Positions 1-64,000 of a DNA stretch of 64,000 nt are shown in pieces. The notes under the pieces were generated by a model, which saw only the letters and a program-made list of their open reading frames with translations, searched no databases and had not been told where the DNA came from. Source of the stretch: Pseudomonadota bacterium (GTDB lineage Bacteria; Pseudomonadota; Gammaproteobacteria; Steroidobacterales; Steroidobacteraceae); assembly GCA_021838635.1 (NCBI GenBank), contig JAKCDC010000001.1, positions 1 through 64,000 on the forward strand, in the 5' to 3' direction. Made by a program: the position numbers and the translations under genes. The first letter of the stretch is position 1. Each line of letters begins with the position of its first letter.

Positions 1-116
1 GGATAACTCAGGCCCGCACTCGAGAACCCGAAGCGCAGCGGCACGGCCGCCTCGGCTCGCACGGCCAGCGCTCCCGAGAGCACGATCGCGAGCTGCAGCG
101 CGCGCGCGACGTTCAC
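1..116 (-). CDS. Partial secreted protein, N-terminus only
   Basis: A reading frame opens with GTG at 116 (another in-frame GTG is at 122) just after the MaoC-like gene and stays open to the left edge of the window. The visible 38 or so residues begin with a hydrophobic stretch (ALQLAIVLSGALA) followed by AEA, which reads as a Sec signal peptide with a cleavage site near residue 24. The rest is too short to identify. A GGCGGG stretch a few bases upstream could be the ribosome-binding site. It is 20 bases downstream of the hydratase gene and on the same strand, so it is probably the third gene of the CoA-transferase unit. The existence of the gene is an inference from frame, signal peptide and position. 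Confidence 0.4.
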   Translation of the reverse strand, partial: MNVARALQLAIVLSGALAVRAEAAVPLRFGFSSAGLSY

Positions 117-135
117 AGGCACGACCCGCCGGTGC

Positions 136-588
136 TCACGCAGCCGTCTCGCGCCGTTCGACCAGATACAGATGCTCGCAGGCGAGCACGGTCTCGTCGC
201 GCTGGTTGGCGATGGTGACTTGCTCCACGACGATGCCATGCCTGGTGCGCTTGGGGTGATCGCGCCGTTCGCTGATGCGGGTCGTGACCGTGATCGTATC
301 CCCTATGAATACCGGGCGGATGAAGCGTACGCGATCGTAGCCGTACGACATGGCGCGCGGATTGATGGCCTGAGCGGTCATGCCGATACCGGCGCTCAGC
401 ACCAGTGTGCCATGTGCGATACGCTGCTTGAACGGCTGGGCCGCGCACCACTCGGCATCCATGTGATGGGGGAAGAAGTCCCCGGTCTGCCCGGCGTGGG
501 CAACGATGTCCGCCTCGGTGATCGTGCGCCCGAACGTGCGCCGCTCGGCACCGACCTGGTAGTCCTCGAAATACTGCTCGACGATCAT
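136..588 (-). CDS. MaoC-family hydratase (acyl-CoA hydratase-like)
   Basis: The 150-residue protein is a single hot-dog-fold MaoC domain. The hydratase-2 motif is visible at about residues 35-42 (TGDFFPHH), with Asp37 and His42 at the positions of the catalytic pair; family members hydrate trans-2-enoyl-CoA thioesters or dehydrate 3-hydroxyacyl-CoA. The length is usual for the stand-alone family. Its ATG overlaps the stop of the CoA-transferase gene by four bases, so the two are translationally coupled and probably act in sequence: CoA activation of an acid, then hydration or dehydration. The substrate cannot be read from the sequence. The pairing resembles the logic of mesaconyl/citramalyl-CoA enzymes, but that is only analogy. 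Confidence 0.85.
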
Positions 589-1793
589 GTGGACTCTCCC
601 GGCGCATCGAGTGCGAAGCGGTGCAGGATCTGTTCAGTGTCCCGCCCGAGCGTGGGTGCACCACGAGGATGAGTGAGCGGCGCGCCGTCGACGCGGATCG
701 GACAGCGCGTTGTGGTGAGCGCACCGTGCTCCTCGTTGTGAATCTCTTGCGTCATGGCGAGTGCGGCAAAGCCCTCGCTCGCGACAAGCTGCGGCCAGGT
801 GAACACCTCGGCGCACCAGATGTCTGCCGGCTCGAGAATCGCAAGCCAATGGGCTGTCGGCTGTAGTGCCAGATGCGCGGCGAGGACGGACTTGATGGCC
901 GAGCGTTCGGCGAACCAGCGCTGCGGGTCCGTGTATTGGCATAGCGCTTCGCAGCCGATGAGCGCCCCGAGCCGATCGATCGCCGTCATGGCGACGGCCA
1001 GATAGCTGTCGGCCGTCCGGTAGATGCCATACGGGGCGCCGATGTAGACGCTTGCGTTGTTGACCGTATCGCGCGGCGGTTGCTGCCCATCGCCGTTCAG
1101 GAAGGCGGTGAACTGCTCGAATTGCATGTCCATGGCGGACTCAAACAGGCTGACGTCCACGCGCCCGCCCCGTCCCGTGCGGGCGCGCCGCACCAAAAGC
1201 GCGAGCACGCCCTGGCAGAGCTGTGCTCCGGCCATCAGGTCGGCGATGGAGACCCCCATCGGCACCGGTCCCTGCGTGGCATCACCGGACAACCAAGCGA
1301 GTCCCGACATCGCCTGCACCAGCAGATCCTGCCCGGGCTTGTTGCGCCAGGGGCCGCGGGTACCGTAGCCGGTGATGGCCGCATAGACCAGCCGCGGGTT
1401 CAGTTCGGCCACCGTGGCGTAATCCAGACCGAGGCGGTCCATCACGCCGGGTCGAAAATTGTGCACCATCACGTCCGCCTGGCGAATAAGCGCCTTGACG
1501 CGCGCCAAGTCGACCGGATCCTTCAAATCAGCCGCAAAGCTCTGCTTGTTGCGGTTAATGGTATGAAAGAGCGCGCTATCGCCGCCAAAAGCCTGGTCGG
1601 CAAGATACAGGCGACGGGACAGATCCCCGCCCTGTGGACGCTCCACCTTGATGACCTCGGCACCGAGATCCGCCAGCCGCAGGCAACAGGAGGGTCCCGC
1701 TAGAAACTGGCTGAAATCCAGTACTAGCACCCCCTCCAGCGGTCGCCCCGCGATCGTGGTCGGCGCGTCGCAGTCTGCGTGCGCTGTCTTCAA
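585..1793 (-). CDS. CoA-transferase family III (CaiB/BaiF type)
   Basis: The 402-residue protein matches family III CoA-transferases throughout: the N-terminal [14 protein letters not shown] segment, [10 protein letters not shown] at about 42-51, and the [12 protein letters not shown] segment. In that segment Asp156 is the expected catalytic aspartate that forms the aspartyl-CoA thioester. Family members move CoA between carboxylic acids in the cytoplasm, often for carnitine, oxalate, aromatic or dicarboxylic acids. It is the first gene of a leftward unit with the MaoC-like gene and diverges from the solute-binding-protein/GH127/RLP operon. The shared promoter suggests a role in breaking down the same substrate. 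The specific acid is unknown. Confidence 0.9.
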
Positions 1794-1894
1794 CCGGGTT
1801 CCTCGCGTATAGTTTGCAGATAAATGCTATGTTCGTTAACAAACGGTGTCAACCGGCACCGTGTGAACGACGGACGGACACTGGGAGATGGGCG
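1794..1894. promoter_or_regulatory. Divergent promoter region with near-perfect palindrome
   Basis: This 101-bp, comparatively AT-rich stretch separates the CoA-transferase unit from the solute-binding-protein/GH127/RLP/kinase unit. Centred in it is GTTCGTTAACAAAC (1831-1844), a 14-bp inverted repeat that is symmetric except for one position pair. Its place between two divergent starts is what one expects for an operator of a dimeric repressor. No regulator gene for it is in the window; it may lie left of position 1. The operator role is an inference. Confidence 0.5.
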
Positions 1895-3031
1895 ATGGGT
1901 GAGACGCACTCGATCCAGCTGCGGGGCATGACTTGGGATCATCCGCGCGGCTATGGACCGTTGCGCGCCTGTTCGGCCACGTGGTTTGAGCGAACCGGGG
2001 TGCGGATCGAGTGGGAGCGCCGCTCGCTGCAGGATTTCGAGGCGTTTCCGGTGGCCGAGCTCGCCGCCCGCTACGATCTGATCGTCATTGATCATCCCCA
2101 CGTCGGGCAGGTGGCACGCACGGGCTGCCTTGCGCCGTTCGAGACCAGGGAGGCCGGGAGCGATGCAGTCGATCAGGCCGTCGGGGCCTCGCTGCAGAGC
2201 TATCGCTATCAAGAGCAGCTGTGGGCGCTGCCGATCGATGCGGCCGCCCAGGTCCAGGCGTGGCGGCCAGACCGTCTCGCGGCGCCACCAGCGGATTGGG
2301 CGGCCGTGCTCGAACTTGCGCTCGACGGCGGCATACTGTGCCCGTTGCGCCCGCCACACAATCTCATGGCGCTGTTCACACTCTGCGGACTGGCTGGACA
2401 CCCGGCGTGCGCGCAGGGTGACGCGCTGTTCGACCCGGCCGCGGGCGCTGAAGCCTATGAGCGCCTGCGCGAACTGGCTGCGCGGCTCGATCCGCGCAGC
2501 GCCGAGTGGGACCCTATCGCGGTGCTGGAACAGATGGCCGTACCGGACGCGACCGCAGTCTGCGCACCGCTGGTATACGGTTATGTCAGTTATGCACGGC
2601 CTGACGCACCTGGCACCCGTCTCGCATTTTCCGACGTGGCACCGCTGCAGCGTGGCGGCTCGCGTGCCGGCTCGGCGCTCGGCGGCACCGGCATCGCAGT
2701 ATCTGCGCACGGTCACAAGCGCGACGCGGCGCTCGCGTTCGCCCGCTGGCTGGCGGGCGCCGAAGCGCAGTGTGGGCCCTATGTGGCCGGCGGCGGCCAA
2801 CCGGCTCACCGCGCCGCATGGGAAGATCCGCGCACCAACGAGGCCACGCTCGGGTTTTACCGCAATACACGCGCCACGCTCGAGGGCGCCTGGGTGCGCC
2901 CCCGCCATGCCGGATACATGATCTTCCAAGAGCGGGCCTCGCTGCGTCTGGGCGCAGCGCTCGGCGCGCGTGAACCGCCAGTTCAGCTCATCGCTGCGCT
3001 CAATAGACTGTATCTCGAGGTATTACCATGA
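1895..3031 (+). CDS. Solute-binding-protein-like protein without signal peptide
   Basis: A 378-residue protein with the look of a family 1 extracellular solute-binding protein: an N-terminal segment (LRGMTWDHPRGYGPL), a DLIVIDHPHVG strand, and a C-terminal half with GTGIAVSAHGHKRDAALAFARWLAG, typical of ABC sugar-binding proteins. No signal peptide or lipobox is visible, and upstream in-frame extension gives only a polar sequence, so the product looks cytoplasmic. I chose ATG 1895 because GGGAG lies seven bases upstream and the conserved part starts there. It overlaps the GH127 start by four bases. No ABC permease or ATPase gene is near. A cytoplasmic binding or sensing role is possible but unproven. 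Confidence 0.65.
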   Translation: MGETHSIQLRGMTWDHPRGYGPLRACSATWFERTGVRIEWERRSLQDFEAFPVAELAARYDLIVIDHPHVGQVARTGCLAPFETREAGSDAVDQAVGASLQSYRYQEQLWALPIDAAAQVQAWRPDRLAAPPADWAAVLELALDGGILCPLRPPHNLMALFTLCGLAGHPACAQGDALFDPAAGAEAYERLRELAARLDPRSAEWDPIAVLEQMAVPDATAVCAPLVYGYVSYARPDAPGTRLAFSDVAPLQRGGSRAGSALGGTGIAVSAHGHKRDAALAFARWLAGAEAQCGPYVAGGGQPAHRAAWEDPRTNEATLGFYRNTRATLEGAWVRPRHAGYMIFQERASLRLGAALGAREPPVQLIAALNRLYLEVLP

Positions 3032-4857
3032 ACCGACCCACCTCACGCCGGACCTTCCTGCAATCGGCCGCGACTGCGGCCGGACTCGGGGTCATTGGAG
3101 CGCGGACCCGCTGGGCGCGCGCGGCCGCAGCCACGCCGGCCCCACAAAGCGCAACGCTGCAGCAGCTGTATGAATTCGACTATGACCAAGTCGCGCTAAC
3201 TGGCGGGGCGCTGAAGGCGCAGTACGACTTCATTCACGCGCACTATCTGGCCCTCGACGACGACCGACTGCTACAGGTGTACCGTGAGCACGCCGGGCTG
3301 CCCGCGCCGGGTATCGACATGGGCGGCTGGTACGGTGCGGACGGATTCATTCCGGGCCATTCGTTTGGTCAGTACGTGTCCGGCCTGGCGCGCATCGGCC
3401 GCTGCACCGGGGATGCGGCGTGCCGCTCGAAAGTGCACGAGCTGGTCCGCGGGTTCGGGACGGCACTGGAGGCGAACCCGGTCCCCTACGCCGGCGAAGG
3501 CGCCTGGAAGATGTGGCCGGCCTACGTGCTCGACAAGCACATGATCGGGCTGATCGACGCCTATCGCTTAAGCGGCATGCGGCAGGCGCGAACGCTCATT
3601 CCGAGGGTTATTCAGGGCGCGCTGCCGTTCATCTCACCGGTCAGCCGCGACCGGATCGGAGTGAAGAACCCTCCCTACGATGAAACCTACATCGTCTCGG
3701 AGAATCTGTTCACCGCAGCGCACCTGACCGGTGAGCGTCGCGTATGGGACTTGGCGGTGAAATACCTGCTCAATCAGCCGTACTTCGATCCGCTCGCGCG
3801 CGGGGAAAACGTGCTCGCCGGCCGCCAGGCGTACAGCCACGTCATGGCGCTGAGTTCCGCGGCCATGGCGTATCTGGAACTCGGCCAACCGCGCTACCGC
3901 GAGGCGATCGTCAACGGTTGGACCTTCCTCGGTGAGCAGAGCTTCGCCACCGGAGGCTGGGGTCCGAACGAGCTGCTGATCGCGCCGGGCAGCGGCGGCC
4001 TGTACTCGAGCCTCACCACCACCGCGAATCATTTCGAGACACCCTGCGGCACCTACGCGACCATGAAGCTCGCTCGGTACCTGCTGCGGTTCACTGGCGA
4101 TGCGCGCTACGGCGATGGGCTGGAACGGATCATGTGGAACGGCCTGCTCGCCGTGCGTCCGCCCGACTCCAATGGCAACTCGCCCTACTACTCCAGCTAC
4201 AACCCGGGGGCGAAGAAAGTGTTCTATCCCCAGAAATGGCCATGCTGTTCCGGCACTTTGGTCCAGGGCGTCGCGGACTACGTGCGCAACATCTACTTCC
4301 ATGCCCCGGGAGCGCTCTACGTCAACCTGTTCACGCCTTCGCACGTGCGCTGGCGCACGGGTGGACGTGCAGTCACAGTCACGCAGGACACCGACTATCC
4401 GACCGGAGAGTCGGTCACCGTGAGGATTGCGACGAGTGCACCGGCGGCATTCGCGCTCATGATCCGCATCCCCGGCTGGCTCAGCAGCGATCCCCAAGTG
4501 CGCATCAACGGGCGCACGACCGCGGTGGTGGCAAGGCCCGGCACCTTTGCCGTGCTGCGGCGCACCTGGCGCGACGGCGATCGGGTCGAGCTGCACTTGC
4601 CGCAGCGTCTGCGCACCGAGCCAATCGACCGCTCGCATCCCGAGACTGTCGCGTTGCTGCGCGGTCCGATCATGTACAGCGCGTTGAACTTCGCCGGTCC
4701 CGACACACCCGTACCGCGGCTACACCTGCCGGGACTCTCGCCGGTCACCGGCATGAACGCGGCCTACCGTCAGTCGCAGGGCGGGCAGGACATTCTGTTC
4801 GTGCCCTTCTATCAGGTTCAGAACGAGTCCTACGATGTCTACTTCCAACGGTCCTGA
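3028..4857 (+). CDS. GH127-like (DUF1680) secreted glycoside hydrolase
   Basis: The 609-residue protein starts with a twin-arginine signal (SRRTFLQ at 6-12, hydrophobic region, cleavage near 35), so it is probably exported folded by Tat. The body is an (alpha/alpha)6-barrel of the DUF1680/GH127 type with a C-terminal beta domain. GH127 enzymes use a zinc-bound cysteine nucleophile held by Glu and three Cys. Here Glu337, Cys340 and the pair Cys406-Cys407 (KWPCCSGT) fill those roles, but the spacing ExxC and the CCSGT context differ from the ExC/CCPPN pattern of bifidobacterial beta-L-arabinofuranosidase. It therefore belongs to a different subgroup. GH127 also contains an aceric acid hydrolase. 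Operon partners (RLP, DUF1537 kinase) suggest that it releases a branched or uncommon pentose, which is an inference. Confidence 0.85.
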   Translation: MNRPTSRRTFLQSAATAAGLGVIGARTRWARAAAATPAPQSATLQQLYEFDYDQVALTGGALKAQYDFIHAHYLALDDDRLLQVYREHAGLPAPGIDMGGWYGADGFIPGHSFGQYVSGLARIGRCTGDAACRSKVHELVRGFGTALEANPVPYAGEGAWKMWPAYVLDKHMIGLIDAYRLSGMRQARTLIPRVIQGALPFISPVSRDRIGVKNPPYDETYIVSENLFTAAHLTGERRVWDLAVKYLLNQPYFDPLARGENVLAGRQAYSHVMALSSAAMAYLELGQPRYREAIVNGWTFLGEQSFATGGWGPNELLIAPGSGGLYSSLTTTANHFETPCGTYATMKLARYLLRFTGDARYGDGLERIMWNGLLAVRPPDSNGNSPYYSSYNPGAKKVFYPQKWPCCSGTLVQGVADYVRNIYFHAPGALYVNLFTPSHVRWRTGGRAVTVTQDTDYPTGESVTVRIATSAPAAFALMIRIPGWLSSDPQVRINGRTTAVVARPGTFAVLRRTWRDGDRVELHLPQRLRTEPIDRSHPETVALLRGPIMYSALNFAGPDTPVPRLHLPGLSPVTGMNAAYRQSQGGQDILFVPFYQVQNESYDVYFQRS

Positions 4858-6121
4858 AGACGCTCGCGTCAGTGCGCGCTACTGGATCGAGACGGCACGG
4901 CCGCTCGAGGCGGCAGCGGCGACCATGGCAGGCGAGCAGTCGACGGGTACCTTCGTGCGCGTCGCGGGCGAGACGGATGCATTGCGCGAGCGCTTCGCCG
5001 CGCGTGTCGACTCACTGATACCGTTGGGCGAAACCAGCGTCCCTTCGCTGCCTGGCGCTTGGCATCCACGCGGCAACAACGGCAGCTGGCGCACCGCGGA
5101 AGTGACCCTGTCGTGGCCACTGCATAACTTTGGCGTCTCGCTGCCGAACCTGCTCGCCACCGTGGCCGGAAATCTCTGGGAGCTCAACGCATTTTCCGGA
5201 ATGCGCCTGCTCGATCTGACTATCCCGGCGGATTTTCTCCGCGCATATCCCGGCCCACAGTTCGGCGTGCCCGGCACGCGCGAGCTGAGCGGTGTGCATG
5301 GGCGGCCGCTCATTGGCACCATCATCAAGCCGAGCGTCGGCCTCTCGCCGGCCGAAACGGCCGCCCGGGTTGCGGATCTGGTGGCGGCCGGCGTCGATTT
5401 CATCAAGGACGACGAGCTGCAGGCGGATGGTCCGCACTGTCCGTTCGAGGCGCGCCTCGGCGCGGTGATGCAGGTGCTGCGTACACACGCCGAGCGCACC
5501 GGACAACGCGTGCTCTATGCCGTAAACATCACCGGGGAGATCGACCAGATGCTGCGCCGCCACGAGCGCGTCGTGGCCGAAGGCGGTAACTGCGTGATGG
5601 TCAGCCTGCACAGTGTGGGTTTCGCCGGCCTGACCGCCCTGCGCGCCCAGTGCCAGGTGCCGATCCACGGGCACCGCAACGGCTGGGGACTGCTCGGCCG
5701 CTCGCCGGCCATTGGCGTGAGCTTCCCGGCATGGCAGAAGCTGTGGCGACTGGCCGGCATCGACCACGTTCATGTCAATGGACTCGACAACAAGTTCTGC
5801 GAAAGCAACGATTCAGTCATCGCCTCGGCGCGCGAATGCCTCACCCCGATGTTTTCCCCGCCTTCCCCCGGCTGCCAGATCATGCCGGTGTTCTCCTCGG
5901 GCCAGACCGCATGCCAGGTACCGGGCACCTGGCACGCCCTCGGCTCGGTGGATCTCATTCATGCCTGCGGCGGCGGCATCATCGGTCATCCGGGCGGCGC
6001 GCCCGCAGGGGTGCGCAGCCTGCGCCAAGCGTGGGAAGCAGCGGTGGCTGGCCTTTCGCTCAGCGATTATGCACGCGAGCACCGGGAGCTTGCCGAAGCC
6101 CTCGAGCATTTCGGCCGCTGA
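4835..6121 (+). CDS. RuBisCO-like protein, probable 3-oxo-isoapionate-4-phosphate decarboxylase or transcarboxylase type
   Basis: The 428-residue protein aligns by motif with the RuBisCO large-subunit superfamily. GTIIKPSVGL holds Lys165 (RuBisCO Lys175), and DFIKDDE holds Lys191, Asp193 and Glu194 (the carbamylated lysine and metal ligands). Asn113 matches Asn123 and HRNGWG holds His280-Arg281. The second lysine of the TIKPK motif is Ser, and the loop-6 lysine segment of true RuBisCO is not seen, so carboxylation of RuBP is unlikely. RLPs next to DUF1537 kinases act on 3-oxo-isoapionate 4-phosphate (OiaX decarboxylase, OiaT transcarboxylase/hydrolase). Which activity this one has cannot be decided by eye. 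Its start overlaps the GH127 gene by 23 bases, and the kinase follows after 10 bases. Confidence 0.85.
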   Translation: MSTSNGPEDARVSARYWIETARPLEAAAATMAGEQSTGTFVRVAGETDALRERFAARVDSLIPLGETSVPSLPGAWHPRGNNGSWRTAEVTLSWPLHNFGVSLPNLLATVAGNLWELNAFSGMRLLDLTIPADFLRAYPGPQFGVPGTRELSGVHGRPLIGTIIKPSVGLSPAETAARVADLVAAGVDFIKDDELQADGPHCPFEARLGAVMQVLRTHAERTGQRVLYAVNITGEIDQMLRRHERVVAEGGNCVMVSLHSVGFAGLTALRAQCQVPIHGHRNGWGLLGRSPAIGVSFPAWQKLWRLAGIDHVHVNGLDNKFCESNDSVIASARECLTPMFSPPSPGCQIMPVFSSGQTACQVPGTWHALGSVDLIHACGGGIIGHPGGAPAGVRSLRQAWEAAVAGLSLSDYAREHRELAEALEHFGR

Positions 6122-6131
6122 ACGGCGCCGC

Positions 6132-7442
6132 ATGACCCGTCCTCTGTACGCCTATTACGGCGATGATTTTACCGGCTCCACCGACGTGCTCGAGGTACTG
6201 GCATCGGCCGGGGTGGACAGCGTGCTATTTGTCGATGCGCCGAGCGAGGCGCTTGAGCGCAAGTTCGCGACGTGTCGGGCGTTCGGGATTGCCGGCGACA
6301 GTCGCAGTCGCTCGCCGCAGTGGATGAGCACGTATCTGCCTGCGCTCCTGACACGGCTCGGCGCGCTCGGTGCCCCGATCACGCAATACAAGACCTGCTC
6401 GACCTTCGACAGCGCCCCTGAGGTCGGCTCTATCGGCCGCGCCCTCGAAATCGGCCACGCAACGCTACCCGGGCCATTCATTCCGATTGTTGTCGGGGCA
6501 CCGCACTTGGGTCGCTACGTAGTGTTTGGAAACCTGTTCGCCGCTGCCGCGGGGAGCGTCTACCGCATCGACCGGCACCCGACCATGCGCTCTCACCCGG
6601 TGACGCCGATGCACGAGGCTGACCTCTGTCGTCACCTCGCCTCGCAGACCGCGATGCGGGTCGGTCGAGTAGAGCTGCCCGCTTTAGCCGAGGACGCGGC
6701 AGCCGAGGCATTGAACCGCTGCGTGTTGGCCGGCGACCAGGCGGTGCTCTTCGACGGCGTGAGCGAAATGGACCTGCTGCGCATCGGCACGTTGATCTGG
6801 GACCGCGCCGGTATGCACCGTCTGTTCTGCGCCGGCAGCTCAGGGCTGCCCTATGCGCTCATTGGCGCATGGCGCCGCGCCGGGCTGATTGCGGCTGAGC
6901 CGCTGCCGCGGCGCACGGCTCGTACCGTCGATAGGTTGCTCGTCGTGAGCGGCAGCTGCTCGCCCATCACCGAGCGCCAGATTCAAACCGCCCTGCGCAC
7001 AGGGTATCGGGGCGTGGCGGTCGATGCCGAGGCGCTAGTGAGCGATGGGCGCGGGGCCGCGAGCGCCGACCGGTTGGTGGAGGAAGTGCTCCGAAACCTC
7101 CGAGACGGCCACAGCACCGTCGTGTACAGCGCACTCGGAGCGCTCAAGCCGGGAACTGCGGCCGCCGGTGCAGCCCTAGGCCAGTGTCTCGGGCGCCTCA
7201 CGGCGCGCATCCTTGCCGCGGCACCGTTACCGCGCGTGCTGCTGGCCGGCGGTGACACCTCGAGTCATGCGGTGGCGCAGATGGGGCTGCAGGCGCTCAC
7301 CTGGCACAACTCTCTCGAGCCGGGCGCCCCGTTGTGCCTGGCACACGCCGACGGTGCGGCCCTGGACGGGTTGGAGCTCGTTCTAAAGGGCGGCCAGGTC
7401 GGCAGCGACGGATTCTTCGATCGCGTTCGGCTCGGTCGGTAG
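6132..7442 (+). CDS. Four-carbon acid sugar kinase family (DUF1537), OiaK-like
   Basis: A 436-residue DUF1537 kinase. The N-terminal acid-sugar-binding domain carries YYGDDFTGSTD (8-18), and the C-terminal nucleotide-binding domain carries LLAGGDTSSHA and LVLKGGQVGSDGFF, the glycine-rich segments of the family. The family phosphorylates four-carbon aldonic acids and 3-oxo-isoapionate. I start at ATG 6132, which gives the normal family length; upstream extension would run inside the RLP gene. The RLP/kinase pair fits phosphorylation followed by decarboxylation or transcarboxylation of a branched 3-oxo acid. The dehydrogenase, lactonase and oxidoisomerase that would make 3-oxo-isoapionate from D-apiose are not in the window. 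Confidence 0.85.
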   Translation: MTRPLYAYYGDDFTGSTDVLEVLASAGVDSVLFVDAPSEALERKFATCRAFGIAGDSRSRSPQWMSTYLPALLTRLGALGAPITQYKTCSTFDSAPEVGSIGRALEIGHATLPGPFIPIVVGAPHLGRYVVFGNLFAAAAGSVYRIDRHPTMRSHPVTPMHEADLCRHLASQTAMRVGRVELPALAEDAAAEALNRCVLAGDQAVLFDGVSEMDLLRIGTLIWDRAGMHRLFCAGSSGLPYALIGAWRRAGLIAAEPLPRRTARTVDRLLVVSGSCSPITERQIQTALRTGYRGVAVDAEALVSDGRGAASADRLVEEVLRNLRDGHSTVVYSALGALKPGTAAAGAALGQCLGRLTARILAAAPLPRVLLAGGDTSSHAVAQMGLQALTWHNSLEPGAPLCLAHADGAALDGLELVLKGGQVGSDGFFDRVRLGR

Positions 7443-8163
7443 AGCCGAGCCATCGGCAGACGCCGCGACAGACGCCCTGTCAGACGCAGCCGTCGAGGAA
7501 CCAGGCCGCACTCCGCCCTCAATGCTCGCGATCGCCTCGTGCTACGGCTTGAGGACAACGATACGCGAGCTGCTCTGCCGAGGATCTGCCCGCGCTTCGC
7601 TCCAACAAACCCCTCCTGACCCTACTCGATGGGGCGCGGGAGGCGGATCTTGGCGGCAGCAACGCCAGAGCGGCGCGCTCAGCCGCGAACGAACGTCAAG
7701 GGGGGGGGTGCAGATACTTCCTGTGCCGAGAGCCATCTGCTCAACCACTTCTGATCTCAACGCTGGAACCGCCAGGGGCGGATGCGCTGTCAGAACTCGA
7801 GCGAATTTTTGACCCTTAAAAATAACTTCGTTGCGCTTCAACTCCACGTCTCACGTCTGCCAATGGAAGTCATGTCGCCGGCGTTGCCCGATGGACAGCC
7901 CATCGGCAAACCAATTGATTTACCCGTCGTTGGCCTACTGTGTTTTGTCGTCAGAAAATTCACAAAAAACTGTGATTCGACTGTGTTTTAATATCGCAGC
8001 AACACGTTGATCAATATCTTGTGAAGAGCGCATGTCAATGGCGAGACGAAATTATTTGCCAGGGTTTTACGATCGCGCTACCGTGTGACTCACGGTAAAT
8101 CATTGTTTTGACCAGAATCAGCGCTTCGATGTTTTGCCTAGAACATTTGCTCAGAAATAGAGA
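7443..8163. other. Gene-free stretch, decayed in part, AT-rich towards 8163
   Basis: No convincing gene is seen in these 721 bases. The first part is GC-rich and holds three copies of CAGACGC exactly 12 bases apart (7457, 7469, 7481). In one frame it reads like a fragment of protein (SADAATDALSDAAVEE), so it may be a decayed gene end. A run of nine G lies at 7700-7708. From about 7800 the composition becomes much more AT-rich than the rest of the window and leads into the glycosyltransferase gene, so its promoter probably lies here. Confidence 0.5.
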
Positions 8164-9219
8164 ATGACTGCGCGCGAATACGTTCCGGTAATCAGGTTTG
8201 GTGCGCTCGGCGATCTGATTGTGACGCTCCCTCTGCTTCGTCGCTTGAGGGAACACTATGGATATCAATGCTTGCTCATTGGCACGGGTTGGTGGCCCGA
8301 ACCCGTTTGTCGGGGAAACACGGACGTGGGACGCGTGATTTCATTGAGCCGTCATTTGCCGTCGCTGCTTGATCCGGCGTGGTGGAGCGCCGTAGCGGCG
8401 TTGCGCCGGTGCCGCAATTTTCCGGTCTATGATATTTGTGAGACATCGAGGGCGCAGGACGCTGCACGTTTACTTGCGGCGGCCGGCGTGGAACAAGGAC
8501 GGCGGCTGACTCACCGCGAGCGTGCCGCTCCTGACGATCACTCCATTGAGCGCGTTTTGCGTGCGGGCGGAAATGAACTGGGCGTTACATCGGAGTTGAA
8601 GCAGAGCGCCCCGGCGGTTCCCAATTTCGTGGTATTCGAACATGAGCGGAAGACGTGCGCCATTTGGCTGCAAAGGCGCGGCATTTGGGGCAAACCTCTC
8701 GTTTTGATTCAAACTGGAAATCGTCGCACCATGGGTTCGATGCGTCGCAGGCACCGCAGACTTAATCGAGATGACAAAGCGTGGCCGATAGAGAATTGGC
8801 GCCAATTGCTGAGAGCAGCGCACGACAGACTTCCTGAGGCAGCGTTTCTGTTGTGCGGAGCGCCGCCGGAGGAGAAATTTCTCCATGAGATTCAAGCGGC
8901 CACCGCGCTTGATTGCGTGATGCCTGCGGTGTTGGATCTGCGATCATTATTTGCGCTGTTCGAGATCGCACACAGCATGATTTCAATCGATACTGGGCCG
9001 GCGCACGCCGCTGCCGCGCTAAATGTCCCTCTCGTGGTGATGTTCGGATCGCAGTCCCGGGATCGATGGCTCCCGCGAAGTGCCGGCAGTCCGGTTGTGG
9101 GCGTGGGAGGCCCCCCCGAGATGTCCCGCGTTGATGAAATTCCAGTTGCAGCGGTATTAGAACGGTGGTGCCAGTTGACCGAGGTTGCGCAACTGCGATG
9201 CGACAAGTCTCAGGAGTGA
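8164..9219 (+). CDS. Glycosyltransferase family 9 (heptosyltransferase-like)
   Basis: The 351-residue protein has the GT9 layout: an N-terminal VIRFGALGDLIVTLPLLRRL segment for acceptor binding, a middle KAWPIENWRQLL segment, and the C-terminal IDTGPAHAAAALNVPLVVMFG segment (about residues 275-296) that binds the ADP- or nucleotide-sugar donor. GT9 enzymes add heptose or related sugars to the lipopolysaccharide core or to other acceptors at the inner face of the inner membrane. No other LPS gene is adjacent. Its base composition and the AT-rich DNA before it differ from the neighbours, suggesting separate acquisition. The precise sugar and acceptor are unknown. Confidence 0.85.
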   Translation: MTAREYVPVIRFGALGDLIVTLPLLRRLREHYGYQCLLIGTGWWPEPVCRGNTDVGRVISLSRHLPSLLDPAWWSAVAALRRCRNFPVYDICETSRAQDAARLLAAAGVEQGRRLTHRERAAPDDHSIERVLRAGGNELGVTSELKQSAPAVPNFVVFEHERKTCAIWLQRRGIWGKPLVLIQTGNRRTMGSMRRRHRRLNRDDKAWPIENWRQLLRAAHDRLPEAAFLLCGAPPEEKFLHEIQAATALDCVMPAVLDLRSLFALFEIAHSMISIDTGPAHAAAALNVPLVVMFGSQSRDRWLPRSAGSPVVGVGGPPEMSRVDEIPVAAVLERWCQLTEVAQLRCDKSQE

Positions 9220-9540
9220 TCCTCTACTCGGCAGGCAGGATGTTCCGGTTCAGCAGCGCGACGCAGGCAGCGGCCATCGCTAGTGTCGTCTCGTTTCGAC
9301 TGAACCGATCAATGACGGACGGTTGCACAAATCTGGTGTCCGCTGGTGTCCAGCCAACAGGACATGCACGGCCGTTGCCTCGTTTGCCAGTCACCCCGCA
9401 AGAATCGCTGCGCTCAAGCTGCGCCCGATCAGATCTATCCGGAGGCACATGAGATTCACTCGGTGCGCAAAGGTCGTCACTTCATAGGCGACGACCTGCG
9501 GCCCCATCGCGACTTTCCGGCAGTCATCTGGCAGCAGACG
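9220..9540. other. Convergent gap with no recognised gene
   Basis: These 321 bases lie between the ends of the glycosyltransferase gene and the MFS operon. A leftward frame ending at 9224 gives a C-terminal stretch (AMAAACVALLNRNILPAE) with the look of a protein end, but I cannot tie it to a family; a transposase remnant is possible. No terminator hairpin stands out. Confidence 0.4.
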
Positions 9541-10824
9541 CTATACGCCATCGCCTAAGGACGGAGCAGTTGCGGATTCGCAGTTCGGGGACGGTAAGCC
9601 CGCGGTGCAATCTACTATGGAAAACACCAGCGCCGCGATTAAAACCATCAGCGCTACGGCGCGCACGGGGAGCTCGTAGTTACCGGTGGTCCCGACGATA
9701 TAGCCAAACGCAAGCGTGCACATCACGCCTCCGACCTGCCCGGCAGTGTTCATCACTCCCGTTGCCGCGCCACCGTGACTGCCACCGATGCTCATGCACA
9801 TCGTCCAGGCGGCCGGCAGCATCAGGTCCATGGTGGCAAATCCGGCGCTCGCCAGCACGACGACGGCGATGCGGCCGGTGGCCATGCTCATCGCGAAGAG
9901 TAATGCCGCACCGACCGTCAGACAGCCGGCGGTCATCACCCGAGTGGCGTTGCGCAGACCGATGTGCAGGCCGAGCCGATCACAGATCACACCGCCGACG
10001 AGATTGCTGCCGATGCCGAGCAGGAAGGGGAATGCCGCGTAGACACCCATCTGCCGCAGCGAAAAATGACCGGCGTGCACCATCCAGGTCGGAAACCAGT
10101 TGAAATAGAACCAGCTACCGCAACCGTAGCAACCATACGCGAGCACGATGAGCCATAGCTGGCGTAGTCGCAGCAACCGCCGCAGCGCGCCCTCGCCGCC
10201 GTGCGCCGGGAGTCCGCGGGTGCCGATCTCGGCCAGTTCCTCTGGCCGGATGCCGGGCTGGTCGGTCGGTTGGTCGTGAAACCACGCCCACCACGCGACC
10301 GCCCAGGCGGCGCCGATGACGGCGAGCACCCAGAAGACCGAACGCCACCCGAAGTGGATCGCAAGCGGCACTAGCAGCAACGGGGCGAGCGCCCCACCGA
10401 GGCGGCTCGCAGCCCACACGGCCCCCTGACCGCGCGCCCGTTCGCGCGCAGGCAGCCAGCGCCACAGCACGCCGGAGGCATTCGGATACGCGCCCGCAGA
10501 GCCGAGGCCGAAGCAGAAGCGCACGATCGCCAGCGGCACAAACCGCGTGCACGTGCCGGTGAGCGCTGTAAAGCCCGACCACCAGGCAGCAATCCGTGAT
10601 AATTCGCGCCGTTGACCGTGGCGGTCCCCGAGGGCGCCGGAGGGAATCTCGAACAGACCGTAGGCGATCACGTAGGCGCTGAGCACCCAGCCCCACTGTT
10701 CGGGGGAGAGGCCGAGGTCGTGTTGGATGCGCGGTCCGAGCACCGAGATCGCCATCCGGTCGAGAAAGGTGATGACCGAGACGACGCTCAACAGCGCGAC
10801 GACAGCATAGCGCTTACGCAGCAT
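9541..10824 (-). CDS. MFS transporter, anion:cation symporter-like
   Basis: A 427-residue inner-membrane protein with about 12 hydrophobic segments. The loop 2-3 motif of the major facilitator superfamily is present (GALGDRHGQRR, residues 63-73), and the N-terminus (VSVITFLDRMAISVLGPRI) resembles the ACS subfamily that imports hexuronates, galactonate and other sugar acids with protons. It is the last gene of the long rhamnose operon, and its ATG immediately follows the TGA of the racemase-family gene. It may import an aldonic or uronic acid released with rhamnose from pectin. The substrate is an inference from family and context. Confidence 0.85.
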   Translation of the reverse strand: MLRKRYAVVALLSVVSVITFLDRMAISVLGPRIQHDLGLSPEQWGWVLSAYVIAYGLFEIPSGALGDRHGQRRELSRIAAWWSGFTALTGTCTRFVPLAIVRFCFGLGSAGAYPNASGVLWRWLPARERARGQGAVWAASRLGGALAPLLLVPLAIHFGWRSVFWVLAVIGAAWAVAWWAWFHDQPTDQPGIRPEELAEIGTRGLPAHGGEGALRRLLRLRQLWLIVLAYGCYGCGSWFYFNWFPTWMVHAGHFSLRQMGVYAAFPFLLGIGSNLVGGVICDRLGLHIGLRNATRVMTAGCLTVGAALLFAMSMATGRIAVVVLASAGFATMDLMLPAAWTMCMSIGGSHGGAATGVMNTAGQVGGVMCTLAFGYIVGTTGNYELPVRAVALMVLIAALVFSIVDCTAGLPSPNCESATAPSLGDGV

Positions 10825-11499
10825 TCAGCTAGTCCCGAGACCGAACACGTCGCGGACCTGTCGGATCCCGGACTCGGGACTGGAGAGCACCGGCACCGTG
10901 AGGGCTCCGGGCGGCAACGCCGCAACGACGCGGGCCATGGACGCCTGCGCGAGCACGATGACGTCAACCTCCCGCATCCTCTCCATCAGCGCGGCACTCA
11001 CGAGCCGATCGTGGGTCGCTGTATCACCAGCCAATACAGCGTCGAACGCTCCTTCGCAAAGGCACTCCAGGACCTCGATGCTGCGTTCAGCCTCGTCCGC
11101 TGCACGGCGTACGAGTGCCGAAGTCGGCTCCAGCGTCGTGCGCAGCGTGGCGAGCACACCGATGCGCCGACCCTGCCGAACTGCCGCCCGCGCCATCGGC
11201 GCATCGACTCGCAGCACCGGTGCGTCGTAGAGCTGCTGGGCCAGATCCACGGCCGGCCCGACAGACGAGCAGGTCACCAACACAGCGTCGGCACCGCTTT
11301 CGAGGGCTGATCCGGCCAGACTTGCCAGTCGCCGCACGGTGGTTTTCTGCAGCCGGCCGGCCTCGATCGTATTCTTGATCAGGCTTTCATCGACCGTGTG
11401 GAATATGCGCACCTCGGGCAGCCATTGGGCGCACAGCGCTGTGAACAGCGGCGTCAGTACCGGGGAGGTGTGCAGCAGGGCGAGTTTGCGTGGTCTCAT
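10825..11499 (-). CDS. Aspartate/glutamate racemase superfamily protein with one catalytic cysteine
   Basis: The 224-residue protein belongs to the Asp/Glu/hydantoin racemase superfamily. The first active-site segment is VTCSSVGP with Cys77. The second segment, where racemases carry another Cys, reads DVIVLAQASMA and has none. Superfamily members with a single cysteine include decarboxylases and isomerases (arylmalonate decarboxylase, maleate isomerase), so amino-acid racemisation is unlikely. It sits between a GH78 gene (one base gap) and an MFS transporter gene in the rhamnose operon, which suggests a small sugar-acid substrate. No specific function can be assigned. Confidence 0.75.
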   Translation of the reverse strand: MRPRKLALLHTSPVLTPLFTALCAQWLPEVRIFHTVDESLIKNTIEAGRLQKTTVRRLASLAGSALESGADAVLVTCSSVGPAVDLAQQLYDAPVLRVDAPMARAAVRQGRRIGVLATLRTTLEPTSALVRRAADEAERSIEVLECLCEGAFDAVLAGDTATHDRLVSAALMERMREVDVIVLAQASMARVVAALPPGALTVPVLSSPESGIRQVRDVFGLGTS

Positions 11500-11500
11500 A

Positions 11501-14500
11501 TCAGTCTCTGGTCAGTTCATAGATACCCGAGCCGAACTCCGTATCGAACGCGCCGTCGCGCGGCTGCGCGGTTCGAAGCGCAGCCGCGCGCAACGACTGT
11601 CCGTCGGCGCGCCACTCATGCGGATGGCCCGGCAGATGGACTTGCGCACTGCTGTTGGCCGGCACGCGCAGCCTCAACCGGGTGAGGCCTTGCGCGCCCC
11701 CCTCGATCTCGGTGTCGATCCGGCCGAGACATGACTCATAATGTGCGCGCACGCGCGGGATGCGCGGATCGAACAGCGGATTGACTTGAATGCGACGAAA
11801 GCCGGGCGCCGCCGCGTCGATTCCCCCGAGCCGCCGGTACATAAAGCCGACCACCGCCCCGAGCGCGTAGTGGTTGAACGAATTCATGGACTGATCGACG
11901 ACATTGCCGTTCCAGCGCTCCCACATGGTGGTAGCGCCGTGTTCGATCATGTAGCCCCAGGAGGGATAGCGGGTTTGCAGCAGCAGTGTGATCGCCAGGT
12001 GCGCCTGGCCGTTATCGGCCAGCGCATCAAGCAGGCAGGGCGTGCCCAGAAATCCGGTGGAGAGCAGGTTGCCGCGGCTCGCGACGTTCGCGGCCAGATG
12101 GGTCCCGGCGCGCAGGCGCAGCGCCGGCGGCACCAGGCCAAAGCGCAGTGCGAGCGCGTAGCTGGTTTGACTGCCATTGCCGACCGTGCCATCGGCTTGA
12201 ACGAACGCCTGCTGGAAGGCCGTGCGGATTCGCCGGTGCATTCGCTCGTAGCGGCGTGCCGGCTCGGCATGGCCGAGCGCGGTGGCCATTTCGGCCATCA
12301 TAGCCGCGCAGCGCGCCCAGTACGCGGTGGCGACCAGGGTCTTCGGCGTGGTCGCCTCTGCAGGGTTCGGTGCCACGTCTGGATTGGTCGAAACCACCGA
12401 CAACCAATCGCCGAGGTCCAAGCCGCGGCGGCGATGCCAAATGAAATCCGGATTGGCCTGCGCCACATAATCGACCCAGCGCTGCATGTGAGACCAGTTC
12501 TGTGCGATCACACTGGTCTCGCCGTAACGACGGTAGAGGGTCCAGGGGAGGATGACCCCTGCATCGCTCCACCCCGCAGTGACGAGTTCGGGAAATGACC
12601 GGGGTTGGGGGGTGACGATCGGAAAGGCGCCGTCCGGCGTCTGTCCGGCGCGAATTTCGCCCAGGAAGCGGCGAATGAACGAATCAACATCCATGTTGAA
12701 TGCGGCTGCATCGAGAAAGACCTGGATGTCGCCCATCCACCCCATGCGCTCGTCGCGCTGCGGGCAGTCCGTCGGCACGCCGAAGAAGTTAGAGCGTTGA
12801 CTCCAGAGTGCGTTGTGCCAGATCTGCTGCGCGATCGGCTGCTCGATCTCAAGCGCGCCGGTTTCGGCGGCATCGGTATGCGCCACGACGCCATCTAGCG
12901 ATTCTCGGGTCGGTACGCCAGGGAAACCGGTGATCTCGACGTAACGGAAGCCGTGATACGTGAAATGCGGCTCGTACATTTCCCCGTGCGGATCGCCGCG
13001 CAGCGTGTAGTGATCGGTGGCTTTGGCCGCGCGCAGGTTGGCGGTATTGATCATGCCGTCCGGATGAAGGATTTCCGCATGCCGCAACCGCACCCGCGTA
13101 CCGGCCGGTCCGGTGACGTGCAGTCGGCACCAGCCGGCGAAATTCTGTCCAAAATCGCACACGTACACGCCAGGGCGCGGTTCACTCACGGTGCGCACCG
13201 CGAGCATTTGGAGCGCGCGAATCGGCGGGTCCACCTGCGCCACGAGCCGCTCGCGCGGTCGCTCGCCTACGGCAGCGGCGCGCCAGCCGGAGGCATCGTA
13301 CCCCGGAGCGTCCCAGCCGGGGCGCTCCCGGCGCGCGTCGTAGTCCTCGCCGTTGTAGATCTCTGCGGTGCGGATCATTGACTCGGCGAGCTGCCAGCGC
13401 GAGTCCGTGACCAGAACATTACGCTCCCCGCTGGCGTAATCGATGACCAATTGCGCAAGGAAACGTCGCGGGCTGCCGGCCAACGCGTAACGTTCATTGT
13501 TCCAAGTGAATGCGGATGCGTACCACCCGTCGCCGATCAATGCGCCGATGGCGTTGGTGCCGGAATGCAGCAGGTCCGTCGCCTCGTAGCACTGATACAG
13601 TACATGATCGCTGGCAACGGTGATCTCCGGGGAAAGCCGCGCCGTTCCCAGGCGTTGCCCGTTGATGTGCGGTTCGTACGCACCGAGCGCCGTGGCGTAC
13701 AGCCTGGCACGCGTAATCGGCTCGGAAATGAGGAATTCCCTGCGCGCGAACATGGCCGGGCGCGGCGGCCGTGGATCACAGGGCGGGGCAGTGGCGGCAG
13801 GCTGCGCCTGCCGCCAGGACCGGTCGTCGAAGTCCGCTCGCATCCAATCCGGCGGAGCCGTCTGCGAGACGCGCCACGACGGGCCGCTGCCTAGGCGCTC
13901 GAGCGTCCCATCGCCATGCCAGATTTTGATGAGCGCAGCGAGTGCGCCGCCCGTGCCCGGCATGAAGGTGCCCGGATCAGCGCGGCCACTCACGGCGATG
14001 ATGTGCCGGCCTGGTGTCACCGGCAGCGGCAGGTCTTGCATTGACCCCCAGGGCCGCTCGGCGGGCAAGGCGAGCGGATGACCATCGATCCATACGCCGA
14101 GCAGATCATCCTTGGCGGATAGCCACAGCCGTGCCCGGCGCACGCCTGGTGGCAGATTGAAGCCATAGCGGAACTGCTGGGGCTGCGGTGCCAGCGGTGG
14201 CGCGTCACTCCAGATCCAGTGCAGACCGACCGCCCGGTCCGCACGCTCTTCGGGGCTTTCGATGTCCAACCATTCGGCCTGCCAGTCGGAGGAGTGCAGC
14301 AGCCCCATCTCGAACCAGGCCGGCTCGCTCGGCGGACCCGCTCTACCGTGGCCGTCCCACACCTGCACGCGCCACCAGACGCGTTGCGCCGAAAGCAGCG
14401 TACGGCCCCTGTACCTGACATCGAAACATCGGTCAGTGGAAACCACGCCGCTGTCCCAGAGATCAGGCTGCGCGGCCACCAGTCGCTCGCGGCTGGTGGC

Positions 14501-14755
14501 CGCGGTGATCCGGTAGGCGCTCTGCATGGCGCGGCGCGCACGACTCTCGAGCGCCCAGGAGAGACTGGGCTCGGTCACTTCGAGCCCGAGCGGCAGTTCG
14601 ATGCGCTCGGCGCGCAGAGCGACGGCTCTCAGCGGCCCGAGAGACTGCGCTGCACAAGGCTCCTCGCCGTGCGCCTCGGCCGCATTCAACAACACCGGCG
14701 CCACCGCGAGCAACCCCGTGCCGAGCAGTGCGCGGCGGCGATTGATCCTAGCCAC
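11501..14755 (-). CDS. Alpha-L-rhamnosidase, GH78 (first of three)
   Basis: A 1084-residue secreted enzyme. The N-terminus has an Arg-rich twin-arginine-like signal (NRRRALLG, hydrophobic core, AEA near 27). It is followed by fibronectin-like and beta-sandwich domains, then the (alpha/alpha)6 catalytic barrel. The GH78 catalytic block CPQRDERMGWMGD is at about 660-672, with its acidic residues as candidate general acid, and GATTMWERWNG near 942 supplies the expected general base Glu. GH78 enzymes remove terminal alpha-L-rhamnose by inversion. It follows the SGNH esterase gene by 11 bases and precedes the racemase-family gene in the rhamnose operon, so the released rhamnose would feed the catabolic genes of the same transcript. 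Confidence 0.92.
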   Translation of the reverse strand: MARINRRRALLGTGLLAVAPVLLNAAEAHGEEPCAAQSLGPLRAVALRAERIELPLGLEVTEPSLSWALESRARRAMQSAYRITAATSRERLVAAQPDLWDSGVVSTDRCFDVRYRGRTLLSAQRVWWRVQVWDGHGRAGPPSEPAWFEMGLLHSSDWQAEWLDIESPEERADRAVGLHWIWSDAPPLAPQPQQFRYGFNLPPGVRRARLWLSAKDDLLGVWIDGHPLALPAERPWGSMQDLPLPVTPGRHIIAVSGRADPGTFMPGTGGALAALIKIWHGDGTLERLGSGPSWRVSQTAPPDWMRADFDDRSWRQAQPAATAPPCDPRPPRPAMFARREFLISEPITRARLYATALGAYEPHINGQRLGTARLSPEITVASDHVLYQCYEATDLLHSGTNAIGALIGDGWYASAFTWNNERYALAGSPRRFLAQLVIDYASGERNVLVTDSRWQLAESMIRTAEIYNGEDYDARRERPGWDAPGYDASGWRAAAVGERPRERLVAQVDPPIRALQMLAVRTVSEPRPGVYVCDFGQNFAGWCRLHVTGPAGTRVRLRHAEILHPDGMINTANLRAAKATDHYTLRGDPHGEMYEPHFTYHGFRYVEITGFPGVPTRESLDGVVAHTDAAETGALEIEQPIAQQIWHNALWSQRSNFFGVPTDCPQRDERMGWMGDIQVFLDAAAFNMDVDSFIRRFLGEIRAGQTPDGAFPIVTPQPRSFPELVTAGWSDAGVILPWTLYRRYGETSVIAQNWSHMQRWVDYVAQANPDFIWHRRRGLDLGDWLSVVSTNPDVAPNPAEATTPKTLVATAYWARCAAMMAEMATALGHAEPARRYERMHRRIRTAFQQAFVQADGTVGNGSQTSYALALRFGLVPPALRLRAGTHLAANVASRGNLLSTGFLGTPCLLDALADNGQAHLAITLLLQTRYPSWGYMIEHGATTMWERWNGNVVDQSMNSFNHYALGAVVGFMYRRLGGIDAAAPGFRRIQVNPLFDPRIPRVRAHYESCLGRIDTEIEGGAQGLTRLRLRVPANSSAQVHLPGHPHEWRADGQSLRAAALRTAQPRDGAFDTEFGSGIYELTRD

Positions 14756-14766
14756 GGCCCGCGCGC

Positions 14767-16026
14767 TCAGCGCTTCGCGTGCGCCAAGGCCGCCCTTGCG
14801 AGCGGTTTGCCGGGCGCGAACAAGTCTCGGTAGACCGTCTCCGCCATAAGGTGATAGCCGGCATCATTGGGATGCAGATCGTCACCACACTGATCAGCTC
14901 CACGATAGTGATGCGGATGACGCGGATCGCGCAGCGCACCGTCAAAATGAACGACACCGTCGAAGCCGTGACCCTTGCGGATCCAGGCATTAACCTGCTC
15001 GCGTACTTGTTCGCCGCGCGGGTGCTCGTAGGTCGCACCCATATACGGCGTCAGCGTACCGAGATAGATCTTGATCCCGTGTGCGTGGGCCCGATGGATC
15101 AGGTCGCGGTAGGCCCCAATGATGGCCGAGGCCGGCAACGGCCCGGTGTCGCCACGCGGATCGTAGGCCCAACCGATGTCATTGATGCCCTCGAGCAGCA
15201 CGATGGCACGTACGCCCGGTATATCGAGCGCATCGCGCTTGAACCGAGCCAGCGCCTTCGGTCCCGCGCCATTGTGCAGCAGGCGGTTGCCACTGATGCC
15301 GGAGTTGATTACCACCCAGTGACGATCCCTGGCGTGTTTTGCGAGCAGCCGCTCAAGCTGCGCCGGATAGTCGCGATGCGTTCCCGGCGTGGAGCAGAAG
15401 CCCTCCGTGATCGAATCCCCGAACGCGACCAGTACCGGGCGCGGGTGCGGACTGGAAATCTCAACGCCGCTGGCGAGTTCCGGCGCCTGCGGCCGTCCGC
15501 CCTGGGACCAGACCGCTTCGGTCACGTGATTGCCCGACGGGGAGACCCAGAGATTCGCAAGATGGCCGGCAGGGGCGGCCCCCGAGGGGTAATACACTGA
15601 AATCGCGATGTTCTCGAAGCGGTGCACACGCATCGCGACCGGATCGCTCAGCCACGCCTTGCCGACCGGAATGCGCCCGCCCTGCCGGCCGCCGAAGGTC
15701 AGCACGTGGACGGTCCCCTTGCGCAGCACGCCGTTTGGCGAAGACACTGCAAGAGTCACCTCACCGAAGCGCACCGGGGAGAGACCGAGTTCATTGGTCA
15801 GGCGCACACGCACCCGATCGCCGCCGGCCTGAAGCTGCACGACCTGACGCACAGACTGGTGGGAAAAGGTGCGCTGCTGGTTGCAGCCCCATACCGCCGT
15901 CGTGGGGTAGGGTGGGGAATACCACGCGGCTGTCCAATGACCGGCGGCCCATGCGGGCGACCCGAACAACAGCGCGCAGGCGGCTGTGGCGTGCGCCGCG
16001 GCGCGAATCCTGCGCCCGGCGCTCAT
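14767..16026 (-). CDS. Secreted SGNH/GDSL hydrolase, probable glycan deacetylase
   Basis: The 419-residue protein has a Sec signal peptide (about 1-27, ending PAWA). An N-terminal beta domain of about 170 residues precedes an SGNH hydrolase domain. All four blocks are present: FGDSITEG (Ser nucleophile), SGISGNR (Gly), LEGINDIG (Asn) and DDLHPNDAGY (Asp/His). The family includes carbohydrate acetyl-esterases such as rhamnogalacturonan acetylesterase, which act before or with rhamnosidases. Its ATG overlaps the rhaT stop by four bases and the GH78 gene follows, so de-esterification of a rhamnose-containing glycan is the likely role. The exact ester is not known. Confidence 0.85.
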   Translation of the reverse strand: MSAGRRIRAAAHATAACALLFGSPAWAAGHWTAAWYSPPYPTTAVWGCNQQRTFSHQSVRQVVQLQAGGDRVRVRLTNELGLSPVRFGEVTLAVSSPNGVLRKGTVHVLTFGGRQGGRIPVGKAWLSDPVAMRVHRFENIAISVYYPSGAAPAGHLANLWVSPSGNHVTEAVWSQGGRPQAPELASGVEISSPHPRPVLVAFGDSITEGFCSTPGTHRDYPAQLERLLAKHARDRHWVVINSGISGNRLLHNGAGPKALARFKRDALDIPGVRAIVLLEGINDIGWAYDPRGDTGPLPASAIIGAYRDLIHRAHAHGIKIYLGTLTPYMGATYEHPRGEQVREQVNAWIRKGHGFDGVVHFDGALRDPRHPHHYRGADQCGDDLHPNDAGYHLMAETVYRDLFAPGKPLARAALAHAKR

Positions 16027-17105
16027 CCGCGCACCACGAGGTAATTACCCAGACCGATCACGACCGTCGCGCCGATGAGGGTCAGCAGACCTGCGCTCAT
16101 CAGTGTGAAGCTGCGCCGGCTCGCGCCCTTCCATTCCTTCAGCGCCAATCCCCACACCGTGGCGAAGATAATGATGCTGGACATGTGCAGCGTCCAACTG
16201 GAAAAGGCGTATCGGCCCATCTGACTTTCCCCCATGGTGTAAAAGAAGAATTGCAGGTACCAGGCCGTGCCGCCCAGAGCGCACAATAGAAAATTGCGGC
16301 GCAACGAGATGTTCGCGCCGCCGGCGTCCATGCCAGCGGCAAAGGTACGACCGCTGGCGTTCTTGATGATCAGGTAGACGCACCAGATCGCGTTGGTGGT
16401 GAACCCGCCGAGCAGCACCACGACCAGCACGGGCAGTCCCTGCCAGAGTGTTCCGGTGCCATGCGCAAGCGTCAGATGTCGAATCGGCCCACCGGCATCG
16501 AGACCATAGGCGAAGCAGCTGCTCATGATGCCGGAGAACACCGCCACCGCGATGCCTCTGCGAAAATCGGTCGCTTTCGGCAGGGCATGATCCTGATCGG
16601 TCAGGTGTTGTCGGGCCTGCTCCTGTTCCTTGCGGTGCCCCGCTTTACCGACGACGGCGATCCCGGCGAGCGCCACGACGACGCCAAGCAGCACGACGCG
16701 CCCGCCAGCGCTGTGAATAAGGCTTCCGAACAGCTGTCCGCTCACCAGCGGCGGGATCAGCGTGCCGAACGCGGCCGTCAGGCCGAGCGCGACCGCGGTA
16801 CCGAGGGAGATACCGAGGTAGCGCATCGTCAAGCCGAAGGTCAACCCCCCGAAGCCCCACAACACACCGAAGAAGTAACACAGCGCCAGTGTGCGCATCG
16901 GCGTGGCGGCGAGCACTGCGAGTAACTGATGGGTCTGCAGTCCGGCGAACAGCCAGGGCGCTATGATCCAGCTGAACACCCCTCCGATCAGCCAAAACAC
17001 CTCCCACGACCAGCCGCGCACCGCACGGTATGGCACGTAAAAACTGGCCGAGGCGAGCCCGCCGAGCCAGTGAAACAGGACGCCGAGCAGCGGATTGGGT
17101 GTCAT
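16023..17105 (-). CDS. rhaT: L-rhamnose:H+ symporter RhaT
   Basis: The protein is an inner-membrane permease with about ten hydrophobic segments. It matches RhaT in its opening (GVLFHWLGGLASASFYVPYRAVRGWSWE), in the GFGGLTFGLTMRYLGISLG segment and in its C-terminal layout. I start at ATG 17105 (360 residues), because the family begins close to the first membrane helix; an upstream TTG would add a 14-residue Pro-rich tail. RhaT imports L-rhamnose with a proton. The gene lies between the lactonase and esterase genes in the rhamnose operon. The TonB-dependent receptor at 35-38 kb is the likely outer-membrane partner for oligomers. Confidence 0.92.
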   Translation of the reverse strand: MTPNPLLGVLFHWLGGLASASFYVPYRAVRGWSWEVFWLIGGVFSWIIAPWLFAGLQTHQLLAVLAATPMRTLALCYFFGVLWGFGGLTFGLTMRYLGISLGTAVALGLTAAFGTLIPPLVSGQLFGSLIHSAGGRVVLLGVVVALAGIAVVGKAGHRKEQEQARQHLTDQDHALPKATDFRRGIAVAVFSGIMSSCFAYGLDAGGPIRHLTLAHGTGTLWQGLPVLVVVLLGGFTTNAIWCVYLIIKNASGRTFAAGMDAGGANISLRRNFLLCALGGTAWYLQFFFYTMGESQMGRYAFSSWTLHMSSIIIFATVWGLALKEWKGASRRSFTLMSAGLLTLIGATVVIGLGNYLVVRG

Positions 17106-17162
17106 GCGAAGAATGCCTGGTGGTGCCGGAGGAGGGTGATGACGCAATGGAACATCGGTAGT

Positions 17163-18065
17163 TCAGATGCGATAGAGCCGCGCTGCGGTGCCACCGAGGA
17201 GCGCGGCGCGCTCACTCGGACTTGCCCCGCTTAGCAACCCAGAGTATGTCTCGAGGTACTGACCGAAGGAGCCAAACAGGCGATCGACCGGAAAATTGCT
17301 GGCCAACATTGTGCGCGCGGCCCCGAAGATCTCGAGGGTCTCGAGCACGAACGGGCGCAGCGTCTCTTCGCTCCAGTGCCAATCGAGCATCGCCAGACCG
17401 GATATTTTCACCGCGAGACTCGGCTGTGCCGCGAGCAGGCGCATCCCGCGGCGCCACTGCCTGAGCCCCTCATCGTCCCTGTCCACCGGCATGCCGGTAT
17501 GGTTGAGGATGAGAAGGGTGTCGGGATGCTGCGCTGCCAGTCGGGCGGCCGCCGGCATCTGCGCCGGATAGATCTGCAGATCGAACGACAGGCCGTGTCG
17601 CGCGAGGCACGCGAATCCGTCACGCCACGCCGGGTCCTCCAGCAGGTTGCGCGGCGTGTAGGTTTTGAGCAGGTCGGGATGCCAATTGAGGATCTGGCGG
17701 ATACCGCGCACTGCAGCGTGCGCGGCGTGCTGCTCAAGCAGCGCCGCGACATCGGGCTTTTCGAGCTGCGCATGCGCGACGATTGCCTGAGGAAAGCCGC
17801 GTGCCTCGCAGAGCGCCTGCAGCCAGCGGGTCTCCGCCAGGGCATCTTCGGGGTGGGCGCCGGCTTCGATGTGAACGAGCTTCTCGATTCGCACGCCGCT
17901 GTGGGCGGCATCGGCAAGATAGTCGTCGAGGAGGTAGTTGCGCGCGATAGGGGTGACGTCGCCGGTGATGCCGATCGGCAATGGCGGAGTCAACCAGGGA
18001 TACCTGATGCGTTTAAGATCCCACAGGTGCATGTGGGCGTCGATGAGACTCAACGCTTCGGTCAT
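17163..18065 (-). CDS. L-rhamnono-lactonase, amidohydrolase family 2
   Basis: A 300-residue amidohydrolase of the sugar-lactonase type. The HxH metal motif is in SLIDAHMHLWDL near the start, a later His lies in ILNHTG, and the C-terminal metal-ligand Asp is in SNFPVD. Start ATG 18065 puts the HxH motif near residue 11, as in family members. The enzyme would open L-rhamnono-gamma-lactone to L-rhamnonate, the second step of the non-phosphorylative pathway (LRA2 function). L-fucono-lactonase is a close alternative. The neighbours rhaT, the dehydrogenase and the rhamnonate dehydratase favour rhamnose, and the enzyme may serve both sugars. Confidence 0.85.
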   Translation of the reverse strand: MTEALSLIDAHMHLWDLKRIRYPWLTPPLPIGITGDVTPIARNYLLDDYLADAAHSGVRIEKLVHIEAGAHPEDALAETRWLQALCEARGFPQAIVAHAQLEKPDVAALLEQHAAHAAVRGIRQILNWHPDLLKTYTPRNLLEDPAWRDGFACLARHGLSFDLQIYPAQMPAAARLAAQHPDTLLILNHTGMPVDRDDEGLRQWRRGMRLLAAQPSLAVKISGLAMLDWHWSEETLRPFVLETLEIFGAARTMLASNFPVDRLFGSFGQYLETYSGLLSGASPSERAALLGGTAARLYRI

Positions 18066-18144
18066 ATCGGGCTGCGCGCCTGCGCGACCCACCGGCCGCG
18101 CAGGCGCGCAGGAGGATGCGATGCTGTTCGGGCTAGGACCGACA

Positions 18145-18894
18145 TCAGTACGTGGTGCGTCCGCCGGAGATATCGAAGGTGGCGGCCGTAGAGAAGGAGC
18201 ACTCCTCGCTCGCCAGCCAGCACACCAGAGATGCGACCTCTTCGACCTCCCCCAGCCGACCCATGGGAATCTTCGAGCGCATATAGTCGATCTGGCTTTG
18301 TGGCAGCTGCGCCAGGATCGGACTCTTGAAGGTCGCGGGCGTCACACAGTTCACACGCACACCGGTGGGCGCCAACTCCTTGCCAAGCGATTTGGTCAAG
18401 CCAATCACGGCGGCCTTTGCGGCGGAGTACGCCGAGGCATTCGGATTACCTTCCTTGCCGGCGACCGAGGCGATATTGACGATACGGCCGTAGTCGTTCT
18501 TCAGCATCAGGGGCACTACCGCTCGGCACGTGTTGAAGACACCGTGCAGATCGACGTCGACGACGCGGCGCCAGTCCTTTACGGGATACTCCCACAGTGT
18601 CGCCGTCGGTCCTGTGATGCCGGCGCTCGCGATCAGGATGTCGAGGCGACCGAAGGAGGCAAAAGCCTCCTCGGCGGCGCGAGCGACACCGTCCGCATCA
18701 GCGACGTCGACCTGGGCGGTCAGAACACCGGGAACGGCGCGGGCGGCCTCGGCCAGCGCCTTTTGATCCCAGTCCCACAGGCACACCTGGCCGCCTTCGG
18801 CGACGATGCGGCCGGCCGCCTCGCGGCCGACGCCGGAGGCCCCTCCGGTGATCACTGCCGCGCGCTGCTGGAATCTTCCTGAATAGATGGTCAT
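18145..18894 (-). CDS. SDR oxidoreductase, probable 2-keto-3-deoxy-L-rhamnonate 4-dehydrogenase
   Basis: The 249-residue short-chain dehydrogenase shows the Rossmann motif TGGASGVG (16-23), NIASVAG with the catalytic Ser, and YSAAK with Tyr and Lys. It ends in the usual SGG turn. In diketo-type rhamnose pathways an SDR (LRA5) oxidises 2-keto-3-deoxy-L-rhamnonate to the 2,4-diketo acid with NAD+. Position decides the assignment here: it lies 12 bases after the diketo-acid hydrolase gene and before the lactonase gene, on the same strand. The L-fuconate equivalent is the main alternative and could be a second activity. Confidence 0.82.
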   Translation of the reverse strand: MTIYSGRFQQRAAVITGGASGVGREAAGRIVAEGGQVCLWDWDQKALAEAARAVPGVLTAQVDVADADGVARAAEEAFASFGRLDILIASAGITGPTATLWEYPVKDWRRVVDVDLHGVFNTCRAVVPLMLKNDYGRIVNIASVAGKEGNPNASAYSAAKAAVIGLTKSLGKELAPTGVRVNCVTPATFKSPILAQLPQSQIDYMRSKIPMGRLGEVEEVASLVCWLASEECSFSTAATFDISGGRTTY

Positions 18895-18906
18895 GGGCCT
18901 TACTCC

Positions 18907-19761
18907 TCAGCGTCGCTGCCAGCCGTGAACCGTCTGCGCCTGCTCACCCAACTTCTCGATGCCGAGCCGGATCCGGTCGCCCGGAGCGAGATAGACCGGG
19001 TGGGGTTTTTGTCCCATCCCGACACCGGGTGGCGTGCCGGTGGTGATCATGTCGCCGGGTTCGAGCGTTATGAAGCGACTGACGTAGCTGACCAGGGTCG
19101 CGACCCCGAAGATCATGGTGCGCGTGTTGCCCGCCTGCTTGCGTACGCCATTGATGTCGAGCCACATGTCGAGGTTCTGCACATCACCGACTTCATCGCG
19201 AGTCACCAGCCAGGGACCGACCGGGCCGAACGTGTCGCAGCCCTTGCCTTTGTCCCAGGTTCCACCGCGTTCGATTTGATATTCGCGCTCGGACAGATCG
19301 TTGACCACCACGTAGCCGGCCACATACTCGAGCGCCTCGCGTTCCTCAACGTAGCGGGCCGTGGATCCGATGACGACGCCGAGCTCGACCTCCCAGTCGG
19401 ATTTTTTCGAGTCCTTCGGCAGCATCACCGGGTCATTCGGCCCCTGCAGGCAGCTCACCGCCTTGGTGAACACAACCGGCTCGGTCGGAATGGGCAGATT
19501 GGACTCGGCGGCGTGATCGGCGAAGTTCAGGCCGATGGCCAGGAATTTGCGTGTTCCGGCGATCGGCACCCCGAGCCGCGGAGCGTCTCTGACGGCCGGC
19601 AGACTGGCGGGGTTGAGCGCCGCGAGGCGCGCGAGGCTTTGTGGTGCGAGGTGTGCCGGCAGTAGATCGGGAATGATTCCGGTGAGGGAGCGGAGGGTAC
19701 CCTGGGCATCGAGCATCCCAGGCTGTTCGTGACCGGCGGGGCCGTAGCGCAGCAGTTTCAT
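18907..19761 (-). CDS. Fumarylacetoacetase-family 2,4-diketo-3-deoxy-L-rhamnonate hydrolase
   Basis: A 284-residue FAH-family protein. The catalytic domain begins near residue 70 with KFLAIGLNFADHAAE and continues with the metal-binding Glu region (DWEVELGVVIG), YVVVNDLSEREYQ, and the C-terminal GDMITTGTPPGVGMG signature. The family cleaves C-C bonds of acyl-pyruvates. The length and sequence style fit LRA6-type enzymes that cleave 2,4-diketo-3-deoxy-L-rhamnonate to pyruvate and L-lactate. It is placed between the rhamnonate dehydratase and SDR genes, exactly where the last step of the route would be encoded. Confidence 0.85.
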   Translation of the reverse strand: MKLLRYGPAGHEQPGMLDAQGTLRSLTGIIPDLLPAHLAPQSLARLAALNPASLPAVRDAPRLGVPIAGTRKFLAIGLNFADHAAESNLPIPTEPVVFTKAVSCLQGPNDPVMLPKDSKKSDWEVELGVVIGSTARYVEEREALEYVAGYVVVNDLSEREYQIERGGTWDKGKGCDTFGPVGPWLVTRDEVGDVQNLDMWLDINGVRKQAGNTRTMIFGVATLVSYVSRFITLEPGDMITTGTPPGVGMGQKPHPVYLAPGDRIRLGIEKLGEQAQTVHGWQRR

Positions 19762-19823
19762 GGCGTGTCGATGGGTCTCTTTTGGATAGACTGTCGGTTC
19801 TTCAATAGCAAGGTCGGCGCCGC

Positions 19824-21002
19824 TCAGCGCGGGTACGGCCGGTGCAGCGGCAACGTGCGGTTCAACTCGACGCCGAACCCCGGCGTATCGGGCAACTTCA
19901 GCCGGCCGTTGACCGGAACCGGCTCGCCGATCAGCTGCGGATGAAACATGGGCACGACGCGATCAGCCTCGGGCGCCATCATGAGAAATTCGGCGAACGG
20001 ACTGTTGTGACGCGTGATGACGAAGTGATAGCTGTAGACGCTGGAACCGTGCGGAATCACGAGGGCGCCGCGGCTGTCGGCCAGCGCGGCGATCTTCTGC
20101 AACTCGGTGAGGCCGCCACACCAGCCGAGGTCGGGCTGGATGATGTCGCAGCAGTCCATCTCAAGGAGCATGCGAAAGCCCCAACGAGTCGCCTCGTGCT
20201 CCCCCGTGGTCACCAGCATCCCGGGCGGCGTGCTACGCTTCAGCTGTGCGTATCCCCAGTAATCATCCGGCGACAGGGCTTCCTCGATCCATTTCAAGCC
20301 GTGTGCCTGCGCGCCATGCGCCAACCTGATGGCATAGGGCAAATCGAGGCTCATCCAGCAATCGAGCATGAGCCAGAAGTCCGGCCCGACGCGGCTGCGC
20401 ATCTCGCCGAGCGCCTCCAGAGTGCGGCGCAGCCCCTCCTCGCCTTCGGCCGGACCGTGGTGCAGCGGCAGCTTGCCGCCGATGAAGCCCATCGACTTCG
20501 CCAGATCCGGGCGCGATCCGGTGGCATAGAACACCAGCTCGTCGCGGACCTTGCCGCCGAGCAGCTGGTAAACCGGCTCGCCGCGCAGCCGGCCCAGCAG
20601 ATCCCACAACGCCAGATCGACGCCGGAGATAGCGTTCACGACCAGGCCTTTGCGGCCGTAGTACTGGGTCGAGAAGTACATCTGGTCCCAGATCTTCTCC
20701 AGTTCCGTCGGGTTGCGGCCCTCGAGGAAGCGGGCCAGATGATGCTCGACGATATAGGCGGCCGGCTCCCCGCCGGTGGTGACGGCAAAGCCGACGGTTC
20801 CGTCGGCAGCCTCGACTTCGATCACCAGCGTACCGAGCACATTGATGCCGAAGCTGCGCCTGCTCTGGCGGTACTCTGGATAGCGGCTCATGGGCGTGGC
20901 GATGTGATCATCGATCCAATGACCGCCGGCCTGGTCGTGGTAATCGGCACCACCGCCACGAATGACGTAGGCGCGCACTTGTCGGATCAGCGGAAAGCTC
21001 AT
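19824..21002 (-). CDS. L-rhamnonate dehydratase, enolase superfamily
   Basis: The 392-residue protein matches L-rhamnonate dehydratase closely. Diagnostic stretches include [19 protein letters not shown] near the N-terminus (substrate-capping domain), [21 protein letters not shown], and the barrel metal ligands in MLDCWMS (Asp), WIEEAL (Glu) and TGEHE (Glu). His in VIPHGSS is the expected catalytic base of the subgroup. It removes water from L-rhamnonate to give 2-keto-3-deoxy-L-rhamnonate using Mg2+. I start at ATG 21002, where similarity begins. It is the first gene of the nine-gene leftward operon and diverges from the IclR gene. Confidence 0.93.
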
Positions 21003-21097
21003 GGATGGCGTCGACTCACTGGTCTTAACGGGCGACGGCGGCGCGCAGTGGTTGCGGCCACAGCCGTTGTCCCACATACTAATACGGGTACCACATA
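21003..21097. promoter_or_regulatory. Divergent promoter of rhamnose operon and iclR-family gene
   Basis: The 95-bp stretch between the two starts holds two direct CCACAT repeats (21072-21077 and 21091-21096) whose starts are 19 bp apart, about two helical turns. A TACTAAT stretch between them could be a -10 element for the rightward gene, which has no visible Shine-Dalgarno and may be leaderless. The repeats are candidate binding sites for the IclR-type protein. All of this is inference from position and spacing. Confidence 0.4.
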
Positions 21098-21997
21098 ATG
21101 AGAAGCACGCGAAAGGCAGGACGGTCCGACGGCAGCGCGCATGGCGAGATTGCGCAGCCTGCCCGCCTGGGCAGTCAAACGCTGCTGCGCGGGCTCGACG
21201 TGATCGATGTTGTCGCCGAAGGCCCGATCAAGCTCGGCGATCTCGCCGCGCGGCTGGGGTTGACGCGCAGCACCACGCACCGCCTCGCCTCGGCACTCAC
21301 CGACCGACGCTACCTGTCATTCGTGCCGCACAGCGGCTACAGCCTCGGGCCTAAGCTGCTCGAACTCGGCTTTCGAGTCCGCGACGAGCTCGACCTGCCG
21401 CGCGTAGCCGCACCGCACCTGGAGCGCCTGGCGCTGCTGACTGAAGATACGGTGCACCTCGGCATCATCGATCACGGTCACGTGCTCTATCTCGACAAGG
21501 TACCGGGCAAGCGCCGCATCAATATCAGCTCGCGCATCGGGGAGCTGCAGCCGGTGAGCTCCACCGGACTCGGCAAGGCGCTGATTCTCGATCTCGACGA
21601 GGATGCATGGGTCGAGCTGTTCCGCAGCGAACGAAGCGAACGGCGCACACCCATGACCCTACCGGAGTGGCTCGAGCGGATGCGCCACTACGTCCGTGCG
21701 GGGTATGCTTTCGATCTGGAAGAGAACGAAGATCAGATCCGCTGTATTGCCGCCCCGATCCGCGACGTGGCCGGCCGTACCATCGCGGCGATCAGCGTCT
21801 CAAGCGCCGCGCAATACATGAGCGACCAGCGCATGCAGACGCTCAGCCGCGACGTACTCAACACCGCCCAGCGCATCAGCGAGGACCTCGGCTGGACCGG
21901 CCGCCATCCGGCTGCGCCTCAGGATCGGTTCGCCAGCAACGCGAAACCCCGTTCGCCGCGCAGCTCCGGTACACGAGGATCTGCGAGCCGACGCTGA
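21098..21997 (+). CDS. IclR-family transcriptional regulator
   Basis: A 299-residue IclR-type regulator. The winged helix-turn-helix lies at about 27-85 ([34 protein letters not shown]). The effector-binding domain follows at about 100-270, with [16 protein letters not shown] and the [18 protein letters not shown] segment. Such proteins commonly control sugar-acid catabolic operons with an intermediate as ligand. It diverges from rhamnonate dehydratase and is the only regulator gene in the island, so it likely controls the rhamnose operon. The last 30 or so residues are Arg/Ser-rich and unlike the family, perhaps an extension into the junction with the broken RND gene. Confidence 0.9.
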
Positions 21998-22174
21998 AGA
22001 GGATGCTGCTGTGGCGCAGCCGGTGCGAACGCTTCAGCGACGCGGCGCGGGCGACCGAGTCGGACCGCTCGCAAACGGATGCTATCTGGCAGTCCCGCGA
22101 AGAACTTCTGCCGCATCCTCCGGCGCAAGGCCGCCGCCTCGCACGGGGGCGAGCCGCATCAACGCGGCAGGAAT

Positions 22175-24118
22175 ATGCTCACGCTGTTGGCGATGGTACT
22201 GGCCATCGGTCCGGTGGTCGACGATGCGATCATCGTCGTGGAAAACGTGCATCGCCATATGGAGCATGGCGCGACACCGGTACAGGCAGCCCTGGCCAGC
22301 GTTCGGGAGCTGGCAAGTCCGATTCTGGTCATGGCGACGACCCCGGTGGCGGTGTTCTCTCCGATGGCGTTCATCGGCGGGCTGATCGGTCAGCTGTTCA
22401 GCGAATTTGCCTTCACCGTCGTTGCCGCAGTGTTCATGTCCATGGTGACGGCGTTGATTTTCGCTCCGATGCTCGCCTCGCACGTGCTGAAGGCCGGCAC
22501 GAACGATCGGATGACACGGTGGGCCGACGGGGGTTTTTCGTACCTGAAAGGCCACTACGCGCTCCTCTTGCATCACACCCTGCAGTTCTGGCCAGTGACC
22601 GTGACCGTGACCGTGACCGTGGCGGGACTCCTGACCCTGGGGGTTGTCGGCTTGTTCGTGCTCAGCCCCCAGGAGCTCGCGCCGCCCGCGAACCAGGGAA
22701 TCGTCTACGTCAATGGCGTGGCCCAGCCGACAGCCACACTCGGCTACATGACGGCCTATGATCGGTACCTCACCCGTTCGGTATTCGATCGGATCGAGAG
22801 CCGCAGCGACAGTTTCGCGGTGAACGGGGTCGGCATTGGCGGCTTTTTGCTCAACAACGATGTCATGGCCGGAGTGGTGCTGAAGCCGAACCGCGGCGCG
22901 CAATCCACTCAGGAGGTCCGCGAGCAGATTCAGCGCTTGGCACGGCGGGTACCCGGTCTGAAGTTGTCGGCGTTCGGTCTACCGCCTCTGCCGGGCGCCG
23001 CAGTGGGTCTCCCGGTGCAATTCATTATTACCAGCATCGGCGGAGGTTATGCGGGACTCGATCATGTCGCGCGGAAGGTGACCCGGCGGGCGCGGGCGAG
23101 CGGGTTGTTTTCCTTCGTCTGCAAGAATCTCAAGTACGACGACGTGCTCCTCAGGATCCGGATTCATTGCGAAATGCTCGCGGATTTCGGCATCACTGCG
23201 GCCGACGTCGGCAAGAGCCTGGCCACGCCGCGTGGCGGCAATTACGTCAATTATTACAGTATGGACGGACTCAGTTACCGCGTCGTTCCCCAGGTGCCGG
23301 CGGCGTTGCGTGCGAATCCTGGCCTCTTGCAGGACTATATGATCAAGACTCCCTCGGGTGTCGAGGTCCCACTTTCGATCTTCGTGTCCCTGAAGAGCGA
23401 GTCCGCGCCCACGTTTCTGCCGCAATTTCAGAATCTCCCCGCGGTGTTCATCACGGGCTCTCCGGCACCCGGCGTGTCCCTTGGTGAAGCGTTGGGCTTT
23501 CTGCGCCACGCGGCGGCGAGCGTGCTGCCGCGGGGGTATCAGGTTCACGATGCCGGGGTATCGCGCCAGTTCATGCAGCAGGGCAACACGCTGTTCGTCA
23601 CGTTCGGCTTCGCTCTGTTGATGGTGGTGCTCCTGCTCGCCGCCCAATTCGATGGCTTTCGCGACGCGGTCGTGGTGATCTGTGCCGTGCCCCTGGCACT
23701 GTTCGGCGCGCTGCTGCCGATCGCTCTCGGTCTCTCCAGTATCGACATTTACTCCGAGGTCGGGCTGGTGATGCTCATCGGCCTGATCGCCAAGCAGGGG
23801 ATCCTGGTCGTGAAATTCGCGCGGCATCTGCCGATGCAAAGGCAATTGGGCAAGCGCGAAGCGGTGATCGAGGCGGCGACGCTGCGCTTGCGCCCCATCT
23901 TGATGACCGTGGCGGCGATGATTGCGGGGGCTGTACCGCTGGTGCTCGCCAGCGGTGGCAACGCGCAGGCGCGCTTCTCGATGGGCCTGGTGATCATCTC
24001 GGGACTCGGATTCGGTTCCCTGGTCGCGCTCTTTGTCATTCCCTCGTTCTATCTGTGGTTCGGCCAAGCGTTGCAGGCGGGTTCGCCGACCGCGGCGGTT
24101 GCTGAAATGGGGAATTAA
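22175..24118 (+). pseudogene. N-terminally truncated RND efflux pump (AcrB/MexB type)
   Basis: The frame encodes about 647 residues that match the last two thirds of an RND pump. It begins inside the fourth membrane helix (LTLLAMVLAIGPVVDDAIIVVENV, the Asp-Asp proton-relay segment) and runs through the second porter domain to the C-terminal helices, including the Lys-containing GLIAKQGILVVKFA helix. Full-length pumps have about 1030 residues, so the first 380 or so, with helices 1-3 and the first porter subdomains, are absent. Upstream DNA to the IclR gene does not encode them. There is no adjacent membrane-fusion or outer-membrane partner gene. A tract of four GTGACC units (22595-22618) encodes alternating Val-Thr. 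It is almost certainly non-functional. Confidence 0.85.
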
Positions 24119-24284
24119 CGCGGTGGGCCGCGGCGAGGTCACCCCCGCGCGCGGGATCTCTGCAGTCTTTGGCCGCGGCTGCGATGACGCAGCGCGGCGG
24201 CCGCGTTCATGCGGGCGGGATCTCAAGCGCGTGGAGCGGATCCGAGAGGCCGGTCGGTTCGAGCGGGCGAGGCCGATCCGTCCG

Positions 24285-24318
24285 CTGAGGAACGCGAATC
24301 GGACGGAGCGTTCCTCAG
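24285..24318. terminator. Perfect 11-bp inverted repeat between convergent genes
   Basis: CTGAGGAACGC (24285-24295) and GCGTTCCTCAG (24308-24318) form a perfect 11-bp stem with a 12-base loop. It lies between the end of the RND remnant and the end of the leftward GH78-like gene. No T-run follows on either strand. A second pair, CCGTCCG (24278-24284) with CGGACGG (24300-24306), interleaves with it, so alternative folds are possible. A bidirectional terminator is the simplest reading. Confidence 0.45.
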
Positions 24319-24361
24319 GAGCGAGACCCTAGCGTACTGTCAGCGACAGATCGGCACAGAG

Positions 24362-27145
24362 TCAGGGCTGAGTGCTAAATTGAAGCGCTACGACGTAGCG
24401 CCCTTGGCCACGCAGCGTCACGACGTCGCGCCGCCCGCCATCGGTTGCGTGACTTATCATGTCCCGTCCGTTGACCCGAACGACCGCATGCCCTGAGCGC
24501 ACCGGCAACGATACCCGCGCCGTCACCATGGGTGGCAAGTGTATCGTGGTGACATATCCGTGATCCGAGCGGATCGCCACCCGCAGCAATCCGTGCGGCG
24601 TTGGCTCCGCGCCGCGCGCCCAGGTCAGCCCAAGCAGGTGAGGGCGGATCGTCACGCGTGCGAACCCACCTGCGGTTGGGTGAATGCCGAGCACCTCGCG
24701 CATCAGCCAGGGGGTCACACCGCTCGACCAGCCGTGGGCGAGACTCACACTGAACCCGGAGACACCGTCGGCCTGTAGCGAAGCCTGGTACATAAATCCC
24801 CTGAACCAGGTCGGGTTGTACGCCTCCCAGAACGTGGTCGCGCCCTCCTCGACCATCCCGCCCCAGTAGGTGCGGATCCAGCCCAGCGCGGCACTCCGGA
24901 AGCCCATCTTGGCCATCGCGCTGACGACGTAGTAATTGTAGTACGGCGTAATGTCGTAACCGCGATCCTTCGGTTCGCTCGCCTGAATGAGCACATGCTT
25001 CCAGATCGCTTCGTACTGGTGTCGATTTGCGACACCGGAGAGCACTGCATAGGCGTTTGGCTGCCAGCGGTCACCGAAGGTACCCTGCGCATTGCGCAGG
25101 TAGCGCTGCGCGGCGCGCTTCAGCCGCCGCGCGACGGCGGCCATGCGCGCAGCGTGCGGTGCATCCCCCAAAACACGCAACAGCTGTGCGCCGTCACGAA
25201 AGGCCGCGTAGTACTCGAATTGTGTCGCCATCCGCGTCTGGCGGGTATTACCGTACATGTCCGGTGCCCAGTCGACGAACGGCCAAGCGTGCGTTCGGTC
25301 TGCAAAGAGCCCGCGACGATCCAGGTCTTTCTGCATGTACGTCAGCAACTGTACGAGGCGAGTGTGGACGCTGCGCAGCTGCGCCAGGGAGCCGGTGTGC
25401 AGGTAGTACTGCCGCTCGCCGATCACCCAGAATGCCGAGTAGCCGGGGATGCCGTTGACATGGGCGTGCACGGGTGCCGGACCGATGAGCCGATTGAGCG
25501 TTTCGCGCATCAGCGCGCCGTCACCAAATACGTCGGCAATTGTCCGTCCGCTGACGTCGAGGTCGCCCATCCACCGGTTACGGTCGCGCTTCGGCGCATC
25601 CCAGATCCCATCCTGCATGCACAGGTGCGCGGTGTAGGCGCCGATCGCCCACATCTTGTTCAGCAATGGATCGGAGGATTCGAACGAGCCGCGATATTTG
25701 ACCGGGTAAGCAATCCCATCGAGACGGATTGCGCGAAAGCGCGTCGAACGACCCCCGGTGAAGCGGATGATCACGTAACGAAACGCGCTTTTGGGACCAT
25801 AGGCGGTGCCATGCGGCGGCAGGTAGACCGGATCGACCCCAAGAAACGGTTGCAGACGCGCCTCGGCCTCGGATTCTCCGTACTGGACGGTCACCTGCGC
25901 GGGCGCATCGGAGTCGGACTGCAGTTCGATTCGGCCGGCCACTTCCCGTCCGAAATCCAGTTCGATCTGCGGAGCATCGTGGCGCGCCACGTTCCGGTGC
26001 GGCAGCGTCACCGTAAATGCGCCGTCCGCGGCGCCTGCGGTGAGCGCCTGGACATGGCGGATCGAGCCGACGCCGGCAAAAGTGCGCCGAACCTCCAAGG
26101 CGCGCAGCCGATAGTGCGCGAGAAAGGGCGAGATCCCATCATAACCGGGCCAGGCGTACATTCCGGCGTCGGCATTGGCCTGGAACAGACCGATGGCGCT
26201 TTCGATACCACCGAGGTCATCGACGGGGTGCCAGCCTGCCGCATCGAACTGGGGCCGCTGCCAGCCCGGCGGCACCGCGTGCGCTGCGGCACGCCAACGG
26301 CCATCGCTCATCACCAGCGGCGGTGCCTGAATGCCCCGTGCGGCCGGCACGATCATCACCGCCAGAACTTTGCCATCGCGCAGGTGTTGTGCAATCGGAC
26401 GCTGCGCCTCATTGATTGCCATCGGTCCGCGCACCGCCTCGATGGCGATGACGTTGCGGCCGCGGCGCAATACGCCCGTGACATCGCAGGTGTAGACGCG
26501 AATGCCCATCGGGAAGTCCAGGTTGAGCTGGAAATGTCCGACCTCGTGACCGTTGACGTAGACGGCGGCCTGCCTCGGTCCTGCGACGTAGAGCGTGGCC
26601 CGCGGCGGCAGTGTCTCGACGGCAAATGTTCGGCGGAAATAACGCGGCTGCAGGCCATAGCCGGCGGCGGCATTCGGCTGAGTCCAGATGTATTGTTCGG
26701 GCAGCGGACGGTGCCGCACCGCCTCCAGCTGTGAGGGACGCAGGTCGCGCGCCGGGTCGAGCTGCGCATCCGGGATAGCAGTCGGGCCGTCAGGTGGTTG
26801 ACGGAGCCACGCGCTCGCCGGCACTGCAGAGATGCGCTTGACGGCGGCGTTGATCTTGGCCAGCGCCGCATCGGTCAGTCCGGTTGGGTCGAACGGCTGC
26901 ACCTGAAGCAGCGTCATATGACGTCCGCGGTCAGCGATGCGCGTGGCCGCGAAGCCAGGGAGATATTTCTCGATGATGGCATGCGTGCGGGGATCAGCGA
27001 GCAGTGCGCCGATCGTCGAGTAGCGCACGCTGTAGCCGGGCGCCGGGTTCTGGGCCGAAGCAGCGGGCGCGGCGGTGAGCGCGCAAAGCACGCCGAGGCA
27101 CGCAGCGCCCTGCAGAACTCGTCGCAAGCGCGTCATCATGTTCAT
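24362..27145 (-). CDS. GH78-type alpha-L-rhamnosidase-like hydrolase (second)
   Basis: A 927-residue secreted protein with a Sec signal peptide (about 1-31, ending AASA), then a unique region of about 120 residues and beta-sandwich domains. The six-hairpin catalytic barrel carries WDAPKRDRNRWMGDL near 510-524 and GATTFWEAYNPTW near 765-777, the counterparts of the GH78 acid and base segments. Its closest relatives among known proteins would be the shorter GH78-like group, not the enzyme at 11.5-14.8 kb. I chose ATG 27145 because the signal peptide starts there; the frame is open further upstream without a recognisable sequence. It diverges from the GH42 operon, so both may be switched together. 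Rhamnosidase specificity is probable, not certain. Confidence 0.82.
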   Translation of the reverse strand: MNMMTRLRRVLQGAACLGVLCALTAAPAASAQNPAPGYSVRYSTIGALLADPRTHAIIEKYLPGFAATRIADRGRHMTLLQVQPFDPTGLTDAALAKINAAVKRISAVPASAWLRQPPDGPTAIPDAQLDPARDLRPSQLEAVRHRPLPEQYIWTQPNAAAGYGLQPRYFRRTFAVETLPPRATLYVAGPRQAAVYVNGHEVGHFQLNLDFPMGIRVYTCDVTGVLRRGRNVIAIEAVRGPMAINEAQRPIAQHLRDGKVLAVMIVPAARGIQAPPLVMSDGRWRAAAHAVPPGWQRPQFDAAGWHPVDDLGGIESAIGLFQANADAGMYAWPGYDGISPFLAHYRLRALEVRRTFAGVGSIRHVQALTAGAADGAFTVTLPHRNVARHDAPQIELDFGREVAGRIELQSDSDAPAQVTVQYGESEAEARLQPFLGVDPVYLPPHGTAYGPKSAFRYVIIRFTGGRSTRFRAIRLDGIAYPVKYRGSFESSDPLLNKMWAIGAYTAHLCMQDGIWDAPKRDRNRWMGDLDVSGRTIADVFGDGALMRETLNRLIGPAPVHAHVNGIPGYSAFWVIGERQYYLHTGSLAQLRSVHTRLVQLLTYMQKDLDRRGLFADRTHAWPFVDWAPDMYGNTRQTRMATQFEYYAAFRDGAQLLRVLGDAPHAARMAAVARRLKRAAQRYLRNAQGTFGDRWQPNAYAVLSGVANRHQYEAIWKHVLIQASEPKDRGYDITPYYNYYVVSAMAKMGFRSAALGWIRTYWGGMVEEGATTFWEAYNPTWFRGFMYQASLQADGVSGFSVSLAHGWSSGVTPWLMREVLGIHPTAGGFARVTIRPHLLGLTWARGAEPTPHGLLRVAIRSDHGYVTTIHLPPMVTARVSLPVRSGHAVVRVNGRDMISHATDGGRRDVVTLRGQGRYVVALQFSTQP

Positions 27146-27360
27146 CGCGAGTACGTCTTCGCTAGAGTGAAGATTGCGAACCGGCCGCGGCGCCCTTCGC
27201 CCGCGAAGGCACCCGGATATGCTGCGCTCATCCGCCATCGCCCGATCCCCCAAAGCGCCGCCCACGAGTCCCATATTGTGGGCTATGATTCCATCGATTG
27301 ATACTCCTTGCGACCCGGGCCGCACGCCCCGGGGGAACCGCGACGCGACTGGAGAGACTG
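27146..27360. promoter_or_regulatory. Divergent promoter region, GH78-like / GH42 operon
   Basis: The 215-bp intergenic stretch separates the leftward GH78-like gene and the rightward GH42-GH42-GH29-dehydrogenase operon. It includes the inverted repeat CCCA-TATTG-TGGG (27270-27282) and, next to it, a TATGAT stretch (27284-27289) that could be a -10 element for the rightward operon. A good -35 is not seen. GGAGAG at 27351-27356 is the ribosome-binding site for the first GH42 gene. Confidence 0.35.
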
Positions 27361-29451
27361 ATGCCGGCCAATGCTGCGAACCTTCGGGCCTTCTGCACTC
27401 TACGGCAGCCCCTGCGAGCTGTCCTGGCCTTCCTGGCGGCAGGTCTTGTGAGTGTGCCGCTCCTCGCGGCGGCACCGCCGCCGCTGCTGCTCGGTACCGC
27501 CTGGTACCCCGAGCAATGGCCTGAGGCGCGCTGGCCGAAGGATCTGGCGCTGATGCAGGCGGCGCATATCCGCGTGGTGCGGGTCGGGGAATTCGCCTGG
27601 AGCAGCCTGGAGCCGCATCAGGGCCAGTATCACTTTGGCTGGCTGGAGCGCGCCGTTGCAGAGGCGGCGCGTCATCACATCTACGTGGTGATCGGAACGC
27701 CGACGGCGGCGCCGCCGGCGTGGCTGACCAGCCGCTACCCGCAGACGCTGCGCGTACACGCCGATGGACGCCGCGCACAGCACGGCAATCGCCAGCAGTT
27801 CTCCTTTTCCAGTCCGCTGTACCGCAAGTTCTGCCGCGCCATCGCCACCCGACTGGCCCAGCATTTTGGCCACAACCCCGATGTGATCGGCTGGCAGATC
27901 GATAACGAGATGGGCCCACCGTCGTTCGACGCCGTGACGCGCCACCAGTTTCACGCCTGGCTGCGGCGCCGCTATCACACCGTGGCAGCCCTGAATCGCC
28001 ACTGGGCCACCGCGTACTGGAGCCAGACCTACCAGCACTTCAGCCAGGTGCCGATGCGCGCCACGAACGAGAACCCGGGGCTGCTCCTTGATTTCAAACG
28101 GTTCGTGACGGCAACGTGGGCGAGCTACGTGGCGAACCAGGTACAGGCGATCCGCCGCTTCGCCGCACCTGATCAGTTCATCACCACCAACACCACACAT
28201 TGGGGCGATCAGTTCAACCAGTACACCATCAGCCGCGAACTCACGCTCGCCGCCTGGGACGATTACATTCCGGAGGGCCGCTATCACTGGCTCGAGAACG
28301 GCGTACAGGACGATCTGGTGCGCGGCTACAAGCGGCGTGACTTCTGGGTCATGGAGACGCAGCCGGCGTTCGTGGATTGGGCGCCCGTGAACGCCGCTCT
28401 GCCCCCGTACGCGATGCGCGAGCTGGCCTGGCAGGACGTCGGTCACGGCGCCAACGCGGTGCTTTACTGGCAGTGGCGCAGCGCCCTGAACGGCCAGGAG
28501 CAGTACCACGGCACACTCGTCGGACCAGACGGGGAGCCGGTTCCCGCCTACCACGTGGTGCAGACGATCGGATCGCAGTTTGCGCTCGCCGGAGCAGCGC
28601 TGGCGGGCACCTCACCGCACAGTCGAGTCGCGCTGCTGCAGTCCTATGCGAGCCGCTGGGCGATCGACTTTCAACGCCAGACCGACCGCTTCGGGGTCGT
28701 GCGCGAGTTCACCGCGTTCTATCGCCCTCTCGAACGCTTCGCTCAATCCGTCGACGTAGTCTCGGCGCGCGCCCCGCTCGGCCGGTATCGGCTGGTGGTC
28801 GCTCCGGCACTGAACGTCCTGTCGCACGCCGAGGCCCATCACCTCGCGGCCTACGTACGCGCCGGAGGACATCTGGTTCTCGGCCCGCGCAGCGGCATGA
28901 AGGACTCCTTTGATGCGCTGTGGACCTCGCGTCAGCCCGGGCCTCTCGCGGCGCTGCTAGGCGGGCATGTGGAGCAGTTCTACTCGCTGCTGAAGCCCGT
29001 GGCGCTCACGGGCCGGTTCGGTGCCGGGCAGGCCTCCGTATGGGCCGAGACACTGCGCCCGCAGGCGAGCGACGTACAGGTTCTGATGCGCTACGGCGCG
29101 GGCAACGGCTGGCTCGAGGGCAAGCCCGCAATCATCACGCGACAGGTCGGCAAAGGCTCGATCACCTACATCGGCGCCTGGCTCGATCCGCCGCTGATGA
29201 GCACCGTCCTGGATGCTCTGGCGCGCGCCGCGCACGTTCACCCGCTGATCCGCGGCGTGGCGCGCAATGTGGAGGTCTGCGCGCGCACCGGTGAGGGAAA
29301 ACAGGTCTGGATTCTCATCAATCATGGTGCCAAGACGCACACGGTGCATCTGCCCGCACCGGCGAGTTCGTTGCTGAGCGGTGGTGCCCCACAACGCGAC
29401 GTCACGCTCGCGCCGCACGCGGTGAGCGTACTGTTGGCGGCGCGGTCATGA
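27361..29451 (+). CDS. GH42 beta-galactosidase-type enzyme A
   Basis: A 696-residue secreted enzyme with a hydrophobic signal region at about 20-40. GH42 features run through it: GTAWYPEQWPEARWPKDLALM at the start of the barrel, acid/base Glu183 in WQIDNEMG, and nucleophile Glu332 in WVMETQPAFVDW. The trimerisation and C-terminal beta domains follow. GH42 enzymes remove beta-galactose, and some remove alpha-L-arabinopyranose, from oligosaccharides; most are cytoplasmic, so a signal peptide is notable. I start at ATG 27361, which has GGAGAG upstream. Its stop overlaps the next gene by four bases. Confidence 0.88.
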   Translation: MPANAANLRAFCTLRQPLRAVLAFLAAGLVSVPLLAAAPPPLLLGTAWYPEQWPEARWPKDLALMQAAHIRVVRVGEFAWSSLEPHQGQYHFGWLERAVAEAARHHIYVVIGTPTAAPPAWLTSRYPQTLRVHADGRRAQHGNRQQFSFSSPLYRKFCRAIATRLAQHFGHNPDVIGWQIDNEMGPPSFDAVTRHQFHAWLRRRYHTVAALNRHWATAYWSQTYQHFSQVPMRATNENPGLLLDFKRFVTATWASYVANQVQAIRRFAAPDQFITTNTTHWGDQFNQYTISRELTLAAWDDYIPEGRYHWLENGVQDDLVRGYKRRDFWVMETQPAFVDWAPVNAALPPYAMRELAWQDVGHGANAVLYWQWRSALNGQEQYHGTLVGPDGEPVPAYHVVQTIGSQFALAGAALAGTSPHSRVALLQSYASRWAIDFQRQTDRFGVVREFTAFYRPLERFAQSVDVVSARAPLGRYRLVVAPALNVLSHAEAHHLAAYVRAGGHLVLGPRSGMKDSFDALWTSRQPGPLAALLGGHVEQFYSLLKPVALTGRFGAGQASVWAETLRPQASDVQVLMRYGAGNGWLEGKPAIITRQVGKGSITYIGAWLDPPLMSTVLDALARAAHVHPLIRGVARNVEVCARTGEGKQVWILINHGAKTHTVHLPAPASSLLSGGAPQRDVTLAPHAVSVLLAARS

Positions 29452-31565
29452 AGCGAGGTGCCTTGGTATCGCTCATGGCTGCCGCGCTGGGTGCCGCGGT
29501 GGTCCTAACCTCTGGCACACCCCGGGCACACGCCGCGAGTCCAGCAGCGCGCGCCTCCTCTCCCGCCGCGCACACCGCACTCGGCCGGCTCTGGCTGGGC
29601 GCGGCCTGGTACCCCGAGCAGTGGCCGGAATCGCGTTGGCCGAAGGACCTGGCGCTGATGCAGGCGGCCGGCATCAACGTGGTGCGCGTCGGAGAGTTCG
29701 CCTGGAGCACGCTCGAGCCGCACCAGGGCCAGTATCACTTCGGGTGGCTTAAGCGCGCGATCGCGGCGGCGGCCCGTCACCACATCTTCGTCGTCATCGG
29801 CACACCCACCGACGCCCCGCCGGCTTGGTTGACCAGCCGGTATCCGCAAGTCCTGCGCGTACATGCAGACGGACGCCGGGCGCAGCACGGCAACCGCCGG
29901 CAGTTTTCCTACGCGAGTCCGCTGTATCGGAGGTTCTGCCGCGACATCGTGACCCGCCTCGCCGAGCACTTCGGTCACAACCCCGACGTGATTGGCTGGC
30001 AGATCGACAACGAGTACACCAACGAGTCGTACGATGCCGGTACGCGCCGGCTGTTCCAACGGTGGCTGAAGCGCCGCTTCGGCACGCTGGCGGCCCTGAA
30101 CCGCGACTGGACGAGCGCGTATTGGAGCCAGACCTATACGGCCTGGCGACAGATTCCGCTGAATGCGAGACCCGGCAATCCGGGTTGGATGCTGGCGCAT
30201 CGGCAATTCGTGACCGCCACCTGGCTCGGCTTTCAGCGCAACCAGATCCAGGCGCTGCGCGCGCACATCGCGCCGCGCCAGTTCATCACCACGAACATCG
30301 GCGGGCTCGGCTGGAGCGACAACTGGGACCACTACGCGATCACCCGCCCGCTCGACATCGCCGCCTGGGATGACTACGTGGGCGAGGGCCAGCTCGACTT
30401 CTACCGCAACGGAGCGATGAGCGACTTCGTGCGCGGCTGGAAGCGCCAGGACTACTGGGTGATGGAAACGCAGCCCGGATTCGTCGATTGGGCACCGGTC
30501 AACAACTCGCTGGTCAAGGGCGGCGTGCGCGCCATGACCTGGGAGTCAATCGGGCACGGCGCTGATGCGGTGCTGTTCTGGCAGTGGCGCAGCGCGCTCG
30601 GTGGCCAGGAGCAGTACCACGGCGCGCTCGTGGGGCCGGACGGCAAGCCTGAACCGCTGTACGGTGAAGTGCAGCGCATCGGGCGCGAGTTCAAGCGGTG
30701 CTCGAAGCTCATCGCCGGCACCCGTCCGCGCTCGACGGTCGCCCTGCTGGTGTCATACGACAGCCGTTGGGCAATCGACTTCCAACGCCAGAGCGTCCGC
30801 TACCGCCAGCTGCAGGTGCTGCTCGATTACTACCGCCCGCTCGAGAACCTCACGCACGCGGTCGACATCGTCTCGGCTCGTGCTCCGCTCGCGCATTACC
30901 GAATCGTATTCGCGCCGAGCCTGAACGTGATTTCCAAGTCGCTGGCGCAGCATTTGCGCAACTACGTGCGCAGCGGCGGCGTGCTCGTCCTTGGGCCTCG
31001 CAGCGGCATGAAGGACCAGTACAATCGGCTCAATGTCGAGCGCCAACCGGGGCCTCTGGTACCATTGCTCGGCGGGCGCGTCCAACAGTATTACGCGCTG
31101 CTGAAACCTGTCGTCGTCAGCGGCGCGCTCGGCCGCGGTTCGGGGCGGATTTGGGCCGAAGCGCTGAGTCCGAAATCTGCGACGACACAGGTCCTGCTGC
31201 ACTACGGCGCCGGTAACGCTTGGCTCACCGGGCAGGCTGCGGCGATCGAGCACCGCTATGGGCGTGGTACGATCATTTACCTCGGTACGATCCTCAATCG
31301 GCGTTTGATGCACGCGTTCGTCGCACAACGCCTCGCCAGCGCCGGCGTGCACTCGCCCTTCGGGGTGCTGCCGGCGGGAGTCGAGCTGATGCGTCGCGTG
31401 GGAGAGGGCCGCGAAGTGGTGATCGTCATCAATCACGCTTCCGCCGCACGTACAGTGCAGCTCCCCTATGCCATGCGTGATGTGCTGCATCGCGGCCGCT
31501 CGCTGCGCGTGCTGCATCTTCGCCCGCAGGGCGTCGCGGTGCTGGAGCGCCCGTACCGCTTATGA
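29448..31565 (+). CDS. GH42 beta-galactosidase-type enzyme B (tandem paralogue)
   Basis: A 705-residue enzyme clearly related to the preceding one over its whole length. Shared stretches include AWYPEQWPE, RWPKDLALMQAA and EPHQGQYHFGWL. Glu189 (WQIDNEYT) and Glu340 (WVMETQPGFVDW) are the acid/base and nucleophile. The signal peptide covers about 1-29 (ending AHAA). The residue after the acid/base motif and several barrel loops differ from copy A (YTNES versus MGPPS), so the two probably differ in specificity and are not simple redundancy. Four-base overlaps with both neighbours indicate tight co-translation. Confidence 0.88.
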   Translation: MKRGALVSLMAAALGAAVVLTSGTPRAHAASPAARASSPAAHTALGRLWLGAAWYPEQWPESRWPKDLALMQAAGINVVRVGEFAWSTLEPHQGQYHFGWLKRAIAAAARHHIFVVIGTPTDAPPAWLTSRYPQVLRVHADGRRAQHGNRRQFSYASPLYRRFCRDIVTRLAEHFGHNPDVIGWQIDNEYTNESYDAGTRRLFQRWLKRRFGTLAALNRDWTSAYWSQTYTAWRQIPLNARPGNPGWMLAHRQFVTATWLGFQRNQIQALRAHIAPRQFITTNIGGLGWSDNWDHYAITRPLDIAAWDDYVGEGQLDFYRNGAMSDFVRGWKRQDYWVMETQPGFVDWAPVNNSLVKGGVRAMTWESIGHGADAVLFWQWRSALGGQEQYHGALVGPDGKPEPLYGEVQRIGREFKRCSKLIAGTRPRSTVALLVSYDSRWAIDFQRQSVRYRQLQVLLDYYRPLENLTHAVDIVSARAPLAHYRIVFAPSLNVISKSLAQHLRNYVRSGGVLVLGPRSGMKDQYNRLNVERQPGPLVPLLGGRVQQYYALLKPVVVSGALGRGSGRIWAEALSPKSATTQVLLHYGAGNAWLTGQAAAIEHRYGRGTIIYLGTILNRRLMHAFVAQRLASAGVHSPFGVLPAGVELMRRVGEGREVVIVINHASAARTVQLPYAMRDVLHRGRSLRVLHLRPQGVAVLERPYRL

Positions 31566-33322
31566 ACATTCCTTCCGTCTCCGTACTGGACGCGTCCCCT
31601 ATGCCCCATCTGCGCACAACCCCACGGCCGCGTAACCTCAGCGTGCGCCGTCACCTCTTCAGCCTGTCGCTGCTTGTGGCCGGATGCACCGTCGGTGTCC
31701 TGACGCCCGCCTGGGGCGCACGCGTTCCCACGGCTGCACACCAGGTGCGCAGCGTGCATACGTTCCCGCCACTGTGGGACGAGCCGAAGCACTACGAGCA
31801 GCTGCTGCACCAGCAGATGCGCAAGGTCGCTGCGACCGTGCGGCGCGGTCCGTTCAAGGCCAACTGGCACTCGCTCGAGGCGTACCACGTACCGCGCTGG
31901 TTCCGGAACGCGAAATTCGGCATCTTCATTCACTGGGGCGTGTTTTCCGTGCCGGCGTTCCAAAACGAATGGTACTCGCGGAACATGTACGTGAAGGGCT
32001 CCGCGGCGTACGAGTATCAGCGCGCGGTGTACGGTTCGCTCGCGAAGTTCGGTTACAAGAACTTCATCGCCCGCTTCACGATGGCCAAGTTCAACCCCCG
32101 GGCCTGGGCCGCGTTGTTCAAACAAGCCGGCGCGCGTTACGTTGTACCGGTTGCAGAGCACTGTGATGGATTTGCGGAATACAACTCGAAGTTCACCCTG
32201 TGGGATGCAGTGCGGATGGGACCGAAGCAGGACTTGGTCGGGGAACTTGAGAAGGCTGTACACGCCGACGGCATGCGCTTTGGCGTCTCCTCGCACCGGG
32301 CCGAGCACTGGTGGTGGTATCACCCGGGCACGAAGTATGACTCGGACGTCAACAATCCGCGCTACGCCGGATTGTACGGACCGGCTGAACCGATGCATCT
32401 GCCCGGTGATCACTCGCACGGGGAGCCGAACCCGAACCAGCTGCAGGACTGGTTACCGCCTTCCAAGGCTTTTCTCCAGGATTGGCTGGCGCGCAGCACC
32501 GAGCTGGTCGATGAGTACCACCCGGACTTCCTGTACTTCGACTGGTGGATCAATCAACCAGCGTTCGCTCCCTACCTGCAGCGCATGGCGGCGTATTACT
32601 ACGACGTTGCGGCCGCCCGGCATCAGGGAGTCGTATTGACCTATAAACTGCAGGCATTCGCGGCGGGTACGGCGGTCCTGGACATCGAGCGCGGCAAACT
32701 CGATACGCTGCGGCTGCGCCCGTGGGAGAGCGACACCTCGGTGAGCTTGGATTCCTGGGGCTACGTGCGCAATGACAAATATCGCTCGGCGCGCTCATTG
32801 CTCACCGATCTGATCGATATCGTGAGCAAGAACGGTGACATGTTGCTGAACATCGGTCCGCGCGCCAACGGGACGATTCCAGGGAAGGTGCGCCACATTC
32901 TGCTGCAGATGGGTGCGTGGCTGAAGGTCAACGGCGCAGCGATCTATGGGACACGGCCCTGGGTACTTTACGGTGAAGGTCCAACCCAGGCCCCGGCCGG
33001 CCGTGACAACGGCCAGCGGTATACGCCGGAGGATTTCCGCTTCACGCAGAAGGCCGGGACACTCTATGCGCTCGGGATGGTGCGGCCGCGAGACGGCAAG
33101 GCGCTGATCGAGACGCTCTACCGCGCCACACCGTATCTGCCGGGGCCGATCACGAGCGTCACGCTGCTTGGAGATCCAAACCCGATCAGATGGCGTCAGA
33201 GGCGCGCGGGCCTGAGCGTCACTCTGCCGCCGACCCGCGGCGGGATGCCCTATGCTTTGAAGATTCACACTCGTCCGGCCGTCGCCCCGACGCCGCATGC
33301 GCAGGTGTTTCATGCTGCTTGA
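31562..33322 (+). CDS. Alpha-L-fucosidase, GH29
   Basis: A 586-residue secreted hydrolase of the GH29 type. After a leader of about 52 residues with a hydrophobic core (LFSLSLLVAGCTVGVL) come the family landmarks WFRNAKFGIFIHWGVFSVPAF, YVVPVAEHCDGFAEYNS, FGVSSHRAEHWWW and DFLYFDWW, with Asp327 as the nucleophile. GH29 enzymes release alpha-L-fucose with retention. A conserved Cys sits in the leader (AGCT), so a lipoprotein is possible but the lipobox is imperfect. It is third in the GH42 operon, pointing to a fucosylated and galactosylated plant glycan such as xyloglucan, arabinogalactan or rhamnogalacturonan side chains. Confidence 0.88.
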   Translation: MNIPSVSVLDASPMPHLRTTPRPRNLSVRRHLFSLSLLVAGCTVGVLTPAWGARVPTAAHQVRSVHTFPPLWDEPKHYEQLLHQQMRKVAATVRRGPFKANWHSLEAYHVPRWFRNAKFGIFIHWGVFSVPAFQNEWYSRNMYVKGSAAYEYQRAVYGSLAKFGYKNFIARFTMAKFNPRAWAALFKQAGARYVVPVAEHCDGFAEYNSKFTLWDAVRMGPKQDLVGELEKAVHADGMRFGVSSHRAEHWWWYHPGTKYDSDVNNPRYAGLYGPAEPMHLPGDHSHGEPNPNQLQDWLPPSKAFLQDWLARSTELVDEYHPDFLYFDWWINQPAFAPYLQRMAAYYYDVAAARHQGVVLTYKLQAFAAGTAVLDIERGKLDTLRLRPWESDTSVSLDSWGYVRNDKYRSARSLLTDLIDIVSKNGDMLLNIGPRANGTIPGKVRHILLQMGAWLKVNGAAIYGTRPWVLYGEGPTQAPAGRDNGQRYTPEDFRFTQKAGTLYALGMVRPRDGKALIETLYRATPYLPGPITSVTLLGDPNPIRWRQRRAGLSVTLPPTRGGMPYALKIHTRPAVAPTPHAQVFHAA

Positions 33323-34073
33323 AGGTAAGCGAGTCCTGATTACCGGCGCCTCGCGCGGCATAGGCCGCGCCATCGCCGTCGAGTGTGCCCGTCAGGGGGC
33401 GGACGTGGCTCTCAATTGGTTCAAGGATCGAGCTGGCATCGAGGCGACGCTGGCTGAACTCGAACCGCTCGGGCGACGGGTCATCGAGGTCGAAGGCGAC
33501 GTCGCACGAGCGGAGTCGGCCGAGCAATTCGTGGCGTGCGCGGCGACTGCCCTCGGCAGTGTCGATGTGTTAGTGAGCAACGCAGGAATCTGTCCGTTTC
33601 ATGCGTTTCTCGATACCTCGGCGGAGGTGTTCGAGCGAACCATGGCGGTCAATCTGCACGGTGCGTACTACATGACACAGGCTGCCGCGCGGCAGATGCG
33701 GCAGCAAGGCCGGGGTGGCGCGCTGATAGCGGTCAGTTCGATCAGTGCGCTCGTCGGCGGCGGTATGCAGGCGCATTACACGCCCACCAAGGCGGGCGTG
33801 CACTCACTGATGCAGTCGTGCGCCATCGCACTGGGTCCGTACGGAATCCGCTGTAACTCGGTCATGCCGGGCACAATCGAGACCGATATCAATCGGGAGG
33901 ATTTGGCCGACCCCGTCAAACGAGCCTACATGGAGAGGCGCATTCCGCTCGGCCGACTCGGTGAGCCGCACGATGTGGCCGGATGCGTGGTGTTCCTCGC
34001 CTCGGATCTGGCCCGCTACGTGACGGGCGCGGCCGTTCTGGTCGACGGCGGGTTGTTCGTCAATCTGCAGTAA
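33312..34073 (+). CDS. L-rhamnose 1-dehydrogenase, SDR family (LRA1 function)
   Basis: A 253-residue short-chain dehydrogenase with TGASRGIG (10-17), VSNAGICPFHAFLD, SSISALVGG with the catalytic Ser, and HYTPTKAGVHSLMQSCAIALGPYGIRCNS with Tyr and Lys. The C-terminus is TGAAVLVDGGLFVNLQ. The VSNAGICPFHAF and HYTPTKAGVHS segments are what I know from bacterial L-rhamnose 1-dehydrogenases, which make L-rhamnono-gamma-lactone with NAD(P)+. ATG 33312 lies inside the end of the GH29 gene (11-base overlap) and gives the normal length. This is the first step of the route whose other genes are at 17-21 kb. L-fucose may be a side substrate. Confidence 0.85.
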   Translation: MLLEGKRVLITGASRGIGRAIAVECARQGADVALNWFKDRAGIEATLAELEPLGRRVIEVEGDVARAESAEQFVACAATALGSVDVLVSNAGICPFHAFLDTSAEVFERTMAVNLHGAYYMTQAAARQMRQQGRGGALIAVSSISALVGGGMQAHYTPTKAGVHSLMQSCAIALGPYGIRCNSVMPGTIETDINREDLADPVKRAYMERRIPLGRLGEPHDVAGCVVFLASDLARYVTGAAVLVDGGLFVNLQ

Positions 34074-34090
34074 CGCAGTCCCGGGAGAAT

Positions 34091-34122
34091 GCGCGGCGCC
34101 AGCATCCTGGCCGGCGCCGCGC
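34091..34122 (+). terminator. Strong hairpin after the L-rhamnose dehydrogenase gene
   Basis: GCGCGGCGCC (34091-34100) and GGCGCCGCGC (34113-34122) form a perfect 10-bp GC stem with a 12-base loop, 17 bases after the stop. It is followed directly by a G-run, not a T-run, so it is not a textbook intrinsic terminator. It stands between convergent genes and probably blocks read-through both ways. Confidence 0.55.
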
Positions 34123-34143
34123 GGGGGGGGGGGGGGGGGGGGG
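34123..34143. repeat. Homopolymer of 21 G
   Basis: An uninterrupted run of 21 G directly abuts the hairpin at 34091-34122, in the 83-bp gap between the dehydrogenase gene and the leftward beta-propeller hydrolase gene. The tract lies outside both coding regions. Such a run slips easily in replication and sequencing, so its true length is uncertain. It could also form a G-quadruplex. Confidence 0.9.
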
Positions 34144-34156
34144 CTGGAGAATCCGA

Positions 34157-35230
34157 TCAGCTCTTCCAGGGCCGCGACCGGGCCACGGTGATAGCTCGAT
34201 CGTCATGCGGCCATTTGCCGCTGACGCAGCAATAAAACTCATACAGCGTGTCGTCGGCATAAATCACCGACGGCTTGTGCGCGAAATCATCGTCGATCGA
34301 ACCCGGTGGTCCGGAATTCACCATGATTTCAGGCACTTTGGTCAGGTGATAAGGATCCTGGCCAAGGGCGAGCAGGTTGCGGGCATGTCCATCGTTGGCA
34401 AACCCGTAGTAGTACACGCCCCACCAAGGCCCCCAACGGACCACACACGGATCACTGGCGAAGCGTGCATCCCATGCCTTCGGACCGCCGTGGCGGAGCA
34501 CCGGATTGCCGGGATATCGAGTCCAGGTCTTCAGGTCTGGTGAAGTTGCGATGCCGATCTGCTCGTGCCAATCGCGCAGATGATTGGATTTTGCGTTGTA
34601 GAAGATATAGTAAAGACCGTGGTCGCGTACCAGGTACGCCTTGTAGAGTCCGCCGGCCTCCCAGGGCAACGACGGGTCGGGCGTCAGGACCGGATCGGTG
34701 ATATCCCAGTGCATCAGATCCTTGCTGAAGGCAAGGCCGATCACCCCGGGGCCTTGTTCGTAGCCCGGATGCGGACAGGCAAACCACGTAGCCACGTACT
34801 GGCCATCGACCTTGATCAGCGAGCCCCGTGAGTGCAATCCATCCTCACGCAGAATCGACATCATCGCGATGTTGTAGCGTGTGATTGGACTCTTCGGGTT
34901 GCGGTGGAGTATCTGCCCAACCCGCCGCCAGTGCTCCAGATCGTCGGATTCGGCGAGTCCGGTCTGATAACCGATGCCGTCAAATCCGATATAGGTCATG
35001 AAATAGCGCCCGTCGTGCTCGAACACGAACGGGCAATCGACCAGAAGACGGTCGAAACTCCCGGGCACGCCCGAGCGGGTGAGAATGCGCTGCTCGAGCT
35101 TGTAAGGCGTGCGAAACGGCGCAATGTCGGGCAGACGTGCGGTCGGTTTCCCGACCGCACGCCCCATCGACAAGCCCGCGCCCGTCGCCAACATCCCGGT
35201 AAGCAGATTCCGTCTCTGGTGATCGACCAT
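34157..35230 (-). CDS. Five-bladed beta-propeller glycoside hydrolase (GH43/GH130-like)
   Basis: A 357-residue protein with a twin-arginine-like leader (HQRRNLLTGMLATGAGLSMG). The body has the repeated blade pattern of five-bladed propeller hydrolases: DCPFVFEHDGRYFMTYIGFDG, TGLAESDDLEHW, GLAFSKDLMHWD, GLYKAYLVRDHGLYYIFYNA, IGIATSPDLKTW and KPSVIYADDTLYEFYC. Conserved Asp and Glu residues occur in these strands, but I cannot assign the catalytic pair or the exact family; GH43, GH117 and GH130 share the fold. It follows the TonB-dependent receptor gene by 14 bases, so it probably works on the same glycan in the periplasm, perhaps removing arabinose or another side sugar. Confidence 0.7.
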   Translation of the reverse strand: MVDHQRRNLLTGMLATGAGLSMGRAVGKPTARLPDIAPFRTPYKLEQRILTRSGVPGSFDRLLVDCPFVFEHDGRYFMTYIGFDGIGYQTGLAESDDLEHWRRVGQILHRNPKSPITRYNIAMMSILREDGLHSRGSLIKVDGQYVATWFACPHPGYEQGPGVIGLAFSKDLMHWDITDPVLTPDPSLPWEAGGLYKAYLVRDHGLYYIFYNAKSNHLRDWHEQIGIATSPDLKTWTRYPGNPVLRHGGPKAWDARFASDPCVVRWGPWWGVYYYGFANDGHARNLLALGQDPYHLTKVPEIMVNSGPPGSIDDDFAHKPSVIYADDTLYEFYCCVSGKWPHDDRAITVARSRPWKS

Positions 35231-35244
35231 GCGGGCGGGTCTCC

Positions 35245-37947
35245 CTAGAGCTTCAGGTTGAATCCGAGCATCACCTCGCGGTCATCGATCGTGGCGCCCT
35301 GCGGCAGAGTCGGTGTGCCGTAGTACGTCACGATCTTGGTGCGCAACAGGTTCGAACCCTGTGCATACACCGACAGATGATGATTGATCTGGTACTCGAG
35401 CGAGGCATCAAGCCAACCGTAACTCGCGGTATAGATCGGATTCGCTGCCAGCTGCGCATTCGAGCCGTTGTACAGCGAGGTGTAGAAGTTGCTGCGCCAG
35501 TTGTAGGCGACGCGGAACGACACCGGTCCTTTTTCGTAAATCCCGATCAGGTTGTAGCTGTTCTTGGACAGCCCGGGCAGCGTGGTCGTCTGCCCGGCGA
35601 CCGCGGTTGGAGCCGCCGCATCGATGTAGGTATAGTTCGCCGCGATTCCAAGGCCGCTCAGTAGTCCCGGCAGGTGCCGGAAGAACTGCTGGTATCCGAG
35701 CTCCAGGCCCTTCACCGTGGCGTTACCGCCGTCGACGGCACCGGTCAGGTTGTACGTGACGCCGTTGATGGCAAACGCGGCCTGCTGGGTCTCCGAGAGC
35801 CAGAAGTTCTGCAGACGCTTGTAGAACACATCCGCGGTGAGCGCCGAACCATGCGCAAAGTAGTACTCGAGCGAGGTGTCGAATTGCGTCGCGGTGGTCG
35901 GCTTGAGGTTCGGATTACCGCCGCTCGCCGCGCCCTGCGCCGGCAGCAGGCTGATCGAGGGCCGGATCTGACTGAAGTCCGGATAGGCGATCGCCTTGGA
36001 CGCCGCGAAGCGCCACTGCAGGTCATGGGTCAGCTTGAACAGCAGGTTCAAGCTCGGCAGCGCGTCGGTCTCACCGTGTGAGAAATTCGCGGGCGTGTAG
36101 ACCCCGGCGTTGCCAACCTCACCGCTCATGAAGTCCTCGTGCCGGACCACCCGCACCCCGATGTTACCGCTCATTGGGACACCAACGTGTGCTTGGAAGT
36201 TCAGCTGGACGAACCCGGCATAGGTGCGTTCGTCGACATGGTAGTCGGCGGTACCGTTGTCCGTGGGCATGGGTGCGCCGAAGGCGTTGTACACGTTCGC
36301 CGACTGGAAGTGCAGCTGGTTCGGATTAAATACCGCGTAGTCTGGAATGACCGGGGTGGAGGAAACGGCCGATAGGAACGGACTGAGCGGAACGTCGGAG
36401 AACCACTGGGAATTCGCCTGAATCTGCGCGCTGTCGATGGCCGCAAAAGTGGACCATTGGTTGAACTGATCCTTGCGGTCCGCCAACTGCACGCCGCTTT
36501 CCACCGAAGTGAGGAAGCCGTGGGCGAAGGCGTAGGTTGCGTTCAGCGTGGCGGCGGTCTCGCTGCCGCGGAAATGCTGCTCGGTGTCGTACAGGTAGCT
36601 GTGATAGTTGCTCGCCGTACTGTCGTTGAAGTTGGCGAGGTTGGTGAGATTGAAGCCCGGCACGAGCGAGCTCGTGATACCGGAGGTGGATACGCTCTGC
36701 GCAATTGTCGGAACGGTCGTGCCGATATCGACGGCCGGATTATTCAGCCGCTCTGTCGCTTTCGTGTAACTGAGATCGCCGACGACAGTCCACGGGATAG
36801 GTGTCCATTTCAGATGCAGATTGTACTGGCGGTTGACGTCCTCGACAGTACGCCACGCACCGACGGTGCTCGCCAGACCATTATTGAAGGTGACCGCACT
36901 GGCATCGCTGGTGCCCGGAAAGAGTGAGACCGATCCTGGCTGAATCGTGCCGCCACCCTGCTGGGAGAAGAAGGTGTACTGGTTCTGCACCCATGTAAAG
37001 TCTTCGCTCATGGCCTCCGCGTAGGCTTGGAAGTCACTAGTCGGCTTCCACTGCAGGACGGCGTCGACGCCGATGCGCTTGCGGTTGCCGACGAACATGG
37101 TGTTGTACACCCCGTTGGTGTACTCGACGGTCTTACCCGGGATGGCGGTGTTGCTGATGGCGATTGAATTGTTCGTCGCCCCGTCTTCGCGGTAGGCCCG
37201 ATCGTGGTAGGAAAAATCGAGTAAGGCGCCAACCTTGCCGATGCCCGTGCGCCAGATGTCGCTCGCCAGCATGTTGAAGTTCGGACGGGCCGTGCCGATC
37301 ATGTCGCCGTAGGTCTCCCCGGCGCTGAAGTCGAGCTGATGGCCCGAGAAATCGAATGGCCGGTGTGTGCGCAGATCGACGGTGCCGGCAAGGCCGCCGG
37401 CGATCTGGCTCGCCGTGGGATCTTTGTAGACGTCGATTCCGGCGAGCAGCGAGGAAGGAATATCTTCAAGGTTCAGCACGCGGCTGCCGGTGGCGCTGAA
37501 CACTTCGCGGCCGTTCAGGGTGGTCTCCGCGTAGGGTAACCCGCGGATTTCATAGCCACTATTGATCACCGAGCCGCCGATGTTGACCGTGCCGCCGCCT
37601 TCACCGAGCTGGCGGCTGATCTGGATGCCGGGGATGCGCTGCAGCGCGTCGATTGCGGTGACGTCGGGGAGTTTGCCGATCTGCGAGGCGACGATGGCGT
37701 CCTCGATGGTGTTCGAGAAACGCTTGATGTTCAGCGCGCTCTCCATGCTGGCACGGATGCCGGTCACGACCACTTCCTTCAGGACCGCAGGCGCCGCGGC
37801 TTTCTTGTGATCGTGGGCGTTACCCGCGGTCGAGTCGGCGGCCGTCGCGGCCTGGGGGCCGGGTCCGGCAGATTTGGCCCAGGCGGGCACGGCGCCGGCC
37901 AATGCCAGCGCGACGGCTCCGGACACGAGCCTTGACGTGAGCTTCAT
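35245..37947 (-). CDS. TonB-dependent receptor for oligosaccharide uptake
   Basis: A 900-residue outer-membrane protein with a Sec signal peptide (1-24, ending PAWA). A TonB-box-like segment EVVVTGIRAS lies at about 58-67. The plug domain contains IVASQIGKLPDVTAIDALQRIPGIQI and RVLNLEDIPSSLLAGIDVYKDP, and a long beta-barrel ends in VMLGFNLKL. The style matches the large Xanthomonas/Caulobacter TonB-dependent receptors that import plant oligosaccharides. It is co-directional with the propeller hydrolase gene and diverges from the third GH78 gene, so rhamnose-containing oligomers are the likely cargo. No TonB/ExbBD genes are in the window. Confidence 0.92.
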   Translation of the reverse strand: MKLTSRLVSGAVALALAGAVPAWAKSAGPGPQAATAADSTAGNAHDHKKAAAPAVLKEVVVTGIRASMESALNIKRFSNTIEDAIVASQIGKLPDVTAIDALQRIPGIQISRQLGEGGGTVNIGGSVINSGYEIRGLPYAETTLNGREVFSATGSRVLNLEDIPSSLLAGIDVYKDPTASQIAGGLAGTVDLRTHRPFDFSGHQLDFSAGETYGDMIGTARPNFNMLASDIWRTGIGKVGALLDFSYHDRAYREDGATNNSIAISNTAIPGKTVEYTNGVYNTMFVGNRKRIGVDAVLQWKPTSDFQAYAEAMSEDFTWVQNQYTFFSQQGGGTIQPGSVSLFPGTSDASAVTFNNGLASTVGAWRTVEDVNRQYNLHLKWTPIPWTVVGDLSYTKATERLNNPAVDIGTTVPTIAQSVSTSGITSSLVPGFNLTNLANFNDSTASNYHSYLYDTEQHFRGSETAATLNATYAFAHGFLTSVESGVQLADRKDQFNQWSTFAAIDSAQIQANSQWFSDVPLSPFLSAVSSTPVIPDYAVFNPNQLHFQSANVYNAFGAPMPTDNGTADYHVDERTYAGFVQLNFQAHVGVPMSGNIGVRVVRHEDFMSGEVGNAGVYTPANFSHGETDALPSLNLLFKLTHDLQWRFAASKAIAYPDFSQIRPSISLLPAQGAASGGNPNLKPTTATQFDTSLEYYFAHGSALTADVFYKRLQNFWLSETQQAAFAINGVTYNLTGAVDGGNATVKGLELGYQQFFRHLPGLLSGLGIAANYTYIDAAAPTAVAGQTTTLPGLSKNSYNLIGIYEKGPVSFRVAYNWRSNFYTSLYNGSNAQLAANPIYTASYGWLDASLEYQINHHLSVYAQGSNLLRTKIVTYYGTPTLPQGATIDDREVMLGFNLKL

Positions 37948-38156
37948 GATCGATCCCCCTCGAGTCAGTTAATGCAGTTTCGTAAACGCCTAAGACCGCG
38001 ATATTCAGCGGTTCCGCCTGCAGCGTTGTTTACAGGCGGATGATATCTTCGTATATAAATATAAATACCATTGGCGCACCGGCGGACGCAAGAGGAATCT
38101 CATAATATGAAACGCGAGATCATATTCTTGGACGACGTCTGTTGGTCCTGCGCCAC
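37948..38156. promoter_or_regulatory. Divergent promoter region, TonB receptor / GH78
   Basis: The 209-bp region is AT-rich in its middle (about 38040-38130). An inverted repeat TCCGCCTG (38013-38020) / CAGGCGGA (38033-38040) with a 12-base loop lies on the receptor side and would fall in the receptor mRNA leader or serve as an operator. A run of TATATAAATATAAAT at about 38052-38066 is a plausible promoter core. No match to a named regulator site was recognised. Confidence 0.4.
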
Positions 38157-41006
38157 ATGACGTCGCGCCGTACCGTGTTGCGCCTGCTGGCGCTCGGGAC
38201 ACCGGCCGGGCTGGCCGGCGTGCGCACCGCGCAGGCCACCGAGCCGAACGGACCGTGCGACGTCAGTCCGATGGATCTGCAGATCGAGTGGCGCAGCGCG
38301 GCGCATGGCATCGATGCGTGCCGGCCCCGCTTCGGCTGGACGCTCGCGCCACGCTCAGCGGCGCTGCGGGTGCTCGGCCAGAGCGCCTGGCAGGTGATCG
38401 TAGCCCGTTTCCCCGCCGCGATCCGGGCGGGGCATGGGGAGATCTGGGACAGTGGCCGGTGCAGTTCGCCCGCCCTGCGGGTCGCGCCGGAACATGATCT
38501 GCCCCTGACATCGCAAAGCCTCTACTGGTGGGCCGTGCGCGTCTGGGACCAACGCGGCCGCCCCAGTGAGTTCACTCCGCCGGTCTTGTTCAGCACCGGC
38601 GTCGTGCAGGCCTCCGACTGGCGTGCGCAATGGATTTCGGACGGCCCGGACTGGCCGGCAAGCCCCCTGCCCCCACCGGCGATCAATCGCAGCCCGCCGT
38701 CCGAGCCGCGGCCGATGCCACTGTTCCGGCGGGAGTTCCAGGTGCGCAAGCCGCTACGGTGCGCGCTGCTGTCGGTGTGCGGGCTGGGTCAGTATGCCCT
38801 ACACATCAATGGGGATCCGGTGAGCACGAGCGTGCTCAATCCCGGCTGGACCGATTACACCAAGACCGTGCTCTACGACACGTTCGAGGTCACCTCGCGC
38901 TTGCGCCCGGGAACGAATGTGCTCGGCGTGCTGCTCGGCAACGGGTTCTTCAATGTCGAGAAATATCCCGGCCGGTATACCAAGTTCGTGGGCAGTTTCG
39001 GGCGTCCGAAGCTGATCGCGCAGCTGCGCATGCTGTATGCCGATGGCAGCGAGGACTGGGTGGTCAGTGATGCGTCCTGGGACACTCACCCTGGTCCGAT
39101 TGTGCTGTCGTCGGTGTACGGCGGAGAGGATTTCGATGCCCGGCGCGCCCTACCCGGCTGGGACCGTCCGGGGTTCGCAGCCGCCGGCTGGCGGCGTGCC
39201 ACGCAGGTGCGCCAGCCCGGCGGGCGCCTGCGCGCCCAGACGGTTCCGGCAGTGAGGGCTGCGCGCACCCTGAAGCCCATGGCCGTCACGCAGCCGAAAC
39301 CGGGCGTGTTTGTCTACGATCTCGGGGAGAATTTTTCTGGTTGGCCGGTCATTACCGTGCGCGGCCCGGCCGGATGCACGGTACGCCTGCTGCCCGGCGA
39401 GCTGCTGCAGAAGGACGGTTGCGTCACCCAGCGCAGTGCAGCCGCGACACCCTCGGATGCCGTCTGGTTCACCTACACCCTGGCCGGTACGGGCCTTGAG
39501 CGGTGGCAGCCTCGGTTCAGCTACTACGGCTTTCGGTATGTGCAAGTCGAAGGCGCCACGCCGAGCGATCGACAACGTTCCGGTGTGCCCGAACTGCGCT
39601 CGCTTGAAGGGCAGTTCCTGCACGATTCACTAGCGCGCATCGGCACGCTCGAGATCGGCCAGCCGATGCTGCGCCGCATCCATCAGCTCATCGTACAGGC
39701 CTTGCTCAGCAACAGTTTCAGTGTGCTCACCGACTGCCCACAACGCGAGAAGCTCGGGTGGCTGGAGCAGACGTACCTCAATGCCGATACCGTGTTCTAC
39801 AACGAACAGGCGGTCACGGTGTACGAGAAGATGCTGCGCGACATGATGGACAGCCAGCGGGCTTCAGGACTGGTGCCGAGCATCGCCCCGGAGTACGTCG
39901 CATTCCTCGATGCCGACGGGCGCAATTCCGCGTTCCGCGATTCCCCGGAATGGGGTTCGGCGATCGTGCTCTCGCCGTGGGCGGCATACCGCTACACCGG
40001 CGACAGACGCATCCTCGCCACCGGCTACCCGGCCATGTGCCGCTACGCGGCCTACTTGGCTTCACGCGCCCACGGCGATCTGCTCGACTACGGTCTCGGA
40101 GATTGGTTCGACTGGGGACCGAAGCCGCCGGGAGAATCGCAGCTGACCAGCAAGCGCTTGACGGCCTCGGCGACCTACTGCCGGGTGCTCGCCACGCTCG
40201 CGGCCATCGCACGGCTCCTTGGATACAGCACTGATGCGGGCCGCTTCGCACGACGCGCCGTGACGGTGCGCCGCGCTCTGAATCGCGCGCTGTTCGATCC
40301 GGCCACCCATTCGTACGGAAGCGGCAGCCAGACAGCCAATGCCATGCCGCTGGCGATTGGCTTAGTGCCGGCCCAGGAGCGCAGCGCAGTCCTGGCAAAC
40401 CTGGTCGCTGACATCCGGGCACACGGCAATCACGTGACGGCCGGAGACATCGGTTTCCTTTATGTCATCCTGGCGCTGATGCAAGGGGGCCGCGCGGATG
40501 TCCTGTTCGACATCCTTACGCAGACGACGGCGCCGAGCTATGGATACCAGCTGGCGCGCGGTGCGACTGCGCTCACAGAAACCTGGAACGCGAATCCCGA
40601 CAACTCGCAGAACCATTTCATGCTCGGCCAGGCGGAGGCGTGGCTTTACGGTGGCCTGGCTGGTTTGCGCATCGATCAGCACCGCGCGGCGCATGAGCGC
40701 ATCCGCATTGAGCCGCAGCCGGTCAAAGGCGTTCGCTACGCGGCGGTGCACTACCAGGGGGTATTCGGCGAGGTGAGCGTGCGCTGGGTGAAGAATCGCA
40801 CCGAGAGCCGACTGCGACTGCGCGTGAGCGTGCCGGCCGGCATGCTGGCGACACTCGCCATACCGTGTGCCGAGCCAAGTCGGATCCGCGCAGGCGGGCA
40901 CGCACTCGATAACACTTACGGCGTCTTACACGCGCGGCGCAGTGCCGGACGCACGCTGATCACAGTGGGGTCAGGCCATTACGTCTTTGACGCACCGCTC
41001 GTCTGA
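38157..41006 (+). CDS. Alpha-L-rhamnosidase, GH78 (third)
   Basis: A 949-residue enzyme with a twin-arginine signal (SRRTVLR followed by a hydrophobic stretch, cleavage near ATE at about 28). N-terminal fibronectin-like and carbohydrate-binding sandwich domains precede the (alpha/alpha)6 barrel. The catalytic block reads DCPQREKLGWLEQ near 527-540, the other major variant of the GH78 acid region, and GATALTETWN near 801-810 carries the base-side Glu. This differs from the DERMGWMGD and DRNRWMGD forms in the other two copies, so the three enzymes come from separate GH78 subgroups and are not recent duplicates. It diverges from the TonB receptor gene. Confidence 0.9.
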   Translation: MTSRRTVLRLLALGTPAGLAGVRTAQATEPNGPCDVSPMDLQIEWRSAAHGIDACRPRFGWTLAPRSAALRVLGQSAWQVIVARFPAAIRAGHGEIWDSGRCSSPALRVAPEHDLPLTSQSLYWWAVRVWDQRGRPSEFTPPVLFSTGVVQASDWRAQWISDGPDWPASPLPPPAINRSPPSEPRPMPLFRREFQVRKPLRCALLSVCGLGQYALHINGDPVSTSVLNPGWTDYTKTVLYDTFEVTSRLRPGTNVLGVLLGNGFFNVEKYPGRYTKFVGSFGRPKLIAQLRMLYADGSEDWVVSDASWDTHPGPIVLSSVYGGEDFDARRALPGWDRPGFAAAGWRRATQVRQPGGRLRAQTVPAVRAARTLKPMAVTQPKPGVFVYDLGENFSGWPVITVRGPAGCTVRLLPGELLQKDGCVTQRSAAATPSDAVWFTYTLAGTGLERWQPRFSYYGFRYVQVEGATPSDRQRSGVPELRSLEGQFLHDSLARIGTLEIGQPMLRRIHQLIVQALLSNSFSVLTDCPQREKLGWLEQTYLNADTVFYNEQAVTVYEKMLRDMMDSQRASGLVPSIAPEYVAFLDADGRNSAFRDSPEWGSAIVLSPWAAYRYTGDRRILATGYPAMCRYAAYLASRAHGDLLDYGLGDWFDWGPKPPGESQLTSKRLTASATYCRVLATLAAIARLLGYSTDAGRFARRAVTVRRALNRALFDPATHSYGSGSQTANAMPLAIGLVPAQERSAVLANLVADIRAHGNHVTAGDIGFLYVILALMQGGRADVLFDILTQTTAPSYGYQLARGATALTETWNANPDNSQNHFMLGQAEAWLYGGLAGLRIDQHRAAHERIRIEPQPVKGVRYAAVHYQGVFGEVSVRWVKNRTESRLRLRVSVPAGMLATLAIPCAEPSRIRAGGHALDNTYGVLHARRSAGRTLITVGSGHYVFDAPLV

Positions 41007-41065
41007 GGCCCACTCGCGACAGGTGATGTCACGCCCTGCAGGCGTCGATCGGCACACCGGAGCAA

Positions 41066-41092
41066 GTATCCGGCGAATGTTGCCGGCGATAC
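41066..41092. terminator. Possible bidirectional terminator hairpin
   Basis: GTATC (41066-41070) pairs with GATAC (41088-41092), and CGGC (41071-41074) with GCCG (41082-41085), leaving a 7-base loop and a 2-base bulge. It is in the 90-bp gap between the converging GH78 and mnmE genes, at the border of the glycan island and the core chromosome. No T-run is present. Confidence 0.35.
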
Positions 41093-41096
41093 CCCG

Positions 41097-42449
41097 CTAT
41101 TTGCCGATGCAGAAGCTGCCGAAGATACGCCCCAGCAGATCCTCGCTGGTGAACACCCCGGTGATTTCGCTCAGCGCCTGTTGTGCCCCGCGCAGGTCCT
41201 CGGCGACGAGCTCGCCGCTGCGGCTCTCGTGTAGCCGCCGCTCTGCCTCCTCGACCATCCGGCGCGCACGGAGCAGCGCGTCGAGGTGACGACGGCGCGC
41301 CGAGACTGTGCCGGTGTCAATGTTCTTGAAGCCGACGCAATCTTTCAGGTGCGCGCGCAGGCGCTCGATGCCATCGCCGGTGAGCGCCGAGACGGCGACC
41401 CGTGGAGGACCCGCCACCGTGTCCGCGAGCGGAATCCCCGCGGCCAGATCGCTCTTATTCAGCACCAGCGTGACCGGAACATCGTGCGGCAGGCGTTCCC
41501 GTTCCTCGCGATAGGCTGCGCCCTGCGGATCCTGTAGCAGATCGATCACAAACAGCACCCGGTCGGCGCGGCGCATCTGCTCGTGCGCCCGGCGGATGCC
41601 CTCGGCCTCGACCGCATCAGCGCCGTCGCGCAACCCCGCGGTGTCGAGCACGTGCAACGGCATCCCATCGATATCGATTCTCTCGCGCACGATATCGCGC
41701 GTCGTCCCGGGGATCGGCGTCACGATGGCTGCATCGTAACCGGCGAGCCGATTCAACAGACTTGATTTGCCGGCGTTCGGCCGCCCGGCCAGCACCACGG
41801 TCATGCCCTCGCGCAGCAGCGCACCCTGACGGGCACTGTGCTCGATGCCCTCGAAATGATCCGTCAGAGCGCGAAAACGTTCTTGCAGCTGGCGGTCGGC
41901 GAGAAAGTCGATCTCTTCCTCGGGAAAATCGATGGCCGCCTCCACGTACATGCGAACGTCGATCACCGCCTCGGTCAGCCCGTGCACCATGGCGGAGAAC
42001 TCCCCCTGCAGCGAGCGCATGGCCGCCCGAGCCGCTTCGCGTGAACCGGCGTCGATCAGATCGGCGATGGCTTCGGCCTGAGTGAGATCGACCTTCTCGT
42101 TGAGAAAGGCGCGTAACGTAAACTCCCCGGGCTGCGCCCGGCGCGCGCCGAGTTCCAGGATCCGCGCCACCACCGCTTCGAGGACCGCCGGACCGCCATG
42201 CCCGTGCAGCTCCAGCACATGCTCACCGGTGTAGGAATGCGGCGCGGGGAAGAACAGCCCGAGACCGGCGTCGATCGGCTCCTGGGCCGCGTCGAGAAAG
42301 CGCGCGAAGCGCGCGGTGCGCGCGGGCGGCAGCTCGCCGAGCAGTACCGCCGCGATTTCGGGCACTTTCGGCCCGGACACGCGCACGATGCCGATGCCGC
42401 CGCGTCCCGGCGGGGTAGCCGGCGCCACGATGGTATCCGTACGCGTCAT
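41097..42449 (-). CDS. mnmE: tRNA modification GTPase MnmE
   Basis: The 450-residue protein is a complete MnmE. The N-terminal folate-binding domain begins DTIVAPATPPGRGGIGIVRVSG, and the helical domain holds QAEAIADLIDAGS. The inserted G domain has GRPNAGKSSLLN (P-loop), the IPGTTRD switch, DTAGLRDG and LNKSDL. The C-terminus is FCIGK with the cysteine expected for the uridine-modifying reaction. With MnmG it installs the cmnm5 group at U34 of tRNAs. It follows yidC by 43 bases in the leftward rpmH-rnpA-yidD-yidC-mnmE arrangement common to gammaproteobacteria. Confidence 0.98.
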   Translation of the reverse strand: MTRTDTIVAPATPPGRGGIGIVRVSGPKVPEIAAVLLGELPPARTARFARFLDAAQEPIDAGLGLFFPAPHSYTGEHVLELHGHGGPAVLEAVVARILELGARRAQPGEFTLRAFLNEKVDLTQAEAIADLIDAGSREAARAAMRSLQGEFSAMVHGLTEAVIDVRMYVEAAIDFPEEEIDFLADRQLQERFRALTDHFEGIEHSARQGALLREGMTVVLAGRPNAGKSSLLNRLAGYDAAIVTPIPGTTRDIVRERIDIDGMPLHVLDTAGLRDGADAVEAEGIRRAHEQMRRADRVLFVIDLLQDPQGAAYREERERLPHDVPVTLVLNKSDLAAGIPLADTVAGPPRVAVSALTGDGIERLRAHLKDCVGFKNIDTGTVSARRRHLDALLRARRMVEEAERRLHESRSGELVAEDLRGAQQALSEITGVFTSEDLLGRIFGSFCIGK

Positions 42450-42492
42450 GGGTCCAAGAGTACCCCCGCGGCCCGGCTGATAGAAGAGTCCG

Positions 42493-44184
42493 TTAGGTGC
42501 GGGCTCCCACGGCTCCCGCGATGCGCCGATTGATGTTCCACTGCTGCAGGATCGACAGCAGGCTGTTCACCACGTAGTACAGCACCAGGCCCGAGGGGAA
42601 GAACGCGAACAGGCCCGCCATGACCAGCGGCATGAACATGAACATCTTGGCCTGCACCGGATCGGGAGGCGCGGGATTGAGCTTGTACTGCAGCACGCCG
42701 GTCATGGCCATGATGGCCGGGAGAATGAAGTACGGATCACGCGCCGAGAGGTCCTGGATCCAGAACATGAACGGGGCCTGACGCAGCTCGACGCTGTAGA
42801 GCAGCACCCAGTAGAAGGCGATGAACACCGGAAACTGCAGCAGCATCGGCAGGCAGCCGGAGACTGGATTGACTTTCTCGCGCTTGTACAGCTCCATCAT
42901 GGCGCGGCCAAGCTGTTCCTTGTCGTCCTTGTAGGTCTCCTGGATGTTCTTGATACGCGGTCCGAGCGCCTTCATCTTGGCCATCGAGCGGCCGCTGGTT
43001 TCCGAGAGCGGATAGAACAGCAGCTTCAAGAGGATGGTGACGACGATGATCGCCACGCCCCAGTTACCGGTGAGCTTGTGGACTTCGCTCAGCATCCAGA
43101 ACAGCGGACGCGCCAGGAGCGTGAGTTTGCCGTAGTCATCGAGATAGGTGAGGGTCGGATCGGTCCGTTCCAGCTGCGCATGCAGGGTCGGTCCGACGAA
43201 CAGCGTCTGGCCCAGGGTCAGCGCCGCCCCAGGCGCCACCGTATGTTCCGGTCCGGAGGCCGCCAGCAGATAGGCGGTACCGGAGACCTGTGAGCTGAAT
43301 CGGTACGGTGCACCCGTCGGCGGCACCACAGCACTGACGAAATCGTGCTGCGGAACGGCAATCCAACCGTCGGTCACCGTGCGGGTGTAATGCTGGTAGT
43401 CGCTGCTGGCCGGATCGAGCTTCACGTATTCGTGGCCGTTCCAGATCGCAGGACCGTGATAGGCCTTGCTGCCCGGATCGAAATAGCTGCCGCTGGTGCG
43501 CGGATCGTTGCGGAACAGCTGCGCGTACTGCGTGACGGTCCACGGCTGCGCGCTGCCGTTGTGGACCGCGTACTGCAGGCGGATGCGGTAGGAGCCCTTG
43601 CGGAAGATAAAGGTCTTGGTAACCGTGATGCCGTTGGCGGACCAGGTCAGCGGGACGCGCAGCACGCCGCTCGGACCCATGCGGTACACGGGCTGCGGGG
43701 CGGTGAACGCGGCGGTCTGGGTCGGGTAGAGCGATCCGGCCGGGCCCGTCAGGCCGGTCTGCAGGAGATACTCGGTCGCGGGGTCGGGGTTCTCGAGCAC
43801 GACCCGCTCGGATTTGCCCTTCACCTTCGCATACTTCAGCAACTTCACGTGCTCGAGCGTGCCACCCTGGGTGCTGATCTGCAGGTCGTACACGTCGGTG
43901 TGTACCTGCACGGTCGCAGCCCCCGGGGCCGGCGCCACGGGAAGCGTGGCACCCGGGCCCGGGGCGCTCATCGGTGCGGCGCTGGGGAGGGGAGACGCAG
44001 CGGGCCGCGCCGCCGCGCTCTGCGGGGTCTGCGGGACGTTCGCGGCGAGGTTCGCCGGTGCGGGGGCCTGCTGTGTGTGCACCCCGTTCGGCGCGGACGC
44101 GAAATCCGTGGTCCAGGTCGTGTAGTTGAACCACAGCAGCAGGGCAAGCCCCAGCCAGACGAAATAGCGCAATTGATTAGTCAT
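42493..44184 (-). CDS. yidC: Membrane protein insertase YidC
   Basis: A 563-residue inner-membrane insertase. An N-terminal helix ([15 protein letters not shown]) is followed by a Pro/Ala-rich linker and the large periplasmic beta domain. The conserved C-terminal five-helix core includes [43 protein letters not shown] and a positively charged tail. It inserts and folds membrane proteins with or without SecYEG. I start at ATG 44184 because translation from there gives the usual MTNQLRYF-type beginning. It overlaps the end of yidD by 8 bases, so the two genes are translationally linked. Confidence 0.97.
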
Positions 44185-44422
44185 GTCGGTGAGCAATCGG
44201 GGTCGAGCCATGGACAGGCACCGGATCGTAGCCGCCCGCATGCCAGGGATGGCAGCGGCCGATGCGCTTCAGCGCCAGCCAGCCACCGCGCAGGATGCCG
44301 AAGCGTTCGATCGCTTCGGCGGCATAGTGGGAACAGGACGGGTGGAACCGGCAGTTGGACCCGAGCAGGGGACTGAGCGTCCACTGATACAGGCGGATCA
44401 GGGCGAGGGCGAGGGCGCGCAT
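44177..44422 (-). CDS. yidD: Membrane protein insertion efficiency factor YidD
   Basis: The 81-residue protein matches YidD: an amphipathic N-terminus ([18 protein letters not shown]) then [19 protein letters not shown], with the three conserved cysteines and histidine, and [20 protein letters not shown]. It helps membrane protein insertion near YidC. It overlaps rnpA upstream by 25 bases and yidC downstream by 8. Confidence 0.96.
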
Positions 44423-44781
44423 CGTTCAATGACCTGGCGCCATAGCGCCGCAAGACTGGCATGCAATTCGGGTCCCGGGGCAGCAAGGGCCCGGGACCGG
44501 GCGCTGACCACGAGGTCCACGCCGGGCAGCGCCTGCTGATGGCGCCGGAAGGATTCGCGGATGATGCGGCGGATACGGTTGCGTTCCACCGCGGTACGGG
44601 TGACGCGCAGCGCGACGGCCAGGCCGAGGCGGGGACCGCTCTTGTCGTTGCTGATCACTGTCACCGCGAAAAATCCGTTGCCAAAGCGCCTGCCGCGCAG
44701 GCGCGCCGCATCGAAATCCGATTTATGCCGCACCCGCCTCGAGGGCGGAAACGTCAGCCGCGCTCGAGGCTCACGAGACAT
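44398..44781 (-). CDS. rnpA: Ribonuclease P protein component
   Basis: A 127-residue basic protein with the RnpA signature [26 protein letters not shown] at about 66-91, the RNA-binding RNR region. The N-terminus [18 protein letters not shown] is also typical. It binds M1 RNA and helps mature tRNA 5' ends. ATG 44781 has GAGG eight bases upstream and gives normal length; an in-frame ATG at 44847 would add 22 atypical residues and leave only 39 bases to rpmH. The gene order rpmH-rnpA-yidD-yidC is conserved. Confidence 0.95.
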
Positions 44782-44886
44782 GCGGACCACCTCGTTGTAC
44801 GCCAGGATGCAGGCCGGGGCCGGGTCGTTCCGGCCCCGCAGACGCATCGGCGTCGGCCGGGCAGCAGTCGTCAGCGCCGTCCCGCG

Positions 44887-45021
44887 TTACGGGATCAGCT
44901 TCTTACGTCCTTTGGCACGGCGACGGGCCAGCACTTTGCGGCCGTTTTGGGTCGCCATACGCGCCCGGAACCCGTGTGTACGCTTTCGGCGCACTTTGCT
45001 CGGTTGGTAGGTACGCTTCAT
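44887..45021 (-). CDS. rpmH: 50S ribosomal protein L34
   Basis: The 44-residue frame reads [18 protein letters not shown], continues with [20 protein letters not shown] and ends RKKLIP, the full bacterial L34 sequence. It is a small, very basic protein of the large ribosomal subunit. It starts the leftward gene row and faces dnaA across a 294-bp gap, the usual origin-region layout. Confidence 0.98.
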
Positions 45022-45077
45022 ACCGGGGCTCCAGAAGGTTCCAGTGGGGTCCAAAAAGGGGCGGCAAGGCTAAGCCG

Positions 45078-45106
45078 TTGACCGCCAAGGTGTCAATATT
45101 TAATCG
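45078..45106. promoter_or_regulatory. Overlapping candidate promoters for rpmH and dnaA
   Basis: On the minus strand a perfect TTGACA (45096 down to 45091) lies about 70 bases before rpmH, with a weak -10 (TTAGCC) 17 bases further on. On the plus strand TTGACC (45078-45083) is followed after 17 bases by TAATCG, or after 13 by TATTTA, as a possible dnaA promoter. The two would overlap face to face. Only the rpmH -35 is a good match. Confidence 0.35.
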
Positions 45107-45180
45107 TGTGAAAATCTTCAGCGGGACGGCCGATCGGTATAGACTCGCCAGCCTTTTCCACCAAGCCGGAGCCCTCCCCG

Positions 45181-45294
45181 ATGCACACTCTGCGGTCTCC
45201 CCGCAGCGGCATCTTGCCGCAATTGCTCGGGGAGCGCGAGGCGCCCGTCGCGCTTGCGCGACGGGTGGCGCATCGGGCCGGCATCGGCCTTTAG
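45181..45294 (+). CDS. Possible 37-residue upstream ORF in the dnaA leader
   Basis: ATG 45181 has GGAG at 45171-45174 with normal spacing and opens a 37-codon frame ending TAG at 45294, 21 bases before the dnaA start. The product would begin MHTLRSPRSGILPQLLGERE and is basic. It contains two strong hairpin sequences: CTGCGG/CCGCAG (45188-45204), and a perfect 10-bp stem at 45244-45265. I know no family for it. It may be a leader peptide, a chance frame, or the decayed start of another gene. Confidence 0.3.
   Translation: MHTLRSPRSGILPQLLGEREAPVALARRVAHRAGIGL
45244..45265 (+). promoter_or_regulatory. Perfect 10-bp hairpin in the dnaA leader
   Basis: CCCGTCGCGC (45244-45253), a TT loop, and GCGCGACGGG (45256-45265) form a very stable stem in the 5' region of dnaA, 50 bases before the start codon. 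It could attenuate transcription or restrict ribosome entry. No T-run follows it. Confidence 0.45.
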
Positions 45295-45315
45295 CAGCAG
45301 TCGGGGGATACGCGG

Positions 45316-46656
45316 TTGGAAGCGTCGCTGTGGGCTCGGTGCATATGTGCCCTGGAGGCCGAGCTCCCGGAACAGCAGTTCAATACGTGGGTGCGGCCGC
45401 TGCAGGCGCTTGAGGGCGCCGGGGCGTTGAAGCTGCTCGCGCCGAACCGCTTCGTGGTCGAGTGGATCAATGAGCGGCTGCTGCCGCGCATCGGGGAGCT
45501 GCTGCGCGACAAAAGCACCGGGGATGTGCCGATTGTCACCGTGGAGGTGGGCTCTCGCCCGAGCGCTGCGGAGCCGTCACCGGCCCCGGTGCCCGAGGTA
45601 GCGAAGCGGCCCCGGCGCGGGGAAGGCTTGGTGATCGGTGCGCGCCTGAACGCCGACTTTTCGTTCGCGAGTTTCGTCGAGGGCAAGAGCAACCAGCTGG
45701 CCAAGGCCGCCTCGCTGCAGGTCGCGGAGAATCCGGGCAAGGCGTACAACCCGCTGTTCCTCTACGGCGGTGTGGGACTCGGCAAGACTCACCTGATGCA
45801 TGCGATCGCACATCACATCCGCGAGCACAACGAGGAAGCGCGGATTGCGTACGTGCACTCGGAACGGTTCGTCAGCGACATGGTGCGTGCCCTGCAGCAC
45901 AACTCGATGAACGAGTTCAAGACCGCGTACCGTTCGCTCGATGCGCTGCTGATCGACGACATTCAGTTCTTTGCCGGCAAGGAGCGCTCGCAGGAGGAAT
46001 TCTTCCACACGTTCAATGCGCTGCTCGAAGGGCAGCACCAGGTGATCCTTAGCTGCGACCGCTACCCGAAGGAGGTTGAGGGTCTGGAGGAGCGGTTGAA
46101 ATCCCGCTTCGGCTGGGGACTCACGGTGGCGGTCGAACCGCCGGAACTGGAGACCAGCGTGGCCATCCTGATCAGCAAGTCCCGCCAGTTCGGCATGCCT
46201 CTGCCGGAGGAAGTCGCTTTTTTTATCGCCAAGCGCATCCGCTCAAACGTGCGCGAACTCGAAGGGGCACTGCGCCGAGTCATTGCCAATGCCCGCTTCA
46301 CGGGACATCCGATCACGCTGGAGTTCACCAAGGAGGCGCTGAAGGACCTGCTGTCGCTGCAGGCGAAACTCGTCACCATCGAGAACATCCAAAAGACGGT
46401 GGCCGATTACTACAAAGTGCGGGTCGCGGAACTGCTCTCGAAGCGGCGCAGCCGCTCGGTGGCCCGACCCCGGCAGGTCGCGATGGCGCTCGCCAAGGAG
46501 CTCACCAGTCAGAGCCTGCCGGAGATCGGCGATGCGTTCGGTGGCCGCGATCACACGACGGTGCTGCATGCCTGCAAGCGAATCAAGGAGCTGCGGGACA
46601 TCGACATCCGGATGAGCGAGGATTACTCGAACCTGTTGAGAACCCTGACCGCCTGA
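45316..46656 (+). CDS. dnaA: Chromosomal replication initiator protein DnaA
   Basis: A 446-residue DnaA. Domain I opens with [27 protein letters not shown]. The AAA+ domain has Walker [14 protein letters not shown] at about 150-162, Walker [10 protein letters not shown], and the arginine-rich sensor regions. The C-terminal helix-turn-helix carries the signature [15 protein letters not shown], which reads the DnaA box. It melts the origin and loads DnaB. The start is TTG 45316: an in-frame stop (TAG 45292) lies just upstream, no ATG or GTG fits, and GGGGGA sits seven bases before it. A TTG start is a weak one and would limit synthesis. Confidence 0.97.
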
Positions 46657-46872
46657 GTGGACAGGGCTGTGGATGAGCTGTGGATGGTTCTGGGGATAAA
46701 GTTATGCACAGTGGATGCACAGCTCACACCCAGGCAGTCCCCGCAAAGCGCGGGCGCGAACGGAGCGTAAGCGATTGTTCGGGTTCAGGTCGCGGCATAA
46801 TGCGCCTTATCCACAGGCCTAATCGTTACTACAATCGGATTCTTAAGATCTCAAGACAAGAAGATAAGACTT
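46657..46872. other. oriC: Probable replication origin (oriC): DnaA-box cluster
   Basis: The 216-bp gap between dnaA and dnaN holds a perfect DnaA box TTATCCACA (46807-46815). Several near matches accompany it: TGTGGATGA (46668-46676), TGTGGATGG (46679-46687), TGGGGATAA (46691-46699) and TTATGCACA (46702-46710). An AT-rich segment follows at about 46820-46872 and could be the unwinding element. The gene direction also changes here, leftward before dnaA and rightward after. The rpmH-dnaA gap shows no such boxes. Function as origin is inferred from boxes and context; some boxes may serve DnaA autoregulation. Confidence 0.75.
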
Positions 46873-47967
46873 ATGAAGCTCACGGCTAAGCGCGAAGAAC
46901 TGCTCGCTCCCCTGCAAAGCGTGATCGGTGTCGTGGAGCGGCGCCAGACGATGCCGGTGCTGGCGAACGTACTGCTCTCTGCGCGGGACAAGCACCTGGT
47001 CATGACCGGAACGGACCTCGAGGTCGAACTCGCCGCCACGAGCGCTATACAGCTCGAGAGCGCAGGCGACATCACCGTGCCGGGGCGCAAGTTTCTCGAC
47101 ATCCTGCGTGCGCTGCCCGCTGGGGTGGATCTGGCGCTGACCACGGAAGGGGAAAAGGTGACCGTGCGGGCCGGGCGGAGCCGCTTCACCTTGACCACCC
47201 TGCCTGCGGCGGAATTTCCGGTGCTGGAGGAGATCCACGCGCAGCAAACGCTCACGCTCAGCCAGGGTGCATTCCATCGGCTGATCGATAAGACCCACTT
47301 CTCCATGGCGCAGCAGGATGTGCGCTACTACCTCAACGGGCTGCTCATCGAGACCGAGGACAGTACCTTGCGCGCGGTGGCCACCGATGGGCACCGATTG
47401 GCGCTGTGTGAAACGACCCTGACCGCCCCGGGCCGCTCCGGTCAAGTGATCGTGCCTCGTAAGGCCATTCTCGAGCTGCAGCGCATTTTGGGCACAGAGG
47501 GCGAGATCGAACTAGCGATTGGAACCAATCACATTCGTGCTCAGATCGGCGATATTCGATTCACTTCGAAGCTGATTGATGGACGTTTCCCGGAGTACGG
47601 GCGCGTCATCCCGCACGAGCCACCGCGCATCGCGCTGGCGGATCGAGACCTGCTGCGCCAAGCGCTGCAGCGCACAGCGATCCTGTCGAACGAGAAATAT
47701 CGGGGAATCCGGGTGGGCGTGAAATCCGGTCTGCTGTCATTGCAGGCGCACAACCCGGAACACGAGGAAGCGGAAGACCAGCTCGAAATCGAGTACGAAG
47801 GCGAGGAAATCGAGATCGGTTTCAACGTGAACTATCTCCTCGATGCGTTGAGCGCGATCGAAACCGATCGCGTCGAACTCGGGTTTACCGACGCGAACAG
47901 CAGTTGTCTGATTCGCGCGCCAGGATTGGCGGAGGCACGCTACGTCGTCATGCCCATGCGGCTCTGA
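46873..47967 (+). CDS. dnaN: DNA polymerase III sliding clamp (beta subunit)
   Basis: The 364-residue protein is a standard beta clamp made of three similar domains. It begins MKLTAKREELLAPLQSVIGVVERRQTMPVLANVLL and ends RYVVMPMRL, the conserved C-terminus that lines the hydrophobic binding pocket. It forms a ring around DNA and tethers polymerase III. It lies directly downstream of the DnaA-box cluster. The start is supported by length and the conserved first residues. Confidence 0.98.
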   Translation: MKLTAKREELLAPLQSVIGVVERRQTMPVLANVLLSARDKHLVMTGTDLEVELAATSAIQLESAGDITVPGRKFLDILRALPAGVDLALTTEGEKVTVRAGRSRFTLTTLPAAEFPVLEEIHAQQTLTLSQGAFHRLIDKTHFSMAQQDVRYYLNGLLIETEDSTLRAVATDGHRLALCETTLTAPGRSGQVIVPRKAILELQRILGTEGEIELAIGTNHIRAQIGDIRFTSKLIDGRFPEYGRVIPHEPPRIALADRDLLRQALQRTAILSNEKYRGIRVGVKSGLLSLQAHNPEHEEAEDQLEIEYEGEEIEIGFNVNYLLDALSAIETDRVELGFTDANSSCLIRAPGLAEARYVVMPMRL

Positions 47968-47996
47968 ACGGACGAGCTGGCGCGACTGTGAGCGGA

Positions 47997-48020
47997 GCGG
48001 CCCGCCAGCAGGTGGGCCGC
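47997..48020 (+). promoter_or_regulatory. Inverted repeat just upstream of recF
   Basis: GCGGCCC (47997-48003) and GGGCCGC (48014-48020) form a 7-bp GC stem with a 10-base loop, ending 7 bases before the recF ATG. No Shine-Dalgarno is visible for recF, so this hairpin lies where one would be. It could reduce recF translation or terminate part of the dnaN transcripts. Low certainty. Confidence 0.35.
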
Positions 48021-48027
48021 ATCGACC

Positions 48028-51533
<3,506 letters not shown>

Positions 51534-51546
51534 TGCACGCCGGCCG

Positions 51547-52539
51547 CTATAGATTGACGGCCGCCATGCCGGCTGGCGGATAACGCGTACCCGCGGCGGC
51601 CCCGGGTGGGAACGCCGCATCGAGTGCCGCGAAGTCCGCCGCGTCCAGGCGCACTCCCAGCGCACCGAGGTTTTCCTCGAGGCGCGAGCGCCGCTTAGTG
51701 CCCGGAATCGCAATGACGTCCTCGCCTTGAGCCAGGACCCAGGCGAGCGCTATCTGTGCGGATGTACAGCCCTTCCGCGCCGCAAGTCCATGCACCGCGT
51801 CCAGCAGGGGCAAATTGCGCGCGAAGTTCTCGCCCTGGAACCTCGGGTGATTGCGACGAAAGTCCTCCGCGCCCAGATCCTCCGGTCGCTGGATCGCTCC
51901 GGTCAGAAACCCCCGTCCGAGCGGCGAGTACGCCACCAGCGCAATCCCCCACCGCCGGCAGGCCGCCAGCACCCCGTTGTCCTGCAGATCGCGCGACCAC
52001 AGCGAGAATTCACTTTGCAGCGCCGCGATCGGATGCACTTTCGCAGCCCGCTCGAGGGTCGCTGCACCGGCCTCCGACAGTCCGAGGTAGCGCACCTTGC
52101 CGGTGTGTACGAGCTCGGCCATCGCACCCACGGTCTCCTCGATCGGGACCTGCGGATCGACGCGATGCTGGTAGTACAGATCGATGACCTCCACGCCCAG
52201 CCGCTTGAGGCTCGCCTCGCAGGCGCTGCGCACATACTCGGGGCGACCGCTGATGCCGCGCGTGGCCGGATCCGCCGCATCGCGCACGATCCCGAATTTC
52301 GTGGCCAGGAATACCGCTGACCGCCGCCCGCGAATGGCCCGACCGACCAGCTCCTCATTGACGAATGGCCCGTACATGTCCGCGGTGTCGAGCAAGGTGA
52401 TGCCCCGATCGAGCGCCAGGTGGATCGTGGCGACCGATTCGGCATCGTCCCGCACCCCGTAGAACTCGCTCATCCCCATGCAGCCGAGCCCCAAGGCGGA
52501 GACCTGGGGTCCATTCTTGCCGAGCAATCGGGTCTGCAT
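51547..52539 (-). CDS. Aldo/keto reductase
   Basis: A 330-residue NADPH-dependent reductase. The catalytic tetrad regions are visible: LLDTADMYG (Asp, Tyr), FLATKFG (Lys) and YYQHRVD (His). The C-terminal cofactor motif is [18 protein letters not shown]. It resembles the YajO/AKR13-like group. I use ATG 52539, which has AGGAG seven bases upstream, and not a start 18 bases earlier. It converges on gyrB with a 13-base gap and diverges from the PLP-enzyme gene. The natural substrate is unknown; general aldehyde detoxification is a common role. Confidence 0.92.
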
Positions 52540-52704
52540 AGGAAACTCCTTGCGCATCCGCGCACTTCAGGAAAGGGCCCGGACCTGTCCGGTCGCTCAG
52601 TATACCGCCGCCCTACGCCCTGCTGCCCGCTGAGCCGCACCACCACGGGGCCGTGGTGGCAGAATCCGCCCTTCACTTTTCACGCCCCGAAAGGGATCGC
52701 ACCC

Positions 52705-54522
52705 ATGTCTACCGACACCCTAGCCCCAGAGGCGCTGCAGCTCAGTCCCAGACGCCACACCAGCACTGCGCGCACCGTCGAGCAGCTGGTCGCCGAGCAG
52801 CTTGAGCATTTCGGCATCACCGCGGGCTCTGCGCATGGTCAGGCGCTGACTCGCCTGACACGAGCGCTGATCGATGCGAACGGCGCGGCGCAGGATGCTT
52901 GGCGCCTGACCAGCGAAACCCTCGCCAAACTCGAACGCCGCGACCGCATCGCCTGGTTCAACGCCAAGCGCTTTGCCTGCTTCCAGCTCGCCAAGGTGCT
53001 CGACACTCTGCAGAACCCGCTGCGAGCCACCTACCAATCGATCATGGACGATGCGCCCACCGCCATCGCCAAAGGACCGAACCCACTATTCGACAACGTC
53101 ACCGCGCTGTTCAGCGCCACTCCGGTCATCACCCGCACGGCGACCTACGTCTACGCCTGCACCGAGTGGGTCGAGGACGCATTTCAGGGCAAGGAACTGC
53201 TGCACGAGATCTACTCCCGGCTGCTCAATCCCACCTCGATCTGCCTGGCCAACCACATCGTCGACCTCGAAGCCGGACCTGATGCCGCCGACTATTTCGC
53301 CTGGAACTTCAACTCCGGCATGGCGGCAATCGACGCGACGCTCGCTAACCTCGTCGGCTACGAGGACATCGTCCTCGCCAGCCGCAACGTGTACGGCGGC
53401 ACCTACCAGCTGTTGCACGACTGGTACGGCAAGCGCAGCAACCTGAATGTCTCAGTCGAGTGGTTCGATGGCGAAACCGGCCCGCAATTCAGCACGCGGC
53501 TCGCCGAACTCGAACACCGCTACGCCGAGCGCCTTGCTCAGGGCCGCCAGATCTACATCTACCTGGAGTCGCCGTGCAATCCGCATGGCAACATCCTAGA
53601 CGTGCCGGCGATCTGCCGTGCCGCGCACGTCAAAGGCCTGACCGTGATCTGCGATGCGACCGTCGGCACCCCGGTGCTGCAGCGCCTCCTGCAGCGTCCC
53701 GAGCGCACCGAGCGGCCGGATTTTCTCATTCATTCGTATACCAAAGATATCTGCGGCTCCGGCAACACCACCGCCGGGGTGGTGATTGGACGCACCGAGC
53801 GGATGTTTCTACCCAAGGGCCAGAGCGTGCGGGCCACAGGCCATGACGGGCACGAACGTGACTACCGCTGGGACGAAACCATGTTCTGGAACGTGTACTA
53901 CGTCAAAGGCGCGTTCCTCGATGCCGACAAGGCGTTCGAAGTCTTGAGCGGTATGCGGACGATGGAATTGCGCGTGCTGCAGAAGTGCATCAACACCATC
54001 GTGTTGGCCCGTGCATTGGCTCTGCATCCGATGATCAACGTGCACTGCTCGGCTGTGCAGGGGCATCCAAACGGTGCGCTGCGGGAACAGCTGATGACGC
54101 TTGGGCTGCCCGCACCGCTGTTCACCATCGACTTCGAGGGCACCGCACGCCATCCCGGACGCCTTGAGCCGAGTCGCCTGCAGCGCCTGCTCGACAGTCT
54201 GGAGCCGGCCTTCGGGCTGCAGGTGACCCTCGGTCAGACCAACACCGTGGTGCTCTGCCCGGCCCTGACCAGTCACTCGGAGATGTCCGAGCAGGCACTC
54301 GCTGCAGCCGGTATCACGCCGACCACGCTGCGCATTTCGGTCGGCGACGAAGATCCGCGTTACTTGCTCGAACACCTGCGCCAGGCCGCCGCGCTCGCCG
54401 CGGGTGACGCCGACCCGGATCTTGCCGCCGGCTTCCCCGGGCGTGAATCCCTCAATGAGATCTACCAGGACGTCTACACGGACGTGCATCGCCGCTGGAT
54501 TGCGGCGCGTTGCGCCAAGTGA
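52705..54522 (+). CDS. Cys/Met-metabolism PLP-dependent enzyme, long form
   Basis: A 605-residue fold-type I PLP protein. The catalytic core begins at about residue 150 and resembles cystathionine gamma-synthase/lyase enzymes: FNSGMAAIDATL (phosphate-binding turn), YIYLESPCNPHGNILD, VICDATVGTPVLQ, and HSYTKDICGSGNTTAG with the lysine that binds PLP. The C-terminal domain includes TTLRISVGDEDPRYLLEHL. Usual members have about 400 residues; here an extra 140-residue helical N-terminus and inserts near the lysine (FLPKGQSVRATGHDG) are present. Reaction type (gamma-elimination, synthase or sulfhydrylase) cannot be fixed. A terminator-like hairpin follows the stop. Confidence 0.82.
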   Translation: MSTDTLAPEALQLSPRRHTSTARTVEQLVAEQLEHFGITAGSAHGQALTRLTRALIDANGAAQDAWRLTSETLAKLERRDRIAWFNAKRFACFQLAKVLDTLQNPLRATYQSIMDDAPTAIAKGPNPLFDNVTALFSATPVITRTATYVYACTEWVEDAFQGKELLHEIYSRLLNPTSICLANHIVDLEAGPDAADYFAWNFNSGMAAIDATLANLVGYEDIVLASRNVYGGTYQLLHDWYGKRSNLNVSVEWFDGETGPQFSTRLAELEHRYAERLAQGRQIYIYLESPCNPHGNILDVPAICRAAHVKGLTVICDATVGTPVLQRLLQRPERTERPDFLIHSYTKDICGSGNTTAGVVIGRTERMFLPKGQSVRATGHDGHERDYRWDETMFWNVYYVKGAFLDADKAFEVLSGMRTMELRVLQKCINTIVLARALALHPMINVHCSAVQGHPNGALREQLMTLGLPAPLFTIDFEGTARHPGRLEPSRLQRLLDSLEPAFGLQVTLGQTNTVVLCPALTSHSEMSEQALAAAGITPTTLRISVGDEDPRYLLEHLRQAAALAAGDADPDLAAGFPGRESLNEIYQDVYTDVHRRWIAARCAK

Positions 54523-54531
54523 GTGGGACCG

Positions 54532-54556
54532 GGGCGCGGCCGTCACGGCCGCGCCC
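54532..54556 (+). terminator. Strong hairpin after the PLP-enzyme gene
   Basis: GGGCGCGGCCG (54532-54542) and CGGCCGCGCCC (54546-54556) form a perfect 11-bp stem with a TCA loop, 9 bases after the stop codon. There is no T-run, as is common in this high-GC window, but position and stability fit a terminator. Confidence 0.65.
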
Positions 54557-54915
54557 GGGAACCTGCGCGGCACCACGCGGGTGACGCGAACCGCGCGCCG
54601 TTTGCTTTGAATGCCGGCAGGTGGCCGCTGCATGCGATGAACAGCCGCTGCGGCTCGGACACCGTCCACGCCTCGCTCCAGATCGTGCCGCGTGTCCTGT
54701 GCCGCACCCGCAGGTGACGCCCTCGTCAGCCCCGACGCGCATCGACACACGATGACCCGACGCTGCGACCGGGCGAAGGGGACGCGATCTGAGCGTACAC
54801 CAACAGCCGCAAGTGCCGCTCCGGTTGTCGCCAATCGTCATCACAAGTGGCGTTCGACCAGGGAGCGCGCTAGGGTTTGAAGCGGCCCGACGGACAACGG
54901 GCCAAAGGAGTGCTC
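54557..54915. other. Intergenic stretch before the S53 peptidase gene
   Basis: No plausible gene or RNA is seen in these 359 bases; open frames here are Arg-rich and unlike proteins. The only clear signal is the ribosome-binding site AAAGGAG at 54904-54910 for the next gene. A promoter probably lies here, but none is clear. Confidence 0.5.
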
Positions 54916-56493
54916 ATGACCCGAGTTGCGCTGCAGGGCAGCGAACGCGAACCTCTGCCGGGGGGGCGGGCGCTACGCCCCGCCGCTGCGGATGAACGGT
55001 TGGAAGTCACGGTAGTGTTGCGCCCGGGCGGTACCACATCGTGGCAGGAACGTCTCGCACAACTCGCGCGCGGGGCGCGCCCGCCGCCGTTGACCCGCGA
55101 GGCATTCGCCGCGAACCATGCTGCCAGTGCCGCCGACCTCGAGGCGATCGGTAGGTTCGCCGCGACTCACGAACTCGCCGTCCTCGCGCGGCATGCGGCA
55201 CGCCGAACGATCACCCTCGGCGGGACCGTGCGGCAGATGAATACCGCATTCGGCGTGGAGCTGTGGCAATTTGAACATCCGGGGGGGACCTACCGGGGTC
55301 TGCATGGCCCGGTGCTGCTCCCGACGGAACTCCTCGACGGTGTCGTCGCGGTGCTCGGACTGGACAACCGGCCGCAGGCCCGCCCCCACTTTCGGATCCG
55401 TACCGGCCCGAAACCGCGCCGCTCGCGCGCCGCCGCCCCGCGCGCCACATCGTTCTCGGCGGTGGAGTTGGCCGCGCTCTATGGGTTTCCCGCCGGCGAT
55501 GGCGCCGGACAGTGCATCGCGCTGATCGAGCTCGGCGGCGGCTTTCGCCCGGCGGACCTGCGTACGTATTTCGGCGCACTCTCGCTGCCGCTGCCTTCGG
55601 TCGTCGCGGTGTCGGTTGACCAGGCGCTCAACGCCCCCACCGGTAATCCGAACAGCGCCGATGGCGAAGTGATGCTCGACATCGAAGTGGCGGGCGCGAT
55701 CGCGCCGGCGGCAACGATCGTGGTGTATTTCGCACCCAACACCGACGCAGGATTTTTCAACGCGGTGACCACCGCGGCGCATGACACCGTGCATCGACCG
55801 TCGGTGATCTCGATCAGTTGGGGTGGTCCGGAGCCGTCCTGGTCGCCTCAAGCGTTGCGCGCGATGGATCAGGCATTTCAGGCCGCTGTGGCGCTGGGGA
55901 TCACCGTGTGCGTGGCGGCTGGCGACGGCGGCGCCACCGACGGTGTGGCCGGCGGCGTCTACGAAGTGGATTTCCCCGCGTCCAGTCCACACGCGCTCGC
56001 CTGCGGGGGAACCCGGGTGACGGCTACGGCGAGCGCGATTGTGAGTGAGACCGTGTGGAATGACGGGACGCCCGCTTCGGGCGCAACCGGCGGAGGCGTC
56101 AGCAGCTTCTTCCCGCTGCCCGCCTGGCAGGAGGGACTGCAGACCACTGACGTTCAGGGCGCCACCCAACTCCTTCCGCGCCGTGGTGTTCCGGACGTTG
56201 CAGCGGATGCCGACCCGCGATCAGGCTATCAAGTCGTGATCGATGGAATATCGGCCGTCTTTGGCGGTACGAGCGCGGTGGCGCCGCTGTGGGCTGGATT
56301 GATCGCGCGTCTGAACGCCGCCGGTGGCCATTCCGCTGGATGGCTCAATCCGCTGCTGTATGCGCACCCCGCGGCGCTGCGCGATATCACACGGGGCAAC
56401 AACGGCGGCTACAGCGCCTCTCCGGGCTGGGATGCCTGTACTGGTCTTGGCAGCCCCCTGGGGGCGCGCATCGCCGCGCTGCCCGGGGTGTGA
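54916..56493 (+). CDS. S53 family serine-carboxyl peptidase (sedolisin/kumamolisin)
   Basis: A 525-residue protein with a pro-kumamolisin activation domain (about 25-160, with RTITLGGTVRQMNTAFGVELW) and a subtilisin-like S53 catalytic domain. The Glu/Asp pair lies in GEVMLDIEVAGA, the oxyanion Asp in VCVAAGDGG, and the nucleophile Ser in FGGTSAVAPLWAGL. The C-terminal calcium site DITRGNNGGYSASPGWDACTGLGSP is intact. These are acid-active endopeptidases that mature by self-cleavage. No signal peptide is visible, as in some other family members. ATG 54916 has AAAGGAG five bases upstream. It converges with the PhzF gene. Confidence 0.92.
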   Translation: MTRVALQGSEREPLPGGRALRPAAADERLEVTVVLRPGGTTSWQERLAQLARGARPPPLTREAFAANHAASAADLEAIGRFAATHELAVLARHAARRTITLGGTVRQMNTAFGVELWQFEHPGGTYRGLHGPVLLPTELLDGVVAVLGLDNRPQARPHFRIRTGPKPRRSRAAAPRATSFSAVELAALYGFPAGDGAGQCIALIELGGGFRPADLRTYFGALSLPLPSVVAVSVDQALNAPTGNPNSADGEVMLDIEVAGAIAPAATIVVYFAPNTDAGFFNAVTTAAHDTVHRPSVISISWGGPEPSWSPQALRAMDQAFQAAVALGITVCVAAGDGGATDGVAGGVYEVDFPASSPHALACGGTRVTATASAIVSETVWNDGTPASGATGGGVSSFFPLPAWQEGLQTTDVQGATQLLPRRGVPDVAADADPRSGYQVVIDGISAVFGGTSAVAPLWAGLIARLNAAGGHSAGWLNPLLYAHPAALRDITRGNNGGYSASPGWDACTGLGSPLGARIAALPGV

Positions 56494-56500
56494 GCGACAC

Positions 56501-57286
56501 TCAGCACTGTACGATGCCTTCCAGATAAAAGACGCACTCGCCTTCGAGTTCGACCCGGTTGTCGCGCACCCGGCAGTGCAGTGCACCGCCGCGCCGAGAG
56601 GCCTGGTAGGCGCGCAGGTGCGTCTTGCCAAGGGTCTCGGCCCAGTACGGGGCCAGCGCGCAGTGCGCGCTGCCGGTCACCGGATCCTCGGCAACGCCGC
56701 GCGCCGGCGTGAAGTACCGACTCACACAATCGTACTCGCCGCTGCCGCGCGCCGTGACGATCACGCCGAGCAGATCAAGCGCGCCGATCGCGGCGATGTC
56801 GGGCGCGAGGGTGCGCACGCTCTGCTCGTCGGCGAGCACAGCGAGGTAATTGATCGCATCGGCCCGCACTTCGATCGGGCGTACACCCAGGGCGTGCGCA
56901 AGCGCCGCCGGTGGCGTGACCCGATGGGTCGGCCGGGCCGGAAAATCCATGAGGTACCCGCGCGGGGCGCGACTGACGCGCAGCGCACCGCTGGCGGTCT
57001 GAAACGTCACCTCGGTGCGGCCGGGCTCGAGCCGCTCCAACACGACCGCCGCGCTGGCGAGGGTGGCGTGCCCACACAGCGGGACTTCCACCAGGGGTGT
57101 GAACCAGCGCAGGTGGTACTGCCCATCGCCGCCAACCAGGAAAGCGGTCTCGGAGAGATTGTTTTCCGCCGCAATGGACTGCAGCAGCGCATCCGGCGCA
57201 AAAGCCTCCAACAGCATGACCGCGGCGGGGTTGCCGCCGAATGCCTGGTGCGTGAACGCGTCGAGTTTGAAGATTCTGCTGCGCAT
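56501..57286 (-). CDS. PhzF-family isomerase/epimerase-like protein
   Basis: The 261-residue protein has the two-lobed PhzF fold signs: FKLDAFTHQAFGGNPAAV at the start, AAENNLSETAFLV with the conserved catalytic Glu, LRWFTPLVEVPLCGHATLASA, and the second-lobe counterpart VSRYFTPARGVAEDPVTGSAHCALAPYW. PhzF itself isomerises dihydro-hydroxyanthranilate in phenazine synthesis, but most relatives are of unknown function and no phenazine genes are nearby. It ends 7 bases from the S53 gene and lies 12 bases after plsC in the same direction. Confidence 0.9.
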   Translation of the reverse strand: MRSRIFKLDAFTHQAFGGNPAAVMLLEAFAPDALLQSIAAENNLSETAFLVGGDGQYHLRWFTPLVEVPLCGHATLASAAVVLERLEPGRTEVTFQTASGALRVSRAPRGYLMDFPARPTHRVTPPAALAHALGVRPIEVRADAINYLAVLADEQSVRTLAPDIAAIGALDLLGVIVTARGSGEYDCVSRYFTPARGVAEDPVTGSAHCALAPYWAETLGKTHLRAYQASRRGGALHCRVRDNRVELEGECVFYLEGIVQC

Positions 57287-57298
57287 CCTCTCGCGCGC

Positions 57299-58024
57299 TC
57301 AGGCCGAGGGGGCCCGGCCCTCCAGCTGCGCGAGGGTATTCTCGATCCACGTCTGCACTTCCTGGTTGACCTCCCGCGGATCGCGTCCCACGGCACTGAC
57401 CGGCGGGCCGATCACCACGCGGATGGTGCCTGGCCGCTTGCGCCACCCGCGGCGCGGCCAATAGCGCCCGGCATCGTGCGCCACCGGCACCAGGAGCTTG
57501 CCGCACTCGGCGGCGAGCATCGCACCGCTCACACCGTAGCGGCGGGTCTGGCCGGGCGGCATGCGCGTGCCCTCGGGGAAGATGATGATCCAGTCGCCCT
57601 CCGCGAGACGCTGCCGGCCTTGTGCGACCACTTGAGTCACCGCTGAGTGTCCGGACTTGCGGTCGATCGCGATGGCGTGCATCTGGCGGATTCCCCAGCC
57701 GACCGCCGGAATCCAGGTCAGCTCGCGCTTCAGAACCCAGACCTGGCGCGGGAACACCAACGCCATCGCGATGGTTTCCCACGAAGAGGAGTGCTTCCAG
57801 AGCGCGATGTGGTTGCCGGTGGGCAGATGCTCGGCACCCTCGATGCGGTAATCGAGCCGGCAGGTCCACTTCAGCACCGTGAGCAGCACCCGAGACCACA
57901 CCCGCACCAGCGCGTAGCGCCGCTCGAAGGGCAGCAGCGAGCAGGCGATGACGAAGAAGATCGCGTAGCAGAACGTCCACGCGAACAGAAACACCGTGAA
58001 AAGCAGCGAGCCGAGCATTTGCAT
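57299..58024 (-). CDS. plsC: 1-acyl-sn-glycerol-3-phosphate acyltransferase (PlsC family)
   Basis: A 241-residue acyltransferase with an N-terminal membrane segment (LLFTVFLFAWTFCYAIFFVIACSLL). The acyltransferase block I is WKHSSSWET (HX4E form common in these bacteria), and block III is IIFPEGTRM. It adds the second acyl chain to lysophosphatidic acid at the inner membrane. Placement directly after glyS (9 bases) matches related gammaproteobacteria, where plsC, sometimes with gmhB between, follows glyQS; gmhB is absent here. Specificity for glycerolipid is inferred from family and neighbourhood. Confidence 0.9.
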   Translation of the reverse strand: MQMLGSLLFTVFLFAWTFCYAIFFVIACSLLPFERRYALVRVWSRVLLTVLKWTCRLDYRIEGAEHLPTGNHIALWKHSSSWETIAMALVFPRQVWVLKRELTWIPAVGWGIRQMHAIAIDRKSGHSAVTQVVAQGRQRLAEGDWIIIFPEGTRMPPGQTRRYGVSGAMLAAECGKLLVPVAHDAGRYWPRRGWRKRPGTIRVVIGPPVSAVGRDPREVNQEVQTWIENTLAQLEGRAPSA

Positions 58025-58033
58025 GTGCGTTAC

Positions 58034-60160
58034 TCAGCCCGGCAGGCGTGACAGGTCGGCGACGCCGGTGAACAGCGTGCGCATCTCACGCAACAGCGCC
58101 AAGCGATTGGCCCGCAGACGCGCATCCTCGTCCATCACCATCACCTCGTCGAAGAATGCATCAACCGCCGCGCGCAGCCCGGCCAGTTCGGTGAGCGCCC
58201 CGGCGTAGTCGCGTCGCTCGAGGGCCGCGAGCACCGTCGGGCTAAGCGCCTGCAGCGCCTCGTACAGGGCGCGCTCGGCGCCTGCGCCGAGCAGCTGCGG
58301 ATCGGGCGCCTGCCGCGGCAGGTCGCCGGCCTTCTTCAGGATGTTGGCGACTCGCTTGTTGGCGGCCGTGAGGCTCGCCGCATCGGGCAGTGCCAGGAAT
58401 GCCCCGAGCGCAGCGAGGCGGGCGTCAAACTCCAGGGGCGAGCGAGGTCGTGTCGAGAGCACCGCGTCAAACATCTCCGGGGTGACGGTGCGCGGTTCGA
58501 CCCCTTCCAGATAATAGGCGCGCAGCCGCTCGAACACGTAATCGTAGAGTTCCGCGCCGGCAGTTGGCGCGGCCGGTACGCTCTTGCCGGTGCGTGCTGC
58601 GACCCGCTCGATGTCCGCGTACGCCAAGCGCGCGGCGAACTCCAGCAGCACGGCCAGATCGACGTCCAGGCGCTTCTCGAGCAGGATGCGCGCCAGCCCG
58701 ATGGCTGCGCGGCGCAGTCCGAACGGATCCTTCGTGCCGGTGGGCTTCTCGCCGATCGCGAAGATACCGGCCAGTGTGTCGAGCTTGTCGGCCACCGCCA
58801 GAATGGTGCCCGTGGCCGTGAGCGGCAGCGCATCGCCGGCAGCCCGCGGCAGGTAGTGCTCGCCGATCGCCGCGGCGACTTCGCGGTCCTCGCCGTCCGC
58901 AGCGGCGTAATAGGTGCCCATCGTTCCCTGCAGTTCGGGGAATTCACCGACCATGGCGCTGAGCAGATCGCACTTGCACAGCAATGCCGCTCGCTCCAGC
59001 GGCGCGGCCGGCTGACCGAGCGCCGCTCCGATGTGCACCGCGAGTGCGCCGATGCGTCGAGCGCGCTCGCCGAGGGAGCCGAGTTTCGCCTGGAACGTGA
59101 CGGCATCGAGCGCCTCGATGCGTGCCGCAAGGGGACTCTTGCGGTCCTGGGCCCAGAAGAACGCCGCATCCGCCAGACGGGGGCGCACGACGCGCTCGTT
59201 ACCTTCGATGACTTTCGTCGGGTCGCGGCTCTCGATGTTGGCGACCGTGATGAAGCACGGTAGCAGCGCCCCATCGCGGTCCTCCACCGGAAAGTAGCGC
59301 TGGTGGTCCTGCAGCGTGCAGATCAGCACCTCGCGCGGCAGCTCCAGGAAGCGCCGCTCGAAGCGCCCGGTGAGCGCCACCGGCCATTCGACGAGCGCAG
59401 TCACCTCCTCGAGTAGCGCCTCGCCGAGCAGCGCCCGTCCGCCGAGCGCCTCAGCAGCGGCGCTGACCTGCGTGCGGATCTGCTCGCGGCGCACCGCGAA
59501 ATCGGCGACGACACGGCCGCGTGTGGCGAGGGTGCGCTCGTACGCACCCGGACTGGTGAGTCGAATCGGCTTCGGTGCATGGAACCGGTGGCCCCGCGTG
59601 AGGCGGTCGGCCGGCGTCTCGAGCAGCACCGCCGGCACCACCTCCCGGCCGAAGAGCAGCACGACCCAGTGCACCGGGCGCACGAACTGCGCCTCGCCGG
59701 CTCCCCAGCGCATGCGGCGCGGGATGGGCAGACCCTCCAGCGCGCTCTGCACAATGCCCGGCAGCAGCTCGAGGGTCTGCGCACCGGCCTTAACACCGGT
59801 GTAATACATGAATTCGCCCTTCGGCTCCGTACGTCGTTCGAGCGCCTCGATCGGAACGCCGCAACTGGCGGCGAACGCCGCCGCGGCGCGCGTCGGCGCG
59901 CCTGCCGCATCAAACGCAGCGCTCAGCGCAGGTCCGCGCCGCTCGATGCGCTGCTCGTCCTGGCGCGCCGCGAGGCGCCGCACCCGCACTGCAAGCCGTC
60001 GCGGTGTCGCGAACGAGCACAGCGCGCCGTGGGCGAGTGCGGCCTTGGCGAGGCCGGACTCGATACCCGCGGCGAACGCCTGTTCCAGCTGCCGCAGCGC
60101 CTTCGGCGGCAACTCCTCGGTGCCGATTTCGACGAGGAAATCCTGCTTCTGCACGCTCAT
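58034..60160 (-). CDS. glyS: Glycyl-tRNA synthetase beta subunit
   Basis: The 708-residue protein matches GlyS: the N-terminus [34 protein letters not shown], the [12 protein letters not shown] segment, the HD-like region with [24 protein letters not shown], and a C-terminal anticodon-binding domain. With GlyQ it forms the alpha2beta2 enzyme that charges tRNA-Gly. ATG 60160 overlaps the glyQ stop by four bases, so the subunits are made in a coupled way. The frame is open far upstream, but that part lies inside glyQ and is not used. Confidence 0.97.
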
Positions 60161-61080
60161 GCCGCTGCTCCGGCCGCGGCGCGTCCTAACAGGGGGAAGC
60201 CCAGCGTCTCGCGCCGCTCGTAGTACGCGCGCGCCACTGCACTTGCCAGCGAGCGCATGCGCAGAATGTAGCGCTGCCGCTCGGTCACCGAGATCGCCCG
60301 ACGCGCATCGAGCAGATTGAAGGTATGCGAAGCCTTGAGCACCTGTTCGTACGCCGGCAGCGGCAGGCCGTCGGCGAGCAGCGCCTGGCAGGCGCGCTCG
60401 TGGTCCTCGAAATGTCGCAGCAGCGTGGCCACATCGGCGCACTCGAAGTTGTAGCGCGATTGCTCCACCTCGTTCTGATGGAACACGTCGCCGTACGTCA
60501 CCCGGCCGCGCGGGCCGTCGGTCCAGACAATGTCATAAAGACTCTCCACCCCCTGCAGGTACATCGCCAGGCGCTCCAGGCCGTAGGTGATCTCCCCGGT
60601 GATCGGCCGGCAATCGAGGCCTCCGACTTGCTGGAAATAGGTGAATTGGGTGATCTCCATCCCGTTCAGCCACACCTCCCAGCCGAGTCCCCAGGCCCCC
60701 AGACTCGGGGACTCCCAGTTGTCCTCCACGAAGCGCACGTCGTGCACCAGCGGATCGAGTCCGAGCGCCGCGAGGCTGCCCAAATACTGATCGATCAGGT
60801 CCGGCGGGGAGGGTTTGATGATGACCTGAAACTGATAGTAGTGCTGCAGGCGGAAGGGATTGTCTCCATAGCGCCCGTCGGTCGGGCGCCGCGAGGGCTG
60901 CGCGTAGGCGGCGCTCCAGGGCTCCGGACCGATCGATCTGAGGAAGGTCGCGGTGTGGAACGTGCCGGCGCCAACCTCCATGTCATACGGTTGCAGAACG
61001 ACGCAGCCGCGCTCGGACCAGTAGCGTTGCAGTGCGAAAATGAGCTCCTGGAAGGTGCGGGGCGTGGACGGAATTTTCAT
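60157..61080 (-). CDS. glyQ: Glycyl-tRNA synthetase alpha subunit
   Basis: The 307-residue GlyQ is nearly invariant in places: [47 protein letters not shown] near the start, then [62 protein letters not shown] and [10 protein letters not shown]. It holds the class II catalytic core that activates glycine. It diverges from glnA across a 377-bp gap rich in regulatory sites for the other direction. Confidence 0.98.
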
Positions 61081-61206
61081 GACGTAGCCGGTGGTGCCAG
61101 ACAGCCGCCGAGTATAACCAAGCGTCGCGCGCGGGCGGGTTTCGCACCAAAACGGGGCCGCTGAGCGGGGGCCTCAGGAGCGCCGCGGCCACACCTGTGC
61201 CCGTGT

Positions 61207-61223
61207 TGCACCACAATGGTGCT
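61207..61223. promoter_or_regulatory. NtrC binding site 1 upstream of glnA
   Basis: TGCACCACAATGGTGCT matches the NtrC palindrome TGCACCA-N3-TGGTGCA except for the final base. It lies about 98 bases before the -24 element of the sigma-54 promoter, in enhancer position. Confidence 0.85.
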
Positions 61224-61237
61224 ATGATCCAGATGCT

Positions 61238-61254
61238 TGCACTAATGTTGTGCA
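61238..61254. promoter_or_regulatory. NtrC binding site 2 upstream of glnA
   Basis: TGCACTAATGTTGTGCA keeps both TGCAC/GTGCA arms of the NtrC palindrome. Its centre is 31 bp, three helical turns, from that of site 1, so two NtrC dimers would bind on the same face of the DNA and cooperate. Confidence 0.78.
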
Positions 61255-61304
61255 GCTTCGGCCGCCCGCCGGTGCAACCCTTTGATTTGCAGTAGGTCCT
61301 GGGT

Positions 61305-61320
61305 TGGCACGGCGCCTGCA
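61305..61320 (+). promoter_or_regulatory. Sigma-54 promoter of glnA
   Basis: TGGCACGGCGCCTGCA matches the sigma-54 consensus TGGCACG-N4-TTGCA with one difference (C for the first T of the -12 element). The GG and GC doublets have the exact spacing. Transcription would begin near 61331, leaving a leader of about 127 bases before glnA. Confidence 0.85.
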
Positions 61321-61457
61321 CTCAGGAGGTGCTCCGCCACGCGGCGCACCTGTGGATGAACCTCGAGCACACCGCGGGCGGTTCGGAAACGACCCGTTCC
61401 GGCGGCGGCTCGGGCTGTCCCGATGCGGCGGGCCTACCTTATTCCTTCGGAGGCGAT

Positions 61458-62867
61458 ATGACACCGAGCGATGTACTGAAGCTGATCCAGGACAAAGACG
61501 TCAAGTTCGCGGATCTGCGGTTCACTGATACCCGCGGTAAAGAGCAGCACGTCACCATTCCGGCGCGTCTGGTCGATGAGGACCTGTTCCGCGACGGAAA
61601 GATGTTCGACGGTTCCTCGATCGCCGGTTGGAAGGGGATCAACGAGTCGGACATGATCCTGATGCCCGAGGCGGCCACCGCGGTGCTCGATCCGTTCTTC
61701 GAGGAAAACACGGTCAATCTGCGCTGCGACGTCATCGAGCCGGCCACGATGCAGGGCTACGAGCGCGATCCGCGTTCGCTCGCCAAGCGCGCCGAGGCGT
61801 ACCTGAAATCTACCGGTATCGCCGATATCGCGACCTTCGGGCCGGAGAACGAATTCTTCATTTTCGACAGCGTGCGCTTCGGCAATGAGATGCGCGGTAG
61901 CTTCTACTCCATCGACTCGGTGCAGGGTGCGTGGAGTTCGGGCAGCGAATTCCCCGAAGGCAACACCGGGCATCGACCGGGCATCAAGGGCGGCTATTTC
62001 CCGGTACCACCGGTCGACGCCTTTCAGGACATCCGCTCGGCGATGTGTCTGGCCTGCGAGGAACTCGGCCTGAAAGTCGAAGTGCACCACCATGAGGTGG
62101 CTACCGGCGGTCAGAGTGAGATCGGCATCGGCGCCGGTACGCTGGTGCAGAAGGCCGACCAGGTGCAGCTGCTGAAGTACGCGGTGCTCAACGTCGCGCA
62201 ACGGTACGGCAAGACCGCGACCTTCATGCCTAAGCCGCTCGTCGGCGACAATGGCAGCGGCATGCACGTGCACCAGTCCCTGCAGAAGGACGGCAAGGCG
62301 CTGTTCGCCGGGGACAAGTACGGCGGACTGTCTGAGCTCGCGCTGTACTACATCGGCGGCATCATCAAGCACGCCAAGGCGCTCAACGCCTTCACCAACG
62401 CCGGCACCAACAGCTACAAGCGCCTGGTCCCCGGGTTCGAGGCGCCGGTGATGCTCGCCTACTCGGCGCGCAACCGCTCCGCTTCGATCCGCATTCCGTG
62501 GGTGTCGAACCCGAAGGCGCGCCGCATCGAGGTGCGCTTCCCGGACTCCACGGCCAATCCGTATTTCGCCTTCACCGCGATGATGCTGGCGGGGCTCGAT
62601 GGGATCCAGAACAAGATCCACCCGGGTGAGCCGGCGGACAAGGATCTGTACGACCTGGAGCCGGAAGAGGCGAAGCACATCCCGACCGTGTGCCACTCCC
62701 TGGACATGGCGCTTGAGCACCTGGACAAGGACCGGGAGTTCCTGACTCGCGGCGGCGTCTTCAGCAACGACGTGATCGATGCGTACATGACGTTGAAGAT
62801 GCAGGAAGTCACCCGGTTCCGGATGGCCACGCACCCGGTGGAGCTGGATCTCTACTACAGCTGCTGA
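61458..62867 (+). CDS. glnA: Glutamine synthetase type I
   Basis: The 469-residue GlnA has all the GSI landmarks: [57 protein letters not shown] and [11 protein letters not shown]. The adenylylation segment [12 protein letters not shown] contains Tyr398, matching the regulatory Tyr397 of the enteric enzyme. It makes glutamine from glutamate, ammonia and ATP. GGAGG lies just before ATG 61458. The sigma-54/NtrC sites upstream and ntrB downstream indicate control by nitrogen state at both transcription and enzyme level. Confidence 0.98.
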
Positions 62868-63018
62868 GCGAGCGTGACCGAGCCGTTCTCAATCTGTGCC
62901 GCGGCCGCCCCCGACCTGGGGGCGCGCCGTGGCTCAGCGGGGGACGCGGGCGTCGCGACACGGCGACATCCCCCTGCACTTTTGTGCTCGGACGGCCGAG
63001 GGGCTATGCTGCCACTCC

Positions 63019-63597
63019 ATGAGCAGCGTCTCCCGTTTGATTGTCCGGACGGCCCTGACCGCGCTGCTGTGCGCGGGCCTGCCGGCCGCCGGCTGGGCCG
63101 GCAACGGCAACAACTCCACGGTGTACAAGTGGGTCGACGCGCATGGCGTGATCCACTACAGCGATCAGCCACACCCGAACGCCACCAAGCTCAGCATCCG
63201 CGGCGCGCAGACCTATGCGCCGCCGCCGCCGATGCCCGCCGACTTCGGCGCCGCGCAGACCCCGAAGCGTACGCGCCCGACACGCGCATACAGCAGCTGC
63301 GAGGTCATACAGCCGCACAATCAGCAGATGCTGATGAACGTCTACCGCGCCACGGCCGTGGTCAGTACCCAGCCCGGGCTGCGGCCTGGCAACCGCGTGC
63401 AGCTGTTCCTCGACGGACGACGCATGCCGGGCGGGGGGCCTTCGTTTACCTTCCCGGTCGTACGCGGTCAGCATTCGGTGTCGGCCGTGGTCGTCAACTA
63501 CTATGGGCAGATTCTCTGCGAGACCCCGACGGTGACCTTCTACGTTCATCAACCGTCGATCCAGAATCCGCACAACCCCGTCGTGCACCCGTACTGA
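63019..63597 (+). CDS. DUF4124 domain-containing secreted protein
   Basis: A 192-residue protein with a Sec signal peptide (about 1-27, ending AGWA). The DUF4124 domain VYKWVDAHGVIHYSDQPHP at 35-53 follows, then a Pro-rich linker and a C-terminal domain with a beta pattern (RVQLFLDGRRMPGG, SVSAVVVNYYGQILCETPTVTFYV) resembling Ig-like folds. Function is unknown. Genes of this kind often sit between glnA and ntrB in Xanthomonadales-like bacteria. It is probably periplasmic or outer-surface. ATG 63019 is chosen because the signal peptide starts there. Confidence 0.85.
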   Translation: MSSVSRLIVRTALTALLCAGLPAAGWAGNGNNSTVYKWVDAHGVIHYSDQPHPNATKLSIRGAQTYAPPPPMPADFGAAQTPKRTRPTRAYSSCEVIQPHNQQMLMNVYRATAVVSTQPGLRPGNRVQLFLDGRRMPGGGPSFTFPVVRGQHSVSAVVVNYYGQILCETPTVTFYVHQPSIQNPHNPVVHPY

Positions 63598-63648
63598 GCC
63601 GCGCCGCGCTGCGCGCGCGGCGGGTGCCTTGCTTTCCCGAGGCGTGCC

Positions 63649-64000
63649 GTGGGCCGTGAGCACAGCGGAGCCTCGGCCCTCGAACACTTCGATCCGGCCG
63701 GCCTGTTCGATGCGCTCTCCACCGGCATCATCGTGCTCGATGCGCAGCTGTGCGCCATCTATGCCAATGTGGCTGCGCAGGACCTGCTGGCCTTCAGCCT
63801 GAACCAGGCGCGCGGCCGGCCCTTCACCGACTTTCTGCACGACAGCAACGGAGTGCGGACGCTGCTGCGGCGCGTCCTGTCCAGCGGCGAGGGCATCGCC
63901 GAGCGGGAACTCACGGTGCGGCCTGCGGCAACGCCCCGCGAGACGCGCACGCTCGACATTACGATGACGCCGCTCGAGGGCCAGATCACCGGCAATCACC
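63649..64000 (+). CDS. ntrB: Nitrogen-regulation sensor kinase NtrB (GlnL), N-terminal part
   Basis: An open frame from GTG 63649 to the right edge encodes 117 residues that match the PAS domain of NtrB: HFDPAGLFDALSTGIIVLD, AIYANVAAQDLLAFSLNQARG and ERELTVRP, ending in LDITMTPLEGQ. GAGG lies six bases before the GTG. NtrB senses PII and phosphorylates NtrC, which would act at the two palindromes before glnA. The histidine kinase domain and ntrC are beyond the window. Identity rests on the PAS sequence style and the glnA neighbourhood. Confidence 0.85.
   Translation, partial: MGREHSGASALEHFDPAGLFDALSTGIIVLDAQLCAIYANVAAQDLLAFSLNQARGRPFTDFLHDSNGVRTLLRRVLSSGEGIAERELTVRPAATPRETRTLDITMTPLEGQITGNH

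Follow-up and report, generated by a model that had tools for sequence, protein, structure and literature searches.

D-apiose and D-apionate are reportedly broken down via OiaK and OiaX, or via OiaT. OiaX decarboxylates its substrate, and OiaT is a transcarboxylase/hydrolase giving 3-phosphoglycerate and glycolate. Aceric acid becomes, after one aldose–ketose isomerisation, a homologue of 3-oxo-isoapionate, the known substrate of the kinase. It is described as 3-C-carboxy-5-deoxy-L-xylose, with O-acetylation possible (PMC8218411), and BT1003 appears in a comparison of GH127 enzymes as an aceric acid hydrolase (PMC10850190). The locus studied here lies in the window, a stretch of 64,000 nucleotides from a Steroidobacteraceae bacterium (Table 1).

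Table 1. Features of the locus, with positions in the window
Feature	Positions	Strand	Evidence
MaoC-like hydratase, CoA module	136-588	-	PF01575, 81.9 bits
CaiB/BaiF family III CoA-transferase (CaiB), CoA module	585-1793	-	PF02515, 345 bits
Divergent regulatory region, conserved block	1794-1894	.	alignment
SBP_bac_8-fold protein, SBP of CoA module	1895-3031	+	PF13416, 50.8 bits
GH127/GH146-clan glycosidase (GH127-like)	3028-4857	+	PF07944+PF20736
RuBisCO-like protein (RLP), OiaX/OiaT-like	4835-6121	+	PF00016+PF02788
DUF1537 acid-sugar kinase, OiaK-like	6132-7442	+	PF07005+PF17042
MFS transporter, nearest D-galactonate (acid sugar) type	9541-10824	-	TIGR00893, 212 bits
Asp/Glu-racemase-family protein (AGR), candidate isomerase	10825-11499	-	PF01177
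GH78 alpha-L-rhamnosidase, one gene run with AGR and MFS	11501-14755	-	
GDSL/SGNH esterase, candidate sugar deacetylase	14767-16026	-	
L-rhamnose uptake and diketo-hydrolase pathway; neighbouring, not core	16023-21077	-	NCBIfam

The reading frames of the MaoC, CaiB, SBP, GH127-like, RLP and kinase genes are all intact, and the six genes are as an initial annotation had described them. The CaiB and MaoC genes, overlapping by 4 bp, diverge from the other four. Of these, the SBP and GH127-like genes overlap by 4 bp and the GH127-like and RLP genes by 23 bp, and the kinase gene follows after 10 bp. The described operon of GH127-like, RLP and kinase genes was thereby confirmed. The unit, however, does not end at 7442 but runs on to the MFS, AGR and GH78 genes. 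The MFS transporter stays below the TIGR00893 cut-off (212 against 395 bits). Since the window begins at a contig end, the neighbours to the left of the MaoC gene, an ABC transporter and an IclR gene, are visible only in relatives. A single palindromic divergent promoter had also been proposed. When nine sequences were aligned, the intergenic block was strongly conserved, but the palindrome was not: no sequence except the window and the one closest to it has the GTTAAC centre. A sigma-70-like promoter lies inside this region on the minus strand (1852-1824).

The L-rhamnose block that adjoins the module encodes RhaT, an amidohydrolase, an SDR, an FAH-type hydrolase and L-rhamnonate dehydratase. 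Of the proteins of this uptake and diketo-hydrolase pathway (LRA), RhaT (503 bits, cut-off 468), L-rhamnonate dehydratase (741 bits, cut-off 393) and Lra1 exceeded their NCBIfam cut-offs; the FAH-type hydrolase was slightly short (487 bits, cut-off 500). This is a separate pathway, for rhamnose freed by the same glycosidases.

A close RLP was present in 9 of the 22 genomes sampled from the genus, and all nine carry the six genes in the same order (the window and 8/8 further loci, with MaoC identities of 83-96%). All six also recur on a Croceibacterium plasmid at 49-72% identity (MaoC 72%). On a Rufibacter plasmid five of the six are found (MaoC 59%), and a curated aceric acid hydrolase replaces the GH127-like gene. 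The six-gene set that the initial annotation had pointed out is thus conserved. The AGR and the transporter, which do follow the RLP and kinase, had been missed. This was seen in a contig scan of the best 80 of 552 relatives, on which the counts of loci and clade rows below are based. In a tree of these 80, from one search, the RLP falls into a clade of 22 rows (support 100/98), flanked by the AGR in 19/22, an MFS homologue in 20/22 and a GH127-like gene in 17/22. Among the same best 80, GH127 was found in 16 of 24 AGR loci and in 3 of 56 others; the loci are related and not independent, so that Fisher values calculated from them overstate the case. Gene calls at the loci were homology-guided; because some kinases were mis-framed in them, presence was scored by tblastn with bit thresholds that we set. 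Rows were left out below a query coverage of 40% for the 80 loci, 45% for plasmids and 35% for the Chloroflexota loci; in counting GH127, matches needed at least 200 aligned residues. Besides the GH127-like enzyme, the RLP and the kinase, the core takes in the AGR and an MFS transporter of acid-sugar type, and so exceeds the set first noted. It recurs in Acidobacteriota and sphingomonads.

The likeness of the RLP and kinase to OiaX and OiaK, already suggested, was borne out, though both scores are below the 700-bit cut-offs: the RLP reached 451.9 bits with NF042437 (OiaX, 3-oxo-isoapionate-4-phosphate decarboxylase) and the kinase 456.7 bits with NF042436 (OiaK, 3-oxo-isoapionate kinase). The NF042437 cut-off is a narrow one without discriminating power, since RLPs from loci with the oxidoisomerase ApnO (L094, L107, L076) likewise fall short at 473-480 bits. 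We therefore rejected the idea that a score below it marks the RLP as new. The Chloroflexi RLP scored 500 bits and that of Rufibacter 509. RLP residues N113, K165, K191, D193, E194 and H280 are invariant (10/10) and align with their RuBisCO counterparts, presumably as carbamate Lys, Asp/Glu metal ligands and catalytic Lys; the loop-6 Lys falls in an alignment gap and was not placed. A filter of the clade against ApnO-linked proteins was passed by 7 RLP and 6 kinase positions. Those in the RLP fail to tell AGR-linked proteins apart from ApnO-linked ones. Kinase L20 performed best, occurring in all clade rows and in 4/4 AGR-linked proteins from outside the clade versus 4/32 ApnO-linked ones; no other position held in all of these four, and the rest were discarded.

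Membership in DUF1537 would also suit catabolism of tetronate, a four-carbon acid sugar, with an OtnK/DtnK-like kinase and the RLP as decarboxylase. The next-best NCBIfam model for the kinase is indeed 3-oxo-tetronate kinase, at 185.5 bits, but the OiaK model scores higher, and no tetronate dehydrogenase, OtnC or OtnI was recognised among the genes shared by the RLP-clade loci in the gene clusters scanned. We consider a tetronate pathway highly improbable.

The absence of the apiose and apionate enzymes had been noted for the window and extends beyond it. ApnO and the lactonase ApnL were each found in 0/9 genomes of the window genus, although both were detected in 2/2 positive controls (G314, G315), and the GH140 apiosidase PF13204 was likewise found in 0/9. 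Here ApnO denotes a family (c2) that we take to be the oxidoisomerase from its context, and the ApnL family (c10) scored 640-711 of 750 bits with NF049900. Among the best 80 relatives, ApnO, ApnL and ApsD were missing from all 22 RLP-clade flanks, and ApnO occurred in 42 of the 58 non-clade rows, none of the 42 with GH127. Three of the 80 loci had both AGR and ApnO (L069, L080, L082), 21 had AGR only, 39 ApnO only and 17 neither, again as non-independent loci. The module shares with the apionate pathway the RLP and kinase pair, with ApnO-locus RLPs about 47-66% identical to the clade in this best-80 set, and the same predicted class of phosphorylated 2-carboxy-3-keto substrate. It differs in lacking ApnL and ApnO in the window genus, in the added GH127 and AGR, and in having an MFS or SBF transporter in place of the ABC or TRAP systems common at ApnO loci. 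On this gene content, the module is not simply the apionate pathway, and apiose, a substrate considered by the initial annotation, is unlikely in the window genus.

The RLP and kinase might nevertheless act on 3-oxo-isoapionate, made by the AGR or another enzyme in place of ApnO, or serve to scavenge apionate derivatives. Apart from the kinship to OiaX and OiaK, whole genomes speak for this: of 27 module carriers, seven encode ApnO and six ApnL, and in six the two genes stand in a further block, 14-24 kb away from the RLP on its contig. Three of these blocks are flanked by ABC transporter and ApsD-like genes. The claim that the entire clade lacks ApnO had to be dropped: it applies to the flanks but fails in those seven whole genomes. 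Several carriers have strong PF13204 matches. In Hephaestia, ApnO has glycolate oxidase genes as neighbours, GlcD-like (below cut-off) and GlcF (over cut-off), which would be an indirect fit to the OiaT chemistry; glycolate-oxidase-like genes lie next to ApnO in G303 and G305 and, in G078, across the RLP from it. As a second RLP was not found in G078, its RLP probably serves apiose too. Against this reading stand the missing ApnO, ApnL and GH140 in the genus, the lack of GH127 at ApnO loci and the curated aceric acid hydrolases beside the module elsewhere. Moreover, neither ApnO nor ApnL was found in the isolates Sphingomonas kyeonggiensis (G299) and S. populi (G301), nor in the Chloroflexi 54-19 genome (G313). 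We regard an apionate variant as rather doubtful.

The GH127-like enzyme had been proposed to free an aceric-acid-type sugar. This gains independent support from three other genomes, in which curated hydrolases co-locate with RLP, kinase and AGR, the best clue to the substrate. The RLP-kinase-AGR clusters of Chloroflexi 54-19 and an Anaerolineae MAG each include a GH127, which reached 996 and 1019 bits, respectively, with the aceric acid hydrolase model NF049879 (cut-off 950), which the L101, L090 and Rufibacter enzymes all exceed. Across 251 Chloroflexota genomes there was one OiaX-like RLP (E 2e-173), the four other RLPs giving 1e-61 to 1e-66, and 43 bp separate it from an aceric acid hydrolase, one of the only two to exceed the cut-off. 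G476, also of the Chloroflexota, has an over-cut-off hydrolase but lacks an OiaX-like RLP, and neither a kinase nor an AGR appeared in the 20 kb read. The third case, the Rufibacter pectin plasmid, carries a run of RLP, kinase, AGR, SBF symporter and pectinesterase genes, the aceric acid hydrolase (1189.5 bits) and GH140, GH28, GH78 and sialidase-family genes; neither ApnO nor ApnL turned up there in tblastn searches with four sequences of each. The hydrolase lies about 86 kb away from the RLP, and its gene run includes an L-fucose isomerase.

The window enzyme itself reached only a partial 92.3 bits with NF049879. It keeps the Cys3-Glu zinc site and the acid/base Glu of clan GH-P (E315, E337, C340, C406 and C407, invariant in 12/12) and can be aligned with 5opj at the E-x-C and CC motifs, but the E-x-C motif has a one-residue insertion compared with the aceric acid hydrolases. 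Judged from its sequence, it is a subfamily distinct from them. The N-terminus looks Tat-type by eye, and the predicted model has a pLDDT of 75, with a poor active-site region. In sequence as in structure the enzyme matches GH146 beta-L-arabinofuranosidases best, and relatives at 545-569 bits occur in three genomes of the order without a close RLP. It could accordingly be an ordinary beta-L-arabinofuranosidase that trims side chains, grouped only for regulation with an RLP and kinase handling an unrelated acid of the same polymer. The overlap of the GH127-like and RLP genes, the retention of the pair across Gammaproteobacteria, sphingomonads and Acidobacteriota, and the Chloroflexota pair, in which another GH127 subfamily accompanies the same set, make this distinctly unlikely.

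The CoA enzymes had been thought to take the acid fragment further in the same route, which was not supported. A Shinella locus has CaiB, MaoC and SBP genes without RLP or kinase (19 kb shown), and CaiB and SBP occur in only 4/22 RLP-clade rows of the best 80 relatives. SBP homologues adjoin CaiB on plasmids. The SBP has no signal peptide visible by eye, and CaiB scores below every NCBIfam equivalog cut-off listed. One linear pathway of all six genes was rejected because the CoA and SBP genes are separable; they look like a module of their own that moves along within the same pectin-sugar clusters.

The AGR resembles the Asp/Glu racemase family in its fold, with a VIA Z of 21.7 to the aspartate racemase 1jfl (208 aligned residues, rmsd 2.5). 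Aspartate and glutamate racemases rank highest among the matches, and allantoin racemase and arylmalonate decarboxylase also appear. The Cys of its TCSS motif aligns with a Cys of a hydantoin racemase. Unlike racemases with two catalytic Cys, it has C77 as sole invariant Cys (13/13). None was found across the 13 sequences in the LAQ[AG]SMAR stretch, where the second racemase Cys would presumably lie. Two-base racemisation is unlikely with one invariant Cys, and the genomic context is sugar, not amino acid. To our knowledge, the AGR relatives are racemases and the family includes no sugar isomerase. Many rhizobial plasmids encode AGR-like proteins with 46-51% identity (in total, 150 plasmid records), and on NZ_CP013541.1 the AGR-like gene and the RLP are far apart.

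We propose, at about even chances, that the operon and its convergent neighbour together serve to break down a branched aldose of the 3-C-carboxy type, with L-aceric acid or a close relative as the likeliest candidate. The aceric acid proposal is based on gene content, synteny, conserved catalytic residues, the absence of ApnO, ApnL and GH140 in the genus and the hydrolase co-location in three genomes; its substrates and reactions we infer throughout. The exported GH127-like Cys/Zn glycosidase would free the sugar acid from an oligosaccharide also trimmed by GH78, GH42 and GH29, and the MFS transporter would import the anion. Aldose-ketose isomerisation, tentatively by the AGR, would give HOCH2-CO-C(OH)(COOH)-CHOH-CH3, whose CH2OH the kinase would phosphorylate. 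The RLP would act on the resulting 2-hydroxy-2-carboxy-3-keto phosphate, either like OiaX, by decarboxylation to a 5-deoxy-pentulose 1-phosphate, or like OiaT, by transcarboxylation and hydrolysis to 3-phosphoglycerate and lactate. By our derivation, lactate from L-aceric acid should be L; those lactate dehydrogenases that were seen, in S. populi and on the Croceibacterium plasmid, belong to the D type, which counts against the proposal. The window genus probably cannot digest whole rhamnogalacturonan II (RG-II) alone, since GH140 and sialidase-like PF13088 (0/9) are lacking and GH28 almost so (one weak match in nine).

This and other observations point away from aceric acid: the low NF049879 score of the window's GH127-like enzyme, the six ApnO/ApnL carriers, the loci with AGR and ApnO together, G476, the wide spacing and the L-fucose isomerase on the Rufibacter plasmid, the rhizobial AGR-like genes, the RLP positions that fail to tell the two groups apart and the racemase kinship of the AGR.

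Many enzymes that cut RG-II are known. Our searches, which covered mainly open-access literature, showed no paper on the bacterial fate of freed aceric acid. All plants are described as containing RG-II (PMC12168206). The route may be the first proposed for aceric acid breakdown. Its strongest form we hold to be possible but improbable: that the RLP carries the central step, carboxylate transfer and C5 cleavage to 3-phosphoglycerate and lactate, after the kinase and an unprecedented Cys-dependent isomerase of the Asp/Glu racemase family, as the first such route, and that the same pair serves aceric acid and apiose. With a concrete enzyme set and a full chemical rationale, the fate of aceric acid becomes testable in cultured strains. 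If true, the proposal would extend RuBisCO-like chemistry to a further substrate and might give the Asp/Glu racemase family a new reaction; in its strongest form, one kinase and RLP pair would serve both rare RG-II sugars.

The 64 kb of the window form the start of a contig of 294 kb. The MaoC and family III CoA-transferase (CaiB) genes lie on the minus strand with a 4 bp overlap, and in the opposite direction run genes for a substrate-binding-protein fold (SBP), a GH127-like glycosidase, a RuBisCO-like protein (RLP) and a DUF1537 kinase (overlaps of 4 bp for SBP/GH127-like and 23 bp for GH127-like/RLP, and a 10-bp gap between RLP and kinase). The kinase is followed by a GT9 gene and then by a convergent run of an MFS transporter, an Asp/Glu-racemase-family protein (AGR), GH78, a GDSL esterase, RhaT and an L-rhamnose diketo-hydrolase set, from which an IclR regulator diverges. 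Two GH42 genes, GH29, L-rhamnose dehydrogenase, a second GH78 and a TonB receptor are found farther along. The RLP retains the RuBisCO carbamate and metal residues. The GH127-like protein has its best matches in GH146, and its clan GH-P zinc-cysteine residues are invariant in 12/12 sequences; the AGR is modelled as a racemase fold (pLDDT 95) with one invariant Cys in 13/13. The AcrB/RND-like ORF listed below is probably a fragment or a frameshifted gene.

Coordinates of features in the window and in related loci
Sequence	Coordinates	Feature
Window	136-3031	Recurring CoA module: signal-less SBP-fold protein, one or two CaiB CoA-transferases, MaoC
L159	14018-21534	Same CoA module
L163	7844-18620	Same CoA module
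Window	22079-24118	679-aa ORF whose match to AcrB/RND pumps is confined to their second half (PF00873 from position 384)
Window	41097-47967	mnmE, yidC, dnaA, dnaN; replication origin region adjoining the sugar cluster
L053	6847-8088	IclR HTH fused to periplasmic-binding-protein domain (cluster c31) near RLP operon; also in Acidobacteriota loci L054, L056, L061, L089, as L053 itself
L144	10630-12870	~680-800 aa family conserved next to GH29-like gene in sphingomonad clusters (homologues in L142, L143, L145, L146); scanned member without Pfam match at 1e-5
L147 (G476)	9973-11925	Over-cut-off aceric acid hydrolase, then ABC-transporter-like genes; no RLP, kinase or AGR nearby
L152	15440-21935	L-fucose isomerase, DHDPS-family protein and sodium:solute symporter, sharing a gene run with the aceric acid hydrolase of Rufibacter

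Of 296 genomes in the order, 10 have a close RLP (identity 71% or more), namely 9 of the 22 sampled genomes of the window genus and G078 from another family. The initial annotation had made its pathway depend on conservation of the six-gene set in relatives, and all nine genus genomes with the RLP keep the six genes in identical order. It had also proposed a single palindromic promoter between the divergent units; the block between them shows good conservation that does not extend to the palindrome. The AGR scored at least 350 bits in all ten RLP genomes; 13 of the 296 genomes passed 1e-30, the three without a close RLP at 298, 133 and 131 bits. The GH127-like gene reached at least 998 bits in the same ten, and of the 19 genomes passing 1e-60 the best outside them scored 569 bits.

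In one scan of GTDB contigs the best 80 of 552 relatives were kept, clustered, searched with tblastn and placed in an ML tree of 80 rows. Among these best 80, the RLP falls in a clade of 22 rows (support 100/98) spanning Gammaproteobacteria, other Proteobacteria MAGs, Acidobacteriota (Granulicella, Bryocella, Terriglobus) and sphingomonads. The flanks carry AGR in 19/22, MFS in 20/22 and GH127-like genes in 17/22 rows, and in the three rows that lack AGR the contig is short or cut. The apiose/apionate enzymes ApnO, ApnL and ApsD were detected in 0/22 of these flanks at thresholds set by us, and ApnO in 42/58 rows outside the clade. Within the same 80, GH127 occurs at 16/24 AGR loci versus 3/56 others (one of them a weak match, the other two from cut contigs) and at 0/42 ApnO loci; AGR and ApnO coincide in three loci.

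When whole genomes were searched, 7 of 27 module carriers had ApnO and 6 had ApnL. Both were missing from 9/9 genus members, and both were detected in two genomes used as positive controls. In G078 and five sphingomonads the two genes share the contig of the RLP, with ApnO 14-24 kb away, and here the RLP/kinase pair may serve apiose. Since the genus has neither gene, its RLP/kinase substrate must come from another source. ABC transporter and ApsD-like genes lie beside ApnO/ApnL in G303, G304 and G305. OiaT cleaves 3-oxo-isoapionate 4-phosphate to 3-phosphoglycerate and glycolate, and this glycolate would explain why glycolate-oxidase-like genes adjoin ApnO in both Hephaestia genomes (at L146, GlcF passes with 470 bits against a cut-off of 333, GlcD does not with 721 against 897). 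G078 carries a GlcD-like gene on the far side of its RLP.

The CoA enzymes had been tentatively assigned to the RLP/kinase pathway. A Shinella plasmid has the CoA module again, with no RLP or kinase within the 19 kb shown, and we treat it as separate. There it is accompanied by an ABC transporter, MR/MLE, rhamnose mutarotase, Gfo/Idh and MaoC; its partners in general are Gfo/Idh, IclR and genes for sugar-binding proteins or ABC transporters, with MR/MLE and rhamnose mutarotase as additions in Shinella. The SBP has matches in 145 plasmid records, including Sinorhizobium meliloti plasmids, and both pectin plasmids and rhizobia harbour the module. Its gene content suggests a CoA-dependent pathway for a sugar, and we know of none of this type in the literature.

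The kinase/RLP pair is predicted to act on the substrate class HOOC-C(OH)(R)-CO-CH2OH. Aceric acid is given in PMC8218411 as 3-C-carboxy-5-deoxy-L-xylose. One aldose-ketose isomerisation would convert it exactly into this class, with R = CH(OH)CH3. This chemistry was derived before curated GH127 aceric acid hydrolases were found beside RLP, kinase and AGR in a Chloroflexi 54-19 locus (L101, 996 bits) and an Anaerolineae MAG (L090, 1019 bits; NCBI equivalog cut-off 950). Aceric acid, one of the sugars initially considered, gains support from these other genomes, but the GH127-like enzyme of the window lies outside the curated family and in a different subfamily. Other genes at L101 code for a GH2 beta-galactosidase and a GDSL esterase; at L125, after RLP-kinase-AGR, the contig ends with a GH2 N-terminal domain. 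Among 251 Chloroflexota genomes, two have an aceric acid hydrolase over the cut-off and one an OiaX-like RLP; in the latter, hydrolase and RLP are 43 bp apart and ApnO and ApnL were not found. The other, G476, has the hydrolase without the RLP/kinase/AGR set, possibly an alternative aceric acid route.

RLP relatives occur in 299/72,556 plasmid records, and AGR-like proteins on many plasmids. The 235-kb Rufibacter tibetensis plasmid 1 (NZ_CP012644.1, L155-L159; typed mobilizable) carries RLP-kinase-AGR-SBF symporter-pectinesterase, with an aceric acid hydrolase (1189.5 bits) at a distance of ~86 kb; no other plasmid record has a full-length >50% match to the L090 hydrolase. With this hydrolase, GH140, GH28, GH88, sialidase-family genes and rhamnose and fucose genes, its gene content looks like that of an RG-II/pectin utilisation plasmid. 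It also has GH78, MaoC, two CaiB and the SBP. The L-fucose isomerase of L152 may bear on aceric acid, or on fucose alone. Most of the window cluster is also present on a Croceibacterium plasmid with many pectin genes (identities: MaoC 72%, CaiB 61%, SBP 54%, GH127-like 54%, RLP 69%, kinase 56%, AGR 64%, MFS 63%, GH78 51%). By tblastn, ApnO and ApnL were absent from the parts read of both plasmids. L-lactate would be expected, which the D-type lactate dehydrogenases found close to one locus and carried by one plasmid do not match.

We conclude with high confidence that GH127-like, RLP, kinase, AGR and MFS form a real and distinct module, whose functions we infer throughout. The chance that its substrate is aceric acid or a close relative is about even. 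In the window genus GH140 and PF13088 are missing, as is GH28 in 8/9 genomes, and these bacteria would therefore live on released side-chain fragments or on a different polymer.
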